64,000 nt of DNA from Aphrocallistes beatrix (lineage: Eukaryota; Porifera; Hexactinellida; Sceptrulophora; Aphrocallistidae), in contig OY725499.1 of the NCBI GenBank assembly GCA_963281255.1, positions 2,995,148-3,059,147 of the forward strand. Direction: 5' to 3'. A program made the translations under genes and the position numbers. Of the stretch, positions 1 to 64,000 are shown piece after piece (position 1 is the stretch's first letter; each line of letters begins with the position of its first letter). A model generated the notes under the pieces. The model did no database searches. It saw only the letters and a program-made list of their open reading frames with translations, and was not told where the DNA came from.

Positions 1-663
1 TGCTCTGGCAGTAAGCGCCCATGGGGTTATAAGGTCTGTGCATCCAATTGAGATCTTCAAAGCCCATCTTTCCATAAATCTTTACATACTTGTAAGCCAC
101 AGAGGAGACATTTACAATTCGGGCAGGTGAAGATTCTTTGATTCGCTCGAGGAGCAAGTTGGTCAGGAGGAAGTGACCCAAATGATTCACTCCGAACTGC
201 ATCTCGAAGCCATCTTGTGTCAGAGTGTATGGACACATAGAGACTCGTTGTTTATGAGAATGTCGATCCTTGGTTCCTCTTCAAGAATCAGAGCTGCGAA
301 CTGGCGTATTGATGCTAATGAGGCAAGGTCCAGTTGTCGGAACACCACATTATCATTTCCGCTTTCTCGTCGAATGTCAAGCACAGCTTTCTCTCCTTTC
401 TCCACATCGCGACAGGCCAGAATGATGCGAGCATTCCTCTTGGTGAGGTCTATGGCTGTTGATTTTCCAATGCCTGTGTTCCCTCCCGTGATGATGACAG
501 TTCTTCGGGTCAATGAGGCTTTAGAATAGCAGACACCTCCAGCAAAGAATCTCCGTATAAAGTAGAGTCCGAGTATAGCCGCTAACGGCCCTACTATGAC
601 GTTGCAAGGGAAAGAAGTGACAGCAGTGAGAGCACTCTGTGCATACTCCTGCATCGAATTCAT
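1..663 (-). pseudogene. Disrupted duplicate of an RDH-like short-chain dehydrogenase (first exon, truncated by window edge)
   Basis: This is a near-identical duplicate of the first exon of the intact SDR gene at 2946-4204. It starts at the same MNSMQEYAQ N-terminus (ATG at 663) and keeps the hydrophobic anchor and the TGGNTGIG cofactor motif. Two changes break it. About 4 bases are missing near 246, so the frame shifts inside the NNAG motif and the reading ends soon after. About 12 extra bases lie near 72-88 relative to the intact copy. The homology runs to the window edge, so the second exon may lie outside. It is probably a pseudogene, although a single frameshift could also be an assembly error. 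Confidence 0.8.
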
Positions 664-665
664 TA

Positions 666-794
666 TGTAATATAATTTATTAAGTTACCAAATCAAGTTG
701 TATGAAAGTAAATCCATATCAGAGTGTATGTACTGAGGGATTCTGTTCTGTTGAACTATTATATGCATAACTTCATATGTCACTTTTGTTATAT
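666..794 (+). repeat. Probable 5' LTR of the Ty3/gypsy remnant
   Basis: It begins TG, immediately precedes a PBS-like sequence, and its first ~25 bases recur after the polypurine tract at 2356-2386. The right boundary is set only by the PBS, so it is approximate. Confidence 0.5.
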
Positions 795-810
795 TGGTAG
801 CAGAGAGTGG
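795..810 (+). other. Primer-binding-site-like sequence
   Basis: TGGTAGCAGAGAGTGG follows the left LTR. A TGG start just inside the LTR is the usual form of a tRNA-primed PBS. The tRNA was not identified. Confidence 0.4.
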
Positions 811-1010
811 TTGGAGAAGATGGCAAATCAGTGCAAGTAGATAAATTCGAAAGTGGAGATGTGGATGATTTTAGAGATCATTTCGAGATATGTGCCTTGG
901 CTAATGGATGGTCGGTGGAAAAGAAGGCATTGATGATGGTGACTTGCCTCAACGGTGAAGCACTGGAAGTTTACAAGTCTCTCAAATTGAGAGTCTCAAT
1001 GAGGACGATA
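807..1010 (+). pseudogene. Gag-like fragment of the retroelement
   Basis: The frame reads DKFESGDVDDFRDHFEICA followed by W, K and L spacing and LNGEALEVY. This matches the gag/retrotransposon capsid pattern of Ty3-type elements (F-x-G, DF..HFE..A, W, K.....L.G.A..V). It runs directly into integrase-like sequence around 1010, which marks the internal deletion. Non-functional remnant. Confidence 0.55.
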
Positions 1011-1824
1011 GGAAAGTGTATAAGACAGTCAAGTCTTCTGATGTCCACGATTATGTGACATCATGCGAAGTGTGTCAAAGAGCTAAACTTGCACTACCAA
1101 CTGAGGTACCACTATTGAATACTCATATTGGAAGAACCATGCAATTAGTACAGGTGGATATTCTTGAGGTTCCTCTCAGTAGAAAGGGAAACATATATCT
1201 TTTGGTCGTGGAAGACGCTTTCACAGAATGGTTAGAATGCTACCCGATACCCAACCAGAAGACAGAGACAATCACAGAGAAATTGGTCGAACTATTTTCG
1301 ATTTTGGTATCCCCGAATTTCTGCATTCGGACCAGGGGCGAACTTTGAATCACGTCTATTGAAGAAACGTGTAGGAGTCTAGGAATTCACAAAACTCACA
1401 CTACACCATACTACCCACAGGGTAACGCATTAGTCGAAGAAGCAACCGAACCGTTCTTCAAATGTTGCAGTGTTATGTCGACAGTAGTGATGATTGGGAA
1501 ACATATCTGTGTTTAGTTCTGTTTGCATACCGCACTTCAAAACACACTAGTACTGGGATCGCACCGTTTCAGTTAATGTTTGGGCGTGATTCTCCAAGAA
1601 TTTCTCACGTATCACCTTCTTCGGAATATGACCCATCTTCGTATGAGCGGTTTCTGGGCCGGAAAATACTCGAGATTCAGGAATTTGTGGAGGGAAAATT
1701 ATCATTAGCTCAGAAGCGACAAAAGGAGTACAATGACATCCACTCGAACCAGAGTGGATCGATTCAAGGTGGGAGATATAGTATGGCTCTATGTGGCGCA
1801 TTCGGGGGTTGCCAGAAAACTTGA
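1000..1824 (+). pseudogene. Integrase fragment of the retroelement, frame-broken
   Basis: Two frames together show an integrase. From 1016 there is a zinc-binding end (CEVCQRAKL) and core strand (QVDILEVPLSRKGN, LLVVEDAFTEW). After a frameshift near 1290-1300 come HSDQGR and TTPYYPQGNALVEEA. From 1462 the distal core and C-terminal part follow (LVLFAYRTSKH, G.APFQLMFGR). The HSDQG and PQGN..VE signatures are typical of Ty3/gypsy integrases. At least one frameshift and internal stops separate the pieces, so no active enzyme is made. Confidence 0.75.
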
Positions 1825-2071
1825 CAAAAGATGGGAAGTGACCGAGATAAAAGGTCCAGTGAATGTTGTTGTTAAAAACACTGATGGTAGGTAAAAGTAG
1901 TCCATGTTAATCGGTTACAACGGCGTATTAGAAGGACTAAAGATGGGTTTGGAGTTCGATGACTTTGATGAATCGAGCGAAGATTGGCAGACTAGTATAT
2001 CGAACCATTCCGGAATAGCTCCACACAATGGCAATTACCAGGACAACTATTCATTTGAGTAGTATTGATAA

Positions 2072-2323
2072 GTGGTGACGTATCACGTGGATACCAGTAA
2101 CATATCAAATGCTTCACAACCGAATGTATCTATTGATGCAACTGCCAACGATTCGGTTCATGTCAATGATTCCATACATGATCGGAATGTTAACTTTTCA
2201 AGTTCCACTCCTAGGAAGTTTACAGGCCCAAAAGATGACGCAAATGATCAAATAGGAAATACTTATATACGACCTCAATGGCAACATCGGATGCCTAGAT
2301 ACTTGGAAGAATATCAGTTGTGA
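2072..2323 (+). pseudogene. 3' end of the retroelement polyprotein, unrecognised
   Basis: An 83-codon frame rich in Asn, Ser and Asp ends just upstream of the polypurine tract, where Ty3-type polyproteins end. No domain is recognisable. It is assigned to the element by position only. Confidence 0.3.
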
Positions 2324-2340
2324 TACCGCGGTAGTCTTCT

Positions 2341-2355
2341 GTGAAGAGGGAGGAA
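2341..2355 (+). other. Polypurine tract of the LTR element
   Basis: GAAGAGGGAGGAA lies directly before the TGTAATATAATT start of the truncated right LTR (2356-2386), as expected for a plus-strand primer site. Confidence 0.5.
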
Positions 2356-2435
2356 TGTAATATAATTGGAAATGGTTAAGTTACCACGTCCATTACAAAC
2401 TCGCATCACAGAGTGAATTGTACCGAATCGCTCCC

Positions 2436-2740
2436 TCAATCGTCTCGCTTGAACTCAAACAGGTCAGGGCTGCGTCTGTCTGGATCCTCGTCGAAGGCGG
2501 TGAGGGCGAGAGAGCTGCCCCTCAGGTGCAAGCTGTAGCAGGCCTTCTCCACCTTGAGCAGACTGGAGGAGAGGGTGCGCAGCTTGGAGGAGAGCTCTTT
2601 GGGAGAGAAATGTCGGAACTGCTGTAAGTGCGAGTTCATCTCTTTCATGAATGAGCACACCTGTAGCGGCAACTCTCTGTCTCCAGCTGTGATAGCGCTG
2701 ATGCAAGCTCGCATCATCTCTCCGGTTAGGTCGAGGACAC
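2436..2740 (-). pseudogene. Orphan duplicate of the last TSNAX exon
   Basis: This encodes the same 93-residue C-terminal end as the true last exon of TSNAX at 4523-4827 (MMRACISAITAGDR onward, ending FEFKRDD and TGA). Only a few silent base changes were seen, and the splice acceptor (gacag) is kept. Homology to the true locus stops about 20-30 bases into the upstream intron. The first two TSNAX exons are not duplicated. It could be a dead duplicate or, since it lies downstream of TSNAX on the same strand, an alternative last exon coding for the same sequence. Confidence 0.8.
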
Positions 2741-2945
2741 CTGTCAGGGGAACAGGATTCTCACTTCTCTTTTCTAATTGTGAAAACTACAAATATAATT
2801 GGAATGAGAGAGATAAATTATTATACTTTTACATTCATGAATATTCAATTTTACATATTAAGCGGGGTAAAATAAGTCATCCTGACTGTGAAAAATATGT
2901 TATAATTAATTCTCGACAAGATGTACAATAGAACTACAACGGAGC

Positions 2946-4204
2946 CTAACTACTGTGCTCTTCTAGTCCGACCATCTGCGTACTCAGCTCCCATAGCCTC
3001 TCTGCAGCCTGGTCGTCCATGGCTTCTGCCAACTTGAGTTTCTTCACTTTGCAATCTTCCAAGTACTCCCCACTCACCCCCTCCATCTCCGAACTCACTG
3101 CACAGTGGATGGAGGTCTGTGCGCCTTCCGTTGGAGTCTTCCAGAAGAGATAGACGATCGGGTACAGGATGGCTCTCTAGAACATATATATATGTATATC
3201 GTATCCCTCAACACACGTACGTTATAATACAACTCATGTATTAGGCCCTTGTTGATTGAAAACTAAATTAATTAACTCACCCACCCGAATCTAGACGTTA
3301 GTATACCACAATATGCACTCTTCATTCCCATTATTGCATCATCTTCCCTCGGTATAAATACGTACATACTTGAATAACTATTCAAATAGTATGTCTCAAG
3401 ACAGTAGGTAGTACTAAGGTGGCTCACCAATATCCAGGCATGTCGCTGGATCTCAGTATTCACAGCTCCAGGATGGAGTGTATTTGCAATAACGTCCGTT
3501 CCATCCAAGCGTTTGGCGAGGGCTTTTGTGAAGAGAATATTAGCCAGTTTGCTCTGGCAGTAAGCGCCTAAACGGTAATAAGGTCTGTGCTTCCAATTGA
3601 GATCTTCAAAATCCATCTTTCCGGACTTGTAACCCACAGAGGAGACATTTACAATTCGGGCAGGTGAGGATTCTTTGATTCGCTCGAGGAGCAAGTTGGT
3701 CAGGAGGAAGTGACCCAAATGATTCACTCCGAACTGCATCTCGAAGCCATCTTGTGTCAGAGTGTATGGACACAAAAAGACTCCTGCGTTGTTGATGAGA
3801 ATATCGATCCTTGGTTCCTCTTCAAGAATCAGAGCTGCGAACTGGCGTATTGATGCGAATGAGGCAAGGTCCAGTTGTCGGAACACCACATTATCATTTC
3901 CGCTTTCTCGTCGAATGTCAAGCACAGCTGTCTCCCCTTTCTCCACATCGCGACAGACCAGAATGATGCGAGCATTCCTCTTGGCGAGGTCTATGGCTGT
4001 TGATTTTCCAATGCCTGTGTTCCCTCCCGTGATGATGACAGTTCTTCGGGTCAATGAGGCTTTAGAATAGCAGACACCTCCAGCAAAGAATCTCCGTATA
4101 AAGTAGAGTCCGAGTATAGCCGCTAACGGCCCTATTATGACGTTGCAAGGGAATGAAGTGACAGCAGTGAGAGTACCCTGTGCATACTCCTGCATTGAAT
4201 TCAT
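2946..4204 (-). CDS. RDH11-14-like short-chain dehydrogenase/reductase
   Basis: An NADP(H)-type SDR of the retinol dehydrogenase 11-14 group, expected to oxidise or reduce retinoid-like or other lipophilic alcohols and aldehydes at ER or mitochondrial membranes. Two exons: 4204-3428 (259 codons, donor TTG|GTGAGC) and 3176-2946 (acceptor ttctag), giving 335 residues, the usual size. An N-terminal hydrophobic anchor lies at about 20-38. TGGNTGIG is at 59-66, NNAG at 138-141, the VSS serine at about 189 and the catalytic YCQSK pair Y215/K219. The second exon supplies the typical RDH tail (LFWKTPTEGAQTS, VSGEYLEDC, LW.LS). A broken duplicate lies at 1-663. The exact substrate cannot be read from sequence. 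Confidence 0.9.
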
Positions 4205-4522
4205 TAGGACGTGAATAGGCTGAATAGGAATCTAACTAGAAGGAAACGAGATATGAACTCGTATCACACGACTGTATTGACAGGATAAATAGTCACACTG
4301 TGAGAGTGCCATCAGTCCCCAAGGACTCCTCACCCTAGTGCTACAAGTCCGGGCGGACACTTAGCACTATGACAACACTACTAAATGGCAGTAAACCTTA
4401 ATAGGAATGTGAGATAGAAATGTATTTGAAAATTTGTATTGCATCAATATCTACCATTAATAGATTTAACCTATAACATTAATTAAAACTCGCATCACAG
4501 AGTGAATTGTAGAATCGCTCCC
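4205..4522. other. Spacer between SDR promoter and TSNAX 3' end
   Basis: About 318 bases with no gene. It holds the 5' region of the SDR and the 3' end of TSNAX, which are on the same strand. No clear repeat was seen. Confidence 0.5.
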
Positions 4523-6373
4523 TCAATCGTCTCGCTTGAACTCAAACAGGTCAGGGCTGCGTCTGTCTGGATCCTCGTCGAAGGCGGTGAGGGCGAGAGA
4601 GCTGCCCCTCAGGTGCAAGCTGTAGCAGGCCTTCTCCACCTTGAGCAGACTGGAGGAGAGGGTGCGCAGCTTGGAGGAGAGCTCTTTGGGAGAGAAATGT
4701 CGGAACTGTTGCAAGTGCGAGTTCATCTCTTTCATGAATGAGCACACCTGTAGCGGCAACTCTCTGTCTCCAGCTGTGATAGCGCTGATGCAAGCTCGCA
4801 TCATCTCTCCGGTTAGGTCGAGGACACCTGTCAGGGGAGCAGGATTCTCACTCCTATATCCATTTATCAAATTGGACTATACTGGGATTATTGGGAGGGG
4901 GGGGAGGAATTTCATTTATTTAGTGACACATCTGAAAACGAGGAAACTATTCATCAGAAATCTTCAAACCCATTTTAAGAATGTTTCTCTTATCAAGTCT
5001 TTCCAGACACGTTTGGTTTGTACCAGTAAATTTTCTAAATTTTATTCCTTCCTGATCATAGAAGGAATAATAGTATAGAAAAAATTCTTTCTGAATACAA
5101 TTGAACCTCTTTGGCACAATTATTGGCAATGAATAAAATATTGAGTCTCGTAATGTACTAACCGAGCACGTAATCCATGATGAGGAGAGTTCCCTTGAAG
5201 AAGGGGGCTAGGTGCTGGAAACTGACGAGAGAATTGAACCGTAAAAAGTGATAGAAAGTGAGAGCCTCCACCAGCTCCTGATACCCGTTAGAGAATGCCC
5301 TGGAGTATCGGTGGGGGTCTAGCTGTGAGATCTCCTGCTCGATGGAAGAGATGAGAGGAGAGAGGGAGGAGAACTTGGTGATGCATTCCTTAAACACGGA
5401 CTCCATGTCTGGACTACCTGTAGGGACGAATAACTAAACTGCTGAGTGTACAGCTGTGGTGGATAAGTCGGTCACTAACGGCCTATAGCCACATTTTGAT
5501 TGTATCCCCGCCAAGGCTGGATTCGGTTAACCGGCTAACCGCTGTCGATCTCGGTTAACGGTTAAGAAAATCTTAGATCGGCTAGCCGATCTGCTTTATT
5601 TTCTAAATACACTAATTTCATTGTTTTTTCGACGGAGATTCATGATTATTACTTCTAAAAAATTAATAATTCATTATAATTTCTATTTTTAACCATATAG
5701 TATATTTCGAGACAACTGCAAAATTATCAAATTAATCACTAGCAGGTTAAATATTAGTCTAAAAATCCATATTTCAACCAATTAATAATGACATCGGTTA
5801 ACCGGTTAACCGCCCTAGAGGAAACCAAAATAACCGAGCCCTAAAATCGGTTAACCAACCCCAGCCCTGTCCCCACATCACATGCAATGCCCTTCCTAGG
5901 AGTCCAACTATTCAATACGCAACGAATCTATCAAAAGTTACTCGATCCATTGATAACTTCATCATGATGAATATCTGTAAATTATCATCCATCCATCGCA
6001 TTATTGCATTCATGGTAGAGTACAATTATTTGAATAACGAATTGTTGCGTATCGAATATTTTGCATCCTCTTTCCTAGAACATATTGTCCCATAGGAATA
6101 TGAGTAGGGACTAACAAACACACCCACAGCTCTATGCAGGTTGAAGATGATCCTCTTGCTGGCGATGGTGATGTCCCTACTGATCTTCACCAGTCGCTCA
6201 TACTTGTCATGGTGGGAATCCATCTCCGTCCTGAAGCTGAGGAATGTCTGAATCACAGGCGAGTCTGAATCGATAGAATCATGCTCTTTGGTAGTATTTT
6301 CACTTTCTTTTCTCTTCTTCTTCCCTTCCATTCCCTCTCTGCCTCCTTTCGCTCCTTCGGTTTCTGAAGACAT
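4523..6373 (-). CDS. TSNAX: Translin-associated factor X (TRAX), C3PO subunit
   Basis: TRAX pairs with translin to form C3PO, the endonuclease that removes passenger strands and matures tRNAs; TRAX supplies the catalytic acidic residues. Three exons: 6373-6124, 5417-5163 and 4827-4523, all joined in phase 1, giving 269 residues (human TRAX has 290). Landmarks: HDKYERLVKISRDITI followed by SKRIIFNLHR in exon 1, SPDMESV and YQELVEALTFYHFL in exon 2, and DYVLG joined to VLDLTGEMMRACIS then KVEKACYSLHLRG in exon 3. The start is the ATG of MSSETEG, followed by a Lys/Glu-rich stretch where family members carry a nuclear localisation signal. Intron 1 contains a hAT-like MITE. The last exon is duplicated at 2436-2740. 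The RdRP gene begins 4.7 kb away. Confidence 0.92.
5512..5869. mobile_element. hAT-like MITE in TSNAX intron 1
   Basis: The ends are inverted: CAAGGCTGGATTCGGTTAACC at the left and the complement of CAGGGCTGGGGTTGGTTAACC at the right, with further GGTTAACCGG repeats inside. The flanks TCCCCGC and TCCCCAC suggest an imperfect 8-bp target duplication. Nothing is encoded; about 358 bp. Confidence 0.65.
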
Positions 6374-6749
6374 CGCATAGGCTAGCTTACGTAAAAAGAA
6401 AATTAAACGAGTCTCAATTCCGTTTGTTCTCGGGATCTCGTTTCTATCGTAAAATATAAATTTATGCAAAGTGCTAAAAAAATTATTTGCATAATATACG
6501 TACAGTTATGATTAGGGTGGCCAGATGGCACTTTTTACCTGGACAGTCGTTTTTGTAAATTTGGGTAATGTCCAGTTTTTTTTCTAGTGTCCGTTTTTTG
6601 TTCTTATCCAAGCAAATTATTTGCGAATGTAAGTCAATTTATATGTCCAGTTTGGTAGGAGTTCCTACTTTGCGCAGAACATAATGATTATTCACATTTT
6701 CACGTTGCCTCAAAATGCAATCAGACATGGGGAGGCTGATGGGTAAGCT

Positions 6750-6965
6750 CATACTTGCCAACTGTCCCGTTTTTGGCGGGACGTCCCGCTTTTTTCACTC
6801 TTCTATTGAGCTAATTTTTTCGAATGTCCCGCTTTTACATGAAATTTCCCCATTATGTCCCGCTTTTTTTTACTCATGTATAATACTTTTCTATTGCGTC
6901 CCGCCATGTCCCGCGAAATTCAACGCTGCGTCCCGTTTTTATCATGGCTCAGGTTGGCATGTATG
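6750..6965. mobile_element. MITE, CATACTTGCCAAC family, copy 1
   Basis: The 13-bp inverted ends are CATACTTGCCAAC and GTTGGCATGTATG. The interior repeats TGTCCCGCTTTT. The same element is at 31107-31272, and an inverted diverged copy is at about 7083-7225. Confidence 0.65.
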
Positions 6966-7082
6966 TAAGAGCTGGACAGATTTCTCATAAGAAAATCAAT
7001 TAAAGTGAAGTTATTATTACGAGCCCTCCGGGCTCGGTCTTTGCGACGGGTACTCATTCAACAATCAAATCTCAGCAGTGCA

Positions 7083-7225
7083 TACATGCAACTTGAGCCA
7101 TGGGACGCGGCGTTGAATTCCACCGGACATGGCGGGACCCAATAAAAAGTGTTTACATCGAATCCAGAAACAGCGGGACATAATGGGGAAATTTCGTGTA
7201 AAAACGGGATGGTGGCATGTTAAGT
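7083..7225. mobile_element. Diverged inverted copy of the CATACTTGCCAAC MITE
   Basis: Read on the minus strand it matches the neighbouring element (GGGACATAATGGGGAAATTTC corresponds to the complement of the interior of copy 1). It runs from CATACATGC to about GGTGGCATG, with eroded ends. Confidence 0.5.
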
Positions 7226-7805
7226 CCCTGCTCAGGAGATAGAGAAAGTTGCGAGACGTAACAAATGTTCACAACCTTCCACATTACTTTATCATGACGT
7301 CATTAAGGTTATATGGTGGAGAATCAGGATTAATTAATCCTAAGATCATTGTGCTGTGATTGGTAAATAACCTTCCAACTAAATACACGCAAGCACTTAC
7401 ACTCAGTTTACAATTAGATTTTGTGATTGGATGGAAAGAATTGTTCAACAGATTAATCTGACTCTAATTGTGTTTCGTTTATTCAGTTATTCAATTAATG
7501 CAATTGATTTGGTTCTAGTTTTTTTTACAATTTTGTCTATTAATCACCTCGTGAGAATTTTCTATATCAAATTGAATGTTTTGCTTATGATAATTTTGCG
7601 AACGAGATTCGGAAAATAAAAATATTTACTCTCACCTTTTTAGTAAAAAGTAAGCATTTCTTTGAAGGTACAGAGCTGAATTTACGTGAAGTATCGTTTG
7701 TACAGCTGGTTGTAAGCATTTTAATACATGTATAAATACTTGAAATCAAACTAGAGTATCAAAACATTCATTGCAAAAAGCATTCACAGAAGCGAATAAA
7801 GGAGT
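7226..7805. promoter_or_regulatory. Upstream region of the orphan membrane protein gene
   Basis: It contains TGACGTCA (a CRE-like palindrome) near 7293 and a TATA-like GTATAAATAC at about 7730, some 75 bases before the ATG at 7806. A 62-codon hydrophobic frame at 7431-7619 is probably not a gene. Confidence 0.35.
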
Positions 7806-8966
7806 ATGGGAACAAACAATTTTGTTGGCATATTAACATTTCTAGAATACATGCTGGCGATTCCACTTCTCCTGGCGAGTCTTTTTCTATCAATAATTTG
7901 GGATATCTACTTCGTTAGGAGGATTAGAAGTTGCATCAAGTCTTACAGAAAAAATGCTGAGAATGCAATAGCAGACCCTTTCGGAAATTTTTCAGAGGCT
8001 GCAAATCAGCGCAAATCAGAGATAGTCAAGTATGTCTTCATGTTGCTAATAAATGTCACGGAGTTCGTGGACATGCAAATATACGGATTAGGCTCTATAT
8101 TGGCAAATGAACCAAAATCATATGAACATATATTTATGCCCAATCGCGTCACAATTTCAAACTGCACCAGTGAGTTGACTCAACATAGACTCTTTGACTT
8201 ACATTTGATAACAGCAAATCCGATCAATTCTATTATATTATCCTTTGGACAAGTCGGGCTAATGTTCTCTTTAGCATTGGTGAGCTGTCTCATGAAGTAC
8301 CTCCATGTTTCTTATCGCAACACTTATCTTAAACCGTTTCAAAGTATCAAAGTATTTCTCCTGGTGACATCTCTGATAGGGATCTTCTTACTCATTACAG
8401 GATCTGTACAGCAATTAATGATCGTTCATAAGCTCATCGAACCTATAGTACAACTCGTCTACTTTTGTATTTGGATTAGAAATGCCAGAATATTCCATAA
8501 AACCCTGGAATGGAGGACTATCGAGTTAAGAGTGAGAAGATGTAACAACCGCGTTGTGAGGAGATCGATCATTGGCAGTTATCAATTCGCACTAATAATG
8601 AGTTGTATGGGAGTCGCGACTGCCTGTTTGATTCTCAGTGAATTTCTCGAGGAATATTTGTTCCTAATCGCGACAGCTATTTACTACGGTCCGTGTCTCT
8701 TCAACTACCTCTATTCCACTCCCTACTTCCAGCCACTCCTGGTCACACAGCAGCAAATCAATGCATTACTCCTTTCTTATGAAATCAAGGCCTATACAAC
8801 AACCTTCCTGGTTATAACAGCGTGTGTATTGATCGGAGCACAGTACATCTCGTCTACTGCTCTATTTTTTGGAAGAAAACTTAAGGAAAAATTAGACTAT
8901 CGATTTGGAAGAGTTCGCGTCAGGTTTTCACCTGAACTGACTCGGCGTCTTCTTCCTCGGTCATAA
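7806..8966 (+). CDS. Orphan multi-pass membrane protein, distant member of the local 7TM family
   Basis: Not a protein I recognise. It is 386 residues in one exon with about seven hydrophobic segments, at roughly 10-33, 75-100, 145-165, 180-205, 210-228, 255-285 and 335-360. The tail is basic (RVRVRFSPELTRR). Its layout parallels the genes at 17765, 20519, 23446 and 49777: helix 1 ends in a basic run, a KYVF.L helix follows, then a YLHVSYRN..LKPFQ loop. A paired-helix block ending LVYFCIWIRNARIFHKTLEWR stands where the others have NLILLLRD.SFLSR. Sequence identity is low, so kinship rests on this shared pattern. A role as a lineage-specific receptor or chemosensor is inference only. Confidence 0.7.
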   Translation: MGTNNFVGILTFLEYMLAIPLLLASLFLSIIWDIYFVRRIRSCIKSYRKNAENAIADPFGNFSEAANQRKSEIVKYVFMLLINVTEFVDMQIYGLGSILANEPKSYEHIFMPNRVTISNCTSELTQHRLFDLHLITANPINSIILSFGQVGLMFSLALVSCLMKYLHVSYRNTYLKPFQSIKVFLLVTSLIGIFLLITGSVQQLMIVHKLIEPIVQLVYFCIWIRNARIFHKTLEWRTIELRVRRCNNRVVRRSIIGSYQFALIMSCMGVATACLILSEFLEEYLFLIATAIYYGPCLFNYLYSTPYFQPLLVTQQQINALLLSYEIKAYTTTFLVITACVLIGAQYISSTALFFGRKLKEKLDYRFGRVRVRFSPELTRRLLPRS

Positions 8967-11062
8967 ATGCATGAGTTTCATTTATTAAATGCTTCCGCTT
9001 TTCTTTCTTTTAAATTTGCCTGAGCTTCCAGTTAACTAAGTATATGTATAATCAGTGGTGCTTTGCTGAAAAAAGAAGTGGGAGGGCCTCCTATTCATTT
9101 TTAAATGCGTGGTCTGTTTGAAATAATATCTGGGGCCATATTTACAAGGAATCTTAAACTTAGTCTTGAAACTAAGTTTAGACTTAAACTTAGTTTTGAT
9201 AGTCAAGTCAACTGTTTTTTATCTCAAATATTTAAGTAAGGTAAAGAGGAGACTTAATTTTTAATAATTTCAAATTTAACAATTTCTTAACAACCATGAA
9301 ACATAAACAAATTGAAGACTAATATTTGTGTAATATTGCTTGATTTATTCAATTACATAACTTTTTAGTAATAAAGAATTGCTATCGCTAACATCCTATG
9401 ACTTCAATATTTAGGTACAATTATTTCAAAGCAAAACTAAGTCTAAGTTTAAGTTTATATGTAAAACATGGATGTGAAGTTAGCAGCACTTTCAACAGCG
9501 AAAACTGAGCATGGTATTAACAACTATAAGTTCCCTATATGAAGAGATATCAATCCCAAATTTGTTGGAGAGATATTTCAGCGATGTAGTATGACGCTAT
9601 TTCAATTAATAAGAGATAGCATCTCAGGTTAGCTGATAGTGAGTCAGCAAAATTGATAAATTTCTCTTTTTTTTCTAATATTGGGAAAGTAAGCATGTCA
9701 TAAACTAAAACAAGATATTAGTTAGCATAATTCTGTAGTGACAGCAGCGAAGCCATGGGGCAATTTTGGTCATTTCGTATTACGATGATGCACATACTAT
9801 ACAATGATCGCTGTCATTCTCTGAATCAATGTCACCTCAAGTCCAACGATAATATTTTGACTGGGATTCAGTCAAATTTCATATTCAACAATTACTTGTT
9901 TCGAGTAATTAAAAAAGTAAATAGTTAAAAAATATCATAAAGATACCCCAGTTTGCCTCCACCTTTATCAAACTGTCGCCACCGTGAGATCCCATAAAAG
10001 CGCCGGATACCAAGTGAGTATAGTCTGGCTCAGTTATAATGCTCAAATATGCTTTTTTTCATTTTTTTCCGTGCTTTTTCCACATTTCAACAATTAACAT
10101 CATAAGAAGAATGAGCTGCGTCATAGAGTAATTCCGTGATTAATTTTGTATAGTCTACTGAGACAGAAAGAATAATATGGAAAGGAAAATATAAAAGAGA
10201 TTTTAAGACACTAAACTAAGTTCTAAATGCCTTGAAGGAATGCATTGATGGATCATTCTTATTCAAGTTCAGTGCAAACTACACTGCAAGTACTGCAACT
10301 TATTTGGATTCCTCAACAATACAGTTACAGTCAAACACTGTGTGCATGTGGATAGGTGCATAGCTAGACATTTCTCAGGAGGGGGCAGATTTTTAAATAT
10401 AATATTTAGGTGGACAAAAAGCGAGAGTCCTTAATGGGAACAACGCATCATAGCCAATATCTCTATTGAGGGCCATCTTGATTGCACCAATATTTTTACA
10501 AAATATCCTTAGTTCTAGGCTGATGGGACGAACCTGGTAACTACAACACCGCTCCTTCCTTACCTATCTACCAACTAAAAATACTAGACAAGAGGAATAT
10601 TTGTGTAAGCTAATTCCTTGCACTATACATACACGTATTTTAAATTCCTACTGAATTCCAAAGGACTGAATCCACATCAGGGGTATAGGAATGGGGGGAC
10701 GTATGGGAAAATGTAATAATCTGTCGGGGAAAGAATTGGAAGAAATTTAGAAAAGACTCTAATTTAGACCCCTGTCGGGGAATTCCTGGCGCCACCCCTG
10801 CTCCTGGGTCATGCTAAGTTGTAAACTCTAGCTAGAACGTTAAGAATGGCTGTCACATAATCACGATGTATATTTGCCTGCAAATAAAGGATAAATTAAG
10901 TGAAAATAATTGCTTCATTAGAGACAAAAAAACAGCTGTAGATCCATATGCGACCATATTAGATATAAAAACTTTCCTGGGGGGCTTGCCCCCCCCCAGT
11001 CTCCCTTAATTAAAAGAGGAAATTGATGCACTCTAATACGTATAGCTAAGCTAATATTATAG
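8967..11062. other. 2.1-kb gene-free spacer upstream of the RdRP gene
   Basis: AT-rich with no supported coding frame. It holds a MITE-like repeat at about 9130-9472. The base just before the RdRP ATG reads attatag, which both gives an in-frame stop and looks like a splice acceptor. Confidence 0.5.
9130..9472. mobile_element. MITE-like inverted repeat rich in AAACTTAGTCT
   Basis: The left end GGGGCCATATTTACAAGGA with AAACTTAG/CTAAGTTT repeats is mirrored by AAAACTAAGTCTAAGTTTA and ATGTAAAACATGG at the right. No reliable target duplication was found. Confidence 0.45.
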
Positions 11063-14000
11063 ATGTCCAAGATAATCCTTTGTGGAGCGAATTCAGCTGA
11101 CAAGGCACAACTCGCGATTGACTGGTGTTCCCAACACAAAAGTTACACTCATGTTAAGGAGGTTGCTAGCTATGTGATAGACCAGCACAACATCAATAGA
11201 GATGACTCTCACCCTATACAACCACAAGTCGAACTTGTTGACTTGATCTTCCAAGAGCAGAACAGGAGAGAGATGAAATCAGGCAGTCGCTCCTTCATCA
11301 CAGAGGCGGGACCGGACTATCTTATCCATGCGTTTCTCGCTAGCAAGGACAGAGCAATCGTAGCATCTGAATCAAGAGGAGTGAAGGAGTGCTTTGCTCG
11401 TTACAGAAAGAGCTTGGTTGTGTTCCTGTGTCCGCTAGAGGAGAGAGCTGAGGAAGGAGCTATTTGTCCTCTGGATAACTTTACAGGTTCGCTGCACCAA
11501 CTTCTACGAGAGTTCAGGATTCCATACATGTGCTTGGATGAGAATGATTCAGCGCGAATTGAGACACTTGAACTAGCTGTGAAAGGTACGCTACCCATTC
11601 CCGTGAGTCTGGAGCAGTTCATGGACCACATGTGCCTCTCCTTCTTCTTAGACACTAAGAAACCTTTGCAAGCGCGTTACACTTATCAGCTGCCTCTCCA
11701 AGGGAAGGAAGCCAGGGTGCGTACATTCGAGATAAAGAAGACCGAGATTGTAATGGAAAATAAGGAGATGGACAACTTCGATACGAACAGGATGGTAGAC
11801 CGGTATGGAGAAGAGGAATTCGTCTTGATCGAGTTCGTCAACTTGCCTGCAGCCTGTGTGAAGCAATGCCTGAAGCAGGGAGTAGAGGTTAACGGGGAGA
11901 TGTACCAGTTCATTGGCTCCAGTGTTGGTGGGATAAAGAAGACCAAATGTTATCTGAAGAAGGGGAGTGTAGAGCATATAGGCACGGTTCTCTCGGAGTG
12001 TGGAGACTTTTCTGGTGAAAAGACGGTATCGAAACGGTTGAAGAGAATCGCACTGCTATTTTCTGTAGCTAGGGACTCGGGTGTATCAGTGTCTGAGGAG
12101 AAGTTTCAGGTTATTGACGATATAAAGTCTAAAGATGGTAAATATAATTTCACAGACGGATGTGGGTTAATCGGAGTTGAACTAGCTGAACAGGTTGCTA
12201 AAGGAGCCAACAAGCACGTGGAGTCTCTTGAAGATAACGTACCGTCTGTCTTTCAGATCAGGTATCAAGGGTGCAAGGGAGTGGTTTGTAAAGAGCCTAA
12301 GTTAGAGCCTAATACCATCCAGGTGAAGAGATCCATGCATAAATTCAAGGCAGGCACAAAACCGTTCCCGAATGTTTGGGTTTGTAAAACTTCGCACCCC
12401 TACTCCTACGGGATGCTGAATAAGCAGTTTATCATGCTGCTCTCTGGACTAGGGATAAAGGATGAAGTGTTTCTAGACAAGCAGAAAGAATACTACATCG
12501 GCCTAGAGAGTATGTTAACTATTTCTGAGTCTGCGATTATAATACTTAACTGGAAAAATCGCACAGACATCGCATCAAGGATAGCCTCATGCACAACCAT
12601 AGAGGAATTAAAGCAAAAAGAGATAGTGGAGCCTCTCAAATTGGTGAGAGAGAAACTCATCGATAAGTTGGAGAAGTTACAAATCCCCATTTTGAACTCT
12701 CGGACGATGTTTGGCGTTTGTGATCCTCGCGAGCTGTTAGAGTACGGAGAGTGCTTCATTCGCATTACTGATAACGGCTCGCCACGAAGTCTAGAGCCAG
12801 GCACTAAGATTATAGTCGTGAAGAATCCTTGCTACATGCTGGGAGACATTCGTGTGCTGACAACCAGGGATTGCCCTGAACTGGACCATCTGGTGGATTG
12901 TATTGTGTTCCCAGTCAAGGGCAAGCGTCCACATCCTGACGAGATCGCTGGGTCGGATCTGGACGGGGACGAGTACTTCGTGAGTTGGGATGCAGACCTG
13001 ATTCCAGAGAGGCCAGCTGAGCCCTACGAATTCCCCGCAGCGGATGACCCTCCTTGCCCGGGAGAAATAACTCGGGAGATGATGATAGACTACCTAGCAG
13101 ATTACAGTGACAACATGGGACAGATCGATGGCAGCTTTCACCATTGGGCTGAAGTTCTAGGCCCGAACTGCACCAAGTGCCAGAGGCTGGGAGCTCTGTT
13201 CTCGAGGAGTGTCGACGCATCTAAGACCGGCGAGAAGATCAGGCTAGACCGGGACCTCCGTAAGCCTAAGCCTGGCCCTGACAACCCATCCCCTGACAGG
13301 CCGAAGCGAGTGTGGGAGAGAATGAAGGAGCTAGCTTGTGCGCGGAAAAAAATCCTAAATGCAGAAGATAAACTGAAAAGCGAGCAGTCTCCTCCGAGCG
13401 AGAAATTCATTCTCAGACTCCTGTGCGGGAAGGAGCTCGGTCTGTCTGAATTCCGGCTGTTCCGGCTGCTGCGTAAGTGGTGCTACGCAGTGGAGACGTC
13501 GGAGGGTGGAATGCGAGAGAAGCTGTGTGAGCTTTCAGATCACATCAACTTCGGTTTGTTCACGTTAGTTCAGAGGAAAGAAGCGATCGAGGATGGAATT
13601 CCAGCTGAGATCGTAATGAATGCACTGAACAAGTCCAAACTAATGAACAGGGATATGCTGCAGTGGTTCTCTCTCACTCTCCCAGCGTGCGCGTGGAAGT
13701 TCTACATCAGAGCATTGGGTCGAGAGTTGGATTGGAAGGACCTCCTACGGGCACTGACTGGGTACCCCGAGTCCATGCTCATCCTGCAGCTGGACATGGA
13801 TGTGAGGGTAGCGTTCCACTTCATGGGAACTCTCCGACAAGGCGATTCCACACTGCCACCTGGGTCTCTAGCTGCCTATTTATACTCTCCTCACATGGGG
13901 CAGCAGCTACGCTATGTCTCTGCTACTCAGTACACTCTCAATCTGGAAGATGGCGTCATCCAAGCATTTCGTGGAAATGTACGGAAGCAGACGTTTATTT

Positions 14001-17000
14001 GGTTTAGTAAGGATCAAGTGGACTTGTATCCTAAACTGAGCTTGGACTTGACTCGATTTCGGAGAACGATACTCCGGGTGGATGCCCACCCGCGTATCTT
14101 CAAACAGGACGTCCAGTCGGTAGAAGTCTTCGTGAAGAGCAGGTTCAACGAAGACACCGCTTACTTCGACATTCTAGACTCAGACCAGTGCGGAGATCTC
14201 TTCACGGCAGACTTGGTCTCTTCTGAGAACTTAGAAGAACTGCCTAGTGATGAGGAGGAGGAGTTGGTATTTCCCAACACAGAACCGGTAAGGTTAGCTC
14301 CTAATGAGGGTTTGGAGAGAATGACAGAATACGCCGAGAAAGGAGACTGCTTGCAATTCAGTCGGATTGTTTCTGGTCTGGATGACGACGTGATGGAGAC
14401 GATCACACACTCCAAACTGTCAGAAGAAGTCCTCGCTCTTTTGAGTACTCTTGTTGTGAAATTCTCTCACAAAATTCCTTCTGAAAATTTCACAGAATAC
14501 CTTTGGAATATATTGAAGTCTTCTCATGTAATATTTCTAACACCTCAAGATTTGTTGCTACTCTACTCTAGTCTGAACAAACTACACATGGACAAGTTGA
14601 CACGAGACCATCTTAAAGCACTCCACAGCTCTCCATTCAAACTGGACTCCGTAGCTCAATACATTGACTGCGTTTCTCACTTTGAAGAGTGGTCCTTCCT
14701 TCCTACGTATGCGTGCCGCCAACTTTTAAACAGTCTCTACCTCATGAACTCTGAACTCTTAGCTCAGCAGCCTGAAGCTTCAGATTCAGTTAGCACTTCT
14801 AATCCCTACACAATACAGGATGTAGTGAGTATGACCGACATGCCTGCTCCTAACATTCACGAGACTCAATTGCTGTATTACAGATGTTATTTCGGATTTC
14901 TAATGCTTAAGCACTTACTGGCAGAGTCTCCATCGCCCGAAGAATTCAGGAGAAGTTCTGATACAGACAAGAGCATATGTATGTTGAAAGCAACCAACCC
15001 TCCTAAAGATACGCGTGTCGATTCAAAGGCAGATGGAAGTTGCGAGGGAGAGGAACAGCCAAGCGATGTGCCAGCGAAGAAGAAGAAAAAGGAAAATCCA
15101 CAACCTTTTAAAGTTTGCTTCTATCGACTCCATAGATTCGCATCAAATAAATTCAGTGATGGATCCTTCGTTAAAATACGACACTTAACAAACCCCGATT
15201 CAAAGCATTCGCAGAAACCTATCGCGCTGGGCCGCATCACTCGAGTGGTCAGGAGACCGGGCTCTAACGTGATCGCAGTGGACATATCCGAGCCAGTGCC
15301 TGAGTGCATCAAGAAGTCAGCTGATCTAGAGGTTGGCTACTGGAGCCTCACTCTGCTCGGGAATGTCACCAGCTTCCAGAGATCCTGCAAAGCTCTGCAG
15401 CGACTGCACAACTCACCGGATATCACACCCATCCTGATATCTCCTGACGCTTTCCCGCCCAACATTCTCAGAGAGGAAAGAGAGGATTACGAGTTAGAGC
15501 CACAAGAAGCGATGGAAGTTGCATTGACGTCACAGCGTATACACAAGAATGGATGCAAGACTTGTGAAGTTAGAGAAAGATTCAACACAAGTCAGGAGAA
15601 TGCTATTCGCGCGGCTCTCAGTCAGCGACTCACTCTCATCCATGGACCCCCCGGGACGGGAAAAACGTGCGTCGCTTCCGAGATAGTCCATCGAATGTGT
15701 CATCTGAATGAGCGTGACGGGGAAGAGATGGATGAGAAGGCGAAGATATTGGTAGCAGCAGAGACGAACAACGCAGTGGATAACCTCACACGGAAGCTGG
15801 TGCATATGGGCATGCGTGTGGTCCGTGTGGGGAGCCAAGTGTCCCCTGACATCCAGCAGCACACCCTGGACAAACTGGTCAGGAAGCGGAGGGAAGAATT
15901 GGGCGAAGAGGCGAGAGGAGAGCATCTGCCTCCCAGGCTGAAGAAGGAAATTCTCCATTCTGTTGATATCGTAGCGACAACTTGTACTGGGGCTGGTGAC
16001 ACAGATTTGAAGGGCATTACGTTCTCATTCGTCCTAATTGATGAGGCAACTCAAGCCGTAGAGCCCGTCTCCTTGATCTCCGTCGCCAAATCCTGTCAGA
16101 AGCTTGTGCTGATTGGAGATCCGAAGCAACTAGCTCCAACCATTTCAGATCAGCAGCAAGATGAGTGCGCAGAGATTCCAGCTCTGAACCTTCTACAGGA
16201 GACGCTGTTCCACAGACTCCATTGTAAGATCAAGTCTTCATTCCTAGAGGAACAGTATAGAATGCACCCCTACATCGCTCTCTTCCCTTCGCAACGGTTT
16301 TATGCCGGAAAGCTGAAGAGTGGTGTGACAGAGGACGAACGAACACCTCCCGATTTGAAATTCCTGGATATGGACAGGCCAGTTGTATTTATAGATGTTG
16401 AGTCACAAGAGCGTTCCACGTATGCTTCTCATCGGAACGAGAAAGAAGCGGAAGTTATTGTCGACGTAATCAAAGAACTAAATTGTGTGAAAGGTGCCGA
16501 TTTCTTGGTGAATGTAGCCGTGCTTACTCCTTACGTTGGACAAGAAAGATGCATCAGGGAAAAATTGGAAAACGAGTCTCTCAAGGTAGAGGTCTGTACG
16601 ATCGATAGTTTCCAGGGGAAGGAGAAAGACGTCATCGTGTTTAGCACCGTGAGGAGTAATGAACAAGGCCAGCTCGGGTTCACAGACAGCGAGCACAGAA
16701 TCAACGTGCTACTGACCAGGGCGAAAATAGCTCTAATCGGAGTTGGCAACGGTAAAACGCTTGCACATAGTGAGATTTGGAATGACTGGTTGGATGAGAA
16801 TATCGTAATCACAGAGGAGGAGTTCTATGAACTTTGTGATGTTGATAGGACCGCAGAAATGGACCAGCCTCGTCCTGACAAGTATTTTAGGAAGAGAAGT
16901 ACTGAGAACCACTCTTCCAATAGAGTAGCTAGGAGTAGAATGAGCTCCTCACGACATGCCACCCTTGGTGATTATTATCAGTCAGACAGGCAGAACAATA

Positions 17001-17149
17001 TTCGTACACAGCCCAGAGTATACGTGTCGAACTCATCTGAGAGAAGTTCAGTTGCAAATAGGCGTGAGGTGGACAATGAGGGCGTTGGACCTAGGTTTGG
17101 AAGAGTTCGGATTGATGACAAGAGTTATCAAGGCAGAAAGAGTTACTGA
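11063..17149 (+). CDS. RNA-dependent RNA polymerase fused to a UPF1-like SF1 helicase, with an N-terminal P-loop-like domain
   Basis: One intronless frame of 2028 residues. Residues 1-190 resemble an AAA_28/NadR-like P-loop NTPase with a decayed Walker A (GANSADKA, 8-15) and the family pattern KEVASYV, FQEQNRRE and a GPDYL step. Residues about 200-1030 are a cellular (RDR/QDE-1) RdRP that copies RNA for small-RNA amplification: QIRYQGCKGV at 398-407, SRTMFGVCD at 546-554, and the metal-binding DLDGD at 632-636 with all three Asp present. An acidic linker (SDEEEE, about 1080), a long helical region and a KKKKK run (1339-1343, possible NLS) follow. The helicase spans about 1345-1915: GPPGTGKT at 1528-1535, DEAT at 1660-1663, GDPKQL at 1685-1690, QYRMHP at 1731-1736, DSFQG at 1848-1852 and NVLLTRA at 1881-1887. 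The tail is Ser/Arg-rich and disordered. The start is fixed by an in-frame TAG just before the ATG. Confidence 0.95.
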   Translation: MSKIILCGANSADKAQLAIDWCSQHKSYTHVKEVASYVIDQHNINRDDSHPIQPQVELVDLIFQEQNRREMKSGSRSFITEAGPDYLIHAFLASKDRAIVASESRGVKECFARYRKSLVVFLCPLEERAEEGAICPLDNFTGSLHQLLREFRIPYMCLDENDSARIETLELAVKGTLPIPVSLEQFMDHMCLSFFLDTKKPLQARYTYQLPLQGKEARVRTFEIKKTEIVMENKEMDNFDTNRMVDRYGEEEFVLIEFVNLPAACVKQCLKQGVEVNGEMYQFIGSSVGGIKKTKCYLKKGSVEHIGTVLSECGDFSGEKTVSKRLKRIALLFSVARDSGVSVSEEKFQVIDDIKSKDGKYNFTDGCGLIGVELAEQVAKGANKHVESLEDNVPSVFQIRYQGCKGVVCKEPKLEPNTIQVKRSMHKFKAGTKPFPNVWVCKTSHPYSYGMLNKQFIMLLSGLGIKDEVFLDKQKEYYIGLESMLTISESAIIILNWKNRTDIASRIASCTTIEELKQKEIVEPLKLVREKLIDKLEKLQIPILNSRTMFGVCDPRELLEYGECFIRITDNGSPRSLEPGTKIIVVKNPCYMLGDIRVLTTRDCPELDHLVDCIVFPVKGKRPHPDEIAGSDLDGDEYFVSWDADLIPERPAEPYEFPAADDPPCPGEITREMMIDYLADYSDNMGQIDGSFHHWAEVLGPNCTKCQRLGALFSRSVDASKTGEKIRLDRDLRKPKPGPDNPSPDRPKRVWERMKELACARKKILNAEDKLKSEQSPPSEKFILRLLCGKELGLSEFRLFRLLRKWCYAVETSEGGMREKLCELSDHINFGLFTLVQRKEAIEDGIPAEIVMNALNKSKLMNRDMLQWFSLTLPACAWKFYIRALGRELDWKDLLRALTGYPESMLILQLDMDVRVAFHFMGTLRQGDSTLPPGSLAAYLYSPHMGQQLRYVSATQYTLNLEDGVIQAFRGNVRKQTFIWFSKDQVDLYPKLSLDLTRFRRTILRVDAHPRIFKQDVQSVEVFVKSRFNEDTAYFDILDSDQCGDLFTADLVSSENLEELPSDEEEELVFPNTEPVRLAPNEGLERMTEYAEKGDCLQFSRIVSGLDDDVMETITHSKLSEEVLALLSTLVVKFSHKIPSENFTEYLWNILKSSHVIFLTPQDLLLLYSSLNKLHMDKLTRDHLKALHSSPFKLDSVAQYIDCVSHFEEWSFLPTYACRQLLNSLYLMNSELLAQQPEASDSVSTSNPYTIQDVVSMTDMPAPNIHETQLLYYRCYFGFLMLKHLLAESPSPEEFRRSSDTDKSICMLKATNPPKDTRVDSKADGSCEGEEQPSDVPAKKKKKENPQPFKVCFYRLHRFASNKFSDGSFVKIRHLTNPDSKHSQKPIALGRITRVVRRPGSNVIAVDISEPVPECIKKSADLEVGYWSLTLLGNVTSFQRSCKALQRLHNSPDITPILISPDAFPPNILREEREDYELEPQEAMEVALTSQRIHKNGCKTCEVRERFNTSQENAIRAALSQRLTLIHGPPGTGKTCVASEIVHRMCHLNERDGEEMDEKAKILVAAETNNAVDNLTRKLVHMGMRVVRVGSQVSPDIQQHTLDKLVRKRREELGEEARGEHLPPRLKKEILHSVDIVATTCTGAGDTDLKGITFSFVLIDEATQAVEPVSLISVAKSCQKLVLIGDPKQLAPTISDQQQDECAEIPALNLLQETLFHRLHCKIKSSFLEEQYRMHPYIALFPSQRFYAGKLKSGVTEDERTPPDLKFLDMDRPVVFIDVESQERSTYASHRNEKEAEVIVDVIKELNCVKGADFLVNVAVLTPYVGQERCIREKLENESLKVEVCTIDSFQGKEKDVIVFSTVRSNEQGQLGFTDSEHRINVLLTRAKIALIGVGNGKTLAHSEIWNDWLDENIVITEEEFYELCDVDRTAEMDQPRPDKYFRKRSTENHSSNRVARSRMSSSRHATLGDYYQSDRQNNIRTQPRVYVSNSSERSSVANRREVDNEGVGPRFGRVRIDDKSYQGRKSY

Positions 17150-17764
17150 GTATTTTCCATCTTTTCAAATGTATTGTTACAATACCAGTTAGGATTGACT
17201 ATCATAATCTCAACACTGTAACAGTGTCAAGTCACATTGTGTCATTAGATCATAGGCCTAAGGCTAGCTAGTTTTGCATTCATATATCCCTGTTGTTTGT
17301 TAGTTTTGACTATTCCTTAATTAAGCTCCCCTCTGAAATGAGGAAGTCTTTGATTTCTTATGTACGATTACGTAGTATTTCATTTCCAAACAAGTTTTTA
17401 CAGGGAAACATTTTAGAATGTAAAAGGTAGAATTGGGATTGAAAGTTCGAACTAAAAGGTTTATTTTACATGATTGATCAATAGGATATTTCTATTTCTG
17501 CTTACATAATGATATCATAATGATTACTTACAACTTTTCTTCGCTACCACCATGGCATACTTAATATTAAATAGGTCATGCTATAAGTTTATTCTAAGAT
17601 ATCATATATAAGCTAAATTATTAAAATTAGTTCAGTATTCCTAAATTTGCTAGCGTTTTTATTTCTCCGAATATATACAAACTTCACACATATACCCATC
17701 CTACACACGGACAGTACTACCTATATATATATATATATATATCTATTTCTTCTGACAACTTGGA
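17150..17764. other. AT-rich spacer with (TA)n tract
   Basis: No gene was seen. A TA microsatellite lies at about 17724-17744, close to the promoter of the following 7TM paralogue. Confidence 0.5.
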
Positions 17765-18890
17765 ATGGATCAAAATTTGGTAGTTAACATAATCGCGAGA
17801 TCAGTCCAAAGTATTGCCTTCTTGCTATTAACTGTGACTTTTTTTCTAAATTTTATTTTGGTTTCTTGCTTGGCAAAGAAAATTTGTAAAATTTACAAAA
17901 GCAAATGTGAACAAACGTTGAATCCACACCTATCCTACCTCTCTAAACCCAAGCTATACAACTACAGAACACATAACCAAGTATGTCCTCATGTGTTCCT
18001 GTAGTGTTGTGGAGCTTTTAACTATAATTTCTTATGCAGCTACAACCTCCCTACATAGTATTTTATGGCATGAAAAGTACAATGATACTCACAATTTCCA
18101 GTCTGACAATTCCACTGCAAGATGTATGTTATCTGGTTCACAATTGTTACTCGAATCATCACCTGTATATATAGTGGCGATGAACATGAACTTTATCTTA
18201 GTTTTTCTAATCTTCACCATCATCTCCATTTCATCTCGATATCTGGTTGCCAGGTATTTGAATCTTTCTTTCAAACGAACTCTAACCAAATACTTAATCT
18301 GGTTCGCCACACAATCTCTAATAATAGTATTCTGTTCCTCAGTGTATACTCTGATATTCTCTTTCTTTCTCGTTCCAATTATCGCTCTCATCAATTTGAT
18401 TTTGTTGTTAAGAGACAATTCTTTCCTTAGTCGAGCCATCTTATCGAATCTGAGAAATATTCAGTTTTTCACTTTTAATAAAGCCCTCTACAAACAAGAG
18501 CTTGCAATCTACAAGTTCTATCGATTTTTTAGAATCTTTTTGCAAACGTTTGCTTTCAGCACTTTTCTTATCGTCATCCTACATTATGTGATCTTCGTAA
18601 TGGAGTTAATCATCCATAAATTTTGTCTCTTTCATGCTATCTACCATCTACCTATTCCAAGCCAAATATTAATATTTCAGTCTGGTCAATGGATATTGGT
18701 TAGGGATGTTGTAGAACTAGTCGAGGGAATTCTACTGTTTATCCAAGCTTTCTCACTCAGTATACCGTTATTATTCATAATGGTATCACCAGTTGTAGAC
18801 AGATGTGTCAAGCTATGTCGGCAGAAAGAGGACCAGTTTAGGTTCAATTATGATAATTTACAGCCTCTTTTAACTAGGAGAAGACACTAA
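17765..18890 (+). pseudogene. 7TM-family paralogue, copy 1, one frameshift
   Basis: This copy is nearly the same as those at 20519 and 23446, but about 2 bases are missing near 17974 (RTHITKYV in the others becomes RTHNQVCP here, then a stop). The rest of the protein is readable in the next frame from about 17975 to 18890, including ARYLNLSFKRTLTKYLIWF, NLILLLRDNSFLSR and the CVKLCRQKEDQFRFNY tail. No intron signals are needed to explain the break. It is either a recent pseudogene or an assembly error. Confidence 0.75.
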
Positions 18891-19239
18891 ATTATTAGTT
18901 TAGCCAGCTTACAATGGTACAGTGGTCAACTTCTTTTAAGTATCAAGCTATCTTATTTATTTCTTATTTATATACTTGGAAACAGCAACATTCATATTTT
19001 ATTTTCATTTGTAACTAATTTGGTATCTTGCTGTAACTAATAGATTTTATAGATATGTTATGTGAATGTTGTGTATTTAATTGGTTCAAGATTAAACCTG
19101 TTCTGATCAACGTATTTCTTCTCACTTTTAGTAAATAAGGATTAACACATTTACAACTTCATTCTAGTAAAATAATAAAATTGACAAATTAGTGATATTT
19201 ACTAATTACAATTCAATTAACGCTATGATAAACCAGTTA
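18891..19239. other. 3' flank of 7TM copy 1
   Basis: AT-rich. It includes a block also found after copies 2 and 3 (AGCCAGCTTACAATGGTACA), so it belongs to the duplicated unit. No gene. Confidence 0.5.
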
Positions 19240-19920
19240 ATTAACATTCGGCAAAATGAGTCATTTTTGAATATTCAAAAAAGTCTTGTTTTATGCACAG
19301 AACATATAAACTATCTTATTCTCAACTAAAGCCCACAAAATTCCCCAAAGGGGACCTCTGGGTGCCAAAATCGCCACATTTAGCAACAACTTGCAAATGG
19401 ATCTTTTTGCAAAAATTCCAACCACCAAACCTTTATGACAGCACAACTTAGCGAGTTTTCATGCTATCCTGATTTTCTTGACGGGAATTGGCGCAAAACG
19501 GTCTCGGTTTTCCTTCAGCTGCTCAGAGAGAGTTATGGTGTTTCAGAGTTCAAACAACGGAAAGTGGGGAGACCTTTAACTTTATGACACCATAACTCAT
19601 ATTTATCCCGTATCTTGATTCTGAACAGCTAAGGTGAAAGCTGAGACCATTTTGCATCAATTCCCGAAGAGAATCAAGATTGTATGGAAACTCGCTGGGT
19701 TATGCTGCCACAAAGGATTGGGAGTTGGAAATTTTGCAAAAATCCATTTGCTAGTTGGTGCTCCATGTGACGATTTTTGCACCCCAAAAGCCCCCAAGGG
19801 GGCTAAAGGGGTTTTGGGTGGAGAATATGAAAGTTTAGGTTCTTCGCACAAAACCAGGTTTTTTTTGAAATTTTCAAAATCAACCCATTTTTCCGAATGT
19901 TCACCTTTATTAAACTCACT
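19240..19920. mobile_element. Long fold-back (inverted-repeat) element
   Basis: The left arm (about 19240-19510) and right arm (about 19640-19915) are diverged reverse complements. Examples are CAAATGGATCTTTTTGCAAAA against TTTTGCAAAAATCCATTTG and AACATTCGG against CCGAATGTT. Related sequence is at 48775-48965 and 52190-52360. Open frames within it are by-products of the repeat. Confidence 0.65.
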
Positions 19921-20389
19921 CTCTGAAATGAAGCAGTCTTTGGTTTCCTACTTACATAATATTATTTAATTTTCAAACAAGTGTTTACGGGGAAACTTTT
20001 CAGTATTTATCCACTATTACTAAAACTTTAATTGGCATTCTAATTTCTAATATTCCTGATCAATAGTTAGAATCAGGGTTAAAGTTGAGGATTTCTTAAG
20101 AATTATGAACTGTAAGATGTATTCTATAACTACTTATTTGGTTAAATATTCATATCATCATCATTATTTATCTTATTTTGGGTTAGCATTTACTATATGT
20201 AAGCAAACCAAATGATTTACCCCTATTTAGTACATCAATTAGTTTATTATTCATCTTGAAAGCACTTTCATTTTCTCTGAGTAAATCCAGCATCCATATA
20301 TTATCATAATTATGCGTAAATACAGTGAAATACTCACATACTACTACGTGCTTGTTTTGCGTATATTTCCCCCACACAAATTAGCTAAG

Positions 20390-20450
20390 CTTACACATCC
20401 ATCATGGTTAACTATAAATAGCAATGAGATGATTTTCTAATAAGGATTAC
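20390..20450 (+). promoter_or_regulatory. Conserved TATA-box promoter block of 7TM copy 2
   Basis: CATGGTTAACTATAAATAGC, with the TATA box at 20413-20420 about 100 bases before the ATG. The same block, including downstream TTTCTAATAAGGATTA, is upstream of copy 3 (24640-24690, minus strand), so it is part of the duplicated unit. Confidence 0.55.
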
Positions 20451-20518
20451 TATCTTCATACTCAAACTGTTCTAAATATAATCTGACATTCTTATAATAT
20501 TTATTCTGAAAACTTAGG

Positions 20519-21645
20519 ATGAATCGCAATTTGGTATTTAGTTTAACCACTAAATCAGTCCTGGGTATTTCGTTCTTGCTATTAATGATAGCTTTTTTTC
20601 TAAACTTCATTTGGATTTCTTATTTAGCATTGAAAATTTGGAAAATTTATGGAAAGAAATGTGAGCAAACGTTGAATCCACATCAATCCTACCTCTCTAA
20701 ACCCAATCTATACAACTACAGAACGCATATAACCAAGTATGTCCTAATGTGTTCCTGTAGTGTTGTGGAGCTTTTAACTATAATTTCTTATACAGCTACA
20801 AGCTCTTTAAATAGTATTTTATGGAATGAAAAGCACAAGGATGCTCAAATTATCCATTATGACAATTCCACTGCAAGATGTATGTTATTTGGTTCACAAT
20901 TGATACTCGAATCATCACCTGTATATATAGTGGTGATGAACATGAGATTGATTCTACTTTTTCTAATCTTCACCATCATCTCCATTTTATCTCGATATCT
21001 GGTTGCAGGTATTTGGATCTTCCATTCAAACGAATTCTAACCAAATACTTAATCTGGTTCGCCACACAATCTCTAATAATAGCATTCTGTTCCTCAGTGT
21101 ATACTCTGATATTCTCTTTCTTTCTCGTTCCAATTATCGCTCTCATCAATTTGATTTTGTTGTTAAGAGACAATTCTTTCCTTAGTCGAGCCATCTTATC
21201 GAATCTGAGAAATATTCAATTTTTCACTTTTAATAAAGCCCTCTACAAACAAGAGCTCGAAATCTACAAGTTCTACCGATTTTTTAGAATCTTTTTGCTA
21301 ACGTTTGCTTTCAGCACTTTTCTTATCGTCATCCTATATTATGTGATCTTCGTACTGAAGTTAATCATCCGTCATTTTTGTCTCTTTCATGCTATCTACC
21401 ATCTACCTATTCTAAGCCAAATATTAATATTTCAGTCTGGTCAATGGATATTGGTTAGGGATGTTGTAGAACTAGTTGAGGGAATTCTACTGTTTATCCA
21501 AGCTTTCTCACTCTGTATGCCGTTATTATTCATAATGGTATCACCAGTTATATACAGATGTGTCAAGCTATGTCGACAGAAAGAGGACCAGTTTAGGTTC
21601 AATTATGATAATTTACAGCCTCTCTTAGCTAGGAGAAGACACTAA
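20519..21645 (+). pseudogene. 7TM-family paralogue, copy 2, one frameshift
   Basis: It reads as an intact family member (MNRNLVFSLTTKSVLG start, RTHITKYVLMCSCSVVELL) up to SRYLVAG. One base is then missing near 21006 (GGTTGCAGG here, GGTTGCCAGG in copies 1 and 3). The remainder, from the loop before helix 4 to the CVKLCRQKEDQFRFNY tail, continues in another frame to 21645. If the base were a sequencing loss, this would be a normal gene of about 376 residues. It lies tail-to-tail with copy 3. Confidence 0.75.
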
Positions 21646-22000
21646 ATTATTAGTTTAGCCAGCTTACAATGGTACAAGGTCAACTTCTTTAGTATCAAGC
21701 TATCTTATTTATTTATGTTTGTTGTACTTTACAATGTTTATTTAAATAATTCCTTTGTGAAAAGGGAATCGTTGATTTTAGTGCTTATGGAGAAATTATA
21801 AGTTAACAAGGATGAAACAGCAACATTTCATATTTTGTTTTTCTCTTGTTGTAATCAATTGATTTTGCAAAAGGAATAAACACGTTTACAACTTCATTAT
21901 AGCACGTTCGAAAGTAAAAATGACAAGTTACCGCTAGGTACGTAATTACTGTAGTGACAATCTTATATACTCAGTATTAAACGCTAGGATTTTTGTCAGT

Positions 22001-22837
22001 CCGGATTGATTGAAGAACTGGCACGTAGTAGAGATATGAAAATTGGCATGTAGGTGTCAAATGATGAGTATACGATTGAGTTCGAAGATCTAAGAGAAAT
22101 TTTCATACCTGCAAAAAAATAGAAATCTTTGTACGACACCATGATAGACTGTCATTGTTAGTATTAAAACCCGCGCTTGGCGAGGTGTTTTGTAGCGTCA
22201 TTTCCGTTTTAAGCCATTTTGGGCGGGGAAGCCATACGAGTTTGGGATCTGACTATAAATAGAAAAAAAAACACCTAGCCAACCGCAGGTTAAAATTAAT
22301 AGGGATGAAACGAATATTTGAATATTCTTTCGTTTATTTGACGTAAACATTTTTTCAACCTATGTCATTTAACGGAACCAATGCTAGTGTTCCACCAATA
22401 AGTCAATTCTTAGACTTAGAACAAGAGGAAGATGCGGTTTCTTACAGTTCTAAAAAATCCAAGCAAGCATGTTTTTGACCAATGATTAATAAGTAATAAT
22501 ATACTGAAATGCTTGGAGAATGTAGAATTATCGATGTTGCAGGAGAGAAGGCATACAAGCAACAAAATGAATTTCCAAATTGATATACTTGTACCTATAT
22601 TCTGCAACTGTCGGACGCAAGCTATCAATTCGATGATAAAATACTGCTTCTACAGAGTTCTCAATTAACCAATATTATTTAATATTACCTTCTATGTATG
22701 AGAGTATTCCGCTCATTGAAATTTAAGCACTTGCCGCGATTAATCAGTGTCGCAATTACACTGAATCGACTTGATTGTATAATTAGGTATTTTGGTCTCT
22801 GTATGTCAACGACTTGCCAGTTCTTCAATCAATTCGG
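22001..22837. mobile_element. Element with ~22-bp inverted ends between 7TM copies 2 and 3
   Basis: The left end ATTGATTGAAGAACTGGCA (22005-22023) is mirrored by TGCCAGTTCTTCAATCAAT (about 22815-22833). It carries a nested TATAAATAG MITE at 22168-22291. The same end motif occurs in repeats at 51595-51730, 54825-54965 and 55560-55690. No transposase was seen. Confidence 0.5.
22168..22291. mobile_element. TATAAATAG MITE, copy A
   Basis: About 124 bp with inverted ends AACCCGCGCTTGGCGAGGTG and CACCTAGCCAACCGCAGGTT. The interior is GCCATTTTGGGCGGGGAAGC followed by ACTATAAATAG. TTAA-like sequence flanks it. Confidence 0.65.
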
Positions 22838-23445
22838 CCAAACAAAAAAAAAGTCGATCGATAGACCGATGGTGCAGCTCCATTAAGTGACTCTTATCAT
22901 GACATAAGGCATCTCCTATACTAGGAGCTGCACTAAAAATAGACATATAACCACTCATTTCAGTTCAATTCAAGTTGGCCACTATACATAGTATAGTCGG
23001 TAAACTAAAATTCCTAGCATTTTAATATTCGTATAAGATTGTCAATAGTAACTAATAGCGCTAACATGTTATTTGTATTTTCGAACGTGTTCATTACTGC
23101 TTACTCGTACAATTAAGGAGGAATATAATAACGTCATTGGGGTAGAGCAGGTTTAATCTTGAATTATTTATATACATTTCTTTTAGTTATTTGTAAAATC
23201 AATTAGTTACAACAAGAATTACCAAATTAATCACAATAAGAGAAAAACAAAATATGAATGTTGCTGTTCCATCCCTGTTTACGTACTTATAATTTCTCCA
23301 TAAGCAGTAAAAACCAATGATTCCCTTTTCATAAAGAAATTATGTAAATAAATTTTGCAAGCATATAAACAACATAAATAAATAAGATAGTTTGATACTT
23401 AAGAAGTTGACCACTGTACCATTGTAACCTGGCTAAAAAATTAAT
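22838..23445. other. Spacer, partly inverted copy of the region after 7TM copy 2
   Basis: The segment 22990-23445 matches the reverse complement of about 21646-21990, so copies 2 and 3 and their 3' flanks form the arms of a large inverted repeat. No separate gene. Confidence 0.55.
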
Positions 23446-24576
23446 TTAGTGTCTTCTTCTAGTTAAAAGAGGCTGTAAATTATCATAATTGAACCTAAAC
23501 TGGTCCTCTTTCTGCCGACATAGCTTGACACATCTGTTGATAACTGGTGATACCATTATGAATAATAACGGTATACTGAGTGAGAAAGCTTGGACAAACA
23601 GTAGAATTCCCTTAACTAACATTATAATATCACGAACAAATTCCCATTGACCAGATTTAACTTTAGGCACTAAAATTTGGCTTAGAATGGGCAGATGGTA
23701 GATAACATGAAAGAGACAAAATTTACGGATGATTAACTGCAGTACGAAGATCACATAATATACGATGACGATAAGAAAAGTGCTGAAAGCAAACGTTAGC
23801 AAAAAGATTCTAAAAAATCGGTAGAACTTGTAGATTGCGAGCTCTTGTTTGTAGAGGGCTTTATTAAAAGTGAAAAACTGAATATTTCTCAGATTCGATA
23901 AGATGGCTCGACTAAGGAAAGAATTGTCTCTTAACAACAAAATCAAATTGATGAGAGCGATAATTGGAACGAGAAAGAAAGAGAATATCAGAGTATACAC
24001 TGAGGAACAGAATGCTATTATTAGAGATTGTGTGGCGAACCAGATTAAGTATTTGGTTAGAATTCGTTTGAATGGAATATTCAAATACCTGGCAACCAGA
24101 TATCGAGATGAAATGGAGATGATGGTGAAGATTAGAAAAAGTAGAATCAATCTCATGTTCATCACCACTATATATACTGGTGATGATTCGAGTATCAATT
24201 GTGAAACAGATAATTCACATCTTACAGTGGAATTGCCATCATATTGAATAATTTGAGTATCGTTGTGCTTTCTATGCAATAAAATACTATGTAAAGATGT
24301 TGTAACTAGACAAGAAAGTATAGTTAAAAGCTCCACAACACTACAGGAACACATGAGGACATACTTGGTTATGTGCGTTCTGTAGTTGTATAGATTGAGG
24401 TTAGAGCGGTAGGATTGATGTGGATTCAGCATTTGCTCACATTTCTTTCTGTAAATTTTCCTAATTTTTAATGCCAAATAGGAAACCCAAATAAAATATA
24501 GAAAAAAAGCTATAATTAATTGCAAGCAGGCAATACCTTGGACTGATTTCGTGGTTAAACTAACTATCAAATTCAT
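23446..24576 (-). CDS. 7TM-family orphan membrane protein, copy 3 (intact)
   Basis: A 376-residue single-exon protein of no family I recognise. About seven membrane segments lie at roughly 13-35, 70-97, 132-158, 174-194, 196-213, 250-278 and 322-350. Conserved marks shared with copies 1, 2 and the gene at 49777 are RTHITKY before helix 2, SRYLVARYLN.PFKR..TKY.IW, P.I..INLILLLRD.SFLSR, FYRFFRI, and a C-terminal CVK.CR.KEDQ.R.NY tail ending in basic residues. No DRY, NPxxY or other standard GPCR motif is visible. It is convergent with copy 2, and the promoter has a TATA box. A lineage-specific receptor role is inference; a transporter is possible. Confidence 0.8.
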   Translation of the reverse strand: MNLIVSLTTKSVQGIACLQLIIAFFLYFIWVSYLALKIRKIYRKKCEQMLNPHQSYRSNLNLYNYRTHITKYVLMCSCSVVELLTILSCLVTTSLHSILLHRKHNDTQIIQYDGNSTVRCELSVSQLILESSPVYIVVMNMRLILLFLIFTIISISSRYLVARYLNIPFKRILTKYLIWFATQSLIIAFCSSVYTLIFSFFLVPIIALINLILLLRDNSFLSRAILSNLRNIQFFTFNKALYKQELAIYKFYRFFRIFLLTFAFSTFLIVIVYYVIFVLQLIIRKFCLFHVIYHLPILSQILVPKVKSGQWEFVRDIIMLVKGILLFVQAFSLSIPLLFIMVSPVINRCVKLCRQKEDQFRFNYDNLQPLLTRRRH

Positions 24577-24639
24577 CCTAAGTTGTCAGAAGAAATATTT
24601 AGAAGTTTGTAAATGTTTGCAATAATATAGTAATCCTTA

Positions 24640-24690
24640 TTAGAAAGTCATCTCGATGCTATTTATATTTAACCATGCTGGATGTGTAAA
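24640..24690 (-). promoter_or_regulatory. Conserved TATA-box promoter block of 7TM copy 3
   Basis: On the minus strand it reads ATGGTTAAATATAAATAGCA (TATA box at 24667-24659), about 90 bases before the ATG at 24576. It matches the block upstream of copy 2. Confidence 0.55.
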
Positions 24691-24994
24691 CTTAGTGCGG
24701 GGAAATATATACACACAAAACAAACAGATGCAAGTATATAGACTAGTATATACTACTTGTACTTGTATTACAGGAGTATTCGCTGTAAGCTTAATTAAAT
24801 GGCTGAATTTGCTCAGAAAATAAAAGTGCTTTCAGGATGAAGAATATTCTAATTGATTATAAATAGGAGCAAATCGTTTAATTTAACTTACATGTAATAA
24901 ATGCTAACACAAAAAAAATGGTAATTATTATATTAAGGTGAATAGTTAAGCAAAAAATAAATAATAGGAAATATCTTATTTTCATAATTCTTAT

Positions 24995-25074
24995 GAAACC
25001 CTTCTTAACTTTTGATTAATTAACCCTGATTTCTAAATTTCAGGGTTAATTAATTAAAAGTTAAGAAAGGTTTC
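24995..25074. repeat. Near-perfect 35-bp hairpin
   Basis: Left arm GAAACCCTTCTTAACTTTTG... ends CCCTGA. The right arm starts TCAGGG and ends AAGAAAGGTTTC, with a loop of about 10 bases. No TSD or gene is associated. Confidence 0.6.
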
Positions 25075-25514
25075 GTAACTGAAATTTCTGTTGAAACGTC
25101 TTGTTGCGTTTGAGGAAATTCTATGTAATCAGTTGTAGTTACCATGCTATCTTTAGCACGGTACGATTGATAATTTCATCAGGACGAATACAAAGGAATT
25201 GTGGATTGTCGACTTATTCCTTTTCGAAAAGATTAATAAATTGCTAATGAAGGTGAACTATCTTCTGCAAACCCTCTAATAATTTTGCTAATTAGTAAGA
25301 TTGCAAAAGGTAGGAGGATAGCACGATGCAATCGAGAGGAACTTCTTTCCATTCCTACGGGTCTTTTAGACATGTCTCACTGATAAAAAAGTATTTCTAG
25401 TCAGGAAATACACCACTAGGACCATATTACTATATAGTGTGTTATCTCGTTCCGTCATTTTGTTATGCACTTTTTGGTTGACAAATCTTTTGTTTAAGAC
25501 TTTAGAGCAGTTGA

Positions 25515-27617
25515 ATGGAAGTAAAACAATTACAAGATTCTACAGTCATTGAAGCAGGTAAGAAATGAGAAGGAGCAATAGTACAGTTTATTTACAGGAG
25601 TGATGATAAAAGATTGATTCAAAGTACAATTGAATCTTTGTCTTCTATATTGCTATATATCTGAGAAGTTTATTGCTTCCTTCACCTCACAGAGGCTGGA
25701 GCAAATGTGTTAAGTGGAGGTGTGATAGAGACGCTAGAAATGCACACATGCTGTGAACCCGTCCGAATTGTTAGATCCGGTTATCCACCCATAGAAGGAA
25801 ACTCGATTCTAGAAAAACGCCAATTCGTGCTCAAGCACCTGGACCATCTGAGAAGGAGACTGATGTTTGAGCCTAGAGGGAGTAGCGCAATGTACGGAGT
25901 GATTCCCGTCACTCCAGACCTCCCAGGCGCAGACCTGGCAGTTCTCTTCATGCACAATGAAGGTAGTGCAGCCAGTCTGCCATTCCTGTCGATCAATGAA
26001 GGGTTTATGTACATCAGTGGCGGGTAACCTTAATCCTTAAGTGGGCCACAATTGGTCTCGCGGGCCCCAAATCTATCAGTTCTTGTTACAGTCACATCAC
26101 CATGGCCGTAGCAAAAACTGACATTAGAAACCTATATGGAAGCAATGTAACAACTAAAATTATACTTATAAGAGCAAAAATAAGTAAAATAAATTGAAAT
26201 ATCCTATAATGATTGTAGAAAATATATTGATATTCAGCATCAATTTAACACCAAAATTAGGCGGGCCCATTTTGTATTACAATCACTAACACGCGGGCAC
26301 CATAATAGAGTGTTTGAAAAGAGTCGCGGGCCATCAAATTTAGTCTCGCGGGCTCCAGGTTGCCCACCGCTGATGTACATAGATATTTGTTCATTACAGG
26401 GGCGAAACTAGAACTTTTCAAGGGAGAGCAAAACGGGGCATGTCACTCTGATAAAAAAAAATATTTCTACAATGTTGTTTTCAGGTTATTCTACAATGTG
26501 CGGACACGCCATCATCTCGCTAGGCCGGTACGCCCTCGACTACAAGATTGTACCCCCTGTAGCCCCGGAGACCAAGGTCAACATTCAGTGTCCATGCGGA
26601 CTGGTGACTGTCTTTGTAGAGTATTCTAACGGCAGATCTGGTCGAGTTCGATTTCTCTCCGTGCCTTGCTTCGTCTATGCCCAGGATCTGTCTATAGATC
26701 TGAAAGAGTACGGCCGTATCCACTACGACATAGCTTACGGGGGCGCGTATTATGCGTTTGCTAGGGTGGAGCAGTTTGGATTGGATTTGAAATCTTCCCC
26801 TGTGGAGAGTTTACGGTCTGCTGCTGCCTGTCTCTCTGAAGCAGTCAAGAAGAGTGTCGCAATCGACCACCCAGAATCTCCTGATCTTGGATTCCTGTAC
26901 GGAAGTATTCTGATAGATAACAACGACCAAGAAATTAATGAAGCCTGCTCTTCTATCTGCATATTTGCTGACGCACAGGTTAGTACGTCCTTGACAGCTT
27001 GTAAGGTACACCAGACAGAGAATGCTCTAAGTTAGGGCAAGACTAATTCCTGGATGGGACGGAATTTTGCATCTTGACTCGTCCCGTCCCGGAAATTGAG
27101 TATTCCACTAAATTAGTTAGACACAGTACTCAAATGATAATGTCAGCCTCGATGAGCCAATTATCCGAATTCCGAATGTGCATTCTTCCTTACCTGGAAG
27201 CTAGAGAAATCGAGGTTATTTTTGAAAAATTCTAGGTGGTTTAAAAATATTGTCTTGTTTTACTAATAATTACTATTAAGTGATTTAAATTTGTATTTTT
27301 GTTCTTAGCTCACTCATTTTTTTTGAGTGAATTTGGAGTTATTATCTGATTAGGTGGATCGCAGTCCGTGTGGTTCAGGTGTGTCAGCACGAGTGGCTCT
27401 GCAGCACTTCAAGTACAACATGAAGCTAGGCCATCTGCGGAAATTCTTCGGAGTATCAGGAGGACATTTCATGGCACAAGCGACCCAAGAGGAGATGGAT
27501 AGTGCTGGGAAAAAGAGGGTAATAGTGGAGGTGTCAGGACACGGGTACTACAGTGGGACGTGTAGGTTCAGTTTTGAGCCGGATGATCCTCATATTGACG
27601 GATATTTCCTCAAATAG
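25515..27617 (+). CDS. L3HYPDH: Trans-3-hydroxy-L-proline dehydratase / proline racemase family protein
   Basis: Four exons: 25515-25557, 25693-25962, 26485-26978 and 27354-27617, giving 356 residues, nearly the human length. The family uses a first Cys as base, and in the dehydratase a Thr replaces the second catalytic Cys. Here the first site is STMCGHA (C110), as in the family. The second is VDRSPCGSG (C275), a Cys as in proline racemases and hydroxyproline epimerases, not the Thr of the vertebrate dehydratase. The N-terminal HTGGEP substrate loop reads HTCCEP (C34, C35). Other marks are LFMHNEG, RLMFEPRG, CPCGLVTVF and DIAYGGAYYAF. Overall it is closest to animal L3HYPDH, but the activity may be epimerase or racemase. 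Intron 2 holds a hAT MITE. Confidence 0.88.
26015..26372. mobile_element. hAT-type MITE in L3HYPDH intron 2, perfect 8-bp TSD
   Basis: The ends CAGTGGCGGGTAACC and GGTTGCCCACCGCTG are inverted. ATGTACAT flanks both sides (26007-26014 and 26373-26380). It is 358 bp and non-coding. Confidence 0.85.
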
Positions 27618-28161
27618 TTTTTGTTTGGTATTTTGTCGTATGTATAAATTCCATCATAACCTACGTACATCTTTTATATGCAATATTTCCACCAGAAATG
27701 AAGCAAAATATCCATATATTAAAAAGTCCAGAGAACTTGTTCCTATGTGAAGTGTATTCCAAGTCATGAGCCGGCTTAGAATCATTCCTCTTATCTGGAA
27801 ATGCCAGGCTTTTCCAAACTCTTTTCATAAATTTACATACCATTTGTTTGATCCTGTTCCCAGAAATGATAATTTCCCATTCAAGCTGAAGACAACGCCG
27901 CCTGCCTCGCCGTTCACTCGGGGACGTGACTAAACCCAATGCTCCGGCGACTAATTTCTTGACTGACACAGAAATATACTGGCTAGTTATTATTATTTGA
28001 TTTTAATCAATTTGTTACTTTACCATACATAAATATATACAATGTATGGTCTGTTACGAAGAATTTGAACCCCGCAGAATGGTTCTCCCGATCCTTATAT
28101 TTCGAAATATTTGGACCCCCCGGAACCAATATTTTACATGGTAATTATATGTGTAATTACA
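27618..28161. other. Spacer downstream of L3HYPDH
   Basis: No gene that I can support. A minus-strand frame at 27661-27969 has no recognisable domain or splice context. Confidence 0.4.
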
Positions 28162-28318
28162 TCTTAGAATTCGTAGTTTTATTATTTTATCACGGTTAAT
28201 CTGTTCCATTTGTTTGCTGAACCATAGCCTACTCTATACACAGTGAAGGCATGGCTGAACCAAATAATATAGAGCAACTTTACACTTATTTATGTGAAAA
28301 TAATTTAAAATATATTTA
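28162..28318. repeat. 157-bp direct repeat, left copy
   Basis: By eye it is base-for-base identical to 30332-30488, with a constant 2170-base offset and no gaps. It lies about 0.7 kb before the NHL gene; the other copy is 37 bases after its stop codon. Confidence 0.9.
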
Positions 28319-28440
28319 AAATCCTTGGATGCACTTGGGATTTTTCTATTTATAGTAGTAACCCAAAACTTATATGTGTTTCCCCATTGAAAATGGCTTA
28401 AACGATGACGCAACACATTCTTGTGGCAACGAAGGGATAC
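28319..28440. mobile_element. TATAAATAG MITE, diverged copy D
   Basis: Related to copies A-C: TTTTTCTATTTATAGTAGTAAC, then GTTTCCCCATTGAAAATGGC and GATGACGCAACACATT. The ends are eroded. Confidence 0.45.
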
Positions 28441-28999
28441 ATATTATTAATTAACTTAAAATACCCAATTTGTTCTCTTCATTTAGGAATGAATTACACC
28501 ACTGAAGTATGTAGTATTCGTGCACCATCTTGTCTACTTAATAGTGAGGGATTCAATCAGATACTCATTCTCACATTTAGAATGTGTAATTACATGTGAA
28601 ATTACATGTGAAATCACATGCCACACTATTGCCAAGAGTTATGAATCAAATCGACTTCCTCACTAAAAAAAACAAACCATAAAGGCCGTGTCAGTGTTAT
28701 GGGACTGCTGACTCGGTTTTGCATGTCGCCTCTTCTTCCGATGTGGTCTACACTCGATCTGAACTGGGCCGGACAGATAAGTTAGTTGGATGGAGCTAGC
28801 TCTAATCTTGTCCACGTCACATAAACGTCGAGAGTACATGTTCTCTGGACTTTTTAATACCTCAAATATCATCTTTTTGGAATGGTCAATTGTTCACATT
28901 ACTGAATTGAAGTAATGGATATAAAATATTGTTTCTATAGTTTTCGATTTATCTATCCGATGTATCTGACGTTTAGTTACTCATTAGAATCGTGGACTG
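28441..28999. other. Upstream region of the NHL gene
   Basis: No supported coding frame. It has a short AATTACATGTGAAATTACATGTG tandem around 28588-28620 and otherwise unique sequence. Confidence 0.4.
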
Positions 29000-30295
29000 A
29001 TGGCTAGCAATCTGTCCTCAGAAGATCTAGCCGCAGCTGCTCTGGGAATGCAGGAGCTCCTCTCCCCGCACTTCCTGCACCGACTGGAGGAGCGAGTGGC
29101 GCTAGCCAAGCAAGATGTTGAGAAGAAGAAAACGCTCGTGAGTGAAGGGATCTCCGAACTCAGAGGGATGCTGGACAAGAAGGAGCGGGAGCTGATCTCC
29201 TACCTCGACTCCATCTCCGACAAGATGGAGCAGAGCGTGGACGAGATGAAGCAGAACATCAGACGGGTGGAGCTGGGTAGGCGTGAGATAGCTTCCAAGT
29301 TTGAGGAGTCGGATGAGACCAGTAAGGAGACAGAGTCCATCTTCCAGTTGGTGGACGCTAGCCTCCTCTCTCTCAAGTACAACCTGCTCATGCTGCCTCA
29401 AGCACACATCTCCTGGAATGAGGAGCCAGAGTTCGACGCCTATCTCAGGGACCTGTGCAAGATCGAAGTTAACCAGAACGTGTACACCTTCAGGAATGTC
29501 CCCAGGTGGTCTAGTGGGAGCAAGGGGGAGGAGAAGGGTGCGTTCTCCTACCCCATGGGTCTAGCTGTGAGGGGTGATGGCAGTGAGCTGTTCATCTCAG
29601 ACCACCTGGCTAACGAGGTGAAAATCCTGGATAAGAAAGGCGAGTTGATGAGAACCATCACTGATGAATCACTCAAGCATCCCTGTTCTATCGAGCTGTT
29701 CCAAGACGCAGTGTTCGTAGTGTGCGACAAGGCTTTGATCAAGTTTGACGCAGTTAGCATGGACAAACTAGAGCACGTAGACAGCAGTCAGACACTGCGA
29801 GGGGTTGCTGTTGATATTGCGAAGGAGGAAGTGTACGTATGCGAGCGCTATGTAATTAAAGTGAAGGTGCACGACGTCTCCCTCAAGCCGCTGCGTAGTT
29901 TTGATTTGGAAATAGAGTATAGCAGCGAGCCGGATGCGATACGTGTCCGGGACATGAAGCTAGTGAATAAGGAGCTCTACGTTCTCCTCTCTGAATCCAG
30001 CGTCACGCTACGTACGTTCGATGAGAAAGGAAGTCCCGTCCGCTCTATTCTGTACAAGGACCAGATTGATGAGGCGTACTTCTTCACGCTAGACCCACTC
30101 AACAACATTCTGCTGGGGGATGTCCATACTGGCAGTGTGCTAGTGTGTACGAACCATGGATTCGAATTGGGAGAGATCGACCCGGTCAACTTGAAGGGGA
30201 AGTCCAAGTGGATGCCGCAGGGACTGGCACTCGATGAGGATTTCAACCTCTTCGTTGTCAGCGATAATGAGAATGACGTCATACAGGCTTTCTGA
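29000..30295 (+). CDS. Coiled-coil NHL-repeat protein (TRIM-NHL-like without RING/B-box)
   Basis: A 431-residue single-exon protein. Residues about 25-125 form a charged coiled coil (RLEERVALAKQDVEKKKTLV and on). Residues about 165-431 form NHL-type propeller blades: FSYPMGLAVRGDGSELFISD, LKHPCSIELF, PQGLALDEDFNLFVVSD. The layout matches the coiled-coil plus NHL half of TRIM2/3/32/71-type proteins, but no RING or B-box Cys/His clusters precede it, and the start MASNLSSEDLA is not zinc-finger-like. A ubiquitin ligase activity is therefore not expected. The NHL domain probably binds RNA or protein. GC-rich coding sequence in AT-rich surroundings, flanked by perfect 157-bp direct repeats. A related decayed fragment is at 51907-52200. 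Confidence 0.8.
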   Translation: MASNLSSEDLAAAALGMQELLSPHFLHRLEERVALAKQDVEKKKTLVSEGISELRGMLDKKERELISYLDSISDKMEQSVDEMKQNIRRVELGRREIASKFEESDETSKETESIFQLVDASLLSLKYNLLMLPQAHISWNEEPEFDAYLRDLCKIEVNQNVYTFRNVPRWSSGSKGEEKGAFSYPMGLAVRGDGSELFISDHLANEVKILDKKGELMRTITDESLKHPCSIELFQDAVFVVCDKALIKFDAVSMDKLEHVDSSQTLRGVAVDIAKEEVYVCERYVIKVKVHDVSLKPLRSFDLEIEYSSEPDAIRVRDMKLVNKELYVLLSESSVTLRTFDEKGSPVRSILYKDQIDEAYFFTLDPLNNILLGDVHTGSVLVCTNHGFELGEIDPVNLKGKSKWMPQGLALDEDFNLFVVSDNENDVIQAF

Positions 30296-30331
30296 TTCAC
30301 TTACGTATAGACGCTACTTTCACTTCGATTT

Positions 30332-30488
30332 TCTTAGAATTCGTAGTTTTATTATTTTATCACGGTTAATCTGTTCCATTTGTTTGCTGAACCATAGCCT
30401 ACTCTATACACAGTGAAGGCATGGCTGAACCAAATAATATAGAGCAACTTTACACTTATTTATGTGAAAATAATTTAAAATATATTTA
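30332..30488. repeat. 157-bp direct repeat, right copy
   Basis: Identical to 28162-28318. It lies in what should be the 3' UTR of the NHL gene. Confidence 0.9.
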
Positions 30489-31106
30489 TGGAAATATAAG
30501 TATATGCATAGCATTCTATATACTAAGGCAATGGCACTCTATTCAAAATCTGGACCATGGATGGCCAATACCATCGAACTTTCTAGACAATTAATTTATC
30601 AAATTTTATGATTTTATGATTAAATATGATAAATTCATATACTCTCTACTTACTTAGAAGATATTTTGAAATAATTTTCCGAAACTGAAATAATTCATTT
30701 TCCTGGATATTTGCATCATCTATCTATGCGTGAAAAATATCAGAATACATCACCTTACAATGACAACATCTTGATTTTTACAACCTCGGGTTCAGGAAAT
30801 AGATGCACTGATGTAATTATTTGGAAATAAGCCTGTGAATTTACCAATATGTGTCAACTTCTGTCAAATAAATGTCACTGAATAAAATGACTAACCACAT
30901 TTTGGTCACCCATAATAATTGAAAACAATATTTTTACGATATTTCAAAATGTTCTCAAAATATTGTCACTCACTCAAATCACCTATCTGCGCATCGCTTG
31001 TCTATTCAACATTCATCTTCACATCACGTCTGCTCTATTCTACCCTATTCTCACTATTACTCGATTCACAGCATACTTTTCAACATGGCTCGTCTGGTAC
31101 CTGGTT

Positions 31107-31272
31107 CATACTTGCCAACTGTCCCGTTTTGGCGGGACGTTCCGCTTTTTTCACCCTCCTCTTGACCTCATTTTATCGAGTGTCCCGCTTTTAAATGAAA
31201 TTTCCCCATTATGTCCCGCTTTTTTTTCAACGCTGCGTCCCGATTTTATCATGACTCAGGTTGGCATGTATG
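31107..31272. mobile_element. MITE, CATACTTGCCAAC family, copy 2
   Basis: Same ends and interior as 6750-6965, shorter by about 50 bases. CTGGTT on both sides looks like a target duplication. Confidence 0.65.
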
Positions 31273-31940
31273 CTGGTTGTAAGTCAAACTATTGTGATAA
31301 GATGAATCCAACCTGTTTTCTCTTTTCCTGCTGACAATGTAACTTGTGAAAAATGGTTCCGAGCTATACCTCGGCGGAGAGAAGACTACGAGATGAACAA
31401 ACGATTGAGGGTATGTTTGATAATACACTTTAATCACAATAGTCTATTGTAATTTGTTTTTGCATCTATTGCATCTAGTCGAACTCCCTGTCGGTGGGTT
31501 ATTTATTGATCAAATTCAACGGTCATCTTTTTTCTTAAGATACAATATCATAATGAAATTTCTACAATCGAACCTTCAATCATTATTAATGAAAATTTAT
31601 ATTACAAGGCTTTTTATAATGGAAACAAACAAAATTTAACTATCCTGCCACTCACTAACCCATGTCATTGGAAAATATCATTAATGAAGTCGAATTATTT
31701 GAAATTATTAAAAATGAGAAGGTAATTTCCTCATCCACCCCTTCGATTCAACACGTGAATAATGCCATTCATAATATCACTAATGCTAAGATAAAAAAAT
31801 AGTATTGGTTTAGAGAGTGAGTATACTAAAATTCTAGAAGTTGCTTCCAATTTAACGATTTAGAGCGTCATGTCATTCTTCTGAAGTCTACATTCGTAGT
31901 GATGAAATAGAGATAACACTAAGCTAAAAATATATAACTA

Positions 31941-32128
31941 CAGTCAGGGTCGCTTACTATGAACCCGCTTAATATGAACATTCGTTTATTATGAACTAAC
32001 CTCCTGGTCCGAATACCTTTTTTTAGATAGGATTTGTATTGAATCAAGTTCGCTTAATTAATATGAAGTATCTCTATTATGAACAGATTCTTGGCCCCCT
32101 GGTGGTTCACAATAAGCGGCCCTGACTG
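31941..32128. mobile_element. pogo/Tc1-mariner-type MITE with TA target duplication
   Basis: The inverted ends are CAGTCAGGGTCGCTTA and TAAGCGGCCCTGACTG, flanked by TA on each side. It is 188 bp. Confidence 0.75.
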
Positions 32129-32151
32129 TATTTTTTAATGTTCTTTTGTTT

Positions 32152-32183
<32 letters not shown>

Positions 32184-32184
32184 A
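32152..32184. repeat. (GA)n microsatellite
   Basis: A run of GA dinucleotides with one interruption. Confidence 0.8.
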
Positions 32185-32549
32185 TGAAGAAGCTAGTCTA
32201 GTTCTAAATGAATTGTCACACTTTATCTTTTATTTATTTAATTATTTATTTATATTTAGCAGTGTATTGATTGTGATTTTACCATTAAAGTGTATAATAA
32301 TATGTTAATTTTAAGTGGGTTGGGTGGTCCGAAATCATTAAAATCAATCAAATGTTACATTAGAGTACTTTAGAATAGTAATGAAAGGCAGTATAACAAT
32401 ACATTATATTTTGAAAGCCGATGGTAATGGCCATCCATGGTCCAGATTTTGAATAGAGTGCCATTGCCTTAGTATATAGAATGCTATGGTATATGGAATC
32501 AAATGTATTTGCATTCGAGTATTTCTGAATAAATTCTTAAAAACTATCC

Positions 32550-32882
32550 ATGGGATCAAAGCAAAAGGTAGCCATTATCGGAGCTGGTCCAATAGGTTTC
32601 ACTTTGCTAAGAGTGATCCAACAGTCGATCAAAGGAAAGGTCCTGCATCTAGTGTGTTGCGAAAAACAGGATGATTGGAGTGGAATGTGGAACTATACAT
32701 GGAGGACAGGCACTGATCAATATGGAGATGTCATTCATAATAGCATGTGCCGTGATCTTTGGACGAATTTTCCGAAGCAATATAGCGAGTTCCCAGATTA
32801 TACTTTCGAAGAACAAAAAGCTTCTGGTCACACAGACCCAACTCTAACATGCTCAGACCTATTCCTACGAGATAGCCTATAG
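32550..32882 (+). pseudogene. Truncated FMO duplicate
   Basis: The first ~90 codons match the intact FMO at 33265-34578 closely (VAIIGAGPIG, WNYTWRTGTDQYGDVIHNSM, FPDYTFEE). The homology ends abruptly near 32815 and the frame stops at 32882. The NADPH site and the rest of the enzyme are missing, and DDWGGMW has become DDWSGMW. It is a non-functional tandem copy. Confidence 0.8.
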
Positions 32883-33264
32883 CTCATTTGTGTATGCAGT
32901 TCCAACAGGAAGATAGATACCCTCGTGGCATGGACTGTATATCGGAGTTGTAACAGGCCGATTGGAATAAGTCCGACCAATTTTTCCTTTTGGGATTAGT
33001 AACCTTGTGATTAGGAGTTTAGGACGTGATTATTTGAAAATTGCAAGAATTGTAGGATTTTATGACTGAAACATGTCAAATGGACATGGAAAGTGGCATT
33101 TTATGAGCCGAGGAGAAATGGTATTTTAAGGAGGGAAATCGCGGCCAAACTGAGGTGAAATTTGAATTTCATTTAACTGCTGGTTGATCTGGATTTTTCA
33201 AATTCTGTTCATTGTAATCTGTATCTTTCATTTTTCACATATTCAGATATTCCCCATGAATTAG
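32883..33264. other. Spacer between the truncated and intact FMO genes
   Basis: No gene. Sequence unrelated to the FMO coding region. It ends with ATTAG just before the FMO ATG. Confidence 0.5.
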
Positions 33265-34578
33265 ATGCAGAGGGTAGCCATTATCGGAGCTGGTCCAATA
33301 GGTCTCACTTTGCTAAGAGTGATCCAACAGTCGATCAAAGGAAAGGTCTTGCATCTAGTGTGTTACGAAAAACAGGACGATTGGGGTGGAATGTGGAACT
33401 ATACTTGGAGGACAGGCACTGATCAATATGGAGATGTCATTCATAATAGCATGTACCATGATCTTTGGGTCAATATTCCAAAAGAGTATAGCGAGTTCCC
33501 AGATTACACATTCGAAGAACATTTTGGTAAACCCATTCCATCTTTTCCCCCAAGGGCTGTCATTCGAGATTATGTCCTTGGCTATGCTGAAAAGTCAGAT
33601 GTCAGGAAATACATAAAATTTAATATGCGAGTTGATAGCGTTACATATGTTGAGAGCAAATTCCATCTGAAAATATGGAACAAGATAGAGGATAGCGTAT
33701 TTTGTGAAGAATTCGATTATGTTGTAGTAGCGACTGGTCATTTTTCTGTACCTTACGTTCCTGAATACGCAGGAATGGATTCGTTTCCTGGACGCATCTT
33801 GCATTCTCACGACTTTAGAAACGCAGAAGAGTTCAGGGGCAAAGACGTAGTAGTTTTAGGGAATAAAAGTTCTGCAGAAGACATATCTGTCCAGTGTTAC
33901 AAACACGGCTCGAGATCTGTCACAATCTGCTACCGACACAATCCACTCGGGTACCAGTGGCCTGATAATGTGAGAGAGGTCCACTGCTTAGAGAAAATAG
34001 TCGGTAGGACAGCCTACTTCGGAGACGGTCATAGACAGGAAGCGGACGCCATTATTCTCTGCACTGGATATCTGTACCATTTCCCTTTCATGGAAGAGAG
34101 TTTGAGGTTGAAAACCGACAACCAACTCTACCCTCCTAACCTATACAAGGGAGTGGTCTGGCATTCTAATCATAAGTTGTTTTATCTCGGAATGCAAAAG
34201 CGATTTTTCTCGTTTCCTGGTTTGGAATCACAGACATGGTTAGTTCGGGATGTTTTAATGGAGAAAATAATTCTACCTTCAATTGGTGATATTCACAAAG
34301 ATATCGACTGTTGGCTTGAGAGACTAAGCTCAGTTAAAAACTCTTCAGATAAGTTGAATTTCCAAGCTGAATATCTGAAAGATATTTGTGAGTTAGTGGG
34401 TTATCACAAGTATGACATAGTTTCTTATTGTTTGCAATTCAAAGCAAAAATGAAGTATAAAGGAGAGAACATCCTAACTTATCGAGACCATCCTTTTGGA
34501 GAGGCAGGACCAGTTTCTAGAGTTAAATGGTTGGATGCTGTGGATGATTCATTGGAAACATTTTTAGCAAACTGTTAG
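33265..34578 (+). CDS. Flavin-containing monooxygenase, bacterial trimethylamine-monooxygenase type
   Basis: A 437-residue single-exon FMO, expected to use FAD, NADPH and O2 to oxygenate soft nucleophiles such as tertiary amines. The FAD motif is GAGPIG (8-13). The FMO signature FPGRILHSHDF is at 174-184. The NADPH loop is GNKSSA (199-204). The Asn that contacts bound flavin or oxygen in the bacterial enzymes is in place (LWVNIPKE, N70). The whole length, including LCTGYLYHFPF, LYKGVVW, FYLGMQ and the WLDAVDDSLE ending, follows the Methylophaga/Tmm-type enzymes as I recall them, and not vertebrate FMO1-5 with their C-terminal membrane anchor. There is no anchor here. Start ATG 33265 follows an in-frame TAG. 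It may be transferred from bacteria or be an old animal lineage; a tree is needed. Confidence 0.9.
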   Translation: MQRVAIIGAGPIGLTLLRVIQQSIKGKVLHLVCYEKQDDWGGMWNYTWRTGTDQYGDVIHNSMYHDLWVNIPKEYSEFPDYTFEEHFGKPIPSFPPRAVIRDYVLGYAEKSDVRKYIKFNMRVDSVTYVESKFHLKIWNKIEDSVFCEEFDYVVVATGHFSVPYVPEYAGMDSFPGRILHSHDFRNAEEFRGKDVVVLGNKSSAEDISVQCYKHGSRSVTICYRHNPLGYQWPDNVREVHCLEKIVGRTAYFGDGHRQEADAIILCTGYLYHFPFMEESLRLKTDNQLYPPNLYKGVVWHSNHKLFYLGMQKRFFSFPGLESQTWLVRDVLMEKIILPSIGDIHKDIDCWLERLSSVKNSSDKLNFQAEYLKDICELVGYHKYDIVSYCLQFKAKMKYKGENILTYRDHPFGEAGPVSRVKWLDAVDDSLETFLANC

Positions 34579-35030
34579 TCTTTTATATTTATATTATCAA
34601 GTGTGTGATTTTTTATTCATTTAGTTTCCATGCTAATTCTGTAAATATGATGTAGATCTGCATAAGCTACAACAGCTTACAAGTATAGCATCTTAGATTC
34701 AGAACATTTCTTATGATCTTATAACACCAAACTTTTTAACATAGACATCATATACACGAATAAAGTCATTCATTATTATAATACTTAACTAATGATGACG
34801 TTATTGATTAACGTGAAACTGAACCTATTATTTCAGCTCCCACAAAGTTCTAAATGTAACATTGCGAGGATTCAAAAAATTGGTCATATCACAGTTAAAA
34901 AATAGCCTTAGTGATTTATAAGTAAAGTGCAGCTTAAATTGGTATAAATTCTCCAAAGCTACACTTAGTTTAGTCTTCTTTCACAAGGAACCCTTTAAGA
35001 CGCGAATTGAGGCGTAGCATTGCATTTAGA
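34579..35030. other. Spacer upstream of PI4K2
   Basis: AT-rich, no gene and no obvious repeat. Confidence 0.5.
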
Positions 35031-38341
<3,311 letters not shown>

Positions 38342-38947
38342 CCATCCAAACGGATTGATCACTCTTTCATTGCAGACAATAACCGCTAATACTGATTTCA
38401 GAAATTGTTACACAGAAATGGGAGCCACCCTTGTGAATATATATATTATACTATACTCATATGTAGTAATTGATTATTAATGTATGCATTTAGTTTCATA
38501 GTTTGTGTTAAATCTATGAATGAAGGCTTCAGAAGTTCTGATTTCTATTAGGTTTGAGTAGCATTCTTCTGCACAATCACTCACGAACTGTTCCAATACG
38601 CTTCTCAATCTAATATACTGATAAAACATAACTACTTTTTTTCAAGAGATTTGCGATTATATATATAATTTTTTTCTATTTTGCTCCGCCATTCCCGCGA
38701 GATTCAAGTCCTCCGATTTTAAATAAGCATAACTCGTGTTGAGGGGTAGGTAGAAGTCACCATTGATAAGGAGCGCTACAGCTCTCATTGAGTTGAATGC
38801 TACAAGTGTATATTGATCCTAAACGCTCCAGAAGGTGTCAGATGGCACTCTGTTATTCCTTCGTCTATAATGGCGGTTCACTGTTGGTATTTTATTTCAA
38901 ATACAAGAGGTGAGATATGTGATTAAATTCTTAGACTACATATACTG
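38342..38947. other. Spacer, no gene seen
   Basis: AT-rich sequence between PI4K2 and the next frame. A short ATATATATAA run lies near 38658. Confidence 0.5.
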
Positions 38948-39412
38948 ATGTCTTGTCCGCCCCACCCCCTGGCACCCGCCAGGCCTCCCTATCTCCAGAA
39001 CCAGCCGCGCCCCCTCTCCTACTACCGCCTGGTGCAGCTCCCCAACCAACACTTCATCTCGTACTGCGCGGCCTCTCCCCGGAGACAGATGCCTACCCTG
39101 CGGAGTAAGACGGCGGTCGGGACGAAGGAGAAAGAGACACAGACGCCTGCCAGACTCAAGAACGTACAGAATGACAGTCTTAGCAAGTACGCCAAGCACC
39201 GTCCCGCTACCGCTGTTAACAGCACGGCGCAGACTCGGGCAGATAGTAGCGGCAGCCAGACGATGAAGAGGGCTCACTCAGCCTACTACCAGCGAGCTAA
39301 GAGCGGGTACGTGTACTGGCCCACCGAGCCGAAGAGGATGACGCATGACTTGAAGCGACCGTTCGGATCCATCGGGGCTGTGTACGGGTTGGGGTCTGGA
39401 CCCAGATCGTAA
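38948..39412 (+). CDS. Small basic protein of unknown function
   Basis: 154 codons with GC-rich, gene-like composition, unlike the spacers. Not recognised. The N-terminus is Pro-rich (CPPHPLAPARPPY). The middle is Lys/Thr/Ser-rich and probably disordered. The C-terminal SAYYQRAKSGYVYWPTEPKR looks like a conserved motif. No signal peptide or membrane segment. The start could lie in an upstream exon, as no strong context favours the ATG at 38948. It is 0.3 kb upstream of, and on the same strand as, the C2orf81-like gene. Confidence 0.6.
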   Translation: MSCPPHPLAPARPPYLQNQPRPLSYYRLVQLPNQHFISYCAASPRRQMPTLRSKTAVGTKEKETQTPARLKNVQNDSLSKYAKHRPATAVNSTAQTRADSSGSQTMKRAHSAYYQRAKSGYVYWPTEPKRMTHDLKRPFGSIGAVYGLGSGPRS

Positions 39413-39693
39413 TATCTCTCTTGCGTACACGTTTATTTATTTATTTATTTATTTTCATATCGCTTACACCTACGTATAATGATCTGTTTTCAACTTTTAA
39501 TTCTAAAACTCCGTTTATTTCATTAATTGAACAATCAGGGGAATGCTCATTATTAATCATATACAAAATAGATATCACACTGATATCCATTTGCTAAAAA
39601 GCTAGATGGAGAGGGAAATTATGAAAATCAAATCTGGTAACTCTAGCTAGTTAGCTAGGTACAATAAGTGTGACATACTTGTACTGTGAGTAG

Positions 39694-42600
39694 ATGAGTC
39701 AGAAAAAGAAAAAGGAAGAGAAAGATAAAGGTGTCGGAGTGACAGTAACTCCTGACGTGAAGGAGGTTATCCCGAATCGAGTGAGTGAGGCCACCTGGGA
39801 GCAGTGGGGTGCATGGGACGAGCAGTCTGAGAATGTCGCGGACATATTACAGATGATTTTAGGTTTATTTTCTTATTTTATTAGAGCTGCAACTACGAAT
39901 TTCATGAATAAATCGATATTTATTGCTGCAATGTGTTATTTCAAGTGTTCGGCTAGTTCCGATAGACATCTTAAATTCACTTTAATTTACGAATCTGATT
40001 GAAATTCTGATTTCGCAAGGATTGACTATAGTAAGAGGACAGAATATTATACTTTTTACAACTAATATGATCGATATTTATTAAAAAAATCACTTTACCC
40101 TTAGGACTGATGATTTCGATGTTTGTAATACTTAATAAGAACACCTAGGTGTTATCTGTGGCGGATTCTTAGGGGAGTTAGGGGAGCAATTCCCCCTAAA
40201 CTCAAAATAATCCGCCGTTTGTATGTTGATATTTTAACCAACGGCATATTCTTTAGAATATTTTGGTTATATGTATTATGCAAAGTTACACAAAAATGTT
40301 CCAGCTCTCTAAGTTGTCGAATTCCAAGTATGAATCTACCTACCCACATAAGCGATACTTCTAGTTATGTCTGCCCGTATTCCAGATCTCAGCTGGGAGG
40401 AGTGCGAGTACCAATACCAGTCCAGCCTTCTCATCCCCTGCACCGTGGACTGGGCTATGCGGGAGATGTTAGAAGTGGTGGAGTGGAACTTCCTGCAGAG
40501 AGACTCCGGGGGCTGCTCACGGGGGGAACGGGTATGGAAGGAGGAAGAGGAGCCTGTCCCCTGCCAGTTGGACTCGTGGACCAGAGGAAAGGTGCCCATC
40601 AGAAGCAAACCGGTGAGAAAAAGGACTATAAGCGATAACTGATTAAACATCTTACTACTACCATGCAATATTTAAGTTTTCCATGTTATGACTAGATCAC
40701 TACTCCTGCCTCAACCTACTTTCCTCCCCCGCCACCTGCTACCCCGCAGTCTCCCCAGCTCCCCTCTCACCCACAGGCACAGCTCCTACACTCCTTCCCT
40801 GACCTAGATGAACGACAGAATGACAAGATATTCTCCAGCGTTCCCCCTCCTAAACCCCCTGCACAGCCTCGAGGTAAAAATATTTGATTAAATAATGTAA
40901 AATAATTGTATAATAATTATATAATAATTATATAATAATTATATAATAATTATATAATAATTGTATAATAATTATATAATAATTATATAATAATTATATA
41001 ATAATTATATAATAATTGTATAATAATCTTATATATTAAAATGCCAGGATTTTTTGTTTGTTTGTGTTCTAAGATCTAAGCGAAATGTTTACACAAATTT
41101 TCACACCTTTTCAATACAATATAGTATATAATTTCACTCTCACAATAGAAATCATTGTACAACACTACAATAGATTGCCATTGTTATTAAAATACTTCAA
41201 ATCCACAACTTATGTTTGATATCTTAATTTGATTATAGTGTATAACAATAAAAAAGGTTATGTGCATATTTTCACAACTTTATATACATATTTTCACACC
41301 ATTTGACGAATTTAGAAAAATATGCTAGAAGCTGGTTTCCAACGATTAACATGGGGTTTTTAGGGGTGTAGATTCTGAAAATCGTATTTTCGAATCTATG
41401 TGATAAATTATTTGTCTACTTTTGTTCACAATAAATACATAAAGTAAAAAAATTACAAAAAATAGCTTCCAACGGTTGACATGGGGTTTTCAGGGGAAAG
41501 AGTTCGAATATCATATATTCAGATCAAGGTTGCAACCGAATAGTTCAATATTCGGTTAGACCAAATACTATTTGGCATATAGCTGATATTCGATTGGGAA
41601 CCGAGTATCAGTATTCCTATTCGGTTAGAGTGACCGAACATCAGTATTCGTATTCGGTTTGGGAATATTCATGAATATTTATATCCGGTTCAATCGGTTT
41701 CAATCTTGGTTATAATATATTTTCTAACTAATTTACCTATCATATCCAGTCACTATCTGTAAAATAATTCAACATACAGTACTATAACAATTCACCTTTA
41801 TTAAATATTATTTATTTGAGCTTCGCAGTATTAGGATTTATACTTATTTCAGCTTCGCATTATTAGGAGTTATACTTTTCGATCAGTCCTCCACTGGGTG
41901 TCCTGTGGCATTATGGAGAGAATGGGTATTTTGGGTTATACTTTTCGATCAGTTCCTCACTGTGCGTCCTGTGGCATTATGGAGAGAATGGGTATTTTAG
42001 GTCATACTTTGCGATCAGTCCTCCACTGGGTGTCCTGTGGCATTATGGAGAGAAGGGGTATTTTGGGTTATACTTTTCGATCTGTTCCTCACTGTGCGTC
42101 CTGTGGCATTATGGAGAGAATGGGTATTTTAGGTCCTACTTTGCGATCAGTCCTCCACTGGGTGTCCTGTGGCATTATGGAGAGTAGGGATCGATCGGGA
42201 ATCCCGGTTGAATCCCGGTTTTGCCGGGATTTGGCTATTTTACTGGGATCCCGGTTATTGCCGGGATCGCCTAAATTTACCGGGATCTAGCCGGGAATTT
42301 AAAAACCTTTATATAGTGGAACTCAGAATGAATTAATATTCTATTCATGTAATTTATGGTTAAACGTAGTTATTATACACTATAGACATTAACATTAATT
42401 TATTTCAGAATTTTTGACACCCCGCTATTCCGAATTCCGACCATTCTTTTAGGACGAAACCCTACCTAAGGCTACATTTAACCTCAGAAATACGGTCAAT
42501 TCATTACATCAATCGTTCACTACTTGTTGAATCAACAGTTACGTGTTAAACCAAAACATTTTATTGACAATTGACAATATGTACTAATCCCGGCTAGCCG

Positions 42601-45600
42601 GGAATCCCGGCAAAAAAATTGACAATCCCGGCAAAATCCCGTCCCGGCAGAAAATCTTATCCCGGTCGATCACTAATGGAGAGAATGGGTATTTTAGGTC
42701 CTACTTTGCGATCAGTCCTCCACTGGGTGTCCTGTGGCATTATGGAGGGAATGGGTATTTTGGGTTATACTTTTCGATCAGTCCTCCACTGGGTGTCATG
42801 TGGCATTATCGAGAGAATGGGTATTTTGGGTTATCCTTTTCGATCAGTTCCTCACTGTGCGTCCTGTGGCATTATGGAGAGAATATGTATTTTGGGTTAT
42901 ACTTTTCGATCAGTTCCTCACTGGGTGTCCTGTGGCATTATGGAGTGAATGGGTATTTTAGGTCATACTTTTCGATCAGTTCCTCACTGGGTGTCCTGTG
43001 GCATTATGGAGAGAATGGGTATTTAGGTCATACTTTGCGATCAGTTCCTCACTGGGTGTTCTGTGGCATTATGGAGAGAATGGGTATTTTACTTCGGATT
43101 ACTAAAATTTGTTGACTTGTCTGGGATTCGAACTCGCGCCGCTTTGTTATTGACTGAGTGCGCTAACCACTCTGCCATCAAGTCCAACTTCTTAAATATG
43201 TTTTGAAATTATATTTATGTTTGTTACTTTGGATTACTGAAATTTGTTGACTTGTCTGGGATTCGAACTCGCGCCGCTTTGTTATTGACTGAGTGCGCTA
43301 ACCACTCTGTCATCAAGTCCAACGTCTTAAATATGTTCTGAAATTATATTTATGTTTGTTACTTTGGATTACTGAAATTTGTTGACTTGTCTGGGATTCC
43401 AACTCGCGCCGCTTTGTTATTGTACTGAGTGTGCTAACCACTCTGCCATCAAGTCCAACGCCTTAAATATGTTCTGAAATTATATTTATGTTTGTTTTTT
43501 CGGATTACTAAAATTTGTTGACTTGTCTGAGATTCGAACTCGCGCAGCTTTGTTATTGACATAATATCAGTATTTGTATTCGGTTAGAGTAGCTGAATAT
43601 TATCAGTATTCGTATTCGGTTAGAGTAGCTGAATATTATCAGTATTCGTATTCAGTTAGAGTACCGAATATTATCAATATTCGTATTTGGTTCAGGAACT
43701 ATTCATGAATACTGATATTCGGTCCAATCGGTTTCAACATTGATTCAGATCAATATGATAAATTATTACCGATTCGCCCCATTCTATTTCATATAAATAA
43801 TTAAAATGGCGCTAGATTTTTGCTAACTCATTTCCAATTAAGTCATTTTGGGCGGGAAAACCTTAGAAGTCTGAGGTCTTTGCTACAAATAGAAAGGCCC
43901 CCAGGTAATTTAGGGGTTAAATACAGCAAACGTGTTTAAACGTGTTTAATCATGTTTAAACGTGTTTAATCATGTTTAATAAACATGTTGATCCACGGCT
44001 AGGGATCGACCGGGAATCCCGGTTGAATCCCAGTTTTGCCGGGATTTGGCTATTTTACCGGGATCCCGGTTATTGCCGGGATCGCCTAAATTTACCGGGA
44101 TCTAGCCGGGAATTTAAAAACCTTTATATAGTGGAACTCAGAATGAATTAATATTCTATTCATGAAATTTATGGTTAAACGTAGTTATTATACACTATAT
44201 GTAGACATTAACATCAATTTATTTCAGAATTTTTGACACCCCGCTATTCCGAATTCCGACCATTCTTTTAGGACGAAACCCTACCTAAGGCTACATTTAA
44301 CCTCAGAAATACGGTCAATTCATTACATCAATCGTTCACTACTTGTTGAATCAATAGTTACGTGTTAAACCAAAACATTTTATTGACAATTGACAATATG
44401 TACTAATCCCGGCTAGCCGGGAATCCCGGCAAAAAAATTGACAATCCCGGCAAAATCCCGTCCCGGCAGAAAATCTTATCCCGGTCGATCACTATCCACG
44501 GCGATAATGCAAATCCAGAACATTTTTATTTGTTTTTTACACAATATAATTCATTGTACGACACTATTGTAGGCTGTCATTGTTTTTATTACTTCAAAGC
44601 AATAATCTATATAGATCTCTCAATTATATTATAGTGTATAACAATAAAAAAGGTTTTGTATATATTTTCACACCTTTATATATATATTTTAACACCATTT
44701 GACGAATTTGGAAAATTATGCTAGAGACTAGCTTCCAATGGTTAACATGGGGTTTTTAGGGGTGTATATTTCGAATATTATATTTTCAGATCGATATGAG
44801 AAATTATTTGTCTACTTTTGTTTACAATAGATACATAAAGTAAACAAATCAAAAAAATTGGCTAGAGGATGGCTTCCAACGGTTGACATAGGGTTTTTAG
44901 GGATGTAGATCTTAGATATTATATTTTCATATCCATATGAGAAATTATTTGTTAACTTTTGTTTACAATATTTATATAAATTAAACAATTTCCCAAAATA
45001 GGCTAGATTGAGTAACTCCAGGCGCCCGCAGGGCGACTCTGCGGACACAAAGTGTCCACAAGCCGCGCAGCGCAAGCAAGCGAATCGAGCTTGTAATTAT
45101 TATATAATTATTATATAATTATTTTATAATTATTATATAATAATTGTAAAATAATTTAAGATGATGAAGCTGTTGGTAATGTTTATACATTGCTGATTTA
45201 GTGAGGAAGAGTAAGACTTGCTCTCAAGAGTCGCGGAGAGAGAGCATTCCTCAGCCACAGAAACAGCACCTGGAGATCAGGACCCTCTCGGAGTGTACCT
45301 CTTTACCAGCTCCTCCACACGACCACACCCTACACTCCCTCCTCACTCAGACCACAGAGCAGTATCTCAGGGTACACAAGGTGCCCCCTGTCCCCTCTAG
45401 GAGGCTTCCTGCTAACAAGGTGACTCCTAGAGTCAGCGTATTGCAGCCTACGTCACGGTTCACAGAAATGGCCAAACTCAAACAGTCCACCACTTTCACC
45501 TCCAGACACGATGCAGCTCCGTACTCCCAACTCCCAGAGCCATTGATTGAGATCATAGACCCCGCTCCTGGGGTGTCGATCCGGCAGGGCGGGATCGTTA

Positions 45601-45761
45601 AGAAGGGTCCGCGTGCACTGTGGGACGTCCCGACCGCAGGTCTCCGCGTGATGCCGCTGGAGCCTATACAGGTGCTCGCACCGATACAACCAGCTGGGGT
45701 CCTGATGGAGAGCATCCCACGCGATGTGGCGTATGAGAGAAACAACAAACTCGTAACTTAG
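39694..45761 (+). CDS. C2orf81-like protein
   Basis: Four exons: 39694-39862, 40365-40612, 40696-40873 and 45202-45761, with consistent phases, giving 384 residues. It resembles the uncharacterised vertebrate protein C2orf81. A Lys-rich start is followed by a WEQWGAWDEQSENVADILQ helix, then DWAMREMLEVVEWNFLQRD and the acidic EEEEPVPCQLDSWTRGKVPI segment, which is the most distinctive part. The rest is Pro-rich and disordered, with a conserved-looking tail (EIIDPAPGVSIRQGG, WDVPTAGLRV). The molecular role of the family is unknown to me. The third intron (4.3 kb) has absorbed several nested repeats, while the other introns are 83-500 bases. Alternative exons in that intron cannot be excluded. 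Confidence 0.78.
40893..41033. repeat. 11-bp AT minisatellite (ATAATTATATA)n
   Basis: Roughly a dozen copies in the long C2orf81-like intron. A similar shorter tract is at 45093-45160 near the other end of the intron. Confidence 0.75.
41040..41516. repeat. Old repeat sequence in the long intron
   Basis: It contains repeated blocks such as CATGGGGTTTTTAGGGGTGTA followed by ATTTTC and GATAAATTATTTGTCTACTTT. The same blocks recur at 43751-43802 and 44503-45010. The 2.2-kb hAT-like element inserted into it. Confidence 0.5.
41876..43095. repeat. 66-bp minisatellite
   Basis: Unit GTCCTGTGGCATTATGGAGA, continuing GAATGGGTATTTTGGGTTAT and so on, about eleven copies. It is split by the hAT MITE at 42185-42675. 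Because 66 is a multiple of three, frames stay open as 22-residue repeats, but these are not genes. Confidence 0.9.
42185..42675. mobile_element. hAT MITE TAGGGATCGA, copy 1, perfect 8-bp TSD
   Basis: The inverted ends TAGGGATCGATCGGGA and TCCCGGTCGATCACTA flank several CCCGG/CCGGG palindromes. ATGGAGAG is duplicated (42177-42184 and 42676-42683), inside a minisatellite unit. 491 bp. Confidence 0.9.
43101..43560 (-). repeat. tRNA-like tandem array (135-bp unit, about 3.4 copies)
   Basis: Each unit holds a 71-base segment that reads on the minus strand as a tRNA-like gene. It has TGGCAGAGTGG (A box) and GAGTTCGAATCC (B box) and acceptor-stem ends GACTTG and CAAGTC. The anticodon, D and T stems contain mismatches and position 33 is C, so it is not a functional tRNA by sequence. 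Unit starts are at about 43101, 43236, 43371 and 43509; the last is cut off. Confidence 0.7.
43560..43700. repeat. Short tandem TATCAGTATTCGTATTCGG
   Basis: Three or four copies of a ~39-bp unit, related to the left end of the same element at 41575-41665. Confidence 0.6.
43803..43921. mobile_element. TATAAATAG MITE, diverged copy E
   Basis: GTCATTTTGGGCGGGAAAACC followed by CTACAAATAGAAAGGCCCCC is the family core. The ends are weak. Confidence 0.45.
44000..44494. mobile_element. hAT MITE TAGGGATCGA, copy 2, perfect 8-bp TSD
   Basis: Near-identical to copy 1 at 42185-42675. TCCACGGC flanks both sides (43992-43999 and 44495-44502). 495 bp. Confidence 0.9.
45017..45095 (+). repeat. GC-rich CCAGGCGCCCGC repeat
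   Basis: CCAGGCGCCCGCAGGGCGAC, then ACAAAGTGTCCACAAGCCGC and GCAGCGCAAGCAAGCG. Relatives are at 37320, 56081 and 62085. Confidence 0.55.
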
Positions 45762-46153
45762 TACGAGTGTATTTGCGTCACAGCACTTACGTAGTGTATC
45801 TACTTACTGAGACTCTGTTGATCTTACAAGTGTTTCTGCTTTCATTAAAACTGATTTAATAGCTGGTAATCATTGATGTGACTCAACTAGACATGTAACG
45901 TTTTATTTACTGTATATGTTAATTCGTATTTCAAATTGATTGAGGAACCAGCTGCTGTCAAGTATCATGTTAATTTACATTTTATATTTCATCAAATTCG
46001 AGTAAATTTTGTTTATCCCAGGCCTGATTTGTTTCAGTTTTACAGCAGATATTTAACCTGGCAACAAAGTTATAAGATTAATTGCAATAATTTTATATTA
46101 ATTCCATTTATATTATAAATAGTCTGTTTATCAAATCTTAATTTAGTCACTTG
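45762..46153. other. Spacer between C2orf81-like gene and MMACHC
   Basis: AT-rich, no gene. Confidence 0.5.
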
Positions 46154-46930
46154 ATGGACCCATACACCTCTTTACAAGTGCATATTCTGATAGAGAAGCT
46201 AAACTCACAGTTCCAACAATTCGGATTTGAATTCCATCCATTCCTTGTCTCCTGGTATAACGCTAAGGTCAGTTCTGTGTTCGAATTGAAATACAACCCA
46301 GAAACTCTCTCCATTCTTGTCACTTCAACTCCTTCAATGTTTGAAAGAATGTTCCTTCCTTTCTTAAGGACTAAACTGGATCCCTCGTGCACAAGAGATC
46401 CTATTGACCAGGCCGTCCAAGAGAAACTAGGAGAAATGAAATATATCCTAACTGAAAACGTAACTGAGATAATATATGACTTCGAATTGCAACCAAATCG
46501 CGCTCCTAAGATCCTAATGCAAACCGCGGGTCATATATCAGGAGCGGCGTACTATTATCAGAGGTCTGATGTACCCGCACATACATGGGGGAACGAAGAA
46601 AACATTTATGGAGTATCTATGCACCCAAAATTCGGAGGTTGGTTTGCATTCCGTGCTGTTGCCATCCTGAATATCTCAGCACCTGACCTGTTGCCTAGGT
46701 TACCATCAGACTGTGTAAAGAGTAATGAGAGAAAGATAGAACTTTTGAATAGGTTTAATAAGCAGTGGCAAGATTGGACGTATAGAGACATGTCTGATGA
46801 AATTGTAGAGAAGTATTCTGATAAGCAAAGGTTATACTTTGGAACAGAGCCTAAATACAGAGGGGAAGTTGTGAAACAAATGGTTGGAGAGGGAGTGGGG
46901 CAAGATTGCAATACGAAACCTATTATTTAG
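46154..46930 (+). CDS. MMACHC: Cobalamin-processing protein MMACHC (CblC)
   Basis: A cytosolic B12 chaperone that removes the upper ligand of cyano- and alkylcobalamins before delivery to methionine synthase and methylmalonyl-CoA mutase. 258 residues in one exon, matching the conserved core; the disordered C-terminal tail of the human protein (282) is shorter here. Landmarks are FGFEFHPFLVSWYN near the start, DPIDQAVQEKLG, HISGAAYYYQRSDV, MHPKFGGWFAFRAV with the cofactor-binding-region His, and WQDWTYRDM. The start is the ATG at 46154. It is intronless. Confidence 0.95.
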   Translation: MDPYTSLQVHILIEKLNSQFQQFGFEFHPFLVSWYNAKVSSVFELKYNPETLSILVTSTPSMFERMFLPFLRTKLDPSCTRDPIDQAVQEKLGEMKYILTENVTEIIYDFELQPNRAPKILMQTAGHISGAAYYYQRSDVPAHTWGNEENIYGVSMHPKFGGWFAFRAVAILNISAPDLLPRLPSDCVKSNERKIELLNRFNKQWQDWTYRDMSDEIVEKYSDKQRLYFGTEPKYRGEVVKQMVGEGVGQDCNTKPII

Positions 46931-47167
46931 AGCAAATTCCAGATACAAATTTTTAGAAATCATTACATGCTTCATCAGGAGCTTAGATTAAAAGCAAATC
47001 CATTACAAATCCTATTCATCCGTTTTATATGAATTCTTTCAATGTATATTTCTTATCCATAGATATGATATATATCTGAAAGTTAATTAGATATTACTGA
47101 TTTAATTTAAAATGCCTATATGAGGAATATGAATATAAAACTATCTAAGTCCTAACATATCTAGAAA

Positions 47168-48016
47168 ATGAATTCATTACAAGATTCGGAAGATTCAGGG
47201 ATCCTGACCTTAAAGATTCTAGAACTAGAACTTCGTTCACAACATAATGGAGAAGCGGAGCCTAGCGCTTCTACCAGCGCACAGGAGGATGCATTCGACT
47301 ACGGGGCCCTCGCACCTCTCCAGGAAGGCGAGGACACCCAGTCACTCTCAAACTTCTTCAATCTCCTCTCCAAAGCTCTCCCCATCGATCAGGTCAAAGT
47401 CATGTTGCAGCAGGAGTTGGAGCGAAGAAAGAAATCACTGCTCAGCTACCAGAGCAAATGCAATGAAGCTGAATACATGCAGCCTATACTAGCAGGTCAG
47501 GAAGAAGCACTTCATCTGAAACGGAAGGGAATAAGCGAGGAGATAGAAGAGAATAATAACCGATTGAAACTCATCTCTTCTGATTACGACATGTCCAAGG
47601 ACGAGCAATTTAGTTTAGAGAAACAGATCGAACAGACGAGACAGAATGTGAAGAAGCTAAAGCGGAAACTCGAATGTTGTGATAAGATCCAAGAAAACCT
47701 GCTCAAGCTGCCAGATGCGAAAAATCACGCCTCCAATTCTTTGCAGAACACCTTGAATCCTTTAAAACTGATCCCTAACCAAATAGTTGAGGACAGCACA
47801 GACTCATGCCAGCAAACCAACTCCATCACTTCAGGCTACATATCCAGTAACAGCCCTGCGAAATCCCTCAGCTGTGACAACACACAGCTCCGCACTTCGT
47901 CTCTTGACTCTTTCTCCATGAAAAATGAACATTCCCTCAGCGACGGAGAAATTCTAGACTCTGATAGCAGGGACAGCTCTGGGACTGACTCAGATCTAGA
48001 TACTGATGACATGTGA
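47168..48016 (+). CDS. Coiled-coil protein of unknown function
   Basis: 282 residues in one exon; not recognised. Residues about 75-170 form a long coiled coil (LQQELERRKKSLLSYQSKCN, then Lys/Glu heptads to KRKLECCDKIQENLLKL). The N-terminus is acidic. The C-terminal 110 residues are Ser/Asp-rich and disordered, ending SGTDSDLDTDDM, an acidic tail. No zinc-binding motif, signal peptide or membrane segment. The sequence composition is gene-like, and the ATG at 47168 is the first in frame. Confidence 0.75.
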   Translation: MNSLQDSEDSGILTLKILELELRSQHNGEAEPSASTSAQEDAFDYGALAPLQEGEDTQSLSNFFNLLSKALPIDQVKVMLQQELERRKKSLLSYQSKCNEAEYMQPILAGQEEALHLKRKGISEEIEENNNRLKLISSDYDMSKDEQFSLEKQIEQTRQNVKKLKRKLECCDKIQENLLKLPDAKNHASNSLQNTLNPLKLIPNQIVEDSTDSCQQTNSITSGYISSNSPAKSLSCDNTQLRTSSLDSFSMKNEHSLSDGEILDSDSRDSSGTDSDLDTDDM

Positions 48017-48382
48017 CATTCCCCAAATTTCTGTATTTTGTGTAATTCAATTGTGGATAGTTTTTTTGAAAGGATGTGTGACAATTCAATGTTAATATCA
48101 CTGTTTTAGCAATTCACTTAATCAATTGTTCTGTTAAATACTCCAGCAAATTCAAACTACAGTCTGTGTAATATTAGTACCTACATACATAGCATACTCG
48201 CCAATATCCAACTTTTTTTACTCTACAAGTATTTCCCACGAGTTCTACTCTCGTATGTATTCAGGATAGATTCGTTTGGGAAGTTAAAATTTGAAAGTTC
48301 AGATACACTACATTACGTGCGTATAAAATATTATGCCAGATTGTTAATTTTATCCATTTGATTAGAAATTTTATTCCCTGTA

Positions 48383-48655
48383 ATCCTAATTTCCCATTCC
48401 TAATGGTTAATCAGTTTCTAGGTAGAATTATACCATAACTAGAGTCTAGTGGGCAGGAGTGGAGCTACCATCTGAGAGTTGCAGACAGAATGCTATTCAT
48501 TATATTTCATTTTATGAGTGGAAATATGTCTAAACAAGTTAGGTCGAGTATTGGTCAGCCTCTGAATGCAAGCAACAAAGCTTAATTAGCCAACTTAAAA
48601 TCCCTGGGAGATGTACATTGGTGGAACTATTCCCTAAAAGCAAAAGTTCTCCTCT
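48383..48655. repeat. ~270-bp direct repeat, copy 1
   Basis: It matches 49283-49545 with scattered differences: GGAGCTACCATCTGAGAGTT, TTAGGTCGAGTATTGGTCAG and ACATTGGTGGAACTATTCCC are shared. No gene between them. Confidence 0.75.
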
Positions 48656-49282
48656 TTTAATTGTTCGTGGTGTTTGAACATCAAAACATCCTAACTCGCA
48701 AAGATTTCCTGTTTCGATTCTGAACATTGAGGTTAAGATAGCAAGAAAACTCAATGAGTTATGTTTCCAAGGAGATTTAGAAGTAAATTAAAGGATTGGA
48801 GGTGGAAATTTTGCAAAAAAGACCCTTTGTAAGTTGGTGCTCTATTGACTATTTTTAACACCTCAAAATCCCTTCGGGGGCTTGGGGGTTTTATGTTAGG
48901 AAGGTTTAAGTTCTTGTACGAGACATTTTATAAATTTTCAAAATCGATTCATTTTACTGAATGTTAAATTAAGGTTATTGTGCAATGTGCATCCTGATCA
49001 ACATCAACAGGACCATGATGTGTTTCCATCAGAGATAATTGTACTTGGAGTTTTAGACCAAAACGATAACTCTCCCCATAGAAAAAATGGGAATTCCTAA
49101 ATCGCTAGAAATTTAGGGTCAAACGTGAGGAGCCTCAAATCGCTACTGGCCCAAACGCGCTTACACCGGCGCAAAAATCGAATTACACTGCAAACACCTT
49201 TGCTCCTCGGACGATACCAGCAGGCACCTATAAGTGCCGGCCGAGCACCTAGATAAATCCCTGGTTGTGTAATCGGGTAATG
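48656..49282. other. Spacer with a diverged fold-back-element fragment
   Basis: 48775-48965 resembles one arm of the element at 19240-19920 (GGTGGAAATTTTGCAAAAA, CCTTCGGGGGCTTGGGGGTT). No coding frame. Confidence 0.5.
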
Positions 49283-49545
49283 TAATCCTAATTTCCCATT
49301 CCGAATAGTCAGTTTCTAAGTGAATCATAACAACTGCAGAGTAGGAATGGAGCTACCATCTCAGAGTTGCAGACAGTAATGTTGTTCATTATATTTCATT
49401 TTATGGGTGGAAATATCTCTAAACTAGTTAGGTCGAGTGTTGGTCAGCCTCTGAATGGAAGCAAACAAAGCTTAATTATTATAACTTAAACTCCCTGGGA
49501 GATATACATTGGTGGAACTATTCCCTAAAAGCAATAGTTTCTCAG
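49283..49545. repeat. ~270-bp direct repeat, copy 2
   Basis: Partner of 48383-48655. It ends about 230 bases before the 7TM gene at 49777. Confidence 0.75.
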
Positions 49546-49776
49546 CTTTGAATTTAATTACTTGTGAAGATTTCATCATAATAGAATGATTACAAATTAG
49601 ATTTATTAGAACAAAATATATTTGCACCATCTATTTGTGGGTTACGTATTCGTATCTCAGATTACTATTAATGAAATTATCAAGATATAATAGAGGGAAA
49701 ATCTTAAACTTAGCAATCGAATATCATTAGTATAAATATAATATAGTGATATATAATATAGTGATTTAAGTTAAAA

Positions 49777-50901
49777 ATGAGTAAGATCGCACTAAATATA
49801 ATAAAAACTTTGACCGGTATCCTTGGAATACCATTATTATTTATTTTTATAGTTCTCATTATTGGGTGGATTGTTCGCTTCTCTCTTCAGTGTTGGAGAC
49901 TGTGTAAAGAATATCGGACTTGCAAACGAACTCCTGTTCTACATCCCCTCTACTCAGATGTGCAATATCTCTCTAAACAACGGAAACTATACAACCTGAA
50001 AACACACATCACGAAATATTCCCTAATGATTCTCTGCAGTTCTGTTGAATTATCAGCCATTCTTGGTTACATAATATGCGGCATTATTCAGATAAAACTA
50101 TCGGAATTACCAAACCATACCAAGTTATTGTTTGGTGAATTAACTTGCTATCCAAATATTAGGCCTCTTAGATTGTTTGGGAAACAAATAAATATTTTGA
50201 TTCTCAGTATAGCCTTTTGGCTTTCAAATTTACTTCTAAATCTCCTTGGAATTTTATCTCGTTATCTCGCTGCTAGATATCTCAACCATCCTTTCAAACG
50301 AACACTCATCAAGTATATAATATGGTGCCTTCTCCAATGCATTTTCATATTATTCTGTTCTACATCATACACTTGGATTTTATTCGTCTTGTTTGTTCCT
50401 ATCATCGGCATAGTCAACTTGATTCTGTTGTTGAGAGATACGTCCTTTCTTTCTCGCGTACTCAGGTCCAATCTTAGAGATATCCAACTCTACTCCGACA
50501 ACAGAGTATTCTACATTCAGCAACTGTCAGCATTTAAATTCTATCGCGTATTCCGTATTGTATCACTGACTTCACTTTTTCTCAAATTTCTTATTGAAGT
50601 AACCCCGTCTATTGCTGTAATATTTCAAATAGTGTTTCATGACAGCTGCTCTCTACAATTACAGAACGGTGTAAATATATCATTGTCCATCCCAAGCAAT
50701 TTTCGCAGCCTAGCGGGGTATTTAATGATTCCAGTGGAGGATATATTTATCACTTCATATATTACCTTCCTCTGCTTACCTCTATGTGGCATAACATTCG
50801 TTCCAATCATTCTCAAATGCGTGAAGAGGTGCAGAGAGAAAGAAGACCAATATCGGTACAATTATGAGAAACTAAAACCTCTCTTAAAGAACTACATCTG
50901 A
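49777..50901 (+). CDS. 7TM-family orphan membrane protein, copy 4 (diverged, intact)
   Basis: 374 residues, one exon. It shares the family marks with the 17.8-24.6 kb cluster: a basic loop after helix 1, THITKYSLM, SRYLAARYLNHPFKRTLIKY, PIIGIVNLILLLRDTSFLSR, FYRVFRI, and a KCVKRCREKEDQYRYNY tail. About seven hydrophobic segments. The extracellular-type loops (between helices 2-3 and 6-7) are the most different from the other copies and carry Cys residues, as expected if they bind variable ligands. A TATA-like TATAAATATA lies about 45 bases upstream. The function is unknown; receptor is inference. Confidence 0.8.
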   Translation: MSKIALNIIKTLTGILGIPLLFIFIVLIIGWIVRFSLQCWRLCKEYRTCKRTPVLHPLYSDVQYLSKQRKLYNLKTHITKYSLMILCSSVELSAILGYIICGIIQIKLSELPNHTKLLFGELTCYPNIRPLRLFGKQINILILSIAFWLSNLLLNLLGILSRYLAARYLNHPFKRTLIKYIIWCLLQCIFILFCSTSYTWILFVLFVPIIGIVNLILLLRDTSFLSRVLRSNLRDIQLYSDNRVFYIQQLSAFKFYRVFRIVSLTSLFLKFLIEVTPSIAVIFQIVFHDSCSLQLQNGVNISLSIPSNFRSLAGYLMIPVEDIFITSYITFLCLPLCGITFVPIILKCVKRCREKEDQYRYNYEKLKPLLKNYI

Positions 50902-51906
50902 CACTAAGATTACAGCTAAGGATTACATACAATTATATTTTTATCATAGCCAAGTATAGAACCCTTTAGAATGAAATTAGTATGGCATTATGATATTAAG
51001 GTAAGATGTTTGCGATGTGAATGTTCCAGCATATTACACCGTATGTACTTTATTCTCCTGAAATACATGTGAATACTAATAAAATGTAGTAGCTGTCTAA
51101 TAGGAAGTATGAAGTTTGAAACATAACAAAGACGGTAACTAAACCGTCATGACTAGAATATATCCCTGGTTCATGTAATAGAGGGAAGTAAATGGTCATG
51201 GTAAGTAAACCGTAATACAACAGACCGATAAAACAAAAACCTTATACAAACATCATATCCGAGTATGCAATTCAGCTGTCAAAAAGTTGTTATGTCATCA
51301 TTGATTGCGTAATGGCCTCTTTTCAGAGCGGAAAACGCTGCTGTTCTAGCTCATTTAAAATACGTGATATCATTTCTAATGTTTGATTTTTTGAAAGGGC
51401 AACACTAGGAAGGCTTTAATCACAAAAATTTTAAAATTTTGATTGGAATATCTAAGCATTCCTGCGTTGCTGCTATAGAAACAAAAATTTCACTGTTTAT
51501 GCCGCCATAACTCGAAAGAAATCGCTTTCTATCACCTAAAATGACTGAGTTATAGTCAAAATATTGAAATTTCTAATTATAAAAAAAGGTTACAATGACG
51601 TCATAATTCCATGATGATTCGACATTTTCGTCTGAGCTCAGAACTTAGTGGAGCCATAGCCAAAAGACTCCCACATGCCAAAAATCAGCTTTCTCCGCCT
51701 GGCAGGTTCTTCAATCAATTCGTTACATATATATACGTATATACATATAGATTAATCGAGTTTTAATAGTAAGGTTGAATGGGTTATTATCATTTTATAT
51801 GCACATTTTCACACCTTTGGTTAGTATTCTAATACGGTTGCACTATAGCGTATCCACAGAGATTTCTCAATACAATTTATTTTCAACATTTTCTAAATCG
51901 AAGCAG
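50902..51906. other. Spacer with a dispersed repeat
   Basis: 51595-51730 holds the repeat TGACGTCATAATTCCATGAT ... CCTGGCAGGTTCTTCAATCA, also found at 54825-54965 and inverted at 55560-55690. No gene was seen. Confidence 0.5.
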
Positions 51907-52245
51907 GTCAGCTGTACCAACAGGGACAGAAGGAGCATGAGACACAAACTAAACTCCCTACCATAACATTCCAATGTCCCTCCCTAGCAACCATCCAATC
52001 CCAAATTTCTGAGTTTGGAGATGTCGTCACTTGGAAATGTCCCGATTATACGACCAAGAAGAAACCCGTCCTGTCAGCCGTGAAGCTAGGACAGGAAATA
52101 ACGAGCTTAAAGATCCCAGAGGATTAGCATTAGACGAGATAAGTCAGAAAGTCTACATAGCTGATGAAGATAACAGCTATCGATATGAGCATGAAAACTC
52201 GCTGAGTTATGCTCCAAAAAGGAAGATCCCTTTGCAGAACATGTG
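51907..52245 (+). pseudogene. Decayed NHL-repeat protein fragment
   Basis: One frame reads LYQQGQKEHETQTKLPTITF and on to VTWKCPDYTTKKKPVL, then breaks. The adjoining frame from about 52090 gives an NHL blade, LKDPRGLALDEISQKVYIAD, before the sequence runs into repeat DNA near 52190. It resembles coiled-coil/NHL genes like the one at 29000. No intact frame. Confidence 0.55.
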
Positions 52246-53050
52246 ACGATTTTGACACTTAAGTGAAGAATAAGGGAAGTTCTAACAAGTTCATTGCCTA
52301 AAACAAGGCATTTGTGAAAATTTCAAATCGACCTTTTCATCGAATGCTAACCTTTATTAAATACTTTTGTTTGGATAGACAAAAGCATTTGACCAGCCGT
52401 ACCAATACGTAGTCACTGCAACTCGCAAAAGTGTGGTGTGTTTATTAATCAAAGATTATGCCTTCAAATTGTAAGATATAATACTCTAAATTTATAATCT
52501 AGCTAGGCAGCAGAAATAGCTTTTGGAACAATAATCCAAGATTTGTTTGAGATTTACTTGATATAATACACCACCCTTGTTTTAAGAACAATTACTAATA
52601 ATTATCCTAAAAATCATCGGTAAATCAAGGATCTCTAGTTGTTACTCACGAATATATTTGCAAACATTGCTCCATAGCGCGTAAGGTTTCTTGTAATTTG
52701 AGAATTTTTCCACCTCGTCGAATCACAGAGAGAGGGAGTACGACTGGAGCGTTACTACCCAGCAGTGCAGTGGTATAGCAAACCTCCCCAAAGTGGTACA
52801 TACTACTGTCATGAGTAACGTTAGATTCCGGAGTATAGGCGTACAAATAGGATGATCTCGTAGTCCTGTGGTTACTGCTGTAAATAATTAATTGTTAATC
52901 AGCGCCGGCGTCACGGTTTAAGAAAGTGGTCAGGTTTAACCGGAATAACCGGGCTAATTTTTAAAAGTGGTCCGGTTAAAACAGGACCAGTGGCACCGGC
53001 CCAGATTAATGGACTGATAAGCGATTAGGCCAATCTGAATTAGAGCAGAG
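52246..53050. other. Spacer upstream of cystinosin
   Basis: 52190-52360 is part of the fold-back family of 19.2 kb. 52900-53005 has CAGCGCCGGCGTCAC and GTGGCACCGGCCCAG ends like a small hAT-type MITE, without a clear TSD. Any upstream exon of the cystinosin gene would lie here, but I could not place one. Confidence 0.4.
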
Positions 53051-54193
53051 ATGTCATATCTCCACATCCCGGCAGTTCCTCGCCTGAGCATAGGAGACGT
53101 TGGTAACCTCACATTCCACTACAACACAACTAACTCCACGCAGCTCAACATCACCCTATTATCTGGCAGACATGACTTGGTCACACTTAGCCCTTCAAAC
53201 TTCACACTCTCTCCTTCTCAGCACAACTTTACTTCCGGTTACCATGCAGAGACCGCCGGTACAGCTGTATACTCCTTCAAAACCTCTCCCCTCCTAGAGA
53301 CAGGTGACTACCTGCGCATGTCCGTGGTTCATTTCCCCGCGCTAGAGATCCTCGCCACCATCATCGGCTGGGTCTATTTCGCCGCATGGTCCATCTCGTT
53401 CTATCCTCAGGTCTTCCTTAACTTCTACCGTCGTAGTGTGATCGGACTCAATTTCGACTTTCTAGCCTACAACCTGATAGGGTTTGGATGTTACGGCGTT
53501 TTTAATGCTGCTTTATTCTGGTCGCCCGCTATACAAGCTCTATACTTCTCCCAGCATCCTGGGGGTGTTAACCCAGTCCAGCTCAATGACGTCATATTCG
53601 CACTTCATGCATTCCTTATTACGGGTGTAACTATCTCACAATGTTTCTGTTTCAAGCGCGGTAAGCAGAGAATTTCTTTTGTCGCCCTAGCCTTCATAAG
53701 CGCATTCTTCATCACAGGCGTGATTGCGGCGATCGTAGTCTTCGCTAACAGGACCACCTGGCTCGTATTCCTGTACGTGCTCTCCTATATAAAACTCGTC
53801 ATCACGCTGATCAAGTACGTGCCGCAGGCCTATATGAACTTCCGGCGTAAGTCGACAGTGGGATGGAGCATTTGGAATGTAATGCTAGACTTCACCGGAG
53901 GCAGTTTCAGCATTCTTCAGATGTTCATTCTCTCATACAACAACGACGACTGGAGATCGATATTCGGAGACCCAACCAAGTTCGGGCTAGGCCTATTCTC
54001 AATATTGTTTGACATTCTGTTCATGATCCAGCACTACATCCTCTACAGAGTTCCTGGAAAGACGTGTGCGTTCAGGAAACCTTCAGATGCCGAGGCAGAG
54101 GAGGAGATAGAAGATGAGGCAGAGGAAAGACCTCTCATTGGTACTCAGAATGTGCAAGTAAATAAACTAAAGAGTCTGTTAACCTGGAAATGA
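53051..54193 (+). CDS. CTNS: Cystinosin, lysosomal cystine/H+ symporter
   Basis: A 380-residue frame in one exon. The N-terminal luminal domain has six N-glycosylation sequons (such as NLT19, NIT33 and NFT50). Seven transmembrane segments start at about 98. The two PQ loops are SFYPQVFLNF (P119 Q120) and KYVPQAYMNF (P258 Q259), and LDFTGG carries the proton-coupling Asp (D280). The C-tail lacks the vertebrate GYDQL signal but has EERPLI (358-363), an acidic dileucine motif that could serve lysosomal sorting. No signal peptide is visible at MSYLHIPAVPRL, whereas the human protein has one. The true start may therefore be in an upstream exon; an acceptor-like GCAG sits just before the ATG. Confidence 0.93.
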   Translation: MSYLHIPAVPRLSIGDVGNLTFHYNTTNSTQLNITLLSGRHDLVTLSPSNFTLSPSQHNFTSGYHAETAGTAVYSFKTSPLLETGDYLRMSVVHFPALEILATIIGWVYFAAWSISFYPQVFLNFYRRSVIGLNFDFLAYNLIGFGCYGVFNAALFWSPAIQALYFSQHPGGVNPVQLNDVIFALHAFLITGVTISQCFCFKRGKQRISFVALAFISAFFITGVIAAIVVFANRTTWLVFLYVLSYIKLVITLIKYVPQAYMNFRRKSTVGWSIWNVMLDFTGGSFSILQMFILSYNNDDWRSIFGDPTKFGLGLFSILFDILFMIQHYILYRVPGKTCAFRKPSDAEAEEEIEDEAEERPLIGTQNVQVNKLKSLLTWK

Positions 54194-55120
54194 AAGCCTG
54201 GAACGGCGAACATAGCTCAACTAACTAGATTGAACACGCTCTCTCGTAATTTTTATAATTTTTATTAGGCTTATTAACTATATATGCTGCTTGATTATCT
54301 TGTCAAATTAATAAATTCCCAGCTCATTTGATACCTATTTGCCGATGCTATTCATCCATTGCTTCATTATTTATAGTCGTGTATATTATAGTAGAACCTT
54401 TGAACAGGATTTTTCTTAAGGCCGAGCTTGGTGTACAATTTACACCACGATTTGGGTCGGCCGCTGCAGCGTGAGCAAAAGTAATTCCGGGATATATTTT
54501 ATTAATCCTGGGAAATTATTCAATCAATATTACAATTTGTATTTCAACATAACGTATACAATTTTAATGTTAGAATTCATTTTTATATCGATTTATTGAC
54601 TATTGTCCAATTTTGAGTGAGGCATATGATATTGAAAACAATTTGTGAATAGCATCGGTAACTAAATGCAACAGAAAATATGCTTAAAATAATCTGATGC
54701 TCAAATTATGCTCGAATTATGCTCAAACTATGCTCAAATTATGCTCAAACTATGCTCAAATTATGCTCCAACTATGCTCAAAATATGCTCAAATTATGCT
54801 CAAAATATGCTTTTAAAGAAAAGGTGACAATGACGTCATAATTCCATGATGAGTCGACATTCTCGTCTGAGCTCAGAAGCTACTAGAGCCATAGCCAAAA
54901 GACTCCCACATGCCAAAAATCAGCTTTCTGTGCCTGGCAGAGTTTCTTCAATCAATTCATTACGCTTCAAAAAAAATTAAAATTTAAAATTTGATGATTT
55001 TTCGAGTGGTATCGATTATAACAGTAAGACAGACCATAGCCTACTGTACGTGCATAAGGCCTCACAGTAACTTGACTAGGGATGCGGTAGAAGATGGTTG
55101 AACTAATACATGAGCTGCCT
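54194..55120. other. Spacer with an 11-bp minisatellite and a dispersed repeat
   Basis: 54697-54810 is (ATGCTCAAATT)n, about ten copies. 54825-54965 is the CCTGGCAG...TTCTTCAATCAATTC repeat. No gene. Confidence 0.7.
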
Positions 55121-55524
55121 TAAATCATTAACAAAGCACAATAGAGCTTAGGAATGTATTACCAGCATATATAAATATGGTGTCAAAGTACCCATATCCG
55201 TTGTTAAAATTTAGATTAGTCACCATTTGTTGCGCAATAGGTTATATTTGTGACAAATTTGGTGATTTTCAGGTCGTTTAAGGGCACTTCTAAGTGTTTT
55301 TATTATAAAGTTTTCCGCATAGAACCGAGATGTGAATGGGTTAATACGAAAAATTTGGAATTTTTTAATGGAATGTTGCTACATTCCAGTGTTGCTATGG
55401 AAACGTGTTTTGGTCAGTTGGGGTTATATCTTGAAAACCGCGATAGCTAGATATTCAAATGTAATTCCTTTTGATAGCCAATCGACTATCCTTACTATTA
55501 AAACTCGATTAATGTATATTTATT

Positions 55525-55556
<32 letters not shown>

Positions 55557-55945
55557 TGTAACGAATTGATTGAAGAAACTGCCGGACACAGAAAGCTAAT
55601 TTTTGGAATGTGGGAGTCTTTTGGCTATGGATCCAGTAAGTTCTGAGCTCAGAGTCATCATGGAATTATGACATCATTGTCCCATTTTTAAAAGTTAAGC
55701 AATACAGTTATTCGAGCATAACTCAGCCATTATAGGATAGAAGGCTGAAATTTTAATAGAATCTGTATACTAACATACCTCACATATGATGCACTTATCA
55801 TCAAAAAATGATGACTCGTCACTTTTCTATGACGTCATCATTACTTATCAAAATTTTAAAAATTGATAAATTTGGTGATTTTTCGTGCGATATCGATTAT
55901 AACAGTAGGGCAGATGTATTTAGAGATGCCATCTCCCATATAATT

Positions 55946-56057
55946 AACCCTCGCTTGCCACAGGAATGTGTTGCGTCATTTCCTTTTTTTCAATTGGGAA
56001 GCCATAAAAATTTGGGGTATTTACTATAAATAGGAAATACCCCAAGCCGTCCGAGGG
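55946..56057. mobile_element. TATAAATAG MITE, copy C
   Basis: AACCCTCGCTTGCCACAGG start, interior GGGAAGCCATAAAAATTTGG and ACTATAAATAGGAAATACCC, then CCGAGGG at the end. Confidence 0.55.
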
Positions 56058-56080
56058 ATAATTATTAATCATTGGTGACA

Positions 56081-56145
56081 ACAGGCGCCTCCGGCGGACA
56101 CTTTGTGTCCACCAGCCGCGCAGCGAAAGCAAGCGTAGCGCGCTT
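56081..56145 (+). repeat. GC-rich repeat with CAAGCG...CGCTTG hairpin
   Basis: CAGGCGCCTCCGGCGGACAC, AGCCGCGCAGCGAAAG, then CAAGCGTAGCGCGCTTG, which folds on itself. Same family as 37320, 45017 and 62085. Confidence 0.55.
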
Positions 56146-56150
56146 GTTTT

Positions 56151-56294
56151 CTATTAAGTAATAATATCATTTCGACGTCTAAATTCAATGGTTTACAAGA
56201 TATTCGACAAAACCAAATGTGACCAATATGATAATTTGTCGAATATCTCGTAAACCATTGAATTCATACGTCGAATTTATATTTCACTTAATAG
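56151..56294. repeat. Palindromic element with ~60-bp arms
   Basis: CTATTAAGTAATAATATCAT and the CAATGGTTTACAAGATATTC arm are mirrored by GAATATCTCGTAAACCATTG and CACTTAATAGG, with a short loop. Confidence 0.7.
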
Positions 56295-56450
56295 GAAATA
56301 GTCTATTGGCTATCAAATGGAATTACATTTGAATGTCTAGCTATCACGGTTTTAGGTAAGATATAACCCCAACTGACCAAGACACGTTTCCATAGCAACA
56401 CTGGAATGTAGCAACATTCCATTAAAAAATTCCAAATTTTTCGTATTAAC

Positions 56451-56572
56451 AACCTGCGGTTGGCTAAGTGGTTTTTTCTATTTATAGTCAGACCCCAAAC
56501 TTGTATGGCTTCCCCGCCCAAAATGGCTTAAACAGGAAATGACGCTACAAAACACCTCGCCAAGCGAGGGTT
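56451..56572. mobile_element. TATAAATAG MITE, copy B (inverted relative to A)
   Basis: AACCTGCGGTTGGCTAAGTG and CACCTCGCCAAGCGAGGGTT ends, interior CTATTTATAGTCAGACCCC. It interrupts the right arm of the fold-back element. Confidence 0.7.
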
Positions 56573-57286
56573 ATAATTAATCCATTCACATCTCAGTTTT
56601 ATGCGAAAAGTTTTATAATAAAAACACTTAGAAGTGCCCTTAAACGACCTGAAAATCACCTTTTTTTATCCAATTTGTCACAAATATAACCTAATTTGTC
56701 ACAAATATAACCTATTGCGCAACCATATGGTGACTAATCTAAATTTCAACAACGGATATGGGTACTTTGACACCATATTTATCTATGCTGGTGATACATT
56801 CTTAAGCTCTATTGTGCTTTGTTAATGATTTAATGAGTTTTAATAGTAAGGATAGTTAACTTACCATTCATGATTATCATTCAATTCATTTTATGGGGGG
56901 ATTGGAATTATACCTAAAACGTGTGAAGTACCTAAAACTGGAGGGAGAGAAAGTGAGCATTTTAAGTTTGAAATAGTGTTCAATTGAGTGTGAAAGTGGC
57001 ATTTTTGTTCGTAAGGGGGGTACTGTGTGGCATTTTAGGTCTTATTCCTACTTAATACGTTTTAGGTTTTACGTGTAGGTCTTATTCTAGTGACTCCATT
57101 TCATGATTAGCCTAACTATCTCCACAGTTGAGTTAAACCCCAATTAGTCTTGAGGTCAGATCAAGTGAGACCCCACTTTTATGGCTTCCTCACCTAAAAT
57201 GACTTAACCGGAAATGAGTTGGCAAATTCCTAATATTATGGGTTTTAGACTGTCCACTAGCTACATAGTACATAGTGCACTCCAGA

Positions 57287-60200
57287 ATGTCTCAAGACTC
57301 AAGGAAGAGACACCAGGAGCCTTCTGACCGGAACACTTCCCCGGAAGAGAGCACCAGTCCCACGGCTGCTGCGGGGCTGGATAGGCAAGGGGTTATCCTT
57401 GGGGGGGCGGGGGCATTCGGGATCCTGGAAACATTAGGATCCGATGAGGAGGGAGGAAATGGATCAGGGACAGATGAACAGAACTTCTCTGATGAAGAGG
57501 GGTTTGAGGATGAAATATTAGATTCTGAGGTGAGGAACATAAATATCTACCGTTTTAACAAACTTTATTTTCTTAGTTGTTAGTTTATCTTGGTATAAGT
57601 TCATTGTATTCTTGATACGAGCGTACTGTATTGAATTCACAAATTGTGTGGACAGTGGCGTAACCAAGGTAGGGCCTGCGGGCCTAGGCCCACCCTAAGT
57701 GACCAGCTGAATATTTTGATGAAATACTTTTGGATCAGGGACAAAAGTTCTAGGGTGGGTCGACCTGGGCCCGCTCCAAAAATAATCCTGATTAGCCACT
57801 GTGGAACCAAAGTAGTATTTGTTTAAACTCACTTTCTTAGATAAAAATTAACAGATGTAAGTGAATACATCTGTTGATTTTTATTTCCATTTCCATTCTT
57901 AATTTCAAAAGTATGAACCTCTGAGATTAAGGACGGAAATGGCAATTCTAATACACATCTTGAGTGTTGCATATTAAATATAATCATTTCCGAAGATAAT
58001 GGCTAGGCTGAGGGAGCTGCACGGGCAAGAGCTGGCAGACCGCATCATGTCACACCACAAACTGGAAAAGCCTCAGGTGAACACAGACCTGGACATGATC
58101 GTGGTTGTGAATAACATCCCTCAGATCAACTCCAAGGAGGAGAAGATGGAGCGACTGGAGAACATCCTACGCAAGATTCTATCCAAGTCTGGCAAGATTG
58201 TTAATATTTATTTCGCTAAAGATTCTGCAGGTTTGTCAACCCATTATTGCTTGCGAAATTAGTTTGATAGGTAATTAACTATTTGTATACACACTCCCAC
58301 CAACAAAATCGGTTTACAGTAAATGAGCAGAATGCCAATGCAGCGGAAGCCGCCTAACCAGGACACTGTAGGCTGGGTTCTATCTACTGGGGGGTGAGGA
58401 GGAAGCTTCCCCCCAAATTTAACGTCCTAGATAGAACCCTGATAGGGAACAATTTTTTATATACAAAAATCATCGAATATTCGGGACCTCACTTCGGTTA
58501 ATCCGGACGAACACTTTGAGTTCCATCAGTTGATCAAGAAATTTTCAATTTTGATTTCAATTCCCATTTTGTATAATAAGTAGATTAATGGGAAACCTAT
58601 GTTAAAATGGTTTGCTTATAAATACAGTGTAAACTGCTTATTCGGGACAAAATGCTGACTCACGAGCTGTCCCATTATGCGCTTCCACCCCACACATGTT
58701 CCACTGAATTCTGATGGAAACCTTCTAGGCATGTTGAAGGGGTACGTGCTGGTGGAGTACAGGAGTCCTGAGTCAGCCGAGAAAGCCAAGGAGCTGGCAG
58801 ATGGGTACGAGATGGACAAGAGTCACACATTCCAGGCGTTCCTCCTACCGGATGTGCTGGAGGCGCTGGAGATAAGCGGGGAATTTAAGGAGGAAAAGGC
58901 GCTGCAATACCCCGGGGAAGGGAAGGGACCTCTCTTCTGGTGGATCATGGAGGAGGATGCTCAGGACCAGTTTGCTCTGCTGCATCTAGGTCAGTGCTGT
59001 CACGGCCTTACTCGGATTATTCGTGCTATTAATGTTAATAATCTTACTTCTCTTGTTGATGTACTCAATGTGATTACAATATGGATTTACTATGGAATTT
59101 GCAGTACTTTCAAGTACTAATTTAGTTTAACTTGATCTGGGATTAACCAAGGATTCGCCACTAATTCTTGTGTACAGGTTCCAATGCCGATCTCTCCGTA
59201 CCGGATGTGCATCTCTCAATGTGGTGGAACACTGGCTCGGTGCCCCGATACATAATGGAGAGGCTCAAGTGGACAATGCCGGGGTTCATCTGGTCCAAAC
59301 GAGGCACCTTTCTGGTGACGGTGCATCCCCAGGGGGCTGCTATCTGGGCGTTCGAGAGCTTCGAGCGCTTCTTGAAGTACCAGCACTACGGTGTGAAGCT
59401 GGTGGACATCTCTCCAGCAGAGAACTTCATCGTTACGTGCAGCCTGCCTCAGGCGGAGAACGAGGAGAACGTGAAGATATGGGATCTGTCCACTGGTAGG
59501 AGTCCTAATTTAAGATCTTAGTTTCTACATGATTTGACAAACCGTTATAATATGAGAGTTCTTTTCACTCTTTCTGGAGGTCGCATACTTTGATTTACTA
59601 AATTCGATTTTTTAATTAAACAAGTTAGTCCTTCTGATGTTAGTTAGTTAGTAGCTTCTACACTAGCTTATGCAGAACTGTAACTATCATTCCATTCTGT
59701 AGCTAAGGTAGTCAAGATGTTCTCAGTAGACCTTGGAATCCTGTACCCAGAGGGTAGAGAGAAACCTGTCAAGTGGCCGCTCTTCCAGTGGAGCTACAAC
59801 GACGAATACTTCGGGATATTAAGTCAGGCCACGGACAGTATACGCGTGTTCCGATCTGACAGCATGAAGCTGCTGGATGAGAAGGCGCTCTACATTCCTA
59901 ACATCCGAGATTTCTGCTGGAGACCGAGCAGCAGTAGCGTGCTGGCGTACTGGTTCCCAGAACAGAACCAGAAACCTGCCCAGGTCGCACTCATGAACAT
60001 GCCCAGTAGGAACGTGGTCAGACAGAAGAATCTCGTTGGAGTGCACGACTGTGAGCTGAAATGGAGTGAAAACGGTTAGTTGTAGCACAATGTTACATCT
60101 CGTCATAGTTAGTGTTGAGTCGGCCTTTGTTAACTTACCGCAATAGTGAGATTCTATTCGATCGCCATTTCCAGGTAAGCACCTCCTGTGCAAAGTCCTC

Positions 60201-61332
60201 CACTATGTGAGCAAGAGTCGCAAGCAGAACAAAACCAAGACAGCGTTCGAGGTGTTCAGTCTCGTGCAGGACAAAGAGATCCCAGTTATTAGCATCGACG
60301 CAGGCGAGAATGTCATCACCTACGCAATGGAGACCAACGGGAACAAGATAGCCGCCATATGCAATGAACCCACCAAAGATAATATTGGTAAGGCATACTT
60401 GCATATTATCTAAAGTATTAAGCACTCCATCCTGTCCTGTTTCATCATCTCAAATATTCGTAGGCCACGCTACGGTGCTGAAATTCTTCTCAGTGGATCC
60501 GTCTCGCGGTAGCAACCCTTTCCTGAAGGAGCTGAGTGGGGTGCATGCCAGCCACCTCTCCTGGTCTCCTCTCGGCCAGTACCTGCTAGCCACCGCCATC
60601 ACACAGAACACGGGAGAACTCATCTTCATAGACGCAGCCGACTTCTCTGTCATCCAGAGACAGAACCATACTGGAGTCACGGACGTACAATGGGACCAGA
60701 CAGGTACTGCTATGTCGATTGAAAGAGTAGATTCGCAAAACATGAACTGATCTATACTAATCCATGCTTTGTTTGTAAATGACATGCGATAACCTAGAAC
60801 CTATGTCGTATTGAATTCAAAGTTTCAAAGTCGGATCATTTGTATTTTATGTTGACTTACAATGGCACCGATGGGTTTGGCTTAAGCCTCATACTCTCTA
60901 GGCCGCTACGTGTGCTCGTACATCGACTACATGTCCAGACGTACGGAGTGCAGCTACGCGCTGTGGACTTTCTACGGGCGTTGCTACTACAGAGCCACCA
61001 TCCCGTACCTGTACGCGTTCAAATGGAGGGGTAGAGCCCCGTCCGTGCTGACTGAAGACGAGCAGCAGGAGATTCAGAAGAACATTGCTCAGCACCAGAA
61101 AGTGTTTGAACAGAAAGACAAGCAGGCACAGAGGAATGAGCAAGTGAAGATGCATAAGAGACATAGAGCCATGTATGAGGCATTCATGGCCGTCAAAAAC
61201 CGCACGAGAGAGCGAATGCAGGATTTAGAGCGGATACTGAGTAGAAGCTTGGAGGATACACGAGATGAGGACTATTACAATATAGAAATAGTGGAGAGAT
61301 TCGATTCCGAGAAAGTAGAAGTAGTGAAATAG
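57287..61332 (+). CDS. EIF3B: Eukaryotic translation initiation factor 3 subunit B
   Basis: Scaffold of the eIF3 core on the 40S subunit. Eight exons: 57287-57529, 57996-58230, 58729-58989, 59178-59495, 59703-60074, 60175-60387, 60464-60703 and 60902-61332. All phases fit, giving 770 residues (human 814). The N-terminus is acidic (exon 1). The RRM spans exons 2-3 (MIVVVNNIPQI; GYVLVEYRSPESAEKA). The propeller follows (WNTGSVPRYIMERLKWT, WSKRGTFLVTVHPQGAAIW, FCWRPSSSSVLAYW, HLSWSPLGQYLLATA, WTFYGRCYYR). A C-terminal coiled coil ends DEDYYNIEIVERF, the eIF3i/g-binding region. Six of the seven introns are phase 1. The first ATG (57287) is used as start. Intron 1 has a MITE-like insertion at about 57653-57803. 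Confidence 0.96.
57653..57803. mobile_element. hAT-like MITE in eIF3B intron 1 (tentative)
   Basis: Ends CAGTGGCGTAACC and TTAGCCACTG are partly inverted and the interior is GGGCC-rich. No clean target duplication was found. Confidence 0.4.
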
Positions 61333-62315
61333 AGGAGTAACTATAGCTAATTAGGAAATTATGTTTTATATTCGCTTGTGTTGCTATGAAGTTGACTAAG
61401 CTAATTAAACTAAATATCAAGTCTCAACTGGATTATAGGGGTACTCTAATAATTGTATGAATAGTTGAATTGACACAGCAATTCCATTTCACTAGCAACG
61501 TATGAAATCTCTTAAATTTAACTTGAATTCATAACAATACGAACTCATTTAATGGACTGATTTGAGGCGTTTTTAGATGAAAAGCTCTCCAGTACCAATA
61601 TATTCACAATTACTACATATCTCTCATAATTATTCTTTTCAGAGTTCAATTTATAAATAAATGTGAATGTGCTTTAATTACAAGTAATTTATAAGAGCGT
61701 TTGTTAGTTTAGAAGCATTCAGTGAAGCGAATGAAGTCCTAATGAGCCGAGTTGAGTGGAACTCTTGACATCCACATCTGTAGTGATCTTCTATTTGGGT
61801 GCTGTCAGGTACTTGGCTATCCAATCCAATATACCAGATAAGAAATTCAACAAGCTTTTTTCTGATAACCTATGGTAAGAAAATAATAAGTAATGCGCTA
61901 ACAGTGTAGTATGTTATATGTAGGTTAATTTAAATCGATTGATCATGCCCATCAGCAGGTGAAACTTGGACTTTTTTTAGGGTTGGGGGGAGGGCAAGAC
62001 CTCCAGAATTTGTTTTAAACCTTCTATATAAATCATTTTAGATATTAATTTAGCAGGAGCAACGAGTGTATATTCACAAGCGCCTTTAGCTTGCTTGCAC
62101 TACGCAGCTAGCGAACTCGTAGTCTCCAGCAGAGATTTGCTTGAAAACTGTAACTTCTACTCATAAAATGTTGCAATGACATTCATTGTTAACATTTCAA
62201 GATTCTAACTTACTCGAGTGGGTGACAATATACATTTTATCCCCCCCACCCCGATTGAGATGCGAATAAAATACCATTTACATCGAATAGCAAGAGGAGT
62301 TACTAACTAACGTTG
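61333..62315. other. Spacer between eIF3B and the convergent membrane-protein gene
   Basis: No gene was seen. 62085-62135 is a weak relative of the GC-rich repeat (CACAAGCGCCTTTAGCTTGC, ACGCAGCTAGCGAAC). Confidence 0.5.
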
Positions 62316-62317
62316 TA

Positions 62318-63629
62318 TCAAGCAGTATCCACATACGTTTCTGGAAAGATTTCCAGAACAGCCAAGTTCAGAGATACCCGTGCCAGTAGTGTGACCGAGA
62401 CAAATGCTAGAAAACGAAACACATTATATAATAAGGGTTTTAAATTGGAAGAAGTCATTAGTAATGCACTCACCTCCTGAAAGAAAAGAAAGTAACAGGA
62501 TCGCATTGTTCGATGTTGCCCATGAGGAGACAGCTGAGTAGACGAATGTATAGTAGGTAACCATGTGAAAGAGCTAGAGAGAATAGAATTGATCATGCGC
62601 ATTAGTGACTACTACATTTAAAATACAGAATTTAAGTTTTAAGTACATAGTCATTTCATTCGCCAGAAAATCATTTTTAAAAAATTCAATTATAGTATTT
62701 CTTCCCTCAAGTCCGTTAAAAATTATCGTCTACATTGCATACAATTGCAGAGTTATGGTCGAAAATCTGAAATCTCTTGAATTATTAAAAAATAGACAAC
62801 GACGTCATAATTTCGTGACGAGTTGACATTTTGGTCTAACTCGAACTTGCTCGAGCCACTCACAAAATACCAGAGGCCGACCCACTACAGTTCAACCTCA
62901 GTTTTCGAATATTATCGCCTGAATCCAGGCAGTTAAATAATCGAGGGGTTGTATTGAGTAGTAATTTTAATTAATATCTGGAATGCTAACTCATGAGTAG
63001 AGCTAATAACTCACAGGGATGTAGTGCCAGGCAGAATGTGTTGAATAGTCTGGGTTTCCAGTAGCCAAAATAATTGAGATATCATAAAAGATTAACGAAA
63101 AGAGTATGATAGAAAAGGAGTACGTGATAACTAGACTTGCAATTCTTTTTCTCCGACTGAATGAGTTGAGCAATTTGATATTTCTGCATAAAAAGTAAAG
63201 AGACATATTATGTAGGACTTAAAGTTAAAATATCAGCCATTTAATATCGAGATGGCTCGAAAGAAGAATTCATTTGTCCTTTGCAATTTACGCGAAAGTT
63301 TCACAGATTGAAACTAAATATATTTGTGCTCTGAGTTCGTTCAGCCTACTTTGTCGTTTCCATCCACCAATCAAATAGTCGCGTATAGTTAACCGTATTG
63401 GAATGCTAGTCACGTCATGAAGTAAAGAGATGATTGGATAATGAACAAACAGTACAAACAGCATACAGTTATCCTGTTTATTTTGATCAGCTGAATCGTA
63501 TATGTAGATTAGATTCTTTTTTCTAAATATGTTATACCCCCTTACCTTATTGATGATTAAACCTATTAAACCTAGGAGTTCCAAGTAGTATGGATAGAAT
63601 GAAGACAGCTGAGTCTCACTCGAATCCAT
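62318..63629 (-). CDS. Multi-exon membrane protein of unknown family
   Basis: A model with matching splice phases has exon 1 63629 to about 63291 (MDSSETQLSSFYP start, donor CGC|GTAAAT), exon 2 about 63189-63018 (acceptor ATGCAG, donor CCT|GTGAGT), exon 3 about 62572-62475 (acceptor CTCTAG, donor GAG|GTGAGT) and exon 4 about 62405-62318 (acceptor TTCTAG, stop TGA), giving about 237 residues. Hydrophobic segments lie in every exon, for example LELLGLIGLIINK, CMLFVLFVHYPIISLL, YSFSIILFSLIFYDISIILA and ILLLSFLSGAFVSVTLLARV, so five or six passes are likely. Exon 1 might end earlier, at AAG|GTAAGG near 63546. Not recognised. Its start overlaps the divergent MBT gene by about 40 bases. Confidence 0.6.
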
Positions 63630-64000
63630 TTAGAGAATGGATCCACACTTCCAAATTAAGTCCTTACGAGTGTAAACCTCTCCCAAGTGACTGTCCTTCT
63701 CCAGAAAACCCTTTCCGCGCAGGAATGAAGTTGGAAGCAGTGGATAGACAGTACACGGGCTTGTATTGTGTCGCTTCCATCCTCAGAGTATCTGGAGATG
63801 AGTTGCTGATATACTTCGATGGATGGTCGAATGTTTACAACTATTGGTGTCGCTTTAATTCTCCAGAAATCAGACCTATTCACACCTGTCAGAAGTATTA
63901 CTTAGATCTTCAATGTCCCAGCAGAGGAGATGGAGCACGGGACCTATGGAACTCGGGTAATGGAGACTGGAAGGAATACCTCCTCAACACAGGTTCCTCT
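63590..64000 (+). CDS. MBT-repeat protein, 5' part (runs off the window)
   Basis: Open to the window edge, 137 codons. It shows one full malignant-brain-tumour repeat: an N-terminal arm (FREWIHTSKLSPYE), then NPFRAGMKLEAVDRQ, LYCVASILRVSGDELLIYFD, GWSNVYNYWCRF and SPEIRPIHTCQ. This is the L3MBTL/SFMBT pattern; MBT repeats bind mono- or dimethyl-lysine on histones through an Asp and aromatic cage. A second arm begins at DWKEYLLNTGSS, so more repeats follow outside. The start is ATG 63590 (MDRMKT) after an in-frame stop at 63554; ATG 63599 is an alternative. Which family member it is cannot be told from this part. Confidence 0.88.
   Translation, partial: MDRMKTAESHSNPFREWIHTSKLSPYECKPLPSDCPSPENPFRAGMKLEAVDRQYTGLYCVASILRVSGDELLIYFDGWSNVYNYWCRFNSPEIRPIHTCQKYYLDLQCPSRGDGARDLWNSGNGDWKEYLLNTGSS

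Follow-up and report, generated by a model that had tools for sequence, protein, structure and literature searches.

The Aphrocallistes beatrix window analysed here (64,000 nucleotides) holds a reading frame in which an RNA-dependent RNA polymerase (RdRP) is followed by a helicase. Do the two belong to one natural protein, and what might such a protein do?

A single reading frame

The frame is complete and is preceded directly by a stop codon.

11060..11062, + strand: TAG in frame, immediately 5' of the ATG
11063..17149, + strand: complete uninterrupted ORF of 2028 aa, from ATG to TGA

Given the base composition of the window, a stop-free run of 2028 codons has a chance of about 10^-58.6, and the window contains no N. 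The ORF and motif checks bore out the single frame and all motif positions given in an earlier note on this DNA, and the profile search for which that note had called matched Pfam PF05183, AAA_11 and AAA_12 on the protein. Scans of the whole window for tRNA genes and Rfam families (at gathering score) returned none.

Relatives could be aligned over nearly the whole 2028-aa protein, including the junction between RdRP and helicase, and trees of the two halves placed the window protein in the same nine-row group, which contains both Oopsacas proteins. Of the 121 proteins examined (the window protein counted), 114 have the RdRP and also cover over half of the helicase profile. Because relatives share the single-chain state, with both halves present and the junction aligned, an assembly chimera is ruled out, and there is next to no likelihood that two genes were fused by an assembly error or that the ORF is never transcribed as one unit. 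The natural one-chain RdRP and UPF1-like helicase proposed earlier thus stands, as relatives align through the junction and both halves group with the same relatives; its description as a fusion of two partners is incomplete, passing over further conserved folded modules. The predicted protein carries, in order, a P-loop-kinase-like domain, the RdRP, a TLDc-like domain (assigned from the structural model), a helical domain and the UPF1-like SF1 helicase.

The polymerase and helicase halves

Two features define the polymerase half.

11738..13372, + strand: cellular RdRP core (PF05183), residues 226-770
12956..12970, + strand: catalytic DLDGD, residues 632-636 (motif check)

Pfam PF05183 matched residues 226-741 (E 2.2e-109), the DLDGD aligns with the DLDGD of a plant RDR, and the matches to this half in a search of PDB sequences were plant RDR2-type enzymes. 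The half has an RDR2-like core fold, the structural match to RDR2 stopping before about residue 775. With PF05183, the DxDGD motif and this fold, the window RdRP is of the cellular RDR/QDE-1 type, and it is predicted to synthesize RNA. The DxDGD motif is kept in 116/121 family proteins and altered in 4/121, so some family members may not polymerise.

The helicase half comprises the following.

15107..15487, + strand: pre-helicase-core region, residues 1349-1475 (own profile)
15575..16798, + strand: SF1 helicase core (AAA_11 + AAA_12), UPF1-like, residues 1505-1912
15644..15667, + strand: helicase motif I GPPGTGKT, residues 1528-1535 (motif check)
16040..16051, + strand: helicase motif II DEAT, residues 1660-1663 (motif check)
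16253..16270, + strand: QYRMHP, residues 1731-1736 (motif check)
16604..16618, + strand: DSFQG, residues 1848-1852 (motif check)
16703..16723, + strand: NVLLTRA, residues 1881-1887 (motif check)

AAA_11 matched from residue 1507 (E 6.9e-46) and AAA_12 at residues 1711-1897 (E 6.3e-52), and the best PDB sequence match of the core was yeast NAM7/UPF1 (E about 1e-62); NCBIfam gave matches below cut-off only, with the IGHMBP2 helicase family on top. Our profile of the pre-core region, which we take to be a UPF1-type 1B domain, matches residues 1349-1475 of the window protein and 76 of 120 listed helicases. With an E threshold of 1, the Pfam scan detected neither the UPF1 CH domain (UPF1_Zn_bind, PF09416) nor any NF-X1 zinc-finger family, NFX1-type zinc fingers being a trait of ZNFX1. 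Nor did the Pfam scan find a DEAD-box helicase N-terminal to the RdRP, where a P-loop-kinase fold lies instead; the sole DEAD match (residues 1510-1605, E 0.0011, below the family cut-off) falls within the SF1 core. As read from the sequence, the motifs of both enzymes are intact.

Modules outside the two enzymes

The remainder of the chain is made up as follows.

11063..11602, + strand: NadR ribosylnicotinamide-kinase / thymidylate-kinase-like P-loop fold (Pfam AAA_28), residues 1-180
13607..14152, + strand: TLDc-like domain, residues about 849-1030
14153..14299, + strand: acidic linker, predicted disordered, residues 1031-1079 (31% D+E; low pLDDT)
14300..14947, + strand: mostly helical domain, residues about 1080-1295 (from the model's secondary structure)
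14948..15097, + strand: charged linker of low model confidence, residues 1296-1345
16799..17149, + strand: weakly conserved tail, residues 1913-2028 plus stop (19% K+R)

The N-terminal kinase-like, TLDc-like and helical domains are unmentioned in the earlier note. The first of these has the P-loop kinase fold of an NadR-type ribosylnicotinamide kinase, but its P-loop is not intact, reading GANSADKAQ against a consensus of GASSVGKTT in the aligned relatives. An intact GxxxxGK[ST] occurs in 58 of the 71 proteins that have the domain (the window protein among the 71). At the level of sequence, then, the P-loop is lost in the window copy, and canonical ATP binding by this domain is improbable. By our own profile, the kinase-like domain is missing from 50 of 121 proteins, namely 28 named fungi and 22 others, the latter including P0058 and other sponge-like rows as well as the crinoid P0116.

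Residues about 849-1030 appear, mainly on the evidence of the structural model, to adopt a TLDc fold. When our profile of this region was run against 177,635 PDB sequences, the single match was a TLDc chain (E 1.1). Pfam TLD gave no match on the window protein at E up to 1 and matched two of 17 family members (best E 0.091); four other Pfam families each matched one of the 17, three of them with lower E (0.022, 0.055 and 0.066). Among six further proteins, Pfam TLD matched P0129 alone (E 0.022), whose 15.1 bits, the best of any family member, fall short of the gathering score of 24.5. Our own profile detects no TLDc-like domain in any of the seven plant RDRs listed. The C-terminal tail (residues 1913-2028) is 18-26% identical to those of the four close relatives compared.

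Relatives and origin of the fusion

Database relatives include named sponges, a clam, crinoids, a diatom and 28 named fungal entries; one of the searches admitted only proteins of 0.55-1.75 x 875 aa. The nearest named relative is from Oopsacas minuta, a glass sponge according to the extract of PMC10280926, and a Fusarium verticillioides protein (P0179) falls inside the family clade. RdRP is stated to be absent from the sponges studied in PMC6211395 and PMC4752309, as far as the extracts of those papers go, while an extract of PMC6085071 reports RdRP in Halichondria and lists Porifera among RdRP-bearing groups. The long conserved proteins named Oopsacas, Dysidea and Ephydatia among the relatives agree with that portion of PMC6085071.

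A viral or prokaryotic origin was also considered. The P0001 scan of viral contigs gave 50 pattern-matching stretches, and the A2 scans of viral and prokaryote contigs 473 and 592, with no relative among them; these results hold for those contig collections.

For the trees, 69 helicase and 68 RdRP rows were hand-chosen from 355 proteins, and eight helicase and five RdRP rows were removed for later trees. FastTree split fused from unfused helicases at 0.93, with the fragments P0237 and P0245 on the fused side; these two were counted as fused in the later helicase test, after the FastTree outcome was known. The quick tree from IQ-TREE placed the crinoid P0177 among unfused rows, and a tree keeping the fused rows together was 8.4 log units higher. 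A constraint grouping the fungal fused rows with unfused ones was likewise 8.40 higher (AU p 0.81), and is compatible with the fused-together split. As both splits may hold together, neither test decides on a single origin of the RdRP-helicase fusion, which is neither rejected nor proven. Further, proteins of about 970 aa with RdRP and TLDc-like domains and no helicase lie inside the clade (P0128, P0129, P0131 and others); these may be partial gene models, but they count against a simple fusion story.

Possible roles

We favour, with a probability of roughly 0.6, the reading that the protein represents a distinct, conserved class of RDR-type RdRP that most likely makes antisense RNA for small-RNA silencing or defence, with the helicase acting on the polymerase's RNA. 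The polymerase would copy target transcripts into antisense RNA within such a pathway, and the helicase would work on the RNA that the polymerase has engaged. UPF1 moves 5' to 3'. A helicase of this polarity could follow the nascent strand in that direction, peeling the product from the template, which would yield single-stranded antisense products or reused templates; on the same template strand it would oppose the polymerase, so that product stripping fits the polarity better. The TLDc-like and kinase-like domains, to judge from their folds, might be docking or nucleotide-sensing modules. We infer the role in siRNA production by analogy, from the knockout phenotype of a fungal protein sharing this layout. 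Counting against silencing, the extract of PMC6396948 reports that no RdRP-dependent siRNAs were detected in amphioxus and that its authors suggest a non-RNAi function; the effect of Fgrdrp5, moreover, is weaker than those of Fgrdrp2 and Fgrdrp1 (PMC11237814).

The same amphioxus result lends some weight to a different, distinctly less probable role for the same enzyme outside RNAi, in which dsRNA or antisense RNA would be a quality-control or innate-immunity signal and the helicase would sense aberrant or foreign RNA. Consistent with this, one of six Branchiostoma belcheri RdRP genes is missing in 50% of tested individuals, which the authors link to dispensable defence genes (PMC12373286, in extract), and the helicase is closest to UPF1/NAM7 among solved proteins. 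Among proteins with this layout, however, the single knockout that we found in print, that of Fgrdrp5, lowers Dicer-dependent siRNAs (PMC11237814), and the CH domain of UPF1 is absent in the Pfam scan.

A broader proposal, which we offer as speculation, is that of an unrecognised eukaryotic class whose unit is RdRP plus TLDc-like domain, usually with a UPF1-like motor and, in many animal members and a diatom, the kinase-like domain, so that polymerase, motor and sensor would be combined in a single chain. The kinase-like part might sense or produce a nicotinamide- or nucleotide-derived signal (e.g., to tune RNA 5' ends or initiation), the TLDc-like part might anchor an antiviral RNA copier at V-ATPase-bearing endolysosomes, and the window lineage would have a pseudo-kinase.

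The model of the earlier note, in which the helicase precedes the polymerase along the template and removes structure or protein to allow priming of secondary small RNAs, as in Rdp1-Hrr1, appears improbable. It accords with the intact motifs of both enzymes and with the part that helicases play elsewhere, namely Hrr1, SAD-3 and RDE-12 in RdRP-dependent silencing (PMC11237814) and ZNFX-1 in C. elegans small-RNA silencing (extract of PMC9276528). A template-bound motor with the 5' to 3' polarity of UPF1 would, however, run against the polymerase, and the model leaves the TLDc-like and kinase-like domains unaccounted for.

The function of animal RdRPs outside nematodes is called an evolutionary enigma in the extract of PMC6396948, and the sponge proteins of this family offer a handle on it. 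Should the TLDc-like and kinase-like assignments be borne out, they would also give concrete, testable leads on the place in which this class of enzyme works and on what it senses.

Comparison with known systems

In fission yeast, Rdp1 and Hrr1 are separate subunits, unlike the single chain in the window, and the RDR2 enzymes of Arabidopsis and maize are not known to have a helicase. UPF1/NAM7 has a helicase core like that of the window protein, which lacks the CH domain in the Pfam scan. By description, the chain can be likened to the fission yeast RDRC, where the RdRP Rdp1 works with the RNA helicase Hrr1 (for Hrr1, PMC11237814).

Helicase-RDR chains of another type, with a DEAD-box helicase, are described for oomycetes, Dictyostelium, Hydra and Nematostella in the extract of PMC4791657. 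The earlier note was right that the helicase of the oomycete chains is of a different type. In these chains the helicase lies at the amino end, whereas in the window protein a UPF1-like SF1 helicase forms the carboxy-terminal part.

That note knew of no such arrangement in an animal, which proves mistaken: according to the extract of PMC6396948, BL02069 of the amphioxus Branchiostoma lanceolatum has a full RdRP domain with a preserved catalytic site together with AAA_12, and relatives are found in named sponges, a clam and crinoids. Compared by that published description, BL02069 and the window protein both join RdRP and AAA_12 in one animal chain; the terms TLD, NadR, AAA_28, P-loop and kinase do not occur in the text of PMC6396948. 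In Fusarium graminearum, Fgrdrp5 has an RdRP followed by a helicase (1277-1478 and 1475-1677), and its deletion affects small RNAs (PMC11237814). The helicase positions, again compared by published description, are consistent with the layout of the fungal family; the term "TLDc" is absent from the text of that paper. All 28 named fungal entries of the family lack the N-terminal kinase-like domain, unlike the window protein. What the window protein shares with the published descriptions of BL02069 and Fgrdrp5 is the union of an RdRP with an AAA_12-type helicase in a single chain. The basic pairing is already known in another animal and a fungus, and it is the full domain layout that suggests a distinct class of RNA-copying machine, one so far little studied.

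Architecture of the RdRP-helicase protein

The open reading frame at 11063-17149 (+) runs for 2028 codons in a single open frame, from an ATG start to a TGA, and is bounded upstream by an in-frame TAG; given the base composition of the window, the chance of a stop-free run of this length is about 10^-58.6. The Pfam search proposed in the earlier note matched RdRP (residues 226-741, E 2.2e-109), AAA_11 (starting at residue 1507) and AAA_12 (1711-1897), confirming that one frame carries an RdRP followed by an SF1 helicase, and all motif positions reported there were correct. In the PDB, the RdRP half was closest to plant RDR2-type enzymes (E 2.7e-54), and the catalytic DLDGD aligned; for the helicase half the nearest entry was yeast NAM7/UPF1 (E 9.8e-63), and here the helicase motifs aligned as well. 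Five modules follow one another: a P-loop-kinase-like domain that has lost its P-loop, an RdRP with intact motifs, a TLDc-like domain (recognized by predicted structure), a helical domain, and a UPF1-like helicase, also with intact motifs.

Conservation among relatives

A homologue search with the whole window protein as query returned 143 matches, and family counts refer to the best 120 of these plus the window protein (121). The RdRP-helicase architecture, which the earlier note had suggested seeking in relatives, is conserved: 114 of the 121 combine an RdRP with over half of the helicase profile. The window protein aligned in one piece with the database relative P0002 (residues 1-1983, 52%), and also with P0007 of Oopsacas minuta (1-1978, 49%), P0039 of Dysidea avara (3-1950, 38%) and P0084 of Mercenaria mercenaria (1-1910, 33%). 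The stretch between the halves (1031-1345, in three segments) was 31-54% identical to each of the relatives P0002, P0003, P0007 and P0012. Judged from sequence, the window gene encodes a real, single gene product.

Among the matches listed, the named non-sponge members were a clam, crinoids (Antedon, Anneissia), the diatom Seminavis and fungi, with the helicase present in all 28 named fungal entries. “Sponge-like” is a label assigned in this analysis, the only named sponges among such rows being Oopsacas, Dysidea and Ephydatia. Related RdRPs without a full helicase include those of Rotaria, Macrostomum and the diatom Attheya. The bdelloid protein P0154 (Rotaria sordida) shares the kinase-like N-terminal and TLDc-like domains of the family; excerpts of one study describe bdelloid RdRPs as strongly expanded, divergent and of unclear origin (PMC7943196), and the shared kinase-like domain of P0154 is a possible link to these RdRPs.

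DxDGD was retained in 116 of the 121 proteins, altered in P0014, P0018 (an Oopsacas paralogue), P0032 and P0038, and replaced by a gap in P0121. The four altered proteins are possible polymerase-dead paralogues; the first three sit in the Oopsacas-containing group of the RdRP tree, and P0038 was not among the rows placed.

Phylogeny

In the RdRP tree (63 hand-chosen rows; a quick tree without bootstrap), 56 rows were joined by a branch of length 0.95 (SH-aLRT 100), leaving outside three plant RDRs, P0206, P0194, Ptychodera and Dinothrombium; 24 sponge-like rows formed one group (97) and 14 fungal rows another (99). The window protein fell into one nine-row group with both Oopsacas proteins in the RdRP and helicase trees (SH-aLRT 99 and 100, respectively). 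Across the 61 rows of the helicase tree, a single origin of the fused form was not rejected (AU p 0.81), and an alternative grouping the fungal fused rows with unfused helicases was equally unrejected. FastTree split fused from unfused helicases at 0.93, and the crinoid P0177 falls among the unfused rows in the free quick tree.

Neighboring features

Features of the window around the RdRP gene
220-663 (-), dehydrogenase-like copy, local duplication
1016-1345 (+), retroelement integrase fragment (rve, Integrase_H2C2, each under the Pfam cut-off)
2554-2931 and 4641-5078 (+), ORF pair adjoining the dehydrogenase-like copies, 97% identity across 73 residues
3272-4204 (-), dehydrogenase-like copy with an adh_short match, local duplication
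7806-8966 (+), hydrophobic ORF, probable membrane ORF family
17991-18890 (+), hydrophobic ORF, probable membrane ORF family
20519-21645 (+), hydrophobic ORF, probable membrane ORF family
23446-24576 (-), hydrophobic ORF, probable membrane ORF family
32550-32882 (+), flavin-monooxygenase-like, partial copy
33265-34578 (+), flavin-monooxygenase-like, longer copy
49777-50901 (+), hydrophobic ORF, probable membrane ORF family
58677-61332 (+), probable eIF3B gene, with weak matches to part of an RRM followed by segments of eIF2A type

The hydrophobic ORFs (7806, 17991, 20519, 23446, 49777) flank the RdRP gene on either side and probably encode multi-pass membrane proteins. Identity among the copies at 17991, 20878 and 23446 lies between 79% and 87%; a Pfam scan of the stretches at 7806, 20519, 23446 and 49777 gave no match at E <=0.01. 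The dehydrogenase-like copies (91% identity across 149 residues) and their adjoining ORF pair together form a local duplication; the flavin-monooxygenase-like copies are 88% identical across 85 residues. The probable eIF3B gene is spread across several frames, as a multi-exon gene would be; the RdRP gene, in contrast, runs for 6 kb without a break.

Possible function and known systems

UPF1-type helicases move 5' to 3', and an RdRP travels towards the 5' end of its template. A 5' to 3' motor placed on the template would therefore oppose the polymerase, and such a motor would be most helpful on the nascent strand, where the bound helicase would strip the product off the template; single-stranded antisense products are thus predicted. 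Any role assigned to the TLDc-like or the kinase-like domain is a guess based on fold.

The literature on sponges is mixed: excerpted passages of PMC6211395 and PMC4752309 describe the sponges examined as lacking RdRP, and one of PMC6085071 credits Porifera with it. The terms Argonaute, Dicer, piwi and RNA-dependent RNA polymerase are absent from the main text of the Oopsacas genome paper (PMC10280926). The earlier note knew of no description of the arrangement in an animal, a novelty that is contradicted by the legend of Fig 1B in PMC6396948, where an animal RdRP carries AAA_12; the greater interest lies in the complete five-module layout and the separate clade, rather than in novelty in animals. 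By analogy with Fgrdrp5 of Fusarium graminearum, we infer that the window protein is probably an RNA-silencing polymerase; against such a role, the amphioxus work saw no siRNA products (PMC6396948). RDRs with a DEAD-box helicase occur in other lineages, according to an extract of PMC4791657. According to PMC11237814, the fungal protein Fgrdrp5 combines RdRP, DEXDc and AAA (PF13087) domains, and deleting its gene affected ex-siRNAs in that 2024 study.
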